Shown here one piece after another: positions 1 to 64,000 of a stretch of DNA of 64,000 bases. Numbering within the stretch: position 1 is the first letter of the stretch; each line of letters begins with the position of its first letter. The notes under the pieces are model-generated. The model had not been told where the DNA came from. It did not search any database and saw only the letters and a program-made list of their open reading frames with translations. Source of the DNA: Cinnamomum chago (Eukaryota > Streptophyta > Magnoliopsida > Laurales > Lauraceae); the NCBI GenBank assembly GCA_038049695.1, contig CP142454.1, positions 17,864,501-17,928,500 of the forward strand, written 5' to 3'. The translations under genes were made by a program, and so were the position numbers.

Positions 1-37
1 AGGTCCATCACAAAGTTTGAAGGCAAAAGAATTTCAT

Positions 38-43
38 TTTATT
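38..43 (-). terminator. poly(A) signal of the antisense gene
   Basis: AATAAA on the minus strand, 75 bases beyond the TAA at 118-120. Together with the TATA box it brackets a complete antisense transcription unit. Confidence 0.5.
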
Positions 44-117
44 CATATCAAATTACATTATAGTTTGCTTTCTATTACAATTTTTCCAAGCAAAAGAAAA
101 AAAAATACATTAGAGGC

Positions 118-2049
118 TTAGGCAACAACACCGTCTGCATCATCAGCCTGAGAAACCTCGGTCGCTACGGTAGGGGCTTCGGTCGCAATGGGGGCAGAAC
201 TTAATTCCGGATCCGAGCTCGGGAACTTGGTCGGATTTCTATAAGCTGGGTCGTCCTCGGGGACGCCCACTTTATCCAGTGCCGCCATCCAACCAAGTTC
301 CCAAACTTTGTCTCTTATAGCCATGACCTGCGCCTCGTACAGGGTTGTCGCCTCCACCACTCCCTCGTCATAGGCTGCCTTGGTCTCAGCCTCGAGCTTG
401 GCCTCGACTTCTTCCCTCTGCTCGGCCATCAGCTTTTTCTGCACTTCGGTCTCGGCCTTCACGGCTTCCACCTCAGCAATGAGACTTCGGATCAGTTGTT
501 TTTGCTCAGCCGCCCTCTTGCCGCTCTCCTCCAACGCAGCTTTGAGTGTCTTCCTCTGTGCCTCTGCCTCCGTTCTCTTAGCGCCATTTTGCCGAACTCT
601 CTCCAGTTGTACATGAGAACTTTGCGCTTGCTGCAATAAGACAAACAGTATGAGAAACTATCACCGAGATCAAATTTGTGGGAGACTTAGAAAACTCACT
701 AGGAGAACCGTTTGCATTGACGCCAGCGCTAGGGATATGTCATCGGCATCCCTGTGCCTGGCCATATCCTTAGGCAGCGCACAGGCACCAGCGAAGGCCG
801 CTATCATAAGTGGATTTCCAGCAACCCGATCCTCTACTGTGATGGGTCTCCCGGGACCAATCTGAAGACTAGGTCTCCATGGCACAGGCCCAGGAGGTGT
901 TGCCTCGGAAACCCTAGGGGCGTCCTCCACCGGAGCCTCGATCCTGGCTCTCTTCTCGGCTCGAGTCTCCCCCTCTTCTGCAGTCTCGGCAGTACGTTGC
1001 CGACCTTCCAAGCTTGAGGGTTCCAATGGAGCTCTGACAGCAGCAGACGCCAGAGGAGTTGGGGGAGTCGGATGAGTTCGGCCCCCGAACACCAGCGTGC
1101 TCAGATCCCTGACAGCGAGTCGACGGCGCGGCGACATCTTTTCTCTGCTCTCTTCCGAGACAGGAGAGTTGTACTCTTTAACTACTCGTTGGAGCTCGGC
1201 CGAAGGAGAGGCAGAAGTCCCAGCACCCGAAGCCTTTTGGTGCTCCGAGCTCGTTGAGGCTGGTTTCGGTTCTGCCCTCCTCTTGATGAAGGACTGATAC
1301 TTCGGCGCGTAGCCGAGCGGAGCGAAGGCAGCTCGGCCTTTGTGGCCTCGGTAGCGCCTCACTTCTTCGAGCCAAGCACTATTCCTCTTCCACCCTGCTC
1401 GGTGCGCCTCCCGCTTCCTCTCTTGGACGTCTGCATAGCGCAAAAGAATGTCAGTTCGGCAAATATAAAAAGGACTTATACAATTCAAAAAGTATCAGTG
1501 ATTACTCAGAGGAGTCCCAAGGAGACGAAGGACCTTGTGTAACCTTCTCGGCTCGGTCTCGGCCTCCCCGATCTCCCAGTTGACCGAGACGAATAGTCGG
1601 TCGTCTCTGGCGTACTTGTTCGAATCTTCTAAGGCGTGGACGAAAGGATCCCACTTCGCCTTTACCCGAATATAGTACGTGGTGTCGTCCGCAACGGACT
1701 TACAAAGGTCATAGGCGTCCTCGATGTCATGGACACCGAGGTTGATGCCAAGGATCCTATTGAGCTCGACAGTACCCATGATGACCTTGAAACCATTGGG
1801 CATGAGTTGGCAGGGGCACAGCTTCCACTTGCTGAGGCAAATCCTAAGAAGCGGATGCAAGGGAAATCTGACCCCACCCTCGATCGCCGAGACCAAGGGG
1901 AACGACATCCAGCCGTCATAGAAGATCCGACCCTCAAAGGCATCGTCTGGGTCATCAAGTCTGACTAGAACATCGTCTTGTATCCCAAATCTAGCCCTGA
2001 AATCATCCACGGCCGTAGGGGTGTCTAACATACACCTATAGATCCCCAT
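118..2049 (-). CDS. antisense accessory gene of the Tat element (4 exons, 595 aa)
   Basis: Three coding exons join in frame: 2049-1506, 1430-700 and 630-118 (TAA at 120-118). The introns have GTAAT...GCAG and GTGAGT...GCAG ends. An upstream non-coding exon ends at a GTAAGT donor (2175-2170), and the next acceptor is a TTTAG at 2058. The first coding exon contains a block FPLHPLLRICLSKWKLCPCQ (about residues 53-72) that resembles the plant 'putative gypsy type transposon' family (Transposase_28). The middle exon is rich in S, P and E. The last exon is a long Glu/Lys/Ala coiled coil followed by an acidic tail. The function is unknown; such accessory genes are known in Tat elements. An alternative start at 2160 would read through the leader intron and is less likely. 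Confidence 0.72.
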
Positions 2050-2300
2050 CCTAGAATCTAAAGAAGATGAAACACAGAGACAGAAGTGCAGGAACCCTAA
2101 AACAAAGTCGGAGGACAGAAAGCAGGGAACCCTAGAACCGAAAGAATGGAACAGAGACATAAAAGGGGTACTTACAGACGCGGTCCTAGCAAAGACGAGT
2201 CTCTAGGGCAGAACTGCGATCTCGCCAAACAGTCTTCTTTGCAGAGTTTTCTTTCCCTTCTCAGAACAACAAAAATGATGGAGGGAGGAAGAAGCGTCCC

Positions 2301-2308
2301 TATTTATA
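2301..2308 (-). promoter_or_regulatory. TATA box of the antisense gene
   Basis: The minus strand reads TATAAATA in a TTTATAAATAGGG context. It lies about 125 bases upstream of the GTAAGT donor at 2175, which leaves room for a start site near 2275 and a short untranslated first exon. Confidence 0.6.
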
Positions 2309-2677
2309 AAGACAGAGGCGCCGTTTCAGGTTTCAAAAACGGCGCATGCGAAGCATCACATCAAGTACTGCGCGTGTCTCATCATTATGACTGCGCAGCC
2401 AATCAGGCTATGACACGTGGCACCACCAGTTCGTCTTCTACAGAAATTCGGATGCGCTATTTATTACCCTGAACAGACGAAGCGACATAGGCACACCATT
2501 ACCATTGACTATCTCGGGCAAATAAAATAGCATCATACAATGGATCAGACGTCACCAGCCGACACCACGATACAATGTGAGCTTCAAACTCGATGATCAC
2601 AGTTCTCCCATCATAATACTCAGCTTCCGACCTCCAAGAGTTGAGGAACTCTAAGAAGTCAGAAGCTGGGGGGCTAT

Positions 2678-3356
2678 TGTGTGGGGATAATTTCATAATA
2701 CCAAAACCGTACTCAGCTCCGGTAAAGAGTACCAGCTAGGAATATCCTGGTCTCGGCTTCATGCATCTCGGCAACAGTGCCAGACTGCTTCACCTTGGCC
2801 AGGTACACTCACCTCGGCCAAGTGCTCCTCCTCGGCCAAGTGCGTCACCTCGGTCAAGTACTCCCACCTCGGCACTCACCTCGGCTAAGTGCCTCACCTC
2901 AGCCAGGTGCTGTATCTGGGTAGCAGTGTCAGATGACAAGACAACCACGCTGCAGTACGAACTGACAGATAGGATGGGCGCCGATCGGTCACATCCACCA
3001 GAGGTCGAGGTATGTGCAGATGGGACATCCCCTTTTCACCTACCTCCACTAAGAAAGCTTCTGATGGGACTTCTCCACCTCTATATTATGCGAAAGGTAA
3101 ACACCAGAAAAGAGGAGGGGGGGAGGTTCAGGTACACAAGCACGCCCCTTACTCTGAGCTCTCTCTTTTCTTCTTCACCTCACTTCACCCTTTGTTCAGT
3201 GACAACACTAACTCAGGCGTCGGAGGGCCTTGCGTTGACTGCAGCCAGGGTCTCTGACCATTGCCTCTCCTCTCTTTTCAGGTTTTCAGGCAACTAATCC
3301 TTCCCAAAAGTTCTATATTCATCTAAGTAAGTCCGCGAGATTTTTTTGCACTTACA
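2678..3356 (+). repeat. 3' LTR of the Tat-type element
   Basis: The LTR is 679 bp, with TGTGTGGGG at the start and GCACTTACA at the end. Its last 150 bases share the block TCGGAGGGCC...GCCAGGGTCTCTGACC with the LTR at 62721. The middle is a run of degenerate CTCGGCCAAGTG repeats (2790-2920). The 5 bases after it are GATAC; the matching copy would be outside the window. Confidence 0.8.
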
Positions 3357-3361
3357 GATAC

Positions 3362-3600
3362 CACGTCAAACAATTTGCACCATAAACCAGAAGTGAACTC
3401 ACAAAATATGGTCTATTGTTTCTTCATAATTTCCTCCAAGGTAGCATACATTAGGGATAACTTATAACAAAATACCTCTCCTTTTAAGATTATCCACAGT
3501 TGAAACTTTGCCCGACTTCCCTAGCCAACAAAATGACTCGATCCTCCGTGGAGCCAAACCCAACCATATCAGAGAACTGACTGGCTTTTCCCTTGGCATC
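3362..3600 (-). pseudogene. LINE zinc-binding (zf-RVT) domain remnant
   Basis: Read on the minus strand, about 3560 to 3370 encodes a decayed stretch of the type APRRIESFCWLGKSGKVSTV then DNLKRRGIL, a C-x2-3-C-like pair and an E-x-x-DHI motif. This is the pattern of the domain that follows the reverse transcriptase in plant L1 LINEs. It abuts the Tat LTR, which appears to have inserted into it. Confidence 0.45.
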
Positions 3601-3839
3601 TCTTCCATCTCAGTGACGCAGTCAAGGGTGTGTGCACTGAAACCAGTGATTCATTTATGATATCTGATACTACTGTTACAGCAGTAATTAGAGATTGTCG
3701 TACTTCTTTCAGACTTGACTATGCAATACAATAGTGATCGATTTCCTCTGGATGATCAAACCACCAACGCAAACACACCAATGGACAAGAGATGTTGACA
3801 GAAACTTCACACAAGAGAAGAAGCCAGAAATAAAAGACT

Positions 3840-4189
3840 TCAACTGTGCCTTATTCCAATATTGGAAAGAGAAACAGAAGGTGTTTTCAAGGGATTGCTT
3901 CCTCCCAAGAAGACTTAATCCTTAGAATGAAATTCTGCGTTGCCTCGTGGGTCTCCTATCTTCCAGATTTTTGGGGCTTATCTATTGATGCAGTTATGTT
4001 CAATTGGAGGGAAGTCTCATCAATTTGATTTGGATCTCTCTTTCCCCCACCTTGTTTTTGTTTCCCCTCCTTTTGGGTGGTGGCCGTTTTTTTGGGGTTT
4101 CTACCCGGCCGCTTCTTAGTATAACTCTTTTATACTGTAAAGCACCTTTTTTCTATCAATACAAGTTACCATTTCAAGAAAAAAAAAAA
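3840..4189 (+). mobile_element. 3' end of a LINE on the + strand
   Basis: The + frame ending at 4028 reads LRMKFCVASWVSYLPDFWGL followed by SIDAVMFNWREV, resembling the conserved last residues of plant L1 proteins. It is followed by a T- and G-rich 3' UTR and a poly(A) run at 4178-4189. Confidence 0.4.
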
Positions 4190-4859
4190 CTGTTGTCTCC
4201 AAGCTGAACTACGCAGTGGACCTTTATATTGCATATATTTCCCAAAACACCTAATTTCAGCAAGAATATCCCATGATTCTTTTACTAGGTACTAACTGGC
4301 AACTACTAATAAGATAATGGAAGGAAATCAACAATTGATAAGAAAGAAATTGAAAGATTTAAGGGTTTTTTTTAAGAGTGGGTGTTGTTCTAGACATTTT
4401 CCACAAAATTGAACTTGGGACCCACATGGCCCATCTGAAGGAGAAGTGGACCCTGCCTGCTGGCCGTACACTCATGGGCGACCATGGATGTGCTGGTTGC
4501 AGTAGGGTTTGGGTCCATGTGAACCTTCAACTGTCCAGCCCAAACAACCCACACGAGACCCCTTTCGTGCACTGTTATGTAGTGCAGTTTTTATTCATAT
4601 TTGCATAAACAGCACTGTAATTTATGTAATTATTTAAACAGCCCCTGCAGGTGTATAAGTTGGAAACTGTACTCTTTTTTGGCTCCATAATGCAGTTGGG
4701 ACTTCTACAGATGGGGTCGGACCCCATGTGTTCGATCAAATCTTCCATGAATGTCAAAGCCTGCTCAACCACTTGATCATCAAATCCATCCTCGTCACTC
4801 AAGAGAAAAGTACTTCATCTAGCACACATGAGGGACAAGACTTCCAAACATGAATGCCC
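4190..4859. other. intron stretch, no gene seen
   Basis: AT-rich intronic DNA. Two short overlapping open frames near 4380-4800 on opposite strands show no recognisable domain and are probably chance. Confidence 0.4.
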
Positions 4860-5760
4860 TCTTCCCTGCAAATGAAAACGTCGGAAAGAAGGCTCAACTA
4901 AGACTTCAACTCCAACTTCTCAGATGGATGCAAAGCCCCTCCTTGGCATAACTCTCTTTAACTAATGAGTCTTTGTTAGACACCACCTTAAACAATCTAG
5001 GAAAAAGAGGAGGCAAAGGGCCCTCTCCCAACCAATCATCAACCAAAATATCACCCCCTGAACCCGATACTGAATGCCTAGGGACCATACAAGGAACCCG
5101 ACCCCATTCATCTTCCCCATATATTGAAACAATAATCCTTCTCTAGTATACATCCCTTTCCTCCTCATATCTCCACCATGCAAACAAAGCCCTCTTCGAA
5201 TTGCCCCGATCATAATTATGCTCAATGACATCACTCCATTTCATGAGATGCAATTTCCTCTTATCATCACACCCCTCCCACAGAAAAAATGCTGTTCAGT
5301 TTTTTTCCTAACCATGCTAGCATCAAAAGAAGGGTCGTATAATAAATATTCAAGTTGGACAATGTAGCCTCAATCAACGTCATCTTACCACACAGAGGGA
5401 GGGAGGGCTGTCATCAACAAACTGGAGAGTAGGCCTCCACACCTCTGCCGGAAACAAAACCATCAACAAGACCACAAATCTTAGTGTTATGAAAACGAGC
5501 ACTCAAGGCTTCAACCACAATTGTGAACAGACAAGGAGACAAGGGATCTCCTTGCCTAACTCCTCATGATGCTTTGAAAAGCTGAGAGGAGGAGCCACTA
5601 ACACACACCCAAAAAGAGGTTGAAGAGATACACTCCCATATCCTAGCTCTCCATCTAGTGCCGAAACCAAACCTCTCCAACGTATAATCCACAATACTTC
5701 ATTAAGCATGATAATATTCCTTTTCCATATCTAATTTGAAAATAACCCTTCCCTCTTTGA
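4860..5760 (-). pseudogene. L1-type LINE reverse transcriptase remnant
   Basis: On the minus strand the order is: a strand resembling KLDMEKEYYHA (about 5740), a motif of the type VRQGDPLSPCLFTIVVEAL at about 5560-5500, then LQFVDD at about 5420, the F/Y-x-DD catalytic box. Downstream come the usual thumb residues. Several stops and frame changes break it. It lies in the intron upstream of the first visible DCL4 exon. Confidence 0.6.
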
Positions 5761-6045
5761 TTTACATGTGTATGTAAATAAAAAAACAAATGACCCCTTT
5801 CAAGTATTATAGAAAGACCCCCAACTTCATATCATGACTACAAATCACCAGAAACCTTATATCACATTTACAGTAATTTCTCATGAATAATATCCTATTA
5901 CATTTGTGATTGTAATGTTGGGGTTATCACTACATGCTAAATATTTTCACTCCTTTCAACCCCATTTCCAACAGATTGTTCCAAGTTACACCCGAGATGC
6001 AGTAAACTTTTTTTTGGTGAAAATATGTGATCAATTTTTTAACCT

Positions 6046-6073
6046 CTAAGCCAGAGTTCTTTTTCATTGATGA
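6046..6073 (+). repeat. 28-bp copy of a DCL4 exon fragment
   Basis: These 28 bases are identical to 6250-6277, which lie inside the first visible DCL4 exon, 204 bases downstream. The flanks differ, so only this block was duplicated. There is no good splice acceptor directly before it. Confidence 0.7.
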
Positions 6074-6238
6074 CTTTCCAATTGTGTTTTTATTTCCCTT
6101 TCCTCTCAGAAACAACCCCTCTAGGTGTTAGGTTCTGGAAATTATAAAATATTGATTCTCTTTCAATTTCGGATGCATTGAGGTGTATGCTTGTTCTGAT
6201 ACTTGACCTGGCCTAAATGTTATGCTCTTTGTTTGCAG

Positions 6239-6504
6239 ATATTTCACCCCTAAGCCAGAGTTCTTTTTCATTGATGATTTAAGTGGGACAGTCTGCCGTA
6301 TAATTCTCCCTGCCAATGCTCCACTTCATCAAGTTGATGGTCTACCTTGTTCTTCAAAAGATGATGCCAAGAGGATTGCGTGTCTTAAGGCATGTAGTGA
6401 ATTGCATGCGCTGGGTTCTCTGACAGACTATCTTCTGCCAAGTCAAGATGATGGAAAAAAAGAAGGATCAGCAAAAAAGGCTTCCGAATCTGATGACCGT
6501 GAAG
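6239..6504 (+). CDS. DCL4: DCL4 exon: dicer dimerisation (DUF283) domain
   Basis: Begins after TTTGCAG at the third base of a codon, so at least one coding exon precedes it. It encodes [20 protein letters not shown] and then a core with [13 protein letters not shown] and [20 protein letters not shown]. This is the double-strand-binding-like dimerisation domain that follows the helicase in Dicers. It ends in a Lys/Ser/Asp-rich linker. Donor GAAG|GTTAGC; the next exon completes a GAT codon. Confidence 0.92.
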
Positions 6505-9500
6505 GTTAGCTTTTTCAGGACTCATGAGTTGTTTAATTTATACTTCTGTGTTGCCCTTTCCTTTCCTTTTCTTTTCTTTTTATTCCTTTCCTTCCTGCAA
6601 CTGTTATTTCATAACCTTTTCTTTTTGACAGATGAAACATTGCGTGGTGATCTTCATGAGATGTTAGTCGCTGCTGCACTTCGAGTGCCATGGTCTGACG
6701 CTGAGATTCCCGAGCAGCTCAACTTCTACTTTATAGAATTTATTCCTATCCCAGGTGATAGGATATACTGCCCGTTTGGACTTTTTGTCAAGTCTCCTCT
6801 ACCTAGAGAAGCTGAAACTATGAATGTTGATCTTCATCTGGCTCATGGGAGAATCGTCAAGGCGAAGCTTATTCCTTCAGGGACAATTGAGTTTGATACA
6901 AATGAGGTAAATGAGTTGAATTAGAAACATATTTACCTAGTCCTATATTCCTTTTTAGTAAATATCTAACATAAACGGATTCTTGTGCAGATTTTGCATG
7001 CACAGAATTTCCAAGAAATGTTTCTTAAGGTTATCCTTGACAGATCTGAGTTCTTTGAGGATTTTGTTCCTCTGGGTAGGAATGTTTCATCTCATCTAAG
7101 CTCATCAACCTTCTACCTCTTACTTCCAGTCAAAAAATATGGATATGATAGTACAATGACAGTTGATTGGGGGACAATTATGGGCTGTTTGTCTTCACCA
7201 GTGTTTAGATCTCCAACAAATGCCACTGCCGATGGTTTTCTTGATGTGACATGCTCTTTGAAACTTATTAATGGCCCCATCAGTATAAGTGACATCCAAA
7301 ATAGTTTAGTGCTTACTCCACACAACAAATTGCTATTCTTTATTGATGATATTCTTTATGACACTAATGGGAACAGCCAATTCAAGAGTTCAACCTATGC
7401 GGAGCACTACCAGAAAAAGTAGGTAATTGAGATACGACTTCCAATGCATAAATAAAAAATTATCGTGCAGATAGAATATCATGCTTCTCCTTGTTTTTGT
7501 CTTTTGTTGTGTCTCTCAGAATTGTCCTACTGTATGAATTAAACATTTCAGTGCTTAGTTGATATTTTTGACTAGTTGTCATTGGTCAAGACCTGATCCA
7601 TATGTAGACGATTTTTTTTGCAAGGCAAGAAGCATACAAACAGCATGCAGACACAAACTTATTGAATGAAAATGGACCATTCTTGAAAATTAAATTTATT
7701 TAATAATGTTTGGTCCATCTTCTCTGTTTTAATTCTTAAAACCCACATTATAATAGTTTTGTTCTTAATGTGGTAATCAGGTTTGGCATCAATCTTTCAT
7801 ACCCGCATCAGCCTCTTTTGAAGGCAAAACAACTTTTTTCTTTGCGCAACTTATTACCAAATCGGTTGCAAGAGAGTACAGGTATTATCTTCTTCTACTT
7901 TTTGTGTTTTAAAAGCTAATTCATTTATGTTATTCCATGATTTGTACAGTTTCCTCAGTTTCTGTCTATTAGTCCTTTTTTCTTTAGTCAATAATAACTT
8001 TACTTGTCTTATCTCAATATTAGTTATGATCACCGAAGGTTGGTGAAATGTTCGAGTATAACTTCTTATTATTATTCTTTTAGATAGCATAGGGCCATAA
8101 TAGAAATATTTCGATATACTCCATTATGTGAAAAAATGAACTCCACAAGAAATGATCATATTGTTGGTTGTAGAAATTATAAATGTATTTTTTTATATTT
8201 TAGATGGGTGGAATAAGGTGTCTAGTCTTCACCTCTTAAGAAACCTAACTGCCTATGGATGAAATGAGATGGCTTTGAAAAGAGCAAGATATTTGACTAT
8301 CATTCCGCTTCTCATTGTAAACACCTCCTCCGATTCTTCCTATTTGTGACCTTTTTTCGTGTTTTAATCTAGGGCTGTACAGCTGATCCCAGCATCTGTA
8401 CAGTCTATCGGACCGTTTGTAGGATAAGCTATCCATTCTCAGGAGAGAATTGTTAGAAAATCCTCTTTTCTTCATTGAAGTAATATAGGTACTGAGTGTG
8501 AGAACTTGGTCCGGGTGGCACCCTTAACCATGGGGCGAAGCGTGTCAACTACGAGCTTCCAACGGTGAGTCTCCGCTAGTCCCGCATCGGAAATATCCAA
8601 GTCCTGACACTGCTTATAAGTCAAACCCTGTGTTACCTTAACATGACGCGTTTTAAAGCCATGCGGTCCCGGATCCCATAAGAACTCCGGAGTTAAGCGT
8701 TCTTGCACAGGAGCAGTATCGGGATGGGCGTCCGCCTGAGAAGTCCTTGAGCGCGCACATGGGCCAAAGAGGACAATGTCATGTTGAGTTGGGTGGGGCT
8801 ATGACACTGAGGACCTTTGAGATTGTCTCAGGGTCTTGTGAGGACCTTGGGGATTAATGCCAATGTCTGCATAGTCTAATAAAGAATGTTTGAAGGATAA
8901 ACAATCCATTCCCAAGAGAAAATTGTCTGGGCATCCATTTTGTTCATTTTACTAATACAAGCACAGATAACCTTTTGGGATCAGTTTTCTCTGTCGAAGA
9001 TCAGTCTAAGTTTCCCAACTTCTGTAACTTGTTTCGAGATGAATAGGATTTAATTGTACTTCATCTTGATTCTAACATAGTTCTGATCCCCAAATGCATA
9101 TTTTTGGCCCGTTTTAAATTTGACTAATAATATTCCTGATGAAATTCTTCATTAAGATTGTCTGGAGGTTTTCTTTCTTTCTTGTGCTTGTTTTTTATTA
9201 TTTATTTTTTATAGTATTGTTTATGGCTGTGATGGTTTGTTCTAGCTTATTCTTGCATGGACCTCACTGGTGATATTTACTTATTCAAGTCATCTAATGT
9301 CTCATTGTGGCCATTTGGTTTTGTAGCTCAAGTTAGAAAGGAAGCCTATGTGATCTATGATGCCCAAATATGGCATGGATACGGCACGGACACACCATGG
9401 ACATGGCAGGGACACAACACATAAAAAGTGATCTATCGGATACGATACACCACGATATGTTCCCCATTTTGAAGTGTCCGTGCATCATGGTTTAAAATCT

Positions 9501-12500
9501 TGGCCGATACCGGTACGATATTTTGATGGGAAACCGGTATCGGTATCGCCTATCAAAATATCGCAAAAATATTGGTGCATATCGGCCGATATTTTGAATA
9601 TATCGGTCTAACCGATATATCGGCCGATATTTTGCAAATATCGGTCAAAAATACACTGTCTTCCCCATTCTCCCTTTCTCAAATGAAAAATAAAGAAAAA
9701 ACCAGGAAAACAGAGACTGATGTTGCATATAGGTTGCATTTATTAAAAAAGAGAACAAAACAAAGAGATAGAGGGACGAGGAGGAGAGGTCAGAGGAGGG
9801 AAGAAGTACCTGGATGTCACGGTCCTCAGTCCTCACAGATCTACTTAAGCTCCGGCCACAATCGCTAGGTCCTCGCAGATCTGCTGATGCTCCGGCTACA
9901 ATCGCTAGATGTGCTGCTGCTGCTGCTTCATCTTCTCCATTTTTCTCTTCTTTCTCCTCCTCTTTCTTCCCCTCCTTTTCCCTCTTCTTTTTCCCTCCTT
10001 TTTCTTTCCATCGGTCCATCCCCATTTCACTCTTTGTCCCGTCCTTTCAAAAAAGAAAGGGCGAAATGGCTTTTCTATTTTTGACTTTCTGGGCCTAGGC
10101 CAATATTCCATTGGATACTTTGTGGTCTCCAATCTCCATCATGGAACCCATCTGTTAAAAATCTAAGCCGGTCAATATGCATGCCCCTCTCTTTTATACG
10201 TCCTCACAAAATCTGATTCTAATAGGAGATGGTTGGATTGATCAGTTCTTGATGATGAAATCCAGCTAGGACCCATACATGATAGGGCCATTTATATTAA
10301 GCAGCCTGGATTTTTAATAGGTTGATTTCACATAGGAGCCTACAAAACTCCCATCAATTTGAGCAATAAGTATGAAGCAGTTTTTTTCCTTAACCAGAAT
10401 CTCATGCTAATAGGTCCACTTGTAAAAGATCTAAACCACAAAAATAACCCTTTTTTTAATTTTTATTATGGCCTGTTTTCAATAAATGTGCCATATCTAA
10501 CTGGATAATTTTACCCAAGTAAGGTTTAGGACTTAGGCTTAGGCCCACTTACTTATTGATCACTTGTAAAAATATGTTAGTAAAATATAATTAGAAATTC
10601 AAGTGTGGGCAATCCAACAATGGGTTTATTCCGGGTGAAGTGCTTTAAATGGCTAGACCTTGAAGTAATATATGATTGGATATGGCTAACGATTATAATC
10701 ATGTACCATGACCCAATCAACTTCTCCTGAAGAAAAAAAAAAAAGTGGAAAATTGATTCAAATTTAAAGAGTGACAATTTTTTAATTGATTGGATTTAGA
10801 ATTTAAATTGGGTTACTTAATGGATCTGTAAACTATATGGATGGGCCAAGGATAAAACATCAAAACTTGACATATTCAACAGTTTCATACAAAACAACGA
10901 TATAGGGAAGGATAAACCATTAAAACTTGACATATTCAACAATTTCATACAAAACAACGATACAGGATTCTGTGTTAGGGGACCGATATATTGCTTTATA
11001 ATATGTACTAATGCAAAATGACATTATTTTCCAGCATTTTCTAATATTCTGGATTTTTTGGATATTTTTGCGAGTTTTGTTTTTATTAAAAAAAAAATCA
11101 CACCGCACGCGACGAACCAATATCCACGACCGATACCGATATCATATCTGTTTTTCGGCCCGGCCGATACCGCGACCGAGACTGAGATTTTAAACCATGC
11201 CGTACATCATAGTGTGTGATGTGCTAGGATGAAAATTCGTGGGTAGTTTTGATTTTTATTTTTTTTTATTTTTAATCTTTGCTTTACAAGAGACTTGAAC
11301 TCATGCACCCGCATACCCTAAATAAGGTCCCTAACCAGCTAAGCACCAGCCTGGGACGTAGCCCATGGCTCGATGTATGGCCTTACAACTCGATTACGCA
11401 AGAATTGGTTTCTTCTTACTCTTCTATGAGACTGAATTTCCACCAAGTTGTGTGCAACATCATGTGGTTGATCTCCTGTATCTCTTAGAACCTCCCTAAT
11501 CATTATCTATACATGCTGCCACATTTAAATGGCTATGACTATTATCCTGTGCTTTGTCTTGCTGTTCCTAAATATCGTAGAATCTTAAATATCGAAGAAA
11601 GATGTTTAGAGTCCGCAGAGCATGCTTGAATTGACTCACAACACATGTTATGTCTGGCCGAGTGATAGTCATATGAAATAACTTCCCAACTAATCCTTGA
11701 TGCACATTTAGATTGTGAAGTAGCTCACCATTTGCAGAAGGTAGACCATGATTCTGTTCGATAGGAGTGTCAACTGGTTTTGTACCAAACTTTCTTGTTT
11801 CTTCAAGAAAATCCAATATATATTTATATTGTGAGCTAACTATTCCTTTATTTGATTTGGAAACTTTAATTAACCAAAGATAACTTCAATTCTTCAAGAT
11901 CTTCAATTTCAAATTCCTTTCCAGAATAGGCTTTTAGACCCTTGATTTTTAGTTCATCATCGCCAATAGCTACAATATCATCTATGTTGACATTAAGCAT
12001 GGTAACTCAGGCTTTGCTTCTTTTCACAAATACTATATGATACACGACAGCTTTTATACCCATACTGCAACATTGCTAGGCTAAACCTGTCAAACCAAGC
12101 ATGACGTGGCTGATTCAGCATATAAAAAGGCCTTCTTTATCCAACAAACTTTTCGTTCTTGACCTTCTAATACATTTCTAGGTGGTGGATTCAAATCTAT
12201 GTAATCTAGCTTGTCACATTGAAGAAATGCATTTTTTACATCTTACTAGCATTATGGCCAACAAAAATTAGCAGCTATGGATAAAATCACCCTTAGGGAT
12301 CGTTTACCCTTTACATATGCAAATGGCCTATATGCACACATTACTATGTTTGTCAAAATCATCATTTTCACATGAGTAAATGAGTATATCCAATGGGTTT
12401 AGATTTATTTGAATTTTTTTTGACATTTTTCACTAACTTCTCAAAATCAATCAAGAATTTAGATACGGGAATTTGCGTCTTGATGTTTACCATTAATACA

Positions 12501-15500
12501 AGAATGTTGAACAGTTCGGATCATGAATTGGAGCCCACAAAAGTCTAGAAAATTAGATCTATAGATTGCTCAATATCTATGAAGATTTAAAATAATCAGC
12601 TTGAAGATCTTGGTGTTAATTACAAATTGAGTGGTTTGGATTACAAATGTGGGGTCATTCTTTGAATTGGTCAAAGTTAATTATTCTTCTTCTTCTTCTT
12701 CTTCTTTTTTTTTTTTGTTTAACTTGAGTAGTTTAAATATGTTAGACAGTTATGGAATGAATTAATAAATTTAGGATTTATTAATATCTTGTGCTCTGTT
12801 CATCTTGTTATGCTTAAAAAAAAAATTAAAAAAATTCCATGATTTGACCTATCTCACATTTGTTTGAGTTCTCCGCGTGAAACTGGGGATTTCGAGGACT
12901 ATGCGGGGACTATTTTTTCCTGCCCGATCAGACCTTCACCTCGTCGCATATTGTGATGCTGATTGGGCTAGGTGTCTCAATGCTTGTCGGTTGGTCAACC
13001 AAAGGCTGGTGGTGCATATATTTAGGCCATGTGATGGTCTCATGGAAATGCAAAAAAACAGGAGTGTGTCTTTAAGTCTTCTATTGAATCTGAGTATTGA
13101 GCTATGTCCTCAGCTTGCTCTAAGATCCATTGGCTTCATGGACTCCTTTCTGAACTTGGATTCTCTCAACATCACAGGGGCCTCATCAAATTACTGTAAC
13201 TCTTCATTAAAGGGCCTTGTGTAATGGATTTTAAGTTTATGATTTTTATTTTTTTTTGTTTTTTTGTTTTTTTTTAAAGGTAGGTTTAAGTTCTATTAGT
13301 TTAATATGATTGTGAATATACGTGAGAGGAGTATCAAATTAGTTCGAGTGGTAATTCTTTTGAGGGTGGGGGTGGTAGGGAGTCTTGTGGTGGTGTTAGA
13401 GAGTGTATGTGGTTGGCTTGATTGTAGGTGGGCCCTAGATGAAAGGTTCTCAGGGGTTCTTAGACAAAAATGGTTATCTCTGGGTCAAAGTCATATGCTG
13501 TATGTTTTTATACATGTATTATTCCTTGTATATATGTATTGTTTTATTTCAATTAAAAGGCCATCATACTGGAAACCTCAACACTCGTGACAGCACCCAT
13601 GCATATATGAGCTTGCATTGATACCTATAAAGAGAATTCAATTAGATTCCTGTGAATTGTGTTTTGTCAATTTCAATTTCAATTGGTGAGCGGAACTATG
13701 ATTACATGTCTTTGTCTTCTTTATGTCATAAATTAACTGATTATATAATCTGTTCATAAACTTTCACTGTCTTGCCTCATTGGCATTGGTGAAAACAGGG
13801 TTCCGTCAATACCAAGAGAACTTTGTAGAGTTACCTCCAGAACTTTGCTCATTGAAGATATTTGGTTTTTCTAAAGATATTGGGAGTTCCTTATCATTGC
13901 TACCTTCTGTGATGCGTCGCCTGGAAAATCTACTTGTGGCAATTGAGTTGAAGGAAATGTTATCATCTTCATTTCAAGAGGGATCCACAATTACTGCTAA
14001 CCATGTATGCTTTTCCTACTGAGATCTGATAACAATCCCTTCACATTCAGTAATGAGAAGGGTTCTCTATGTCAGTAAGGCTTCTTTTGGTTAAAAGAAT
14101 CATTTCTAAGCAATGTTTGTGGGCTGCTGATTACATAACAGTGATTCAGTAGGGCCACGAATTTGTTTTCTTCAAAAAGTATTTTCTTTCCTTCCCTTTT
14201 TTCCGGAACAAATGCAACCAGAGTTTGTGATTGTTGGTGAAACACCAGAAGTTTAGATGTTCTTACAATAGGGACGTTTCATTGCAGGTCCTGGAGGCAC
14301 TAACTACAGAAAAGTGCTTGGAGCGCTTTTCTCTTGAACGGTTTGAAGTACTTGGTGATTCTTTTCTCAAGTATGCTGTTAGCAGGCATCTTTTCCTTTC
14401 AAATCAAGCCCTGGATGAAGGACAACTAACCAATAGGCGTTCCTCCATTGTAAATAATTCACATTTGTATGAGCTGGCTATAAAAAGTAATTTACAGGTA
14501 ATTTATGCTTGTCATGTTTTAAGTTGTAATGTGGAGTGTGCTAAATACTAATAATTTTACAGTTTTTTATGTTGTTTAAGTCTGTCAGACAACTATGTGA
14601 CCATCCGAGCCAGATATCATTGGCTAGAACAATCCTCTACTGCAATCTCCAGGGATGAGATCTCTGCCATTTATCAGCACTCTGATCACAAAATCCTAAT
14701 TATAGCTATCTTTTGCACTTTGAATACAGAAGTACAAGCCTACAGATCAGATACTCTTCACTCGAGCTATTTTTTGTTCTAACCACTACTAGAGACACAA
14801 TTTTTTTGGTTAAAGTAGCTTTATGGCACAACAAAGAATTGAGTAAGAATGGCTGTGCCCCAAGACCCAGGCGAAGGAGTGATTGCAAATGGTATTCCTT
14901 AATTATGCCCAAAACAGGAGCAGTACAGCAATGCAGTGAATAAGGAATTGAGTTAACTATAAAATAACATAAGTCATCCAGTAGAGTCCACATTTTACTC
15001 ATACAACTAAATAACCAGCAAAACAACATCAATATTTCCCTTGGACCAAAAGCCTTTAGATCCTAAACAAGTTGTCCTTTCCAACCAAGCCTCACCACTG
15101 ATTACAGTAAGTCCTGCTTCTTCAACAGTTAACTACTAGACCAATCATGCATTAAAGAAATGTAAAGAAAAACAAGAGAAAAGAGAAAACAAGAAAAAAA
15201 GAGAGCACAAGGCAACAGATGCTGCTTCCTATGTAGCTTTTCTATTCATGTTATCCTCTTAAATATGCTTACTTGTTTGCTGGTCTGAGAGATTGTAGAG
15301 ATCACATGGTTCTAAATCCCTTTGAGGCATACAACAATGTCCCGATCCCTAGATCTTGCACCTGGTCAAAATGTTGGATTTTGATTCTCAAAATTCTTTG
15401 AGTCCTGATGACTTGAAACCTAATTGAAAAGTTGAAGTATCTGTCTGAATCCTAAAAAATCATGACAATACCAGAACTCAGCGCATAAAACACAGTGGTA

Positions 15501-18500
15501 GTTGTATGAAATCCTTATTTTTAGCAGTGGTTACCTTCTGTTGTGTATCCTTCAGAGGTGGGGGCTACTTTATTTCTCTCGGTATCTCTCGGTAAAGGCT
15601 CCTTTTGATCTTCATTTCTTGACATTTGAGTCCAAATTTGTCCCTTTTGTCTTTTTACCCTTTTAATAAAGGTTCCGTTACTGATAAAAATAAATAAATA
15701 AATTTTTGAGGCCAAACCACTTTGTACAATGGTAACTATTTGTGGAATGTTTTTCTTGTAAAATTGTAAGACAAAAGCCTCCCCAAAACCATCTATTCCT
15801 AAACTATATCTAGTAAGGACTTTGATTCATTTTTGACAGCTACCTTTCAATTTTGACTCTCACCGGACCCCACATCAACCTATTATTGTATATTATAATG
15901 GTTATTTTGACTCTCATCAGATACCATATCAACAACCTATTAAGTCAAAATTTTTTTTTCAAATTTCAAATTAATTATATTTCTTATTTTCATTTTACAT
16001 TACTAATTGGTGGCATTTTCTTTTTGTAATTTAAATTTTTTTTTACCTTATTTATTTTAATTCTCTTATTAGTTTACTTTTTCTTTTTTCTCCATTGCCA
16101 CTGCCAATATAAATTTTTTTATTTGTCACATTTTTTTGTTGTTTCCAACATATTTATGTTTTCTTAGAAATTGTAAAAGGATAATTTTTTATTAATTTTA
16201 TTTTCATTCTCCTTGTTTCACCCAAATAATTTTCATACTGATCACTTTGGTTTTTTCTTTTTTAAAATTTTAATCATGTTAGATGCTTAATCATCACATT
16301 AGAAACAAATTCAAGTATCTATACAAATATGAAATCAGCCAAACTTGAGCGAGAAAAACGAACTAGAAAAAAATATGAAAATGATGGCCCCACTAAGGAG
16401 GCGTTTGTGCAACGCCTTTTGCCATTTAAATGGTGGGAGATCCGGCGCCTTGGTGTTTGGTGCAACAATGATTCGAGGGAGGAAAACACGTTTTTAGCCG
16501 TGTTTTCTGCACTAGAGGGGATTTGGACTTCCTACCATCACAGGTTGGAAATTGGTTCCGGTAGCGTGTGCACATTCGACTCCTAAATGATTCTCATGTT
16601 TCATAGTAATTTTGGAAGTGAAATTAGCAATTGAGTTTAAACAATTTTTATTTCTTTTCCGAACCAAGTCACTGACTGTAATTTTTTTTTCTTTTTTCTA
16701 ATTATTCACTTATGTATTTTTCTACTAGGGCTCCAGCTTAGCACATGCTTGCTGTATTATATGTGTTGAAAAAAACACATGTATTCTACTATATTATCGA
16801 ACAACCCCTCATTTTCTATATTGACAAAAAAGACCAAATCTATTTCTTAGCACTCTCCCTTAAGCTGGTGCATCTATATTTTCTATCCCCAGCCTAGGCA
16901 AAACATCACTAAGTCGTTTCTTTGCTATTGCTTTTATGAGAATCTTCCATTTGATGATCGGCTCTTTCGTATGCCAGATTGATTTCTTTCTTTATGGTCT
17001 TCCTTTTGATGAAATGTCAATCTAAACAAAATACCGTGGCAATATGTATGACTGAGGTACAATCACAATGTAAGAGGATGGCCATTTTTTCTCAATGCCC
17101 AATTCACGTAGTAGCCTCTTGGAGATCCTTTTATCAAAAGTCCGCCAAATCAAATCTCACAGTACCTTGTCGTAGGCTCTTTAGATCGATGAAGAACATA
17201 TGCATATTTTTCCTTTTCACTCAGTATTTTTCATTAATTGCATGAGTGAGAAGATAACTAACATTGTTGATCTCCCCGGCATGAAACTAAATTGATTTTC
17301 AAATCATTTGAGACTAACTTATTGTATAGGTCATCATATGCTTTGGACTTTGTGTCAGTTACTACTTTCTTAACTTCTACCTTTGCCATATATATTTCAT
17401 AATTTTCCATATTCCTAGTCCCCGCCAATCTTTTTACCCACGTCTTTTCTCTCGAACAACTTTCTAAGCCTCTATTATCAAAGTGTGTTTTCCCTTTCGA
17501 CTCTCTAAGCACATCTTTTGTAGCCGTTTTGGTACAATCAACTATTTGGTTTCACATCCCCATAGTTTCTCCCTCCAATTCCATCCCCACCACCACACAC
17601 ACACAAGCACGCACGCACGCACCCCCACCCACCCACCGTGTTTTATGATACGTTTCATTTACTACCCCTCTTTCCATTTCTAATGCAAATTTGGGAAGTT
17701 ATTATCTATGTTGTGTGGTCAAACTTTCTCCAGGAGTAACCTCATAGTCTTTATAGACTAGTCAGTCATATTTTTTGAGTAGGAAAAAGTCTATTTGGCT
17801 CCTATTAATTCCACTCTTATAGGCAATTAAATGTTTCTCTCTCTTTTTAAAGTAGGTGTTTGCTATAACAAAGTCAAACGCCGACACAAATTCAAGACGG
17901 TGTCTCCTAACTCAATTCCTTTCTCCAAATCCTTGTCATCCATGCACTTTGTACCCTTTACCATCCTTTCTTACATGCCCATTTAAGTCCCCGAATTTCT
18001 TCTATTAAACCATCCATCTCCTCCCAAATTTGTCTCTTTTACTTTCATCTGATCCTACTTGGGGTGAATACGCACAAATGAATTATATCTTCCTGTAACA
18101 CTAATTTAATTGCTATTAGTCTGTTACCCAACCTCTTTACCCGCGCAATCTTTCTTTCAAATCCCCATCTACTACTATACCTACTCAATTTCTTGCATTG
18201 TTCTTTCCTGTGTAGCAGAGGTTTTAGCCATCAGTGACTTTGTTAGCTTTATCCCCTTTCCCCTATTTCCTATAGACAAGCTACATTAACTCCGTTTCTT
18301 TTCATTGTATCAACCAACTTCATGCTCTTGCTTGTCAAAGTTTCTATATTCCAAGCAGCAAGTAAAATCATCATATTCTTCTGCACTAACTTCTATACCT
18401 GCACCTGTCCATATTGGTGCAAAAACTTGCCTATTTCCCCTTAAATTGAGCGCCTCTGCAGTGCATTGCTAATGACAGGGAACACCCTAGAAGCCTTGCC

Positions 18501-21500
18501 TACTCTAAGGAAGATGCCAATAAATTAGGATTTTGAGATGAAAAATCACAAAAAAATTATACCGAATGAAGTTGATGATGGATTTCCTCCTTCCAATGCT
18601 TGAAGCGTCGACGTAGATTTATAACCTCATCCTTCAAACTTTGCTGATCATATCTCTCAACAGATTTTGATCACATGGTTTGTTAGAATTTTTATTTTTC
18701 TTTTGACTCAGTTGGATTTGCCAATGCACTAAGGGTCCTACCCATGAGATCCCAACATGTCTCGCGAGTATATCTATATCTCCCACAATGTTTACAATAA
18801 AGTCTGATCAACTTCAAAGTATCCACCATGGTCACGGCTGCGTCCGCCACATCCTGTACATCCTCCATGACCACCATCATGACCACGACCACCATCATGG
18901 CCACGACCTCTACTACCACTACCTGTATTAATATATGCTAGTACTAAACAATCAATGGAAGGACGTGAAGTGTTTTTGGTGAACATGACTCTCCATCCAC
19001 TCTCATCACCTTGATGTAGAGGATCCTAACTAGTCACTTGAGACACACCATGTCATACTTTGGGCTAAAACCACCCAAAAGTTCAAATATATGCGGATTT
19101 TCTAGCTTCTTCGCTTGCTTCTTCACACAACATGGTTCAGGACTTCGTTAATAATGCGAACTAATTCCACATGGCTTTAAACTTAGCGTTGTAGTTTCCA
19201 ATTGACAAATCACCTTGTTTAAAGACTTCGTTTTCTTTTGGTCATTCAAGCATTCTTGCATTATTCCTTTTTTGAGTATACGGAGCCTCGATAGAATCCT
19301 GAAGTTCTTTTGTTGTATCATAATACCAAAAACTAGCATCTATACTCGCAGTGAGATCCGATTCCTAACATCTTTTCAAAATCCAGTCTGAATATGTTGG
19401 TTCCTTTTTTTGGTGGTTTTACAACACTTGCATCAATGTAACTACATCTTTTAGCCTCTCCAATTGTCATTCTAGTTGAATAAGTCCAATCTTTCTAATT
19501 GTTGGCTTCAAATTGACTTGGTGCAATCCTAAACAGTAAGTCCTGTTCTCTGAAGAAAGCTTAAACAGTACCTGGGATCTGATATAAAATTATTGAGAAA
19601 TCCACACAATGGTTTAATCTTCAGGGGACAGGGCTTATTGCAATGATTTGAAAACTGAAGCCTTCTGAATCGCTGGTGACCTTGTTGAATTCAGGTGGCC
19701 CTAGTTTCCTCAAATCCAAATGCAACTCTTCTATCCAGTCCATCACCTTCTTTATGTCGTAGATTACTACTAGCTTGAAAGTTCTCATACAAAATTTTAG
19801 AATTTAATCTATATAAGTCTTGGTCTTTTTCCATGGAGATCTCAGAAAAAAAAAACCCTAGAGTAGAACACAAGGAAAATAGGAGAAAATAAGAAGCATT
19901 AGGGAAAAAGAAAAATATAGTTGTGGTGCCTAGGGTTGGACGATCACACCTCGGTAACCCCTCATGTTGAGTTGACCGAGTTGGACCCTAGACCCAATGA
20001 CCTTTTAAAAGACATGAAAGAATAGAATAAAAATCTAAAAAATGGACAATATGGTTCTGTAAATCTATAATTTTAGGATTTGTATTTCATTTATTCATAT
20101 TTAATTTAAGTTGTTATAGGTACCATATTTGTATTTTACTCAGCTGAATGAATAGTACCACCAGCCTTTAAGTGCTTGGATCTTTATAAAACAAGTAGTT
20201 TTGATCTTCTAGAATCATTGCAAAATGTTCCTAAGAACCACTTGTAGCCTTTACTAATAGAAAAAGTAGGAAATAAGTGCACTCAGAGCCAAAAAACCAT
20301 AGGATCAGCAAAATAGTTGACTTGAGTGGTTACACGATATGGAGCTTGAGTCCAAGTGGACTTGGACTTGGCTGATTTTCAAAACCATAGCGTCCGCACG
20401 CCCCAGAGTCCAGATGCTGACAATGAGGAATGGAATGTAAACTTGAGCGAAATCCAAACACTCTGTAAAGCGATTTCTAGGGTCCTACCATGTAACCCCT
20501 TCTCAGAATACATTGAAATAAGGGGTATTTGCGCTGGCTAATTTCTGTGAAGCACTGATTATGGCATTTATAGACCTGTCATTTTTCTTTCTTGGAAACA
20601 TTATCATTGATCTTGTAGCTTTGTTCTATTTACTTAGGGTGTCCTTGTGAGTTGGTTCTTGCACTGAATCCTGTTTTAACCCATATTCTCAGTAACTCTA
20701 CATTCGGTTATGTATTTTCTCCCTAGTTCATGCAAGTTCTTCTTCACTCTCCCCCTTCTATTTCCTTGAACATGCGACCTTTTTAATTCGTCAAGGGGGG
20801 CCTGTTAAAACAGTTAATTTAGAAAAATATCTTATCATGCATTGAGTAGTTCAAAAAGGTAATATATACATGAAAAGTAGACCAATTTAAACATCATGCT
20901 ATGAAATTTTATAATCACCCAAGCCGCCATTAGAACCAAACCAGTAGCTTTTAGAGTTTCTATTTGTGAATAGCTTTACAGTTTGTGTTGAATATTTTCT
21001 TGTCTATGGTTTTAGTTTGTTTATACTTTATATACTCATTACATGTAGCTTTTAGCTGTATTTCAGGTTTATATACGCGATGAATGGTTTGATCCAGGCT
21101 ATTTTTTTGCACTGGGTCGTCCTTGTACATTAATTTGCAATGAGGATACAGAGAAAGATATTCATATTGAAAAAGATAGTGGAAATATGAAAAATGGAGC
21201 CGATATTGATAATGTCAAATGCAATAGACACCACCATTGGTTGCACCGGAAGACTGTTGCAGATGTTGTAGAAGCGCTCATTGGTGCATTCATAGTGGAT
21301 AGTGGTTTCACAGCTGCTACTGCATTTCTCAGGTGGCTTGGAATACAAGTGGACTTTAAAATGTCAGACTTATCTCAAATTTATGCTGCATCTCTGAACA
21401 ACATGTCACTCATTGATGCTATAGATATTCCTGCACTTGAGAAAATGTTAGGATATGAGTTTTTGCATAAAGGTCTACTTTTACAGGCATTTATACACCC

Positions 21501-24500
21501 TTCTTATAACAAGCATTCAGGAGGTTGCTATCAGGTGGGCATTTTTACCATGGTAAATTTTTCTGGAGGCTGGTTTTTTTGGATGTACACAACATAGCAA
21601 GCACTTCCATCTTTATTTATTTTTTTAGAATCTATGGTTAACAGGTCCATTGCCAATAAAAGAAAAAAATGGTGAACAGTTCCGTTATGATTTCCGTCAT
21701 CTTGAAAATTCAAAACTTTATTATGCACTATAATAATTTTATGTGTTTTCAACTGTAAACCATTGTTATTGTTGATAGATTAGATGATATATATTTTTGT
21801 TGGTCCTCACATATGTCAATCCCTGGACCTGAAGTTCTGTTTCTTAATGAGACAAAACCTCTTCCATAGGGATGGTTGTGAGGTACCTGATATTTATTTT
21901 AGAATGAATAATTACAAAAAATAATATCTAACCATTCTATGTTTCCAATGTCCATACTGCCAAAATGTACAATGGAACGAACTTGACTAATTTGATGTAC
22001 AATCAGTTACAGTGCCGCATAAATATTTCTTCTTGTGCTGCTGCTGTTGTTATTATTTGGTAGAGATGATGGGGACCACAGATAATCAAGTGGTCACACA
22101 TGTAATCCCATGTGTAATGATAAGTGTGAATATAGGAGATGTAGATAGAGTTGCTGTAATTAGATTGGTTTCTGTATTGATTAGATTAGATTGATTCCTG
22201 TAAAATAGATAGACTAATTGATTCATTGTCATATTTTTTGGGCCGTGAATGGCCTTGATTGTAGTTTAATTGATTCTTTTGAATCCCTATAAAGTGAACA
22301 GTTGACCACACAATGTAGTAGGGGAATTTTCTTTAAACTTTTGTCATCTTCATTGTCTTGGTCAATATGGTATCAGAGCAAACGTTATCTTTCATCTAAG
22401 AAGAGCTCTTCTTCTACAGTTCTCCTTTCTCCTTTTGAAATCTGAACACTCAGAGTGATGGGCTTCTTCCTGTTCTGTCACTGATCCAGTTTCAGATCAT
22501 CATGGTAATAGAGATTTCTGAATCTCTATGGAATTCCTTCGTCAAGAAATTAATTAAACTTTTTTTCATCGAGAAATTGAGATTTTTGAGTCTCTTACAT
22601 GAAGGATCCTTTCAGTTGTCCGTCTCAGAGTGCCATCTATACTGTGGGCCCCTCCATCACCGGTCCGATCAAGGTGAGGAATCACATCAAGGGTTGCTTG
22701 TCATTTCTAGGATTTTTTTTTATAACGGTAAAATTATTGCTCAAAAAAGAAAAAGAACAAAAGAGTACAAGAAGAAACCCCCAACAAACCAAAAAATAAA
22801 TAAATCAACTAAACATAAAAAAGAATAGAAGTACGGAAAACTCCCTCTTTTGCAAGAGCATCTGCCATGACATTAGCCTCTTGAAAGATATGGTGAAAAG
22901 GAGCACCCAATCGACTAGAGATATCTTGCACCTCCTCCACCCAATCCAACAACCTCCATGGAATAGAAGCCTCTCAAGAACCCCATTGAATAGCTGAGTA
23001 AGAATCCCTTTCAATTACAGCATTGATGCTTTCCAAAGTTAACAACTCACAACAACCAATAAGAAGAGCATAAACTTCTACATCATTAGCACTTAGAGAA
23101 TCCACAGGCCCCAAGAAATTTATTGTCATTTTTTTTTTCTGGAATTTTTTTTATCTATTTAGGGTTAGTGATTTCCCTCCTTATCTATTCTGGAATTTTT
23201 AGAACTGTTTTCATGTTGCCTTTGATTTTTTAAATCGACGGTCAGATCTCTCTCATATTTGAACCAAAGGTGCACAAACACGTAAACATCTGGAAGTTGG
23301 ATTTTTAATTTTATGAAATTTCTGTTGAGATTTTCATATTCCAGTCTGACAGAGCTGTGGTCATCCAGCACTCTATTTCACTGAGATTTTGGATTCTAAG
23401 TTTTTTTTACCCCGAACTGATTCTGCTGTACAGTTTTATCTTCTTTGCTTAAATATAATGGAAAAGGGTGATATTATTCCTATTAAACTGAAAAGAAAAA
23501 ATTATATGACTTGATCTTTCCATCTCAAGCTTTTTGCGGAAGGCCAAGGACTTGTAAGTCAGGTACATAGATGGGATTGGAGCCTACTGAAGAAAAATCC
23601 GTTGTTACTTGGAGTTAAAATAACTCTGAGGTAGTCATGTGGATCCTGAACTCAGTAGAGCCATCCATGGGTCTATCATTGCAATCTGATATTATGAACC
23701 ACTTACATAAGTTCTATCATCAGACAAATAAAGCCCCGAGAATTTTTATTTGTATATTGAACTAGCCAAGTATTGCCAAGGGGACGAGACAGTCCAAGAG
23801 TATTTCCGTGGTTTCCCCACTTCATGGAATGAAAAAGGACTCTGATCCTTGACACTGTACCCTCAGACTCCCTTTCTCATCTAATCTAGATACAAGAGGA
23901 ATCTTGCGTTAGTCAGTTTTTAGAACCAGAGGCTTGAATTTGAGTCAGTCTGGGCTGTGCATTGATGAATAGAGGTATACCCAGACTTGGGTACTTGTGT
24001 AAGAGGTACTTGAAAAAGAGATTCAACTCTGGTCTCAACATTCTCTTAATGAAGAATCCATGGCGTTCATTGCATCTTCCTTTGGAGCTAAATTACAAAA
24101 TTTGAATGGATGGAGGTAGTCTGCCGTAACCATGACTTGACCGGATAGAGCTCTTGTTGTTCAAGTTTTTAGTTAGTTTGTGACTAATCTCCATAAGCCT
24201 CATCTCACAGCTGTGCGTTGCATTCTTTGATATATCGGTGGTACTCTTGATCGTGGAGGTAACCACAACTTCCTCCTTTCAACTCAAAGCTTATGCTGAT
24301 GCTGATTGGGTTGGATGTCTTGATACATGGTGATCTACCACTGGATTGTGCATTTTCCTTCGCTTCTCTCCTGTTTCTTGGAAATACAAGAAGCAAACAA
24401 CCATTTCAGAAATAATCGGCTGAAACTGAGTACAGATCTTTGTCGTCTTCTCCTAAACTTTGGGTTCTTAGAGCAGATCTTTTGTGAAAGGCAGCAATGG

Positions 24501-27500
24501 AAGAAGAGACAATATTCTCTGTGAATTCGATGATCCCTTTGAGGGTCTCATTCTTTGATTATATAGATACAAGTTGCTATAAGAGTTACAGGAATTGAGG
24601 CAACTAGCTAAATTACAATCTTTCTATTCTAATTCTATTCTAATTAGATCTCCTAATAAGGCAGGAAATAATATACATAGCTGTACAATCGATGCTTGTT
24701 TTGACCCGCAAGTTGGGCCTTTTCTGCCATGGGTTGTGACCCACTGACCCATTGGACCATGACCCACTGACCCATTTGACACCCCCCCTCAAATTGATGC
24801 GGGTGAATCAACGAGCATCAATTTGCCAACCAAGAACTGGTGACGTGGCCGAGGAAGTCCCTTGGTAAAAATATCAGCAATTTGAAGACTAGTAGGGACA
24901 TGAGGAAGAGTGATGGCTTCACGCACAAATGCATCACGTATGTAATGACAAGTCACTTCAATGTGCTTTGTGCGTTCATGGAATACAGGATTTTCAGTAA
25001 TCCGTATGGCACTGGTATTGTCAGCATAGAGAGGTGTGGGTCCAGATTGTGGAAATCCAAGCTCAGTAAGGAGACCCCGAAGCCAGATAATTTCAGAAGT
25101 GGCGGCCGACATCGCGCGATATTCGGCTTCTGTGGATGATTTGGAGACTTTATCTTGTTTCTTACACTTCCAAGAGATCAACGAGTCCCCTAAGAACATG
25201 CACCAACCCGTGGTAGACCGTCGACTATCTGGGCAGCCAGCCCAGTCAGAGTCGGAGTAAGCGATGAGAGAAGTCGAATTGCCCACAGGAAAGAATAGGC
25301 CACGAGATGGTGTATGAAGAACATAGCGAAGAATGCGCCGCACAGCAACCAGGTGGAGATGGCGTGGTTGTGTCATGAACTGACTAACCAGATTCACCGC
25401 ATATGAGATATCAGGCCGAGTGATAGTCAAATAGATCAAACTGCCGATCAAGCGGCGGTACATTGTGGCATCAGGAAGAAGATCACCTGTATCTTGTGCG
25501 AGTTGAAGATTGGCCTCAACAGGAGTATCCACAGGAGTCGAGTTTTGAAGACCAGCCGTCTCAATGAGATCCATAGCATATTTGTGCTGATCGAGGATAA
25601 GACCTTTCGCGGACTGATGAACCTCAAGACCTAAAAAGTATGTGAGAGGCCCTAAGTCTTTCATATGAAAAGATTCATGTAAGGAAGCTTGGAGATGAGT
25701 GATCATGCCAGAATCTGTCCCAGATATGATGATATCATCCACGTATACCAAGAGGACAGTAATCCCATTTGATGAGCGATGCAGGAACATAGAAGGATCC
25801 GAGGCACTTTGAGAGAACTGTAGGTGAAGAAGAGCATCCCGAAATTTCTCAAACCAAGCGCGCGGAGCTTGCTTAAGACCATATAGAGAGCGTCGTAAGC
25901 GCGCACAATCACCTGCCGAGACACCCGTAACTCCTTGAGGAAGCCGCATATAGACTTCTTCCTTGAGATCCCCATGAAGGAAAGCATTCTTGACATCAAA
26001 TTGATAAAGAGGCCATGAGTGGGAAGCAGCAATGGCCAGAACAGTCCGGATTGTGGTCATTTTTGCCACTGGAGCAAATGTTTCTTCATAGTCGATACCA
26101 TATTCCTGTCGGTTGCCCAATGCGACTAACCGTGCTTTATAGCGATCCAACGAGCCATCGGCCTTAAGTTTGACGGAGAAAACCCATTTGCAACCGATAG
26201 GTCTTGCAGAGGAGGGGCATGGAACAATATCCCAAGTATGATTCTGTTGCAGTGCATCTAATTCTTCGTGCATAGCCTTTCGCCAACAGTCATGCTTAAC
26301 CGCCTGTGAGTAAGAGGTAGGAATAGTAATGGAAGAAAGGGTAGCAAGCAAGGAAGTGTGAGTGAACCCATATTTGTCTGGAGGCTTAGAGACACGAGTG
26401 GAGCGGCGAAGTGGAGGTGGAGGTGCAGCATCAGGGGATGAAGCGGGGGCAAGATCAGGTGCCGGCGAAGGATCCGGAGGGGGAGGCAGTTGTGGAACAT
26501 CTTTGTGACGACGACGTTCATAAACAATTAGTGGAGAAGAGAACGTGTCAGAAAAAGCTGGTAGATGAGAAAATGAAGGTAAATCCGAGGAATGTGTAGA
26601 AAAAAACTTTTGAGTTTCAAAAAAAGTAACATTTCGAGAAATTCTAATGCGGTTGATCGCAGGATCAAAACATATATACCCCTTCTGGTGAGATGCGTAA
26701 CCAAGGAACGCACATTTGGCTGACTGAGCTGTTAATTTGGTACGTTCAGTAGGAGGAAGATGAACAAATCACACACATCCAAAGATGCGCATGTGGGTGT
26801 AAGAGGGATCCTTATGAAAGATACGAAAGTATGGTGTATGATTGTGGAGGCGAGAGGATGGTAAGCGATTGATTAAGTGAACCGCAGTGGCTAAAGCTTC
26901 GGGCCAAAATCTTGCGGGAACTGATGATTCTAAGAGAAGAGAACGAACAGTATCTAGAAGATGTCTGTTTTTTCGTTCTGCAACTCCGTTCTGTTGAGGG
27001 GTATAAGGGCACGATCGCTGCGATAATATCCCGTTTTGTTGCAAAAAAGTTTGAAATTGATGAGACATATACTCCCCTCCAGAATCAGATCGGAGAATTT
27101 TTATGCGAGCAGAAAATTGATTTTTAACATATGCCAAAAATTTTTGAAAAACATCGAAGACTTCAGATTTAGTGTGCAAGAAATATACCCATGTGAATCT
27201 ACTATGATCATCAATAAAAGTAACAAAATATTTGAACTCTGTGTGAGAGATTACCGGAGTAATCCCCCAGACATCACTATGAATAATGTCAAAGCAATTA
27301 GAAGCCATAGTAGAGTTTGAGGGAAAGGGAAGAACTTTGCTTTTTCCAAGTTTGCAAACAGAACACTCATCAGAAATACGACTAAAAGAAATTGCATTTT
27401 TATTAAGACTACCAGTGTTTAACATCAAAGATAACAGTTTTGAATGAGGATGGCCTAATCTATTATGCCAGAGCCTCCAAACATCTTGCGGAGAAAAACA

Positions 27501-30500
27501 TGAAAAAGCAGAAAGCTGGTTATTCTGAGAGATGGGCATAACAAGAGGAAACAAGCGTCCACACTTAGGCCCCTTCGCGATCACCATCCCCGACACTGGA
27601 TCCTGCACAACACAACCAGAGCGAGAAAAGGAAACATCACAATTATCATCAACAAGTTGTCCAACAGACAGGAGATTCGTGGTGAGGTGTGGAGAGAGAA
27701 AGACATTTGTGAGAGGTAATGAATGAATGATATCACCAGTGGCTGTAATGGGAAGCTTTTGACCATCAGCAGTATGAACTTGCAAATTGCCATTGTATGG
27801 TTGCAGGTTAGTAAGATGAGAGGGGGAGGAGGTCATGTGATTGGAAGCTCCAGAATCAATAAACCATATGGAGGAGGAGGATTGGTGGTTACCTGAAATG
27901 CCCAGTGCAGAGAAGGCATTTATGATCATTTGTTGAATAAGCTCAGGGGTGATCTGAGGAGCAGTATTGGAGGCAGTAGGTGGTGAAGGCATGACCGGTG
28001 TTGAAGAACTGTCACTGGAAGTAGTAGCATCAGCAGCGTTGACATGATATGCCCGTGGAGTGCGATTCTGTGGTCGCCTTCTGCAATCACTAATGACGTG
28101 ACCATTGGATTTGCAGTAATTACAAAACTTGGTCTTACACTGTGAAGCATAGTGTCCATAACTCTTACAGCCAAAACATTGGATTTTGCTGAGATCCCGT
28201 GCAGGGGTTTGTCCTTTAGTAGTAGACGCAGGACTGTGGGAAACACCCGGGTTGTAACTGGCAATGGCAGGATATGCAACACTAGAAGAGGTTCCTGAGA
28301 ACTGTTGCTTCAAAGCATGCTGAGTAAGTTGACTCTGTTCCTCTCGCAAGAGTTCATGAAGGCACTCATTCAGGGATGGAGATGGAACTCGGCTCATCAG
28401 ATTAGAACGAATGATCTCATATTCAGATCTCAGTTTCATGAGAAACTGATCTCGATGAGAAGTTGCCTGTAATTGTTGTATTTCAGAAAGAGCTGCCTCA
28501 GAGACATGGAGGTATTTGATTTCATCATACTCTGCCCACAGATTAAGAAAACCCGTATAATAGTCCTGGATGGAAGAAGTGCCTTGGGAATATTGAGCAA
28601 TCTCCAGTTCAAGTTGGTATTGTCGGGCAGAATTCCCTTGGTGATACACTTGTTTCAGATATTCCCACATCTCCTTGGATGTCTTGTACGGTTTGAGGTT
28701 CAAGATATATTGTGGTTCCACAGAACCAAGAATCCATGTTTTGATCTTGGCATCTTTGGTATTCCAAGAAAGAATTTTTTTCTCATCTTCCTTAGGTCGT
28801 GGATCCCATCCTTCAACTAGGCCCCACATCTCCTTACCTTCAAGATATACTTGAAGTTGATAGGACCAGGAAGTATAATTTTTCCCATTAAATTTGATCA
28901 ATGTAATTTCATGTTTATCCATGTCAGTAATCTTATCAGATCCCTTAAGACAGCACACAGCAACAATAGAAGATAGCAGATGCAGTAACAGAGGAGTCCA
29001 AGTAGAACAGACCACAGAGTGCAAAAATTGCACAAAAAAACAGCCCAGGCGACCAAAAAAATTGGAGTTATAGCCTGACGTGGGTCCCACAGAAAGATCT
29101 GAATGGTGATCAGATCAGTAGCTAGAGACTAGGAGAGAATTTCCTTTCCAGCAGTCCAAGTTTTATCCAGATCGGATCTGAATCAAGGATTTTGTACGGT
29201 GGTGATAAAAACTATTTAAAGAAAGTGATTAACCACAAGAAGGAGCAAAACGCCTACCTCTGCTCACTGAAAATTGCTGAAAAAATCTCTAAAATAACCA
29301 GGAAGGATGGTCGACCAAGTATGGAGTGAAACTTGGGGACTGTGAGATGATCGTAGGTGGGCCACCAGTTGATCAGATGAAGAAACAGCCACGGGATGCC
29401 TCTGCAGAGCACAGATCCTTGATCTGAGTGAAGAAATCCTCAACCAATGTCCTCAATCACCAGAGGAAGCAGACGACCAGATTGGTTGCAATGGTTTGGC
29501 TTACTAATTTTGATCTAGGGTGGGCCACTTCTGATCACACGTTGATCTGACGACTTCCAATGCTTGGAAGATGAAGAAAAATACCCAGAGAGTCTCTCAG
29601 AGACTATGACAACTTCCAACACTTGGAAGATGGCTCAGACACATATAGCTCTGATACCATGTGAAAGGCAGCAATGGAAGAAGAGACAATATTCTCTGTG
29701 AATTCGATGATCCCTTTGAGGGTCTCATTCTTTGATTATATAGATACAAGTTGCTATAAGAGTTACAGGAATTGAGGCAACTAGCTAAATTACAATCTTT
29801 CTATTCTAATTCTATTCTAATTAGATCTCCTAATAAGGCAGGAAATAATATACATAGCTGTACAATCGATGCTTGTTTTGACCCACAAGTTGGGCCTTTT
29901 CTGCCATGGGTTGTGACCCACTGACCCATTGGACCATGACCCACTGACCCATTTGACATCTTTGTGGTCTTCTCCTAAACTTTGGGTTCTTAGTGGTCCA
30001 ACTCCACTCTACTAGACAATACAAGTATGATCCAGAGAGCCACAACTCCAGTCTTTCATGAGTGGACCAAACACATTCAGCATGATTGCCACTTCATCTG
30101 ACATGTCTCATTCGGAACTATGCATCTTCCTCATGTCTCCCAATTTCAATTGGCTGATCTTTTCACCTAAGCTATGACAAGATCTCATCATTATGCTCTA
30201 ACTGACAAATTGATGCTTCGACAATCTCTGCATGAATTTGAGGGGGAGTGTAGAAATAATGGGAACCACAGATAATCAAGTGGTCCCACAGTCCCACTCG
30301 TAATCACACGTGTAATGATAAGTGTGAATATAGGAGATGTGGATAGATTTGCTGTAATTAGATTAATTTCTGTATTGATTAGATTAGACCACAGAATGCC
30401 GGTAAGACAATTTTCTCCAAATTTATGTGTTCTTCATCGACTATGTCAATATATTTATGAAATTCTGCAAACAAATTCTGGATGTGATAGTTTTAACTTA

Positions 30501-33500
30501 TTGATTTTTACTTTTGTAATTTTGTACTTCTTTAAGCAGAGACTGGAATTTCTTGGAGATGCAGTACTGGATTACTTGATAACATCATATCTTTATTCAG
30601 TTTATCCAGATTTGAAGCCTGGCCAATTGACTGATTTGAGGTCAATAGCTGTAAACAATAATTCATTTGCGCATTTAGCAGTACATAAATCCTTCCATTC
30701 ATATCTTATCAGTGAATCTAATAACCTCTCTGAGGATATCAAGATGTTCGTGAATGCATCTTCTGGTGAAAAGTGCCTTTGTAAGGAGCTGAAATGTCCA
30801 AAGGTATTTCCCCTATTACTATCCTGGTTTGGGCTTGGTTGTGTATAAATATTGTCTTTCTTTTACTGATCAAGTGATTCTGGTTTTCTGCTTTATGAAA
30901 CTTAACCGTTTTCTTCCTCTGTTTTGGTGCAACTTAACAGTCTTCATTAGGGGAGTGCTTAAACTTAACTTCAACCACACTGTTTCCCTTCAATTCGGAT
31001 GCTTCATTAACATTAATTTAACATAGAGATAAACAATCACATAAGAAGATGCAACGAACTCAAAATGTTACATGGAGCTGCAACAGAGAATTTTGAGTAA
31101 ATATTGTGGCAACAAGATGGGAGCAAGGTTCTTAAATGTTTCTTGCTCCTAATGACACAAAAATGTTAGGTAGAGAACTCGACCTTATCTATTTATTCTC
31201 TATTTGTGCTAGGGATATGGAAAATTATGTAAATGAGGCACTGATGCCAGTTGATGTATGAAGAAATCACAGCGCTCTGATTCTAAAACAGATGTAACCA
31301 GGTCTGATTGGGCTTTCTCTAGAACATATGATGAACAGATATCTGAATCTGAATTGACCATAGTTTAGAATGTTGAGAATATTGAGAAACTGTTTCATAA
31401 TATTTATGTATCAGCTTGAGGGGGAGTGTTGAAAATATTGAGAAATAGTTGGATTTATTTGTAATTTGGGTCGTTGGGTTTATTTGTAATCTTGGGAGTA
31501 AGTTTTCTATATTAGGATTGAGTTATTTTAGGATAGAGTTGTGATGGGATAAAGATTAGATTTTCTAGTCTGGGTCTGATGAAGTTTCCTAGTTTGAGTA
31601 GATAGATATCTTTGGTTGTACTCTTATAAATAGCCAATGGCTATTCTTAATGAACTCTCCTAAGAGAATTTAGTTCAAATTATTCTGTCAAGTAGTCCCT
31701 CATTTCAACTTGGAGGATGAGTTACAATAAGAAAACAGTCCAAATACATCACAGATTATGTGGTCAGAAACTTTGATGCAACTATAACTGAGAATTAATC
31801 TAGGTGAATAGAATAAAAGTAGTGTTTTTTCAGAACAAGACATGCACCTTCCTGGGGTTTTGCATAGCAATCTCCAATAGGTAAGCTCCCTTTTAACCTT
31901 GCTATTTAGTTAACTGAAGGTTTCATGCATTATTATTTCTATGAGCATTAGCAAATGCAATAGAATCCAACAGTTCCCTTTTCACTATGACAAAAGCTAG
32001 AAGCCACACTATCCTTCATTGAATTGAGAATCCAATTCATTATTAACATAGTTTTTTTATTTCTAATCAGCATGTTTCGAATCATGCTTAGTAGGTTTCT
32101 TAATTCTTCTATTTACAGACATTCTTTATAACTTTAATATTTAACAGATTTACTAATTACCAACAAAAAAAAAAGATTTTCTGTACTCCAGTTACTTGAA
32201 TTTACAATGCTGGACAACAGGGAATTGCCCAGTGGAAACCCTTTATTTTCTTTAACTAATTTATTATGATGAAAATTGCCAATTTTTAGTGCTGAAAGAT
32301 AGTTAGGGCTTATTTGTAAATTTCTTTCCTTCATCTAGTGTGTAAATATTCAGTGAGCAGCTTGGAATAAACACCATCTGCTTCCTTTTGTAACTGCTTT
32401 CGTGGGAACTTTATCAGCATGATCTTCATTAGACTCAACCTTCGATGAATCTTTGATCTGTATGTGCAACTTGACCGGAGAAGGAGATAAAATTCTCATG
32501 TGCTCCATAGCATAAACTTACACTCAGCAGAACTCCTGATTTAGACTGTACCTTTGTATGATACACTGCGTATCCAAAGATGCTATAATGTTACAATGTA
32601 TTTCTAATGGCATGACTATCTTTTCTGATGATGAGGAACTTTATCAGCGTGATCTTCATTAGACTCGACCTTTGATGAATCTTTGATTTGTATGTGCAAC
32701 TTGACCGGCGAAGGAGATAAAATTCTCATGTTTTCCATAGCATAAACTTACACTCAACAGTCTGCACAACTCCTGATTTAGACTGTACCTTTGTATGATA
32801 CACTGTGTATCCAAAGATGCTAAAATGTTACATTGCAATTCTAATGGCATGACAGAATCTTTTTCTGATGGTTGAGTAGGTTTTTCACAAAAACCCTTCA
32901 GTGATGAACATTCATCCATAACTCGTTGATTGCTTGGATCCACACTACCAAGTAATGGTGGAGTACACATAGGGTTTTGCCCCTAACTTGAATGATCTCA
33001 TAAACTTATTGTAAATTAGAATTTAAAAATTAGACTTTTTATTTCAGACCTTAATCTAATTAGCTCTTATTAATTAGACTAGAGTTTCCAAATGAGCCCT
33101 TGACTTTTGTGATAAGTGACAACCTGATATTTGTAGATACTACACACCATCAGATCTAAATACCTCGATAGGTTTGCTGAATGGTCCCACTCCGCTTCCG
33201 CTATACAACTTTGATTTGTTAAAAAAAGTTTCTCCTTTTATTTGAACTTGGCTGGAAAACCCCAAATATGTTTTTTTTTTTTATAATTTTTTGTTTTAAA
33301 ATTAGGGTTGAGTTTTGGAGGTGAGTTTGTGTTTAAAAAGGCATGGATTCAATGAGAATTGGGAAAGCATTGGAGATTCATAGAGTTTGAGTTGGACATG
33401 TTTTGGACTTCGTTTTTAGGGTTTCTGGAACCAATATGGATGGTTTTGAAGGTCAACGAAATTGAAGGAAAAACAAGGGTGTGTTCGTGTAACGACCAGA

Positions 33501-35311
33501 GCCCGTTGTCCGTATGATATTTTCCGCTTTGGCTCATGGAATTCCAACCCAATCTGGCCGCATGGTTTTAAAAGGCTTTATGTGGAGTTAAGGTCAGGTC
33601 GCACATTATAAGCCTAGGGTCAGGACTTGGATATTTCCAATGTGGGACTTGAACAAAGCATCACGGTGCTAACTGAAGCACTCCACCCTTACCCCTGCAG
33701 ATTTCCCTTTCTTGACTCACAGGAACACTTGACCTGGTCTTGCTTAAAGGGATTATCCAGGCGGATTGGGGTCTCACACTCTCCCCCACCAAAAATATAG
33801 TCGTCCTCGGCTCTGGTTCCATTTTGTAACGACCCGAGCTTGCTGTCTACATGATATTGTCTGCTTTGGCTTGTTGGATTCCAACCTAATCTTGCCGCGC
33901 GGTTTTAAAAGGCCTCTTGTGGAGTTAAGGCCAGGTCGCACCTTATAAGCCTAGGGTCAAGACTTGGATATTTCTGATGTGGGGCTTGGACAAAGCCTCA
34001 GGGTGCTAACCAAAGCACTCCACCCTTATCCCTGTGGATTCCCCTTTCTTGGCTCACAGGGTCTTGCCTCAAGGGATTACCCAGGCGGATTAGGGTCGCA
34101 CAGTTTGGTTGGGCTCCTTAAAAGCCAAATGTGCTTTTCCTAAAGTAGCTTGTCATAAGCTACTTCTTTAAACCAACCTTTAAGAAAAATAAAGTTTGGT
34201 TAGCATGTACTTTTTAACAACAAAAGTATCCAAGAATGTTTGGGCAGGACATCATAAAAATTAGCTTTTAGCTTATAATAACCGTATATTATAGCACATA
34301 TATAAACAACAAGAAGAAATCTAGACTTAAAGTTCAAAAGAAAAATATGAACATTGTATTTTTCCAAATCCTTGTGTTTTCTAAAAATTCAACCATGGAG
34401 AACAAACAAAAAAAACCCAAGACCAAATTTTTGGGTCCCACATACAACTTTTTTTTTTTGCTAACGGAGGGTTCCTAATCCTTTGGACTGAACTATTCCC
34501 TCCGGGCCCAGAGAGAAGCCGGGTAAAACCCCTGTGACCCCTAGGTGGTAACACAAGTGGACCCAACCTTCGGGTCCTGAAGAGGAGGGAACCGGGAGTC
34601 GATACCAGGACCTCTAGCTCCGGAAGAGAGAGGAACCGTGGTCCTAACCACTCGGCCAACCCCTTGGGGTCCCACATACAACTTAACTATTCAAAACATG
34701 AGCACAACCACATGTTAGAAAAGGCAAAAAAATTAAAAAATCTCGAGATTGGCATTACCATATCTATTCCTCATGAAAATAATAGTTGAAATGGAAGTTT
34801 TACTATGACTAACTGGAACAAAAAAAAAAAACCCAGAACCAATTATAGTGTCCTCCCATGTAATTATGCATCCATGAAATGTTTTGCAATTGCGTTAACT
34901 AAAAGAAAGGATGAGCGATTGTTATTGACTTATTGTCCCATAACCTTAACAGGCACCAAGAAGCAGTGCAATTCGCCATGAGAATAAGACCTGCATTATG
35001 ATGCTATTGGTAGATCATGAACAAAGGTATACCCCAACCCAAGTCTGGATATTGCCATGGTGTCTCTAATTTGAAGATCAGGATTTATGGGAACCCTAAA
35101 GGTCATGGTCATGGACCAGATATGAAATTATAAAACCGAATTCTCCACCTCTTTCTTTCAACTGGGTTGTTTCGATTAGTTTCTAGGGTTAAGATTTGGA
35201 TTTTATGATTATCAAGAGTTAAAGATCGAAAGAAAATAAGGAGAGAAATGAAAGGGGGAGGTTTCAAAGGGGTCTCTAGCAAAAGAAAGAGGAAGCTGCT
35301 TGCATGGTTCT

Positions 35312-35374
<63 letters not shown>

Positions 35375-38300
35375 CATGAACGTCCGACTTCCCGCAAAAG
35401 AGAGAAGTTGTTTCTCTATGTGAAGCGGGTGCCGGTTGCTTTTCTTAAAAGTGGGCTTTTAACTTTTGCTTATTTAAAAGTGCTTTTAAAAGTATGATAA
35501 CCAAACAAATTTTTTTGGGTTTTAGGCTTTTTAAAAGTTAAAAGCTCGAAAAGAATTTTTAATGAGTCCAACCAAACGCGACAGTGAGATTATCGCATAA
35601 GCATAGGGGTCAAGACCATGGTTGACTTCATCTTAAGATTGTTACTGCACCATGGCTCTGATTCCATGTAGAAATTTGAGAAACTACATTTAGTTAAAAG
35701 TTGTGGTTGCCGTCGCAGTCGACCCCAAAAAGCGATATGACACGGCGTTGCATCGTGGTTCATGTCATCGTTGTCTGTTGCAGTGCTAAATTTTGTTTTA
35801 CCCCCAAAAAATGAAAAATATAAAAAAAAAATACAGAATATTGTAAAATGCTAGAAAACGATGTTTTTCTTCCATTAGTGTAAACACTGAAAAGAAAAAT
35901 GCCATTCCCTCTAAGTTATAACATTCTGTATCCCTGTCTTATTTGAAATCAATCAAAATCTTATGACTGAGTTGAGTTTTCGTGATAGAGTGGTTGGGGG
36001 AGGTCAAGTAGCCTCTTACCTTGTGGACCTGTGGTTGCATTTGGAAAGAAGGAAATGGATGAGAAGAAAGTGAAATAGGGTTTTAACCGAACAGTGGGCT
36101 ATCAGATGATATTTTCAAATATCGGCCAATAGATCAGTCAAGACCGATATTTTCAAAAGATTGACCGATATATTGGTCCGGACCAAAATTTTGAAAAATA
36201 TCGGCCAAGATCGACCGGTATTTTGGCGATGTTTTGTATTCTGTGATCTTGGTACCAATATTTGCAAAATACTGTCATGGTTGGGAGGTTGATGTGAACC
36301 CTAACCTTTGTATTTTGAACCATGGGTAAAACCCACTGCATCTTCATTATGAGAAAATGCCCCAAATAAACTAGAGAAGAATGGAGAAGAGGATAGAAAA
36401 TAAAGTTTCAAATGTATTCAAAATTCAAACCTATTCAAACTTAAAATTCGAACTTATTTCCTCTCTCTTTCCTGTTCTAATATCTTTCCTAATATCCCGA
36501 GCACTAATCACATAATTATAGGAAACTTAATCACAACATGACTCGAGCCTAACACAAGTTCAATCTAATCCTAATCCAAGACAAAATTATCCACTTTTTT
36601 TTAGCAATGACAGAAAACCTCTTCTCTTCATAGTTTCTCATAATAAAAAATTAACCCATAGTTATTGTAAATTAACAAATAAGTCCTAACTATCTCTAAC
36701 ATGTAGAAGATCAATCAGCTTCCCAATCAAAACTATGGATTGTTCATCCAGCTAACTTAAGTCACAATTTAGGGATGAATACTTGTCCACAGTGTCAAAT
36801 ACAAGATGGCTCAGGCCCACTTGGGCCCAATATGGTGGCATCCAATCTCGTTGGATTTGGTCAAATATTGCACAGTTTTCTTTCTTCCTTAATTTGATTG
36901 TAATTAGATTTAGTCTAATACTCTTTCTTTAATTAGATTGTAAATAGATTAGCTGATTTGTAGAGCTGATTTGTAGCCTTGGATAAGAGCTGATTTGTAG
37001 CGTTTGATAAGACATCTGTATTCTATATAATGGGAGAGAATCTCCAATGAAGACACAAAATTATAGCTCAAAATCTCTTTTACATGCTACGATTGTTATG
37101 GTATCAGAGCATCTCTTGTAAAGGCTACCAGTGTTCATCTTTTGAAGAGCCACAAGGACTCTATCAGAGAGAAATCCTTCTCTCTATCGTGCAGCAAACA
37201 GATCAAGGATCTGTCCTCAGAAATTTGGTTCCAGGAAAGCCAGATCTTTAACATCTTGAAATCTGATCATTGTGGCCCACCTGTGATCAGCCCTACTGCT
37301 CTTGGGAGACACAATCTTGTGTTTCAGAAGCACACAGATCAAGGATCTGTAATCTTGGGATCAACCAGATCAGGGATCTGTGATTTTTGTAAGCAGCAGG
37401 ACTTCTGTCACGATATGATCAACAGTGGCCCACCTGTGATCATCATGGGATATTCAGGAAACTCTACAGCAATGGTCGACCATCTCTTCTGATATTTTTG
37501 GTGATTTTTTCAGCATTTTTTCGAGATCAGAGGTAGGCTTTTGGACCCCACTTGTGATTTTCCAGTTTTATCAAATTGTTTTGATCACAGTCGTACAAAA
37601 TCTTGGATCGTGGATGGATTTTAGTGAAACTTGTATTGCTGGAAAGACATTTTGATACTGCTTACATCTAGTTGATTAGATTCTCCTTCTGATCAAACAG
37701 TGGGCCCCACGCAGGGATTCTATAGCATTTTTTTTTTGTCGTCTGGACCATTTTTCTGTGAATTTTTTTCACGGACTCCTGTCTGTTGTTCTGATCTCTT
37801 GGATTTGCCTTTTGTTACTACTTCTCTTTGTTTTGGTTCAAAATGGAGAAGTCTGAGGTAAACTTGATTCGATTTGATGGTAAAAACTATCCAGCATGGG
37901 CTTTTCAATTTCAATTATATCTTGAGGCCAAAGAATTATGGGGATTTGTTTCTGGTTCTGATCCAAAGCCTACAGAAGATGATAAAAAGATTTCTACTTG
38001 GAATACAAAAGATGCAAAAATTAAAACATGGATTCTTGGGGCTGTGGAACCTCATCTGATTCTAAATCTCAAACCCTATACAACCTCCAAGGAGATGTGG
38101 GGTTACTTGCAGACAGTTTATCATCAAGATAATTCTGCACGACAATTTCAACTTGAGTGTGAAATTGCATAATACAGTCAAGGCACCTTGACCATTCAGG
38201 ACTACTATTCTAGTTTCCGCAATCTGTGGAGTGAATATGATGGGATTAAATATGCTTCTGTGCCGAACAATATTCTTAAAACTATACAAGAACTTCAAGC

Positions 38301-41300
38301 CTCAAGTCACAAGGACCAGTTTTTGATGAAATTGCGTCCCGAGTATGAGACTGTAACATCATCTCTGCTGAGCCGAAGCCCATTACCATCCTTGGATGTT
38401 TGTTTGAATGAGTTGTTGTGAGAAGAACAACGCATTCGCACAAAAGCCCATCTGGAACAAAAGCACACTGAAACCTATCCTGTTGCATACTCTGCTAAAG
38501 GGAACACTCAGTCTCTTCAGATCTCACAGTCTTCTCCGACTCCTCAGACTCGTGATATGAGCAAAGTCCAATGCTACTCTTGCAAAAAATATGGACACCT
38601 TGCAACTCAATGCAACCAGAAGTTCTGTAATTACTGCAAGAAGAAGGGACATATCATTACTGAATGTCGCCGCCGTCCACAAACTCGGACTCCCAATGCT
38701 TATGCTGCCCAGGTAGACTATTTTCCTGCGGATGCTGCATCCACATCTGTGCCTGCACAGCCTAGTTCGTCTTCCCCTGCTCTCACTCCTGAATTGGTTC
38801 AACAAATGATCGTCAATGCTTTTTCTGCACTTGGCCTCACAGGTAAATCTAAAACTCCTTCTTCCATTTGGTATCTTGATTCCGGAGCATCAAATCACCT
38901 GACTCATTCCAGTGCACAACTCTCTAGCTTGACAAAATATACTGGCAATACTCATGTTCAAACAGCCGATGGCGGACATCTTCCTATCACTGCCATTGGA
39001 AATATTTCCAGTATCTTGCCCTTAAAGAATGTTTATCACTGTCCCAATTTAATTTCAAACCTTCTTTCCATTGGACAACTTGTTGAAAATAACAACCGTA
39101 GCATGTAACAGAGATTTTGATCTATAATTTTGTGTGTCTTTCATTGGAGATTCTCTCCCATTATATAGAATACAGATGCCTTATCCAAGGCTACAAATCA
39201 GCTAATCTATTTACAATCTAATTAAAGAAAGAGTATTAGACTAAATCTAATTACAATCAAATTAAGGAAGGAAAGAAATCTGTGCAATATTTGACCAAAT
39301 CCAACGAGATTGGATGTCACCATATTGGGCCCAAGTGGGTCTGAGCCATCTTGTATTTGACACCCCCCCTCAAATTGATGTTGGGGAATCCACAAGCATC
39401 AATTTGCTAACCAAGAACTGATGGCGAGGTCGCGGAAGTCCCTTTGTGAGTATATCGGCAGTTTGAAGGTCAGAAGAGATGTGAGGAAGGCTAATGACAT
39501 CACGCTTGTATTCATCGCGGATAAAATGGCAATCAATCTTGATGTGTTTAGTGCGTTCGTGGAAAACTGGATTGGCAGTAATACGAATTGCACTAGTATT
39601 GTCTGCATAGAGAGGAGTGGCACTATCAGCAGGAAATCCGAGAGCAGAAAGCAACCCGCGAAGCCAGAGAATTTCTGAACAAGCAGCAGACATGGCACGA
39701 TACTCAGCTTCAGTGGAAGATTTTGAGACCTTATCTTGTTTCTTACATTTCCATGAAATCAAGCTATCTCCCAGATACATGCACCATCCAGTGGTAGAGC
39801 GACGAGTATCCGGACAACTGGCCCAATCAGCATCTGAGTAGGCTTTTGAGTGTCAGGGAATTGTTGGCCGGATAGAATAATCCACGGGTTGGTGTCCGAA
39901 TTATGTATTTAATAATACGGCGGACTGCAGCCAAACGAAGATGTCGAGGATCAGTCATGAACTGACTGACTAAATTGACTGCATAAGAGATGTCAGGACG
40001 AGTTATCGTCAAGTAGATCAAGCTGCCAACGAGGCGACGATAAAGTGTAGGATCAGAGAGAGGATCCCCACTGTCTTGCTGAAGTTTCACATTGACTTCG
40101 ACTGGAGTATCGACGGGAGCAGATCCTTGAAGTCCAGCCATGTCAATTAATTCAAGAGCATATTTATGTTGATGAAGTACAATGCCTTTTGCAGATTGAT
40201 GAACTTCAAGACCTAGAAAATAGTGCAGAGGACCAAGATCTTTCATGTGGAAAGATTCATGAAGAGAGGCCTGAAGTTGGTGAATCATATCTGCATCGGT
40301 ACCTGTAATGATGATGTCATCCACATAAACAAGAAGAATAGTAATCCCCGTAGAAGTATGATGAAGAAACATGGATGGATCATATGGACTAGGATGAAAC
40401 CCCAAGTGCTGAAGAGCATTGTGGAATTTTTCAAACCATGCCCTGGGGGCTTGTTTAAGGCCATAAAGAGAACGCCGTAGTTTGGCAACAGCACCGGTGA
40501 TGATAGATGATACTCCCTGAGGAAGGCGCATATAGACATCTTCTTTAAGATCGCCGTGAAGAAAAGCGTTCTTGACATCCATCTGGTAGAGAGGCCATGA
40601 TTGGGATGCTGCGATGGCAAGAATAGTCCGAACAGTGGTCATCTTTGCTACAAGAGCAAAAGTCTCCTCATAATCAATACCATATTCCTGCCGATTACCC
40701 ATAGCGACAAGACGGGCCTTGTACCTATCCAGAGTTCCATTAGGTTAAGCTTGATAGAATATATCCATTTGCAACCAATTGGCTTAACTGAAGGAGGACA
40801 CGGAACCACATCCCATGTATGATTTTGCGCAAGAGCATCCAATTCATCCTGCATAGCTTTGTTCCAACACTCATGCTGCACAGCCTGAGAGTAAGAGTTC
40901 GGAATCGATGTAGAAGACATGGTGGCCATCAAGGAAGTGTGGGTAAACCCATAACGAGTTGGAGGTACTGAAATCCGAGATGATCGACGCAAGGGAGGGT
41001 CTCCAGTTGGACCAGATGTAGTTGGGCGATCGGTAGGGGGACTATCTGTGTTTGCTGCATTACTCCGCCTATGATACACGAATTTAGGATCAAATTTCAC
41101 AAATGGAGTTTTGTCCGAAAAACCAGGTAAGGAAACAACAGATGGGGACTCGACAGACTCAAGATATTGTTGGAAAAAATATTGATTTAAAAAAAAAACA
41201 TTACGGGAGGTACGAATGCGCCGTATTTGAGGATCATAACACAGAAACCCCTTTTGGTGACTAGCATATCCTAGAAAAGCGCATTTAGCAGATTGGGCAG

Positions 41301-44300
41301 TAAGTTTGTTACGCTCAGAAGGAGGTAAATGTACAAAACACACCGATCCAAAAACATGCAGAGCATCATAAGATGGTGTAGTTTTGTATAATCGAGAAAA
41401 AGGACTCTCATTTTCTAAAGAAAAGGAAGGTAATCGATTTATCAGGTGGACAGCAGTGCTAAGAGCTTCTATCCAAAACCGTGGAGGAACAGAGGATTCA
41501 ATAAGAAGAGAGCGAGTAACATCAAGGAGATGTCTATTCTTCCTTTCAGCGACCCCATTTTGCTGAGGGGTATAAGGACAAGATTTTTGAGAAAGTATTC
41601 CTTTTTGTTGTAAAAAAGTTTGAAACTCTGTAGACACATATTCACCTCCCGAATCAGAACGTAAAATTTTAATGCAAGTGGAAAATTGATTCTCAACATA
41701 TGCTAAAAACATTTTGAAAACATTAAAGACCTCAGCTTTAGAATGTAAAAAATAGACCCATGTAAATCTACTATAATCATCAATGAATGTCACAAAATAT
41801 TTATAATGAGCATGAGACAAATGAGGAGCAATACCCCAAACATCACTATGAACTAAATCAAAACAATGAATACTAGTAGAAGTGGAGACAGGAAAAGGAA
41901 GAGTTTTACTTTTTCCCATCTTACATGTAGCACAATCAAAAGAAACAAACTTAGAAAATCCTATTGAGTTTAACAATCCAGAATTAACCATGTGAGACAT
42001 GGTTTTAAAATTAGGATGTCCAAGCCTACTATGCCACAATTGACAATTATTTTGAGCTGAAAAGCAAAAATCATTTTCTGAATTCTTCCCAATCGGAGTA
42101 GATAGATCAAGAGAAAATAAGCGTCCATTTTTAGGCCCCCTCGCGATCTCCCTCCCTGACATCTGGTCCTGCACAACACAACCAGAGGAAGAAAAGGAAA
42201 CATTATAGTTGTTTTCAACAAGTTGTCCAACGGAAAGAAGGTTTGAAATTAAATTGGGACAATGATAAACATTCTTTAAGGGCAAGATACTGGAAATATT
42301 TCCAATGGCAGTGATAGGAAGATGTCCGCCATCGGCTGTTTGAACATGAGCATTGCCAGTATATTTTGTCAAACTAGAGAGTTGTGCACTGGAATGAGTC
42401 AGGTGATTTGATGCTCCGGAATCAAGATACCAAATGGAAGAAGGAGTTTTTTATTTACCTGTGAGGCCAAGTGCAGAAAAAGCATTGATGATCATTTGTT
42501 GGACCAATTCGGGAGTGAGAGCAGGGGAAGACGAACCAGGCTGTGCAGGCACAGATGTGGATGCAGCGTCGGCAGGAAAATAGTCTACCTGGGCAGCATA
42601 AGCATTGGGAGTCCGAGTTTGTGGACGGCGGCGACATTCAGTAATGATATGTCCCTTCTTCTTGCAGTAATTACAGAACTTCTGGTTGCATTGAGTTGCA
42701 AGGTGTCCATATTTTTTGCAAGAGTAGCATTGGACTTTGCTCATATCACGAGTCTGAGGAGTCGGAGAAGACTGTGAGATCTGAAGAGACTGAGTGTTTC
42801 CTTTAGCAGAGTATGCAACAGGATAGGTTTCAGTGTGCTTTTGTTCCAGATGGGCTTTTGTGCGAAGGCGTTGTTCTTCTTGCAACAACTCATTCAAACA
42901 AACATCCAAAGAAGGTAATGGACTCCGGCTCAGCAGAGATGATGTAACAGTCTCATATTCAGGACGCAATTTCATCAAAAACTGGTCCCTATGACTTGAG
43001 GCTTGAAGATCTTGAATAGTTTTAAGAACATTGTTCGGAACAGAGGCATATTTAATCCCATCGTATTCACCCCACAAATTGCGGAACCCAGAATAGTAGT
43101 CCTGAATGGACAAGGTGCCTTGACTGTATTCTGCAATTTCACACTCAAGTTGAAATTGTCGTGCAGAATTGTCTTGATGATACACTGTTTGCAAGTAACC
43201 CCACATCTCCTTGGAGGTTGTATAAGGTTTGAGGTTTAGAATTAGATGAGGGTCCACAGCCCCAAGGATCCATGTTTTTATTTTTGCATCTTTGGTGTTC
43301 CAAGTAGATATCTTTTTATCATCCTCTGTAGGCTTTGGGTCAGAACCAGAAACAAGTCCCCATAATTCCTTGGCCTCAAGATATAATTGGAATTGAAAAG
43401 CCCATGCAGGATAGTTTTTACCATTAAATTGAATCAATTTCACTTCTGACTTCTCCATTTAAACAGCACTAGAACCAGAAGGTGAGAATCTAAATCACAG
43501 ATAGGATAGAAAATGCACACAGTACACAGAGGTGTCCAAAAGCAACAGCGCAAAAACAACTCAATCCAAAAAGAGTCCAGACGACCAGAATTTCTTGGCT
43601 GGATCCCTTCGTGGGGTCCACAAGGAGATCGGATGGAAGATCAGATGAGGGACTGGAGACAAGAATAAAAATCCCTTTCCAACTGTGAAGGTTGGAACAA
43701 AATCCAGGTAGAATCCAAAAATTGGTGCGGCTGTGATGAAAAGTATTTCAAAAAGTGAACTAATCACAAGATGGATCAGAAAGCTTACCTCTGATCTAAG
43801 AAAAAATCAGAAAAAATCTCCAAAAAGACAAGGATCAATGGTCGACCAAGGCTGTAGAGTCTTTGACGATTTGGTGATGATCGCAGGTGGGTCCCCCGAT
43901 GAGATGCTCCAAGATCCTAACGAGAACAGTTCCCAGATCCTAAATCAGTTGTCTGATTTCTCTTGCTGAGTCAAATAACATCCACAAGCTTCTGAAGTAA
44001 CTGTTGATCAAGATAGAAGGATGACTGTGATGAACTTGGGCTGATCTGTGGTGGGCCACAGAGATCAGACTACAAGATGTTGCAGATCTGTGCTATTTCT
44101 GGAACCAGGACAGATCCTTGATCTGTTTGCTACACGAGAGAGAAGAATTTCTCTCTGAAAGATTTCTTGAGGTTTTTCAAAAGATGAAAAACTGATGTGC
44201 TCTGATACCATAACAACCGTAGCATGTAACAGAGATTTTGATCTATAATTTTGTGTGTCTTTCATTGGAGATTCTCTCCCATTATATAGAATACAGATGC

Positions 44301-47300
44301 GTTATCCAAGGCTACAAATCAGGCTACAAATCAGCTCTACATATCAGCTAATCTATTTACAATCTAATTAAAGAAAGAGTATTAGACTAAATCTAATTAC
44401 AATCAAATTAAGGAAGGAAAGAAATCTGTGCAATATTTGACCAAATCCAACGAGATTGGATGTCACCATATTGGGCCCAAGTGGGCCTGAGCCATCTTGT
44501 ATTTGACAGAAAACAACTATAATGTTTCCTTTTCTTCCTCTGGTTGTGTTGTGCAGGACCAGATGTCAGGGAGAGAGATCGCGAGGGGGCCTAAAAATGG
44601 ACGCTTGTTTTCTCTTGATCTATCTACTCCTATTGGGAATAATTCAGCAAATGATTTTTGTTTTTCAGCTCAAAATAATTGTCAATTGTGGCATAGTAGG
44701 CTTGGACATCCTAATTTTAAAACCATGTCACACATGGTTAATTCTGGATTGTTAAACTCAATAGGATTTTCTAAGTTTGTTTCCTTTGATTGTGCTACAT
44801 GTAAGATGGGAAAAAGTAAAACTCTTCATTTTTCTGTCTCCACTTCTACTAGCATTCATTGTTTTGATTTAGTTCATAGTGATGTTTGGGGTATTGCTCC
44901 TCATTTGTCTCATACTCATTATAAATATTTTGTGACATTCATTGATGATTATAGTAGATTTACATGGGTCTATTTTTTGCATTCTAAAGCTGAGGTCTTA
45001 AATGTTTTCAAAATGTTTTTAGCATATGTTGAGAATCAATTTTCCACTTGCATTAAAATTTTACGTTCTGATTCGGGAGGTGAATGTGTCTACAGAGTTT
45101 CAAACTTTTTTACAACAAAAAGGAATACTTTCTCAAAAATCTTGTCCTTATACCCCTCAGCAAAATGGGGTTGCTGAAAGGAAGAATAGACATCTCCTGG
45201 ATGTTACTCGCTCTCTTCTTATTGAATCCTCTGTTCCTACACGGTTTTGGACAGAAGCTATTAGCACTGTTGTCCACCTGATAAATCGATTACCTTCCTT
45301 CTCTTTAGAAAATGAGAGTCCTTTTTCTCGATTATAGAAAACTACACCGTCTTATGATGATCTGCATGTTTTTGGATTGGTGTGTTTTGTACATTTACAT
45401 CCTTCTTAGCGTAACAAACTTACTGCCCAATCTGCTAAATGCGCATTTCTAGGATATGCTAGTCACCAAAAGGGGTTTCTGTGTCATGATCCTCAAATAC
45501 GGTGCATCCGTACCTCCCGTAATGTTTTTTTTTTAAATCAAAATTTTTTCCAACAATATCTTGAGTCTGTCGAGTCCCCATCTGTTGTTTCCTTACCTGG
45601 CTTTTCGGACAAAACTCCATTTGTTAAATTTGATCCTAAATTTGTGTATCATAGGCGGAGTAATGCAGCAAACACAGATAGTCCCCCTAATGATCGCCCA
45701 ACTACATCTGGTCCGACTGGAGACCCTCCCTTGCGTCGATCATCTCGGATTTCAGTACCTCTAACTCGTTATGGGTTTACCCACACTTCCTTGATGGCCA
45801 CCATGTCTTCTACATCTATTCCGAACTCTTACTCTCAGGCTGTGCGGCATGAGTGTTGGAACAAAGCTATGCAGGATGAATTGGATGCTCTTGCGCAAAA
45901 TCATACATGGGATGTGGTTCCGTGTCCTCCTTTAGTTAAGCCAATTGGTTGCAAATGGATATATTCTATCAAGCTTAAACCTGATGGAACTCTGGATAGG
46001 TACAAGGCCCGTCTTGTCGCTATGGGTAATCGGCAGGAATATGGTATTGATTATGAGGAGACTTTTGCTCCTGTAGCAAAGATGACAACTGTTCGGACTA
46101 TTCTTGCCATTGCAGCATCCCAATCCTGGCCTCTCTACCAGATGGATGTCAAGAACGCATTTCTTCATGGCGATCTCAAAGAAGATGTCTATATGCGCCT
46201 TCCTCAGGGAGTATCATCTATCATCACCGGTGTTGTTGCCAAACTACGACGTACTCTTTATGGCCTCAAACAAGCCCCCGGGGCATGGTTTGAAAAATTC
46301 CACAATGCTCTTCAGCACTTGGGGTTTCATCCTAGTCCATATGATCCATCCATGTTTCTTCATCATACTTCTACGGGGATAACTATTCTTCTTGTTTATG
46401 TGGATGACATCATCATTACAGGTACCGATGCAGATATGATTCACCAACTTCAGGCCTCTCTTCATGAATCTTTCCACATGAAAGATCTTGGTCCTCTGAA
46501 CTATTTTCTAGGCCTTGAAGTTCATCAATCTGCAAAAGGCATTGTACTTCATCAACATAAATATGCTCTTGAATTAATTGAAATGGCTGGACTTCAAGGA
46601 TCTGCTCCCGTCGATACTCTAGTCGAAGTCAATGTTAAACTTCAGTAAGACAGTGGGGATCCTCTCTCTGATCCTACACTTTATCGTCGCCTCGTTGGCA
46701 GCTTGATCTACTTGACGATAACTCGTCCTGACATTTCTTATGCAGTCAATTTAGTCAGTCAATTCATGACTGATCCTCGACATCTTCATTTGGCTGCAGT
46801 CCGACGTATTATTAAATACCTAATTCGGACACCAACCCGTGGATTATTCTATCCGGCCAACAATTCCCTGACACTCAAAGCATACTCAGATGCTGATTGG
46901 GCCGGTTGTCCGGATACTCGTCGCTCTACCACAGGATGGTGCATGTATCTGGGAGATAGTTTGATTTCGTGGAAATGTAAGAAACAAGATAAGGTCTCAA
47001 AATCTTCCACCGAAGCTGAGTATCGTGCCATGTTTGCTGCTTGTTCAGAAATTCTCTGGCTTCGCGGGTTGCTTTCTGATCTCGGATTTCCTGCTGATAG
47101 TGCCACTCCTCTCTATGCAGACAATACTAGTGCAATTCGTATTACTGCCAATCCAATTTTCCACGAATGCACTAAACACATCGAGATTGATTGCCATTTT
47201 ATCCGCGATGAATACAAGTGTGATGTCATTAGCCTTCCTCACATCTCTTCTGATCTTCAAACTGGCGATATCCTCACAAAGGAACTTCCGCGACCTCGCC

Positions 47301-49589
47301 ATCAGTTCTTGGTTAGCAAATTGATGCTTGTGGATTCCCCAGCATCAATTTGAGGGGGGGTGTCAAATACAAGATGGCTCAGGCCCACTTGGGCCCAATA
47401 TGGTGGCATCCAATCTCGTTGGATTCGGTCAAATATTGCACAGTTTTCTTTCTTCCTTAATTTGATTGTAATTAGATTTAGTCTAATACTCTTTCTTTAA
47501 TTAGATTGTAAATAGATTAGCTGATTTGTAGAGCTGATTTGTAGCCTTTGATAAGGCATCTGTATTCTATATAATGGGAGAGAATCTCCAATGAAGACAC
47601 AAAATTATAGCTCAAAATCTCTTTTACATGCTACGATTGTTACACAACACTTCAAATTCTGGCTTTTTGGACACCACAACCCCACCAAGAGTTGAGAAAT
47701 TTAAAAGAAACTTAGGCATACTCACCTTGAATTGCTGTACTATAGAATTGATTGGCCCTACGAACTCTGAATTGGCCCTAAGTGTTGAAGTTCGTATACC
47801 TATGGTTTACATCAGCCTTAGGGTTGGGTAAATCCCACCATCAAGTTGAAGTGGTTTTCGCTTCTTGGACGAGACTTCTAGTCCTTAGGATCCTCTGATA
47901 CCAAGTTGGAAGCTTGTCTTACTTAAAAATTAGGTTTAAAGCCAAGAAGATGAAGGAAGAAGCAAGAAAGAAGTTACTGTTCTGAGGAAGATCGAGAGAA
48001 ATTTGAATATAGTTGCTGGATATCCAACAGGTTTGGATTGTCAATCCAAGCCCAATCTGGGGAGGCCCATTTAGGCCCAGTCATTGTGTTGTAGAATTAG
48101 TCAAAGGATAAGATAATACTTAGTTGGTTAGCTACAATGTAGGATCTGAGAGGGCATTCAGCCCCCATATATGTAACAGTTAGCTACAGTGTAGGATCTG
48201 AGAGGGCATTCAGTCCCTATATATGTAACACACAGTCGTCCCTAAAGGGGGTACTGTATTTCACCATTTTCGTGTATTATGCTTCAAATATACTACACTG
48301 ACATGGTATCAGAGCCAAATCGATCAACTGTGATCATCTCATAAGTCATCTTCCAAGCCTTGGAAGCCAATCTGTGATCATCTTCTTCAGCCGGATCCTT
48401 TCCGATCATCCCTGATCATCTCAGATCAGGCGTGGCCCACCTGTGATCATCAGCATCACCATCTCAGCGGCTTCTTCCCTCTTGGTCGCCTGAATATTCT
48501 CCTGTTTATGAAGATTTTTCCAACATTTATTGCTCATCAGAGGTAGGTCTTCTACCTATTTTTGTGAAACTTCAGTTTTTTACACTTGTTTCCATCTGGG
48601 CCGTCCAAAATCCTAGATCTGGATTCAGCCCCCATATATGTAACAGTTAGCTACAGTGTAGGATCTGAGAGGGCATTCAGCCCCTATATATGTAACACAC
48701 AGTCGTCCCTAAAGGGGGTACTGTATTTCACCATTTTCGTGTATTATGCTTCAAATATACTACACTGACATGGATGACCAGCCATATAATATCATTTTTA
48801 GTAGTCAATATTTGAAAAATTACAAAATCCCCTTAACATAATTGTTTTCTGTAATTACAAATCAGTCCCCGTACTCTGAAAATTAGAAATTAATCACTAC
48901 AAGTCTTTTTACACGATGTTAGCATGGTATTCCCTTTGGAATTTTCGCAAGTTAGTGCATACTTAATAGGACGATGGGTCTAAAGATCTTTTGTGATCTA
49001 TTTCCTGAGCCAAATACCTGAATATGACAATGTGAGCAAAATTGTAGTGGTCTAATTGAAAAGGAGAATGGATGGAAGTGGATGATAAACCTTTTTCTTT
49101 TAAAATATCTACTTCAACATTTCCAACTTCATGTAGTTCATAAGGTGATGTATAACTATTGCTAGAAGACTTGGTACTCTTCCTAATATGATGGGATATT
49201 ATTGGGCCAAAATCTAAATAACTTTCTTTATGCGTTCTAAAGTTACAACTGTTATCCTTTTTGCCCTTTGCATCTTCAATTTCTTATACAACTTATTTGA
49301 TTTCTTACAAATTGCCCTATTGGATGTACTTTAAAATTGGATATCTTTTTACCCTAAGTGATTCTCCTTCAAGTTTGGGGCAGGGCAGAAATTCCCTATT
49401 GTTAGATGATACATTTCCCACTTTTGTTGGACTGAAACAGGAGTGAGATATTAACTTCCAGCACCTTCTCTTATCTCCATTCCATCTTGAACAATAGTCT
49501 GCTTCCCTTCTGCCTGGGGAAGTGAGCACACCTTAATGAATCCCTACAGTTATTATATTTGAAATGAAAAGAAGCAAATAGTTTTTTTT

Positions 49590-49620
<31 letters not shown>

Positions 49621-52600
49621 TTTCCAAATGGTAACTGTAAAATTATATTAAGAAGAAAAAGAGTGTACAACAACAAACAAAACCAAAAAATAATGGAAAG
49701 ACAAGCACGGGTATAATAGCGTTATACCCAACGCCAACAAATCCTACGAAGTAATAAAAGCTGCTAACCTTAATGCTAACCCTTTGCTTAGGTAAAGCAT
49801 CCGTTATATCATTGCACTCCAACTAACATGACTGAACACCACCTAAAGGGATGATGCAACAAGTTCTTCATACTGGTTTGTAATTGCATCCTGTTTTATT
49901 GATTCAGGTACTTGGTGACTTGGTTGAGTCTTGTGCTGCTGCTATACTTTTAGACACTAGATTCAACTTGGAGCTTGCTTGGAGAATAATGTTTGCCTTC
50001 TTGGATCCAATCATGAATTTTTCTAGCTCTTGCTTACAGCTAAGTTCTATTAGGGAACTGCAAGAACTTTGTCAAACCCATAATTTTGAGTTGAGTTTCC
50101 CAGATTCAGAGAAACAAAAAGGAGGCTTCTTGGTTGAAGCAATAGTAGATGCTAATGATGGCTGCACAAGGAGCATTGTCAAAGGTTGCGCAATCAACCC
50201 TAGTAGAAAGGTTGCTAAAAGAATGGCTGCACAAGAAGCATTGTCAAAATTGAAGGTAAGCCATTGGAGCCCGCTTTTATAATAATCTACCATTGTCTAT
50301 ATTCTCTTAAAACCAACTTTTCTTTCCTTTACATCCAGATACTATCGAATTTATGGATTGGAGCTATTTATATTTTAAAAAGGTATGAAATTTTAGGGCA
50401 ATTTGAGAGGAGGAATTTAGGGCTGCAAACTGGATGGTCATTACAGTAGGGTTGGGTGACCACCCTTGTTTATTTATATTATTTAAGCTTTTTCATAATT
50501 ACAAAAAAGGTAGTTTTAACAATTTTAGTTATTTACAAACGGTCCCCATTTTTTTTCTATTTACATAAAAGTTGACTTTGTTTCCTAGCGGATATAAAGC
50601 TTGTTGCAATTTCTTATGAGACTCAAGGTCCCTCGCTTTTAGTGTTTAAATATCGGCTGATACTAGTTTGTATCATCGTGACGATATTGTGCTGGGATAT
50701 CGGTATCGGTATTGTCATGGTCCAAATCGCCAAAATCTCGGTTAAATATTGGCCGTAATGGCCAATATTTTAAAAATACCGGTCATATCGGTTTAATCGT
50801 CGATACGACCCAAACTTAAAAAAAAAAAAGAGGAAGAGAGGAGAAAAGGGAAAAAACATAACAATAACAACATGCAATTTTAAAAGAAAGAGTTGAAAAA
50901 ACATATAGATGGATCACCATCCCCCAAAAAAAAAGGAGTCATACACCTGGTTGCCCCCAGCAGCCACCCCTTTCTCCTGTTCTTCCTCTCCTCTTTTTCT
51001 TTTTTTTTATTCCTCTCTTTTCCTCTTTCCCTCTTTCTTTTCCCTATCCCCGCTCCCGTTTCTTTCTGGTGGAAATGGAAAGAGCAAACCCTTTTGAGTG
51101 TTTTCCTCTCTCCAATCTCCATTTGATTCCCACAGTATGAGTCTTTCACACATATTGTGGTCCACATTTTTAAAAACTAAACTAAATAAATGCAGCCTCT
51201 TAAATGGTCTCACAAATGACAAATCGCAATAAATTTTAGAATTTAAAAATCTAAACCAGTAAATGCCATCTTATTATCTAAACTTATATTAAATGCCCCC
51301 TTTTTAGTTTCCCCACTCAAAATAAATGGCCCTTTTAAATTGTCCCTTAACAAATATTAATTAAATAAGAGTTCCTGCCTTGACACTCACTTTAAAAATT
51401 TGCTCAGATTTTTTTTTTTTTTTTTATAACGGTAAATTTTATTCAAAGAAGAAAGGAGAAACAAAGAAAAGAACAACGAACAAGATTAAAAATAAACAGA
51501 AACAAATAAACTAAACATCAAACTAAATGTGAATCCGAAAAAAAATTGCTCAGATTTCAGCCATGGAATTTAACAATTCCCAACATTTGATGATGGCCAC
51601 TTCATCACTCCTGCTTCTTCAAACTCAATGAATAGTAGTTGTTTGTAAGTTGCAACTCTTAGTAAGTTTTACCAAAAAAAAAAACCACTTAGTAAGACTC
51701 TTATGTTAATAAGACTTTTGACTTCATGGTACTGCCAAATGCTGCTATAGGTCATCGTGGAGTAAGTCAGTCTGGAAAATATGATACTCAAAATCATTTT
51801 GATTGTATATTTGGGATACAGCGTTTGTCAGGGGTGAATGCCGCTAAATGCTAATGGATCAATCTTGAAATATGGCATATTGGTGCTTATGTGATTGATG
51901 CTGATAGGGCACTTTTTTTTTCATCTACACATTTATGGAATTGGGCGTTGTTCCTGCTCTCTTGCCTCCTTGTAACTTTTTTGGTCTTCACTATTACTAT
52001 TAGTACTACTATGTTAGCCAAGGTTTTTTTTTTTTTTCCATAACTGGTATATCAAATGCAGTTATTGGTAGTTGGTCATGGAACAATATATTCTAGAAAC
52101 TAAGATGGTTGACATATGGTTGGTTGCTTGAAAGTGAAACATGTTAGGGGTTTTAAAACTCGGCCCAGTCCAAGTTGTACCAGACCTGGTCCTTACCGAG
52201 GCACTTGGACTTGGCTGATTTTTGGTGTCTTGACCGAGTCAGACTGTTGCAGTTAAGATGCAACTCGGCCAAATAGTAACAAACTTGTGGTCACAAATTC
52301 AGTGACCAATTCCCTTTTTTTTTTTTTTTTTGAATGGTAAAAAGGAACTTATTAGAGAATCTTAACAGTACAAAAGCGGCATACCGGAAAGAATGCCCCA
52401 AAAGAAGAAAACAACAACAAGAAACACCCAATGCAGCAATTAAGAGGGAAAGACATAATCTTTGGCGGTGGACTCCTTCCTTGGCTCAAGCGTCCGCCAC
52501 CTCATTAGCTGACTGCCTAATATGAGAAAGATTAGATTCCTCACAAGATCCTTCACTTTGTCTACCACATCTAGCAATCTCTTAGGGATGTAACACACCT

Positions 52601-55600
52601 ATCTAGCATTGGGGTACAAATGAGTCCTATGGTATTTGGAGTGGTTGGTGGTTACTGCCTTCAAATACTATTATTTTACTGGTAGCAGTATTTACTGGGG
52701 TACAAATGAGTCCTCTGTGTTTCTTTCCCCCTTTTTTCTTTTCATCTTGTACTCTTTGTTTGTATTCTATTCTCTTTTAATATAAGTTACTGTTACCGAT
52801 TAAAAAAAAAACAGTAGCAGTATTTACTGGAATATTGCATCATTCACATCATGATCACTAAGAATTGTGCTTATTCCAAATTTTGAGGTTTAATTGTTTA
52901 TCTGGTAGGATACACTCAAGTGAATATTTTTATACAGTTGTGTTGAACTATTGATCTTTCCAGGAAGTGGTTCATGAATGCTTTACCAGCTGTATGGCTC
53001 TATTTCTCTTTCCTGCCATGCATTATTTGGTGAAAATTTTATTGTTATGTTTCAGGCTCAGGGTTTCAAATATAAAAGTAAATCACTGGAGGAAATTGTA
53101 CAAACAAGTCGGAAGCAGGAAGGAAAACTTATAGGCTTTGATGAAACACTTTCAATATCCAATGCTGCTGACACTCTTCAACTGGGGAAGTTGCAGATAG
53201 GAGAGACATCGACATCTGTCACTACCCACACTCCCTGCAGTGAAGCCCGTGGAAATGCGACTGACAAGGCTCGTGACCACAACATTACTATTCCTCTTAA
53301 TGCCCATGGCAAAGAAACTGAAAAGGATTCTTCACATCGCAACAGCCAACCTACCGACTGCAAAGCCCATGGCAAAGAGCCTGCCCTTCCATCTCAGTTG
53401 CAAGAGAGGGATTGTGGTGAGACCAGCGAAGCCAGTAACCACAACTCTAGAAAAAAGACTCCAGGTATGGTTTTGTTTATTTTGGAAGCCATGCAGGGGA
53501 TTTGTTTTTAATTTTGGAACTCAGGGACTAATTTGTAAATTTAGAAATTGTAGGGGTTTGTCATTCAAATTTGAAATCTCAACCAAATAAATAGTACAGC
53601 CTGGTTGGCCATTCTTAATTGGGATACTGGTGATTTTTTCTCCCATTGTGTCCGTTCTCCACTCTCTTCTACTTTCTCTCTCCAATTGTCTCCTTTTTCA
53701 ACCTCCCCTCTAATGAAACCCAGATAACATCTCACAGAAGTCCTTCTTCACAATGTCCCAAGCCACACAAATAAAAGAAAAATTGAAGCTATCCGGATAT
53801 GGAGCTTTGTCGACTCCACACTCAAGAAGAGTCGCTCGAACTTCCTCCTTTTCAATTTCCAACCAAACCCTTAGACTGGCAAGAATGGACATAAAAGAAT
53901 GCCCTCCAAGGTTGTCCTTGGAAAACAATCTATAGAATAGTTTTTCTCGAAGAACTTAGCAATCTTCTCCTTGACCTCCTTACGATGACTAGTAAAGTCA
54001 TTCCCCTTACGGACTACTAATGTAATTGACCCTCTTCTTTGCATTAGCCATACAGTGGAGAAACTTAGTGTTTCTATCTCCCTCGTTCAACCAAGGAGCT
54101 CTTGATTTTTTTCTCCACGAATTCTCCTCCATCCATTGTAACTTCTGAAGTTCCCTAATTGTGGCCTCCCTTGCCTCTCTCTCATCCTCGCTCAACCCTC
54201 TCCTCCACCAAATCCCATTCCTTATTCGACACTGACTCCTTGATGACTTCCATTCTACAAAAAAAATTTCGGTTCCACACCTTGATATTGTTCTTAGGGA
54301 GCTGAAGTTCCTTAGCAATTTTAAAGCCCATGAACACTTGAACATCTGGGTAATCCCACCATTGACGAGCCAAAACCAAAAATTCATTATACAACAGCTG
54401 ACAATTTTCAAATCTAAAAGGTCTCAGACCCCAATTCACTCCTACTGAATTAGCATGATGGGTCTTATGATCAAATAAATCTCTAGGCAACACTGACTGA
54501 ATGGCACTTGAAAAATTCAAGCGATCAATCTTGCTCATGGTCGCTCTCTTGATTGTTGAACCACATGTACTTTGACCCCGTCAAAAGGCAAGTCCACAAA
54601 CTCAATGTCATTAATAAAGCCTGAGAATCTCCCCCCGCACTGCAAGACAAGAGACTACTCCCCTTTTCTTCACGAGGAAACCTCACCATGTTGAAGTCTC
54701 CGCCAAAACACCATGGAAGTGAAAATGAAGGCGAAGAGAAGATACAAGTATCCCAAAAAGCACTCCTATCATCTTCCTAGTTGGGACAATAAATATTAGC
54801 CACTGCCCACATAAAATCGTTGCCCAACTACTGAAGATTGATGGCTAACACTCTGTTTCTTTTGAAGACATCTATTTTCCTCAGTAACTCCTTGTTCCAA
54901 ATAGCAATAAGACCCTCTAGGCTCTAGCATACAGAACCCATTCCCAGCCACACTTGGAGCCTCTAATACTGAAAATAACACTCTGAAAATTAAAATGAAA
55001 TTTAGTTTCTTGAAGAAGAAGCAAATCCACTTTATTAACTTTAACCAGTCTCCCGACCACCGATTTTTTTGTAGGTCTATTGAGACATTTCAAATTCCAA
55101 CTGATGATGATTGTGGGTAACAAAAAATAGAAGGCCCCAAATAGGTACAAGCTCCTCGAACCCCCTGCTCAGCACTCTCCCTTTCACTGTTCTTGCCTAT
55201 GAGCTTGTACCTGTCACCTATATTCTCGTATTCAAGATCCACAACATGGCGCATTATAACAGATTCCTGGGGACCGAAAGTAACCCCTAATCATTTGTCC
55301 AAACAAACCACCTCCAAGGCCTTGTTTTCAAATATACAACTGTCAGCACCGTCCAGAGCCTCCTTTGCCCCCTGCGGCTCTGTCTGAAACTCCATAGAAT
55401 TGGCCCGATCCCCCTCCCTTAGAGCTGACACCTCTGGCTTCTTTGACAGTGGAGAGACCTGCCCGAGAACCCTGACGACCTCCAAGCCCAGCTTCTGAGA
55501 ACCCAACTAAAATAGCCGCCACTTTTCTTTGAAAGGTAGAATTGCCCCTGGAACTGTCCTGAAATTCCTCATCTTGGCAACAAGAAGAGGAAACAAAGAC

Positions 55601-58600
55601 GACCTCTTTACTTAAACGTCGATACGTCCCTGGCACAAACCGCGGAACTAGAACGCTGAGAATCCTCCATAACACAGGTCGAAACCACCTTATGACGCAA
55701 GGAGAACTCAAAAACCAATCCTCTGTTACCAACATCTGGGAACCTGCCAACAAAAGGCTCTGCCTGCTGAACAGATGAGACTGCACCAAAAGAATCAACG
55801 CTGGGTCGCCCTGACTATCCAACTTCAACACCGTTCGCCTATGATGCACGGATACTTCAAAATGGGCGACGTATTGTGTCGTATCGTATCCGATACTTCA
55901 CTTTTTATGTGTGTTCATGGCGTGTCCAGGGCGTTTCCTTGCCATATCCATGCTGTATCTGTCCATCATAGCCGTTCGCCATAGGGGAAGGGACAACAGC
56001 AAGAAAAATGCATGAAGAAGAAAGGTTGGCCACGATCTAGGCTCGAAACATACAACCTTGGCCCAATGCAAGAAGCATGCCCAAACCCAGCCCAGTCACT
56101 ATGAGGACTAGGAGCACCCAAGCCAGAAGATCGGCCTGCTTGAAATTGCTTAGAAAGGGCGAATGCATGGTAAGCGACGCCCTTGCTGATATCCCCTATT
56201 GGTATTAAACTGTCACGTGGTCCTAATTCAAGGATTATTATGGTCTTCCACTATCTGATTTATTTAGATCTATCCTTGATTGGCTCTTAGCATGCTCTGC
56301 AGCACCCAAAACCCTAATCGACCATTTGTTTGATAGAGATCTAGACACTTAATTACTGGTAGGACCCCTGGAAATTAATTGATTGCTCAATCTCAGTTTA
56401 GAAGGCTTTACGACGCCTTCTAGAGTCCAGATGACATGGTCATTCTCCAAAGACGACTGTTACAACCTTCGTTTTGTAATGGTGGGGCCCACTGACCTCA
56501 TCAAAATCACCTGCATCCATCTTTGGTGGTGTCTCTTGGATTTCTTTGGGAATATTGGTTATTTCTTTCAGAATCTTTTGGAAGCGCTACACTGGTATTT
56601 ACCCCTATCTTCTTCCTACAAAATCCTAATCACCTAATTTCATCTGAACCATTAAATTTTTTTATCCGACCACATTGAAATCTGAAAATTTACAGAGCTA
56701 CATAATTTTGGTATCTACCATCTGATTTATTTGTGATTTGGCCATTCTAGTCCTGAAATGGTCGGTCATCCAGGCTATTTGAGCCCTGATTTGGTTCCTA
56801 ATCTTTGGAAACTATTCAAATGGTCATCTTTCTTGGTTATAATCACCAATGGGGCGTCCATAAGGTCTTACGGTTTGGTTAGATGGTACCAATTATGTAT
56901 ACTAATCCCATCTAATGCAGAATCATATGAAGGGATTACAACTGTGGAAGTATATCACTGGAAAAAAGTAAAGGACCAAGATGAAACTTACCTAAAATTG
57001 GAAGAGTATGGCTCAGATATTGGAAGAATTAACTCTTGGATAGCAAACAGTGTTGATCCAACAATTGGCCAAATTTAAGCAACCCAAAGAAGCCTAGGAA
57101 TATACGTCTCCATAATGCACTCAAAGTAACTTAGCTAAGAGATATCAGTTGGAATGCGAGATCAGAAATGCTGATGGAAATGACAGCATCCATGGCCTTT
57201 ACTCATAGATGACTGAATTATTGGACCTACTTGCACTCTTGGAGCTCCAATTTGTATGCTCAGCAGATTCTACCATGTGTAATGTAAGAAACCATATACC
57301 AACCCAAAAACTTAGGCTGATAGGTGGAAGGCCCATACATGTATATTAAGATATGTCAAGCCTATTACTTAGGCGATGTGGGATGTGGGACTTCCCAACA
57401 CTCCCCCTCACGTGCAGTCCCAACAGATTTCATGGACGGGCCTGTCACGTGGGTTACACAAGAACACCGGGATCGAAACCCGCTCTGATACCATGTAAGA
57501 AACCATATACCAACCCAAAAGCTTAGGCTGATAGGTGGAAGGCCCATACATGTATATTAAGATATGTCAAGCCTATTACTTAGGCGATGTGGGATGTGGG
57601 ACTTCCCAACATGTAATACATACAAACAAGAAATTAAACTTCTTCAGTTTCTCATGAACCATAGACCCTGAGTTATAGCATGTTCGGGGACTGCTTCACC
57701 ACTTCCTGTTTCCCCTCAGTTGATTATGTCCTGTCGGAACTCCTTGCTGACCCTCCAAACGTGTGAATTATCTCAAATCTCTTCTAATAATTATTATTCA
57801 GAGTAATCATTCTACAACAAAGAGAGCTCATCTTGTCCTTGATTGGTTGTGTTTCAACCTTCAGAATATGTAAGGGTTGTTTGGTATGTGAGCTATGGAC
57901 ATCGAATATGAAGTTCTTGGAACCACCCATATCTGATGGTTCACACTGAATAGGAACTGCTGAAAGATATCATATTATGCCTTTTTTTTTAATTATCACA
58001 ACTGTTTTTTTTTTTTGTTTTTTTTTTATTTAATTAATTTTTATGTGTGTGTGTGTGTGTTTTGTATCCTTGAATTGGTGACTTGAATCTGCAACCTCAT
58101 GGTGTGACAATGATGCAGCAGCAATAATATGTCTAATATGTCATTGCAACAAGACTCGTGGGCCACATGTGGGACCCATGAAATTCTAATTTTAATTATT
58201 AGTATTAGTTTAAGTTTAGTAAAGATTGTAATTAAGGTTAATTTCTAATTTAAATAGAAGTATTAGTTGGTTTCCTAGTTTGATTAGGAATGCTTTCTTA
58301 GCCCTTAAGTTTCTTTCATTATAAATATTGTAGAGATCAATGATCTCAAGGTAGAGATTTTGAGATTAATAGAATTCCCTTTTGTGGGTTTTATCGTGGG
58401 AGAGTTGTCTTCTTCACGTGATTGTTCCTGTGGGAACCCTAATTGTGCTCCAGCACTTGCATCCTAATCCTTGGATCGCATCAGACAATGAGCACCTTTG
58501 AGCTGTTGTACAGGTCATGGTATAATTACGATGGCATTGACACATTTGCATATACATGCACAGTTTGGCAGTGTGCATGAGTTCAAAATTCAAACTCAGT

Positions 58601-61600
58601 TGGTAGTTTAGTAATATATCTGAAATGGCGAAATAGAATTCATGGAGCTGACCCCAATGGAGTTGGGACAAGGCTTTGATAAAGATGATTTCATATTGAA
58701 ACTTAAGAATTAATTACTTGAGTTATGCGGAGCATTTCTTTTTTTCTCTCTTTTTCAAGTCTGGTGGATTTATTTCATAATTTAACGAGACAAAAATGTG
58801 GATATTGATAAAAAAAAAATGTGGATATTGATCAAAACAGGCCTAACACCATTGAGCAAGGCCGGCATTATGAACTTGATCTGCATAAAATTGGCGTTGT
58901 GCATCACAAGGAAATGTTTTAGCCAGGAAACCATTTCCATTATCTTCTGCCCAAATTTGTATCAAATGTGTTTCAGGTTGGGCATATAATGTTATGGTGC
59001 AGATCTGGATGGAAAACCTAATGAATGCTAGTGATGTTCGTGTATCCTTAATTGTCTTAGTTGTTTGGATGATCATTCTTAACTTACTGTAAATGATTGT
59101 TGTAGGTGTTCTGCATGGGGGATCAGCAAAGTCACTTCTGTATGAGTTTTGTATTGCCAACTTCAGAAGTCCACCTTTGTTTGTATGTTGTAAAGAGGAG
59201 GGACCGAGCCACCTGAAGTTGTAAGTCCCTGATCAATCCTCATAATGTTTCCTAAAATCAGCTGTAAGAAATAAATTAACAACTTCATCATGTTTTTTTC
59301 CCCTTGGGTATGGTGCTCACATACATCGATCCAAGGACCTGCGCTAGCTGTCTTCTAGTGAAGCAATCCCTGGACTAGTAGACTAGGTCCATGATTTGTA
59401 CATGGTGTTCATTTTAGAGGCAGCATTTTGATGCAGCCCAGGCCCATGGGCCTGCATTAAGACTGTGCCAACACAAGAGCCCGATTGGCCTCATACCCAA
59501 CAGGCCCAGCAGGATCATGGACCACATGGACCCGATTTTTGCACGAGAAAGGGGCACGACCCTTGTCAGTCTCAAACATAGTTTGCCAAACTAGCCGGTT
59601 GTGATACCAAATTTTGGATTTCGTTCATGAATCTATGATCTCCATCCATCTTAGGGGCACATTTGTGTAACGCTGTTTCGGTAGAAGAGGAATTTTAGCT
59701 AAATTCTTAGGGCATGTTTGGGAAATATCACACAAGAGGATTTCCCTCATTTTCTGAGCTCCCATGGAAAACCTACGTTTGGTTCACCCTGAAAAATGCC
59801 AAGAAAGAATCCTCACATCGATGTTTTTGATTATTTTTACAGTCGGACCTCCCCATATCCGACTTGGTAAATGAACAGAAGGGAAGAAAAGCGCTGCTAC
59901 AGTGTATTAGGGGTAACTTGAGGTTACCCTTTTTGCTTTGGATACCTACCTTATGGGTCTCACAATCAAGATCTGAACCGTCAATTATGTTTAGAATGTA
60001 CCAAACGGCTAATAAGTCAGGAATCAGCTGTTGGTTCCTACTACATTTTGAGATAGTTGGAACAAAGTTCAGACCGTTGGATCACATTATCTGAACTTCT
60101 GTGGGCCCTTTTGAAAAATCCAAACCATTCAATATCTTTAGAATGATTAAAACTGCTAGAGGGTCAAATTTGGAAGTATGATTTATTATGATCATGAGAA
60201 AATGTTAAAAGATGCATCAGCTGTTGATTCCTCTCAAGATATTTGCAAGCCAGAGAATGCAGAAGAAGACAGTGCTTTAAACGTGACATATGGGTTACCG
60301 TTTTCTTCTTTGGAAACCTAACTTTTGGGTCCTACAATCAAGATCTGAACAGCTAATCATGATAAGAAGCTTCAAAGCGGCTAGTAGGTCAAATTTTGGC
60401 CGTTATCCTTCATATATTTTGATATATTTGTAAATAACTCCATACCCTAAAATATTAATTTTTTACTTATGTGGGCCCCATTTTCAAGTTCCGAACTGTT
60501 CAAATTCTCTAGAGATCCAAGCACGGCTATGGGGTGAAAGCTCAGCCCATGATTTTTCATAAGTTTCGAGAAAATTGCAAAAAACCTATAACCCTTAGAT
60601 CGTAATCCTACATATGGTAGGAATCCTCCTTGTTTACCAAACCTAGAACTGTCCTCACAAAACCTCTTTGAAGATATGTTGGATCCGGGAGAACGAGGGA
60701 ATCCTCTATTTAGAGGATTCGTCTTTATTTACCAAACGTGCCCGTAGGGTATGTTTGTGCAGCAGCAATATCCCCAACAGAGGAGATCCGGCGCCTTCCC
60801 CACTTATGTTTGGTGCAGCCCTTGATTTCCAGCGCCTTGTAATCGTCTGATTTTCCTCGCTATAACGCATCCGCAAATCCGACCTACCCGCTGTGGAATC
60901 GATTGCCGCGGAAGAGGAAAGGCAGGTTTCCTCTTCCGCGGCCGTGCACAAACAAACCCTTAACCTTCAGAGGTTTTCGTGTTCTAGTTTCTTCTGCTTT
61001 TAACACTTAAGTTCTTCAATATAGAAGTTGTTTCCAGTCTTCTAGAAACATCTCAAATCATCATTTGATTTTCTGATTCTTTGGGTTGGACTTGGTTGAG
61101 CCCTATTTAGACCCCATTGGTCGGGGGTCACTTGACTCGGCCAATTTTTGGAACCATGCCTTTTGGATTTGCAAAAATCCCTAGTCTTAATTAGTTTAGT
61201 GCTCTAGTTTCTATTAACTCTTAGATTCTTCATATAGAAGCTGTTTCCAGTCTTCTATAAACATTTCAAACCATCTCCAACAACTTCATTTAACGTTCTG
61301 ATTCTTTGGGTTGGACTTGTTTATTGTTAAAGCCATTTTTTAAACCTCTGTGCTAAGAGTTGATTCAGCTGATTTTCAGAACCACATGCCTTTTGGATTT
61401 AGTAAAGTCCTAGTCTTCATTGGTTTTAGTGTTCTAATTTATTCTCCTTGTAACCTTTAAAAAATAAAAATTTCTACTTGTAATAATTTTTTCATATATA
61501 GAAGTTGTTTCCAGTCCTATAAACATCTAAAATTTTCCAACATCATTTGATTTTTCTTTAAATGGATCTACTGCTAGTTATTCCTTATTTCTATCCTTTC

Positions 61601-62054
61601 GTGTTTCCCTCGTCCATGTGATTTTGACTTGTTATTTGTTTGTTGTCCAAATTTCTACCCTATCAAATATTAGTGTAAGTTATTTTTGTCCTGCTAGGCT
61701 GGTAACGGGACATTAAAAAAAAAAATTCCTCTTAAGGGAAGGCGGCATAGGGGGTCTGAGCCCTGGATCAGCCATTAGTTCCTTAAAAATCGGGTAGGTT
61801 AGGATTCACTAAAAAGAAAAGGAAATAGAGAAAAAGGGGAAAATGCAAGTTATAGTTAAACACTAACAGCAAGTGGTGAATATGATTTACACAGGTTCAC
61901 TTACAAGGTTACGTTTGAAGTACCAGGAGACACTCCAACAATTCTAGAGTGCTTAAGCAGCCCAATGCTGAAAAAGAAGACTGCAGCGGAGCATGCAGCA
62001 GAAGGTGCGCTTTGGTATCTCCGTCATCTTGGATACTTACCTGATGTGAAGTAA
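6239..62054 (+). CDS. DCL4: Dicer-like 4 (DCL4), C-terminal 1,082 codons, 12 exons
   Basis: Exons: 6239-6504, 6632-6906, 6991-7418, 7781-7881, 13799-14004, 14288-14497, 21067-21534, 30540-30803, 49908-50255, 53056-53464, 59106-59220 and 61895-62054. Every junction has GT...AG ends and keeps frame, ending at TAA (62052-62054). Domain order is dicer dimerisation, PAZ, RNase IIIa, RNase IIIb, dsRBD1, linker, dsRBD2, as in plant Dicers. Sequence character and the paired C-terminal dsRBDs match DCL4 rather than DCL1, DCL2 or DCL3. Known plant DCL4 cuts long dsRNA into 21-nt siRNAs, including tasiRNAs and antiviral siRNAs, in the nucleus. The helicase exons are upstream of the window. Catalytic acidic residues of both RNase III domains are present. 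Confidence 0.93.
6632..6906 (+). CDS. DCL4: DCL4 exon: connector before PAZ
   Basis: Acceptor TTTTTGACAG, donor GAG|GTAAAT. The exon encodes [17 protein letters not shown], a stretch ending in [18 protein letters not shown], and [18 protein letters not shown]. These are conserved in DCL4 between the dimerisation and PAZ domains (residues about 89-180 of the part seen). It ends in phase 0. Confidence 0.92.
6991..7418 (+). CDS. DCL4: DCL4 exon: PAZ domain, first part
   Basis: Acceptor TTGTGCAG. Encodes [20 protein letters not shown], then [25 protein letters not shown] and the PAZ strand [14 protein letters not shown], ending AEHYQKK. The donor must be AA|GTAGGT: reading two bases further would meet an in-frame TAG, whereas this join gives [10 protein letters not shown] with the next exon. 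PAZ binds the 2-nt 3' overhang of the dsRNA end. Confidence 0.92.
7781..7881 (+). CDS. DCL4: DCL4 exon: PAZ domain, end
   Basis: A 101-bp exon after GTAATCAG encoding [20 protein letters not shown] then [13 protein letters not shown]. The [10 protein letters not shown] core is the typical C-terminal PAZ strand-helix. Its donor ACAG|GTATTA opens a 5.9-kb intron. Confidence 0.92.
8497..8806 (+). mobile_element. Cassandra TRIM solo LTR with 5S rRNA-like sequence
   Basis: A 310-bp LTR beginning TGTGAGAACTTGG and ending GGGCTATGACA, flanked by a perfect 5-bp duplication CTGAG (8492-8496 and 8807-8811). It contains a block closely resembling plant 5S rRNA, for example GGATCCCATAAGAACTCCGG followed by AGTTAAGCGT. 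Cassandra elements are known for 5S sequence in their LTRs. Only one LTR is present, with no primer binding site beside it, so this is a solo LTR left by recombination. Confidence 0.88.
8640..8757 (+). other. 5S rRNA-like block with pol III control region
   Basis: Matches the order of a plant 5S gene: GGTCCCGGATCCCAT, ACTCCGGAGTTAAGCG (box A region), GAGCAGTATCGGGATGGG (intermediate element and start of box C) and CCTGAGAAGTCC (end of box C). The 5' third is strongly diverged and there is no clean T-run terminator, so it is not a 5S gene but part of the Cassandra LTR. Confidence 0.85.
9486..11199. mobile_element. hAT-like non-autonomous DNA transposon, inner
   Basis: Terminal inverted repeats CATGGTTTAAAATCT and AGATTTTAAACCATG are flanked by 8-bp duplications CCGTGCAT (9478-9485) and CCGTACAT (11200-11207), one mismatch. 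Near each end are clusters of CGATAT/TATCGG motifs. The interior has a pyrimidine-rich stretch (9905-10050) and a 60-bp tandem repeat, but no transposase. Related fragments lie at 36100-36330 and 50645-51240. Confidence 0.75.
10848..10967 (+). repeat. 60-bp tandem duplication
   Basis: Two head-to-tail copies starting AAGGATAAA at 10848 and 10908, with a few substitutions. It is internal to the hAT-like element. Confidence 0.85.
11565..12330 (-). pseudogene. Copia pol remnant (reverse transcriptase/RNase H)
   Basis: The minus strand carries [20 protein letters not shown] and then [20 protein letters not shown], the typical Copia sequence between the RT and RNase H domains. Upstream RT-like pieces run to about 12330 with stops and frame changes. 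No LTRs were found around it. Confidence 0.7.
12870..13222 (+). pseudogene. Copia RNase H remnant
   Basis: The + strand reads [20 protein letters not shown] followed by WARCL, a broken GDGLMEMQK stretch and SELGFSQHH-like sequence across frames. This is the RNase H end of a Copia polyprotein with several frameshifts. Confidence 0.65.
13223..13798. other. intron stretch, no gene seen
   Basis: T-rich intronic DNA leading to the next DCL4 acceptor. No domain or element ends recognised. Confidence 0.4.
13799..14004 (+). CDS. DCL4: DCL4 exon: connector helix between PAZ and RNase IIIa
   Basis: Acceptor GAAAACAG, donor CAT|GTATGC. It encodes [20 protein letters not shown] and [20 protein letters not shown], then [15 protein letters not shown]. 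This is the highly conserved start of the first RNase III domain region in DCL4, which anchors the catalytic core. The join to the following exon gives [14 protein letters not shown]. Confidence 0.94.
14288..14497 (+). CDS. DCL4: DCL4 exon: RNase IIIa signature
   Basis: A 210-bp phase-0 exon encoding [20 protein letters not shown] and then [16 protein letters not shown]. The E-x-L-G-D signature supplies two metal-binding acidic residues of RNase IIIa. It ends [10 protein letters not shown] with donor CAG|GTAATT. Confidence 0.94.
14498..16395. other. intron stretch, no gene seen
   Basis: AT-rich intron. 15600-15700 looks like a LINE-type 3' end (AATAAAGG then a TAAA repeat tract). Otherwise nothing recognised. 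Confidence 0.35.
16396..16586. mobile_element. possible MITE remnant
   Basis: Shares GAGATCCGGCGCCTT and TGTTTGGTGCA with the MITE at 60746-60960 and has weak inverted ends (GGAGGCGTTTGTGCA against GGAGTCGAATGTGCA). No clear target duplication. Confidence 0.35.
16880..18400 (-). pseudogene. RTE-type LINE remnant (endonuclease, linker, RT start)
   Basis: On the minus strand from about 18370: [20 protein letters not shown] then GVNVACL, the start of an RTE-clade apurinic endonuclease. Next comes a stretch like [10 protein letters not shown], and at 17440-17290 the RTE linker [20 protein letters not shown] followed by [13 protein letters not shown] decayed DLKRAYDKV reverse transcriptase start lies near 17190. 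Many stops are present. Confidence 0.65.
18690..19480 (-). pseudogene. Copia gag remnant
   Basis: The minus strand contains [20 protein letters not shown] near 19200, typical of Copia gag, and a CCHC zinc knuckle of the form [20 protein letters not shown] near 18760. It is broken by stops and frame changes, with a GGH/GRG-coding repeat between. Confidence 0.65.
19481..21066. other. intron stretch, no gene seen
   Basis: No coding signal. 20350-20390 carries an ACTTGGACTTGGCTGATTTT motif also seen at 52200 and 61370, probably a decayed MITE family. Confidence 0.35.
21067..21534 (+). CDS. DCL4: DCL4 exon: RNase IIIa end and RNase IIIb start
   Basis: 156 codons in phase 0, acceptor TATTTCAG, donor CAG|GTGGGC. 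It encodes [20 protein letters not shown], then [20 protein letters not shown] with the D and E that complete RNase IIIa, and [11 protein letters not shown] spacer leads to [20 protein letters not shown] and [13 protein letters not shown], the first helices of RNase IIIb. The H-W and upstream C residues match the small zinc-like insertion seen in DCL4. Confidence 0.94.
22710..23135 (-). pseudogene. LINE RNase H remnant with 3' tail
   Basis: The minus strand reads [32 protein letters not shown], and [20 protein letters not shown]. This is the RNase H-like C-terminal domain of plant L1 LINEs. A T-rich block with TTATAACGGTAAA at 22712-22735 is the 3' tail, shared with the fragment at 51405. Confidence 0.7.
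24437..24482 (+). repeat. 41-bp tandem duplication at the Copia insertion point
   Basis: 24437-24471 matches 29959-29993 with one mismatch (35 bp). With the young Copia removed these are head-to-tail copies of a 41-bp unit, and the Copia sits 5 bases into the second copy. Confidence 0.7.
24483..24781 (-). repeat. 3' LTR of the young Copia
   Basis: 299 bp; in element orientation it starts TGTCAAATGGG and ends CCTTTCACA. One base differs from the 5' LTR (near 24708). Confidence 0.95.
24789..28922 (-). pseudogene. Copia gag-pol polyprotein, one internal stop
   Basis: The frame opens at [20 protein letters not shown] (28922) and runs 1,377 codons with a single internal TGA at 26771-26769. Order: gag; two CCHC knuckles ([14 protein letters not shown] and [14 protein letters not shown]); protease ([10 protein letters not shown]); integrase (HNRLGH, then [14 protein letters not shown] and SDSGGEYM); reverse transcriptase ([18 protein letters not shown]); RNase H ([18 protein letters not shown]). 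Apart from the TGA, which truncates after integrase, the frame is open, so it lost function recently. A GAG-POL readthrough role for the stop is unlikely at this position. Confidence 0.9.
29660..29958 (-). repeat. 5' LTR of the young Copia
   Basis: 299 bp, followed on the minus strand directly by the primer binding site TGGTATCAGAGC. Confidence 0.95.
30540..30803 (+). CDS. DCL4: DCL4 exon: RNase IIIb signature
   Basis: 88 codons in phase 0, acceptor TTTAAGCAG, donor AAG|GTATTT. It encodes [40 protein letters not shown] and [17 protein letters not shown]. The E-F-L-G-D signature provides the acidic catalytic residues of RNase IIIb. Its donor opens the largest intron in the window, 19.1 kb. 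Confidence 0.95.
31427..31690 (+). repeat. Copia-like 3' LTR
   Basis: Preceded by the polypurine tract CTTGAGGGGGAG (31415-31426). The LTR starts TGTTGAAAATATTGAG and ends ATTCTGTCA, with a TATA box in TCTTATAAATAGCC near 31625. No 5' LTR was found, so this is a 3' remnant. Confidence 0.65.
31691..32404. other. intron stretch, no gene seen
   Basis: AT-rich intron without recognised domains or element ends. Confidence 0.35.
32405..32876 (-). repeat. 230-bp tandem duplication, coding-like on the minus strand
   Basis: Two copies, 32405-32634 and 32635-about 32876, share most bases, with short indels. The second copy and its flank form an open minus frame of 103 codons (32970-32659). I do not recognise the product. 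It could be a captured gene fragment or chance. Confidence 0.6.
33488..34102 (-). mobile_element. complete TRIM element, 615 bp
   Basis: Two LTRs (33488-33778, 291 bp; 33824-34102, 279 bp), in element orientation TGTG(A/C)GACC...GGTCGTTACA, enclose only 45 bp. That interior holds a primer-site-like TGGAACCAGAGCC (33820-33808) and a polypurine tract GGTGGGGGAGAG. Target duplications GTTCG (33483-33487) and GTTTG (34103-34107) differ at one base. The LTR 5' half (GGAAATATCCAAGTCCTGAC, CTTATAA, TTTTAAAACCATGCGG) matches the Cassandra LTR at 8497 but lacks the 5S block. It encodes no protein and would need help in trans. Confidence 0.85.
34433..34684 (-). mobile_element. tRNA-derived SINE with 18-bp target duplications
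   Basis: The body is 34451-34666 on the minus strand. Box A TGGCCGAGTGG (34658-34648) and box B-like GGTATCGACTCCC (34606-34594) indicate a Leu/Ser-type tRNA head. The tail is a poly(A) run (T run at 34451-34459). Identical 18-bp duplications GGGTCCCACATACAACTT lie at 34433-34450 and 34667-34684. Confidence 0.88.
35312..35371. repeat. (GA)n microsatellite
   Basis: About 59 bases of uninterrupted GA dinucleotides. Confidence 0.97.
36100..36330. mobile_element. hAT-like fragment (CGATAT-rich end)
   Basis: Shares the repeated TATCGGCC/GACCGATATTT motifs and a TTTTGAACCATGGG end with the element at 9486-11199. Only one end is present. Confidence 0.5.
36793..37098 (+). repeat. 5' LTR of Copia A
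   Basis: Starts TGTCAAATAC and ends ACGATTGTTA, so the 3' terminus is TA rather than the usual CA. Confidence 0.93.
39090..39362 (-). repeat. 3' LTR of Copia B
   Basis: Element orientation TGTCAAATAC...GGTTGTTA. A polypurine tract GAGGGGGGG follows on the + side at 39363. Confidence 0.93.
39370..43458 (-). pseudogene. Copia B gag-pol, one stop and two frameshifts
   Basis: Starts [20 protein letters not shown] at 43458. A TAA at 42453-42451 falls just before protease. A 1-bp loss near 40745 shifts frame at the start of RT, and a 1-bp change near 39845 shifts frame in RNase H. All other domains read as in A: two CCHC knuckles, DSGASNHL, integrase, [20 protein letters not shown]. Confidence 0.9.
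44211..44508 (-). repeat. 5' LTR of Copia B
   Basis: 298 bp, with the primer binding site immediately inside. It keeps the 25 bp missing from the other LTR. Confidence 0.93.
47361..47642 (+). repeat. 3' LTR of Copia A
   Basis: 282 bp, preceded by the polypurine tract TTTGAGGGGGGG. Ends GATTGTTA. Confidence 0.93.
48039..48770 (+). mobile_element. internally deleted Copia (LTR, leader, part LTR)
   Basis: The 5' LTR 48039-48303 starts TGTCAATCC and ends CACTGACA. The primer binding site TGGTATCAGAGC is at 48304-48315. A 5' leader runs to 48627 and then the last 143 bp of the 3' LTR (48628-48770). Target duplication TGGAT is perfect (48034-48038 and 48771-48775). All coding sequence and the first half of the 3' LTR are gone. 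The 5' LTR contains a 52-bp tandem repeat (about 48127-48229). Confidence 0.85.
48776..49907. other. intron stretch, no gene seen
   Basis: AT-rich. A (TC)n tract at 49593-49621 is followed by an A-rich block resembling LINE 3' tails elsewhere in the window. Nothing else recognised. Confidence 0.35.
49593..49621. repeat. (TC)n microsatellite
   Basis: About 14 TC repeats after a T run. Confidence 0.9.
49908..50255 (+). CDS. DCL4: DCL4 exon: RNase IIIb end and first dsRBD
   Basis: 116 codons in phase 0, acceptor GATTCAG, donor [29 protein letters not shown] completes RNase IIIb with the D and E of its second acidic pair. [17 protein letters not shown] follows. Then [28 protein letters not shown] and [17 protein letters not shown] form a degenerate double-stranded RNA-binding domain. 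Confidence 0.95.
50645..51240. mobile_element. hAT-like fragment
   Basis: ATATCGG/GCCAATATTTT clusters at 50650-50800 and the pyrimidine-rich stretch with CTCCAATCTCCAT at 50960-51125 match, in order, the element at 9486-11199. Ends not found. Confidence 0.5.
51405..51550 (-). mobile_element. LINE 3' tail
   Basis: A T run then TTATAACGGTAAATTTTATT and A/AAC-rich sequence, as in the LINE fragment at 22710. Confidence 0.4.
52314..52600 (-). pseudogene. LINE RNase H remnant
   Basis: The minus strand encodes [16 protein letters not shown] then a stop and AKEG, the C-terminal RNase H motif of plant L1 elements. A T run at 52316-52332 marks the poly(A) end. Confidence 0.6.
53056..53464 (+). CDS. 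DCL4: DCL4 exon: linker between the two dsRBDs
   Basis: Acceptor ATGTTTCAG, donor CCAG|GTATGG. Begins [20 protein letters not shown] and [12 protein letters not shown], conserved in DCL4 after dsRBD1. The rest is a Ser/Thr/Lys/His-rich, poorly conserved linker with a near-duplicate [18 protein letters not shown]. The join to the next exon makes a Gly codon. Confidence 0.92.
53700..56200 (-). pseudogene. L1-type LINE, endonuclease to RT start, lacking its 3' part
   Basis: From high to low coordinates on the minus strand: a pre-endonuclease region (to about 55190); endonuclease [20 protein letters not shown] and [10 protein letters not shown] (55120-55010); [16 protein letters not shown] (about 54700); the linker [20 protein letters not shown] then MANAKKRVN (54110-54020); and an RT start resembling [13 protein letters not shown] (about 53800). 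It stops at about 53700, without the RT catalytic box. Several frame changes are present. A MITE sits inside it at 55839. The upper limit is approximate. Confidence 0.7.
55839..55971. mobile_element. 133-bp hAT-like MITE
   Basis: Perfect 8-base ends CTATGATG and CATCATAG with 8-bp duplications CCGTTCGC (55831-55838 and 55972-55979). The ninth base also matches, so a 9-bp Mutator-type duplication is possible. The same family, in reverse, as the outer element at 9355. Confidence 0.8.
56201..57282. other. intron stretch, no gene seen
   Basis: A 106-codon open frame at 56758-57078 has no recognisable domain and no gene-like context. The rest is unremarkable intron. Confidence 0.35.
57283..57611 (-). 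mobile_element. complete 329-bp TRIM element
   Basis: Two 118-bp LTRs (57283-57400 and 57494-57611) differ by one base. In element orientation they read TGTTGGGAAGTCCC...GGTTTCTTACA. The primer binding site TGGTATCAGAGC directly follows the 5' LTR (57493-57482), and the polypurine tract GTGAGGGGGAG directly precedes the 3' LTR (57411-57401). The interior is 93 bp. The target duplication TGTAA is perfect (57278-57282 and 57612-57616). No coding capacity. Confidence 0.95.
57617..59105. other. intron stretch, possible LTR remnant
   Basis: 58140-58450 has LTR-like features (CATTATAAATATTG TATA box, GTGGGACCCATG) but no paired copy. A (GT)n tract lies at 58045-58060. No gene seen. Confidence 0.35.
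59106..59220 (+). CDS. DCL4: DCL4 exon: second dsRBD, first part
   Basis: Acceptor TTGTTGTAG, donor TT|GTAAGT. Encodes [20 protein letters not shown] and [18 protein letters not shown]. This is the first helix and strand of the C-terminal double-stranded RNA-binding domain. Confidence 0.93.
59710..60743. mobile_element. non-autonomous DNA transposon, about 1.03 kb
   Basis: Inverted ends GGGCATGTTTGGGAAAT and ATTTACCAAACGTGCCC, extending into GAGGATTT/GAGGATTC. The flanking bases TTA and GTA suggest a 3-bp PIF/Harbinger-type duplication. It contains two diverged direct copies (about 59925-60100 and 60290-60460) sharing AATCAAGATCTGAAC. No transposase. Confidence 0.6.
60746..60960. mobile_element. 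215-bp MITE
   Basis: 16-bp inverted ends AGGGTATGTTTGTGCA and TGCACAAACAAACCCT with one mismatch. It abuts the element ending at 60743. The target duplication is unclear. Confidence 0.6.
60981..61570 (+). repeat. tandem repeat, about 225-bp unit, 2.6 copies
   Basis: Copies begin near 60981, 61201 and 61432, each with TATAGAAG(T/C)TGTTTCCAGTC, CTGATTCTTTGGGTTGGACT and CATGCCTTTTGGATTT in the same order. Clearly diverged. Confidence 0.7.
61895..62054 (+). CDS. DCL4: DCL4 last exon: end of second dsRBD and stop
   Basis: Acceptor TTTACACAG. Encodes [40 protein letters not shown] and [12 protein letters not shown], then TAA at 62052-62054. The [10 protein letters not shown] helix is the dsRNA-contacting end of the domain. 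A GTAAGC overlaps the stop, so a further exon is conceivable, but the protein ends where other DCL4 proteins end. Confidence 0.93.
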
Positions 62055-62267
62055 GCACATATGTATCGTACTTAGATTTTCAGTGTTGTTTTTTGTGTGT
62101 GTCATAAATAGGTGAGAAATCGAAAGGTGTTTTTATCAGACTTGGCTGGTGATTCCCTGTGATTTGTTTGTAAATCGAGTCAACACTGAGGATTTCTGTA
62201 AATCTTGGTGTTCCAAATATAGATGTTGTTACCATAATCACTTTTTTTTTTTAAGCAGTTCTGTCCA

Positions 62268-62273
62268 AATAAA
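62268..62273 (+). terminator. possible DCL4 poly(A) signal
   Basis: AATAAA 214 bases after the stop codon; another A/T-rich candidate (AATAATAATAAA) lies near 62350. Plant signals are loose, so this is tentative. Confidence 0.35.
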
Positions 62274-62720
62274 AGGATGCAGTGAGGAAGATGGTGTCTC
62301 CATATATTCTTCCATTTAATTGAGGGGCCATTGTTTTGCACTTGCTCCTTAATAATAATAATAAATTTAGTAGGTACTTGCCCTTTTTTTTTTTTATGTT
62401 TGTCCATACCCTTTTATCTTCCACACACACCACCCAAAAAAAAAAAAAAAACAAATTGAATACGGATCAGGCTAAGAATGCCCAAGATATTTGAGGCTAT
62501 ATAACCTGACCTTTGAATTTTGTGTTTGGGTTGACGTTTTTCAGCCACATATCGACGGATTTACGGAAATGCCTATTCAATGTGCAGATATCACTATTTG
62601 GATCATCCAATCAATATATGATTTTCTTTTAACCAAAAAACATAATCAATATGTGATATTTTGGGCTTTGCCTATGCATGATGGGTTTCTCTACTACATG
62701 AGCAGTTCCCATACAACCAC

Positions 62721-63435
62721 TGTGTGGGGGCCCATTCCGTGAACCAGTTTCTCTTGGTCTCGGCTAGGGTGTGCTCGGTTAGCTACTGTTTGGGGGACCA
62801 CGTCCCTTGATCTCGGCTACGATCCGATCTACTTCGGTCTCGGCACTACGTGCTGGTCTCGGCCAAACAGAATTCAGTTCGGCCGCGCATACCGTTCAGT
62901 CTCGGCAATGCAAGCTCGGCAATGCAGAATTGCGCTTGCAGCTAATAGCCACGGCCCTATCGTGGCGAAGCCCAAGGAAGGGATCTGATGGGACTTCAGC
63001 CACCACCAGATCAGGGCAGGATCAGGCCCAATGTGACTGACATTAAATGCATTGTGGGCTGATCGGACCCACATTAAATGCAGTGTGGGCTATGATGGAC
63101 CTTCATTAATGGCTTTGTGGGCTGATGTGACCCAGGTCACATCACCAAGCCCACTGGCATTCTCACCCAAGACTGTCCCATATATAAGGCACGAGCCAAA
63201 GGGAGCAAGGGGTAAGCATTCTCACAGAGACACAGAGTCTTTCTTCTTTCTTCTTCTTCTCCGATCCATTGCTAACTTAAGCATCGGAGAGCCCTGCGCT
63301 GCCCATAGCCAGGGTCCTTTGACCTTTGTCTTTCTCCTCTTTCAGGCTCAGGTCGTCGCAGCTATCTCCTCCATGCATTGAGTAAGTCCTAAGAGGCATC
63401 CTGATCTTGTGAGTATTTTTATTTCTGCACTTACA
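62721..63435 (+). repeat. 5' LTR of a second Tat-type gypsy element
   Basis: 715 bp, TGTGTGGGGG...GCACTTACA. TATA-like CATATATAAGG at about 63178. It shares its ends and the block TCGGAGAGCC...GCCAGGGTC with the LTR at 2678 but is clearly diverged, so it is a separate copy or subfamily, not the partner of the first element. Confidence 0.85.
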
Positions 63436-63437
63436 AT

Positions 63438-63455
63438 TGGCGCCGTCTGTGGGAA
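63438..63455 (+). promoter_or_regulatory. primer binding site of the second Tat element
   Basis: TGGCGCCGTCTGTGGGAA, three bases after the LTR; the TGGCGCC start is typical of plant Ty3/gypsy Tat-type elements. Confidence 0.85.
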
Positions 63456-63495
63456 ACGATTTCTATAATCTTTCCTATTCCTATTCCTAAATACC

Positions 63496-64000
63496 ATGAC
63501 GAGGAGAACTGCGAAAAGCGGAGAGACTTCCAAGACAAAGCATGCAGGACCGCCCCTTGACCAGCAGAGGGCTGGGAAGCAAGTAGTCGCAGAGGACGAT
63601 GCTGAACGCGCTCTCACCCGGATCAACGTCCAGCAGCGTGACCTCCGTACAGAGTCCGCTCCCGGGAGGGGAGACGCCCAGCAGCCTGCAGGTCTCCTGA
63701 CAGGGCGAGACCAGCGGGATAAGTCCCCAGTGGTCGATGGACCACGCCCTTCAGGTCAGGAAGGACACGTCGAGGACGTTGAGGATGAAGAGGATGATGA
63801 CTACAACCCTGGCGACAGCTTGAACTCCACCCTTCGGGAGATTAAGGCACAGAACGAGGCCCTCAGGGAAAAGGATGCTCTAATCCGCCAGCTCCAGCAG
63901 CAGCTGGAGAAAGCTGCGGGCTCAGCAAGGCAGCAGCAGCGGACTCGTAGGGAGCAGTCCCAGCAGCAACGGTCTCGACAGCAGCAGCGGACTCGTCAGG
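63496..64000 (+). CDS. gag start of the second Tat element (runs off the window)
   Basis: ATG at 63496, open to the end of the window (168 codons). It starts MTRRTAKSGETSKTKHAGPP and has an acidic patch (VEDVEDEEDDDYNPGD). Then comes a heptad-like helix (LREIKAQNEALREKDALIRQ) and a Gln/Arg-rich repeat of the form QQQRTRREQS. Basic N-termini with coiled coils are common in plant gypsy gag. The capsid and zinc knuckle would be downstream of the window. Confidence 0.75.
   Translation, partial: MTRRTAKSGETSKTKHAGPPLDQQRAGKQVVAEDDAERALTRINVQQRDLRTESAPGRGDAQQPAGLLTGRDQRDKSPVVDGPRPSGQEGHVEDVEDEEDDDYNPGDSLNSTLREIKAQNEALREKDALIRQLQQQLEKAAGSARQQQRTRREQSQQQRSRQQQRTRQ

Follow-up and report, generated by a model that had tools for sequence, protein, structure and literature searches.

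A DCL4 gene with a divided RNase IIIb domain

The gene in the 64-kb window (the whole stretch of DNA analysed) is, as judged from alignments to solved structures, a plant DCL4. Exon 21070-21537 aligns to the solved 'Dicer-like protein 4' (9kby) with 167.5 bits, against 62 bits for DCL1 and 54.2 bits for DCL3, and the joined exons 30540-30803 and 49908-50256 reach 178.6 bits with 9kby_A, against 139.2 bits for DCL1 and 125.8 bits for DCL3; this places the gene nearer to the solved DCL4 than to DCL1 or DCL3, the two against which closeness was ranked, plant DCL2 being absent among the matches listed. The second alignment runs continuously through the splice junction, where the 9kby chain reads CPKVLGNLVQS, and together with the GT...AG splice sites it bears out the initial annotation, which had placed the intron 30804-49907 in a DCL4 gene. 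Dicer_dimer (6252-6506) and dsrm exceed their Pfam cut-offs in the gene; the RNase III exon, with 23.8 bits, stays under the Pfam cut-off of 35 and is clear from the alignments to the solved DCL4, and no helicase exons were seen within the 64-kb window. The intron divides RNase IIIb, with the GDLVES part downstream of it (Table 1), and the catalytic acidic residues presumably lie in both flanking halves. Read-through into the intron adds 14 residues, followed by a stop.

A further Copia element (24483-29958, minus strand) lies between earlier DCL4 exons, so that transposon sequence is not confined to this intron. Size changes of DCL4 introns are not unusual, since two Salvia DCL4 copies have widely different intron sizes according to the excerpted text of PMC4429486; long TE-associated heterochromatic introns are described for rice genes in the excerpted text of PMC7145194.

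Table 1. Coordinates in the window of the DCL4 exons and intron, the two Copia elements and the complementary arms.
Feature	Coordinates	Strand	Basis
DCL4 exon with the first RNase IIIb half (ends ...CPK)	30540..30803	+	single-stretch alignment with next exon to 9kby_A
DCL4 intron, 19,104 bp, phase 0, GT...AG	30804..49907	+	donor GT at 30804; acceptor AG ending 49907
DCL4 exon with the second RNase IIIb half (VLGDLVES...) and a dsRNA-binding motif	49908..50256	+	9kby_A alignment, Pfam
Copia A, interrupted by B; bordered by CACAG / CACAA (4/5 match)	36793..47642	+	LTRs, self-alignment, Pfam copia domains on 2/3 A pieces scanned
A 5' LTR, 306 bp	36793..37098	+	LTR alignment
A 5' leader, poor match to B leader (about 180 nt at 76%)	37294..37840	+	BLAST
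A 3' LTR, 282 bp, G-rich tract just before	47361..47642	+	LTR alignment
Copia B, inside A, opposite direction	39090..44508	-	self-alignment, LTRs, Pfam
B 5' LTR, 298 bp	44211..44508	-	LTR alignment
B 3' LTR, 273 bp	39090..39362	-	LTR alignment
Target duplication GAAAA, left of B	39085..39089	+	read in sequence
Target duplication GAAAA, right of B	44509..44513	+	read in sequence
Arm pair 1 core, left, 1,249 nt	37841..39089	+	95.1% complementary to 42212-43460
Arm pair 1 core, right	42212..43460	+	BLAST self-match
Arm pair 2, left arm	39090..42216	+	complementary to 44509-47642 (97.0% ungapped)
Arm pair 2, right arm	44509..47642	+	BLAST self-match

Two nested Copia elements of opposite direction

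The intron holds two nested Copia LTR retrotransposons, A and B, which are unusual only in their host gene and in their opposite direction. As in other nested elements of this class, each has paired LTRs, 5-bp target duplications are present (perfect at B, four of five positions matching at A), copia gag and reverse transcriptase are encoded, and B lies inside A. The GAAAA on both sides of B agrees with the earlier reading of a plus-strand Copia A split by a minus-strand Copia B. Pfam detects Retrotran_gag_2, rve and RVT_2 in B, in element order and in three separate frames. Of the three pieces of A that were scanned, two carry a zinc knuckle and RVT_2, and 46652-47350 yielded no family; over 44491-45177, where the integrase of A is expected, A and B align at about 97%. 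Directly after the A 5' LTR (36793-37098) stands TGGTATCAGAGC, which we take to be primer-site-like. The coding region of B is spread over several frames and that of A is cut by B; neither element looks intact as read.

Both insertions look young. The LTR pairs of A and of B differ by two substitutions each, plus a tandem-repeat length change of 24 or 25 nt. For A this amounts to 2 of 282 sites (0.7%), and at a substitution rate of 1.3e-8 per site per year, from which the true rate for the source plant may differ, its insertion would be about 0.3 million years old, with a wide error. The idea that one unusual extension is common to the two 5' LTRs, each 24-25 nt longer than its 3' partner, was considered and discarded, since a short tandem unit changed copy number differently in A and B.

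Between the elements, 145 of 4,082 compared coding sites differ, and these differences fall 34, 23 and 88 times on codon positions 1, 2 and 3, a pattern that overall suggests constraint. The third-position excess peaks in gag (12/4/41 of 57 differences) and indicates that much of the 3-5% divergence between A and B probably predates the insertions and arose in active source lineages. The 5' leaders of A and B diverge more than the remaining sequence. This pattern fits two separate recent arrivals by separate family members, and it gives no hint, weak as such a sign is, that selection or conversion has maintained the hairpin. In 39373-39852, the last of the coding segments, the third-position excess is missing (6/4/7 of 17 differences), an observation that runs against an older divergence.

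Complementary arms and their possible order of folding

Nested insertion of related elements in opposite directions produces an inverted repeat automatically, and whenever a reversed relative enters an element at a single point, the arms come to stand as A1, B2, B1, A2, which is their order along the plus strand here, with A1 pairing to B1 and B2 to A2. The initial annotation had described these two pairings as mutually exclusive, which does not strictly hold: the helices cross, yet they have no bases in common.

Its account of the arms themselves proved largely sound for pair 2 and too generous for pair 1. The 3.1-kb complementarity of 39090-42215 with 44514-47642 was recovered at 97.0% ungapped (3,027 identities, 93 mismatches and 21 gap columns) and at 96.4% identity by BLAST (5155 bits), and an independent repeat finder returned the same arms in pieces. 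The term near-identical, applied to A and B, translates in pair 2 into perfect pairing at 1,476 of 3,107 21-nt positions, about half of the positions holding a mismatch. For pair 1, described as 2.3 kb long, the 1,249-nt core is indeed near-identical (95.1%; 61 mismatches, 0 gaps), whereas the rest was overstated: the full alignment of 36793-39089 with 42217-44508 contains 1,978 identities, 187 mismatches and 259 gap columns (91.4% ungapped) with 587 perfect 21-mers, and within 37294-37840 BLAST gives one short, poor match only (Table 1). An arm identity below about 85% had been named as the level at which the hairpin idea would fall; pair 2 and the core of pair 1 both lie above it. Among 20 mononucleotide shuffles of the intron no inverted self-match exceeded 34.4 bits, compared with 5,155 bits in the real sequence, and a chance origin of the inverted repeat was rejected on this comparison.

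The computed helix energies, which refer to each named helix alone with isolated pairs dropped, leaving free folding and the combination of crossing helices aside, are -5,707 kcal/mol for the 3.1 kb of pair 2, -3,244 kcal/mol for pair 1 and -2,224 kcal/mol for the pair 1 core. From their position in the gene, both arm pairs would lie within one RNA, with loops of 2.3 and 3.1 kb. Once position 44508 has been transcribed, both arms of pair 1 are present while the right arm of pair 2 is still to be made. Pair 1, the weaker of the two, could therefore fold early; pair 2 is stronger and could join later as a crossing helix or displace it by exchange. The arms end 2,265 bases upstream of the intron end, and with no less than 2.2 kb between either pair and the acceptor at 49907, folding can precede splicing, for which this spacing would leave room.

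Origin of the inverted repeat and its possible consequences

Starting from what is directly observed (the gene, the intron, the elements, the target duplication and the arm identities), we consider it probable that the locus represents an ordinary recent nested insertion that is silenced and spliced out and has no dedicated effect on DCL4. We propose the following course of events, in which (i) two closely related Copia elements would have entered the DCL4 intron in succession, B landing in A in reversed direction; (ii) the intron is most likely transcribed and spliced normally; (iii) the elements would be silenced like other intronic transposons, by 24-nt siRNAs and methylation; (iv) hairpin RNA arising from read-through would be a by-product that DCL2, DCL3 and DCL4 cut in a redundant manner; and (v) a dedicated effect on DCL4 would be absent. 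The GAAAA at B, the four of five matching positions at A, the two LTR substitutions per element, the third-position excess, the differing 5' leaders and the other Copia element between DCL4 exons all support such an ordinary insertion. Against the by-product view, long near-perfect sense-strand arms, if transcribed, are expected to yield some dsRNA, and that no sign of a function was seen carries little weight. The nested Copia inverted repeat in a Dicer gene is an attractive coincidence, in which opposite nested insertion yields kilobase inverted repeats in a silencing gene with no function needed.

Unlikely, though the foremost of the alternatives, is that A and B pair into a hairpin within the DCL4 pre-mRNA or its excised lariat, and that this RNA gives rise to 21-24-nt siRNAs that silence the Copia family in trans, with the DCL4 level unaffected. 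The anatomy makes the intron RNA a possible siRNA source, sense-strand arms that are about 97% paired being situated upstream of 49907; the arms are 95-97% identical over 1.25 and 3.1 kb and would offer 1,476 (pair 2) and 587 (pair 1) perfectly paired 21-mers. According to the excerpted text of PMC4687873, long inverted repeats give rise to siRNAs via DCL2, DCL3 and DCL4, the same three enzymes are thought to process the IR71 precursor, and this precursor was seen on an RNA blot in dcl234 and was absent in wild type; a preference of DCL4 for dsRNA of more than 100 nt is stated in the excerpted text of PMC6502814. Like the Arabidopsis inverted-repeat siRNA loci IR71 and IR2039, the intron contains a long near-perfect inverted repeat, an expected Dicer substrate. 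In contrast to these loci, it belongs to a Dicer gene, consists of nested retrotransposons with kilobase loops and crossing arms, and is a putative siRNA source. Production of siRNAs from it would, however, have to bridge loops of 2.3 and 3.1 kb, would need all 11 kb in one RNA, and would meet a mismatch in about half of the 21-nt positions of pair 2. The sequence variants that distinguish A from B make the origin of such siRNAs directly testable in small-RNA libraries, and 6,217 of the 10,830 21-nt positions across 36793-47642 are unique in the window (both strands). Reads from both strands had been expected by the initial annotation; a hairpin formed by a single plus-strand transcript would give uniquely mapping reads on the plus strand only.

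Feedback on DCL4 itself appears very improbable. It would require DCL4 or another Dicer to cut the nascent hairpin before the acceptor is made, leaving transcripts truncated in RNase IIIb and DCL4 limiting its own mRNA. We attach equally little probability to the wider proposal that the nested Copia makes the DCL4 pre-mRNA a substrate of DCL4, with co-transcriptional dicing both truncating the mRNA in RNase IIIb and releasing anti-Copia siRNAs; if this were true, the transposons would carry their own silencing trigger plus a brake on the enzyme. The position of the intron within RNase IIIb and the stop after 14 residues of read-through speak for such a loop, as do the DCL1 intron hairpins miR838 (Arabidopsis) and miR1047 (moss), for which feedback has been proposed in the excerpted text of PMC4429486, and the involvement of DCL4 in termination at FCA reported in that of PMC3814327. 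The excerpt of PMC4429486 also says, however, that the DCL1 loops lack physiological evidence. As with miR838 and miR1047, the A/B repeat may form a hairpin in an intron of the Dicer family, and cutting it could shorten the mRNA, but the repeat lies in DCL4 rather than DCL1, has transposon arms of 1.2-3.1 kb and kilobase loops, matches no miRNA family and is thus no miRNA foldback in a DCL1 intron of the miR838 type. Rfam returned no miRNA family in the window at gathering scores and none in the intron up to E 0.5, where no small-RNA family scored above its cut-off either; two intron matches to one Listeria family (24.7 and 23.8 bits, cut-off 100), considered as a known small RNA, are taken as chance. 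The loop is further disfavoured by the young-looking insertions, which leave little time for selection, and the mRNA would be unchanged if the excised lariat is what gets cut. No hairpin in a DCL4 intron is described among the papers listed in the literature searches, as judged by title and start of abstract and with subscription papers and preprints aside. If small RNAs or truncated transcripts exist, the locus would offer a natural example in which a transposon has put a Dicer gene under the control of that gene's own product.

DCL4 isoforms were reportedly the subject of work by Pumplin in 2016. That a methylated, TE-filled intron, read by IBM2/EDM2-type proteins, acts as a sensor of the silencing state and sets the choice between full-length and short DCL4 transcripts would be consistent with a long TE-bearing intron within a catalytic domain of a silencing gene, yet it strikes us as highly doubtful. 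Intron 7 of IBM1 is a precedent, the sensor sequence itself not being conserved, whereas in Arabidopsis the majority of genes that carry intronic mCHG still produce full-length transcripts at reduced methylation (both from the excerpted text of PMC11265718). Sirtrons, siRNAs from intronic hairpins that methylate the host gene (excerpt of PMC5545994, referring to Chen 2011), resemble the present locus in an intronic foldback that could feed siRNAs. IBM1 intron 7 and TE-bearing heterochromatic introns resemble it in a long repeat-bearing intron in a silencing gene.

An assembly artefact, in which a repeat of the intron would have been misjoined or turned round, is the least credible reading: near-identical repeats, a known hazard in assembly, are present, but the LTR-internal-LTR order is kept in both elements, the LTRs are alike within each element (2 mismatches) compared with 8 mismatches from A to B (44211-44508 with 47361-47642), and at the nested junctions, where the initial annotation had allowed for an error, the perfect 5-bp duplication GAAAA on both sides of B makes misassembly unlikely.

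Leaders and terminal repeats of the nested Copia pair

The two Copia elements nested in opposite orientation within the 19-kb DCL4 intron, A (+) and the inserted B (-), are 95–97% alike across their gag and pol pieces; their 5' leaders (37294–37840 in A versus 43461–44037 in B) are largely different, as if template switching had given one lineage another leader. In A (5' LTR 36793–37098, 3' LTR 47361–47642) and B (5' LTR 44211–44508, 3' LTR 39090–39362) alike, the 5' LTR exceeds the 3' LTR by 24–25 nt; the gap arises because a short tandem unit resembling GCTGATTTGTA is repeated a differing number of times.

A third Copia element in DCL4

The LTRs of a third Copia element (Table) are 99.7% identical to each other, TCTTT lies on either side of it, and one stop separates its two long frames. 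Over the aligned pieces it is 72–77% alike to A and B, so that it and A also make up a weak inverted pair, with an exon in between.

Table. Further features of the window
Feature	Position	Strand	Remarks
Third Copia	24483–29958	-	between earlier DCL4 exons
Three consecutive open frames	118–2202	-	upstream of the DCL4 exons seen in the window
5S-rRNA-like match	8647–8756		46.8 bits; within 8528–8860
Direct repeat pair	48156–48306 + 48623–48773		99% identical; spacing 467 bp
Direct repeat pair	57282–57400 + 57493–57611		99% identical; spacing 211 bp

Other repeats and frames

The sequence adjoining the 5S-rRNA-like match is 78% related, in inverted orientation, to two 236-bp direct repeats in the 19-kb intron (region 33488–34060); the arrangement resembles a 5S-bearing, Cassandra-type terminal-repeat element. 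The minus-strand open frames near the window start look retroelement-like. The two tabulated direct repeat pairs are probably recent local duplications.
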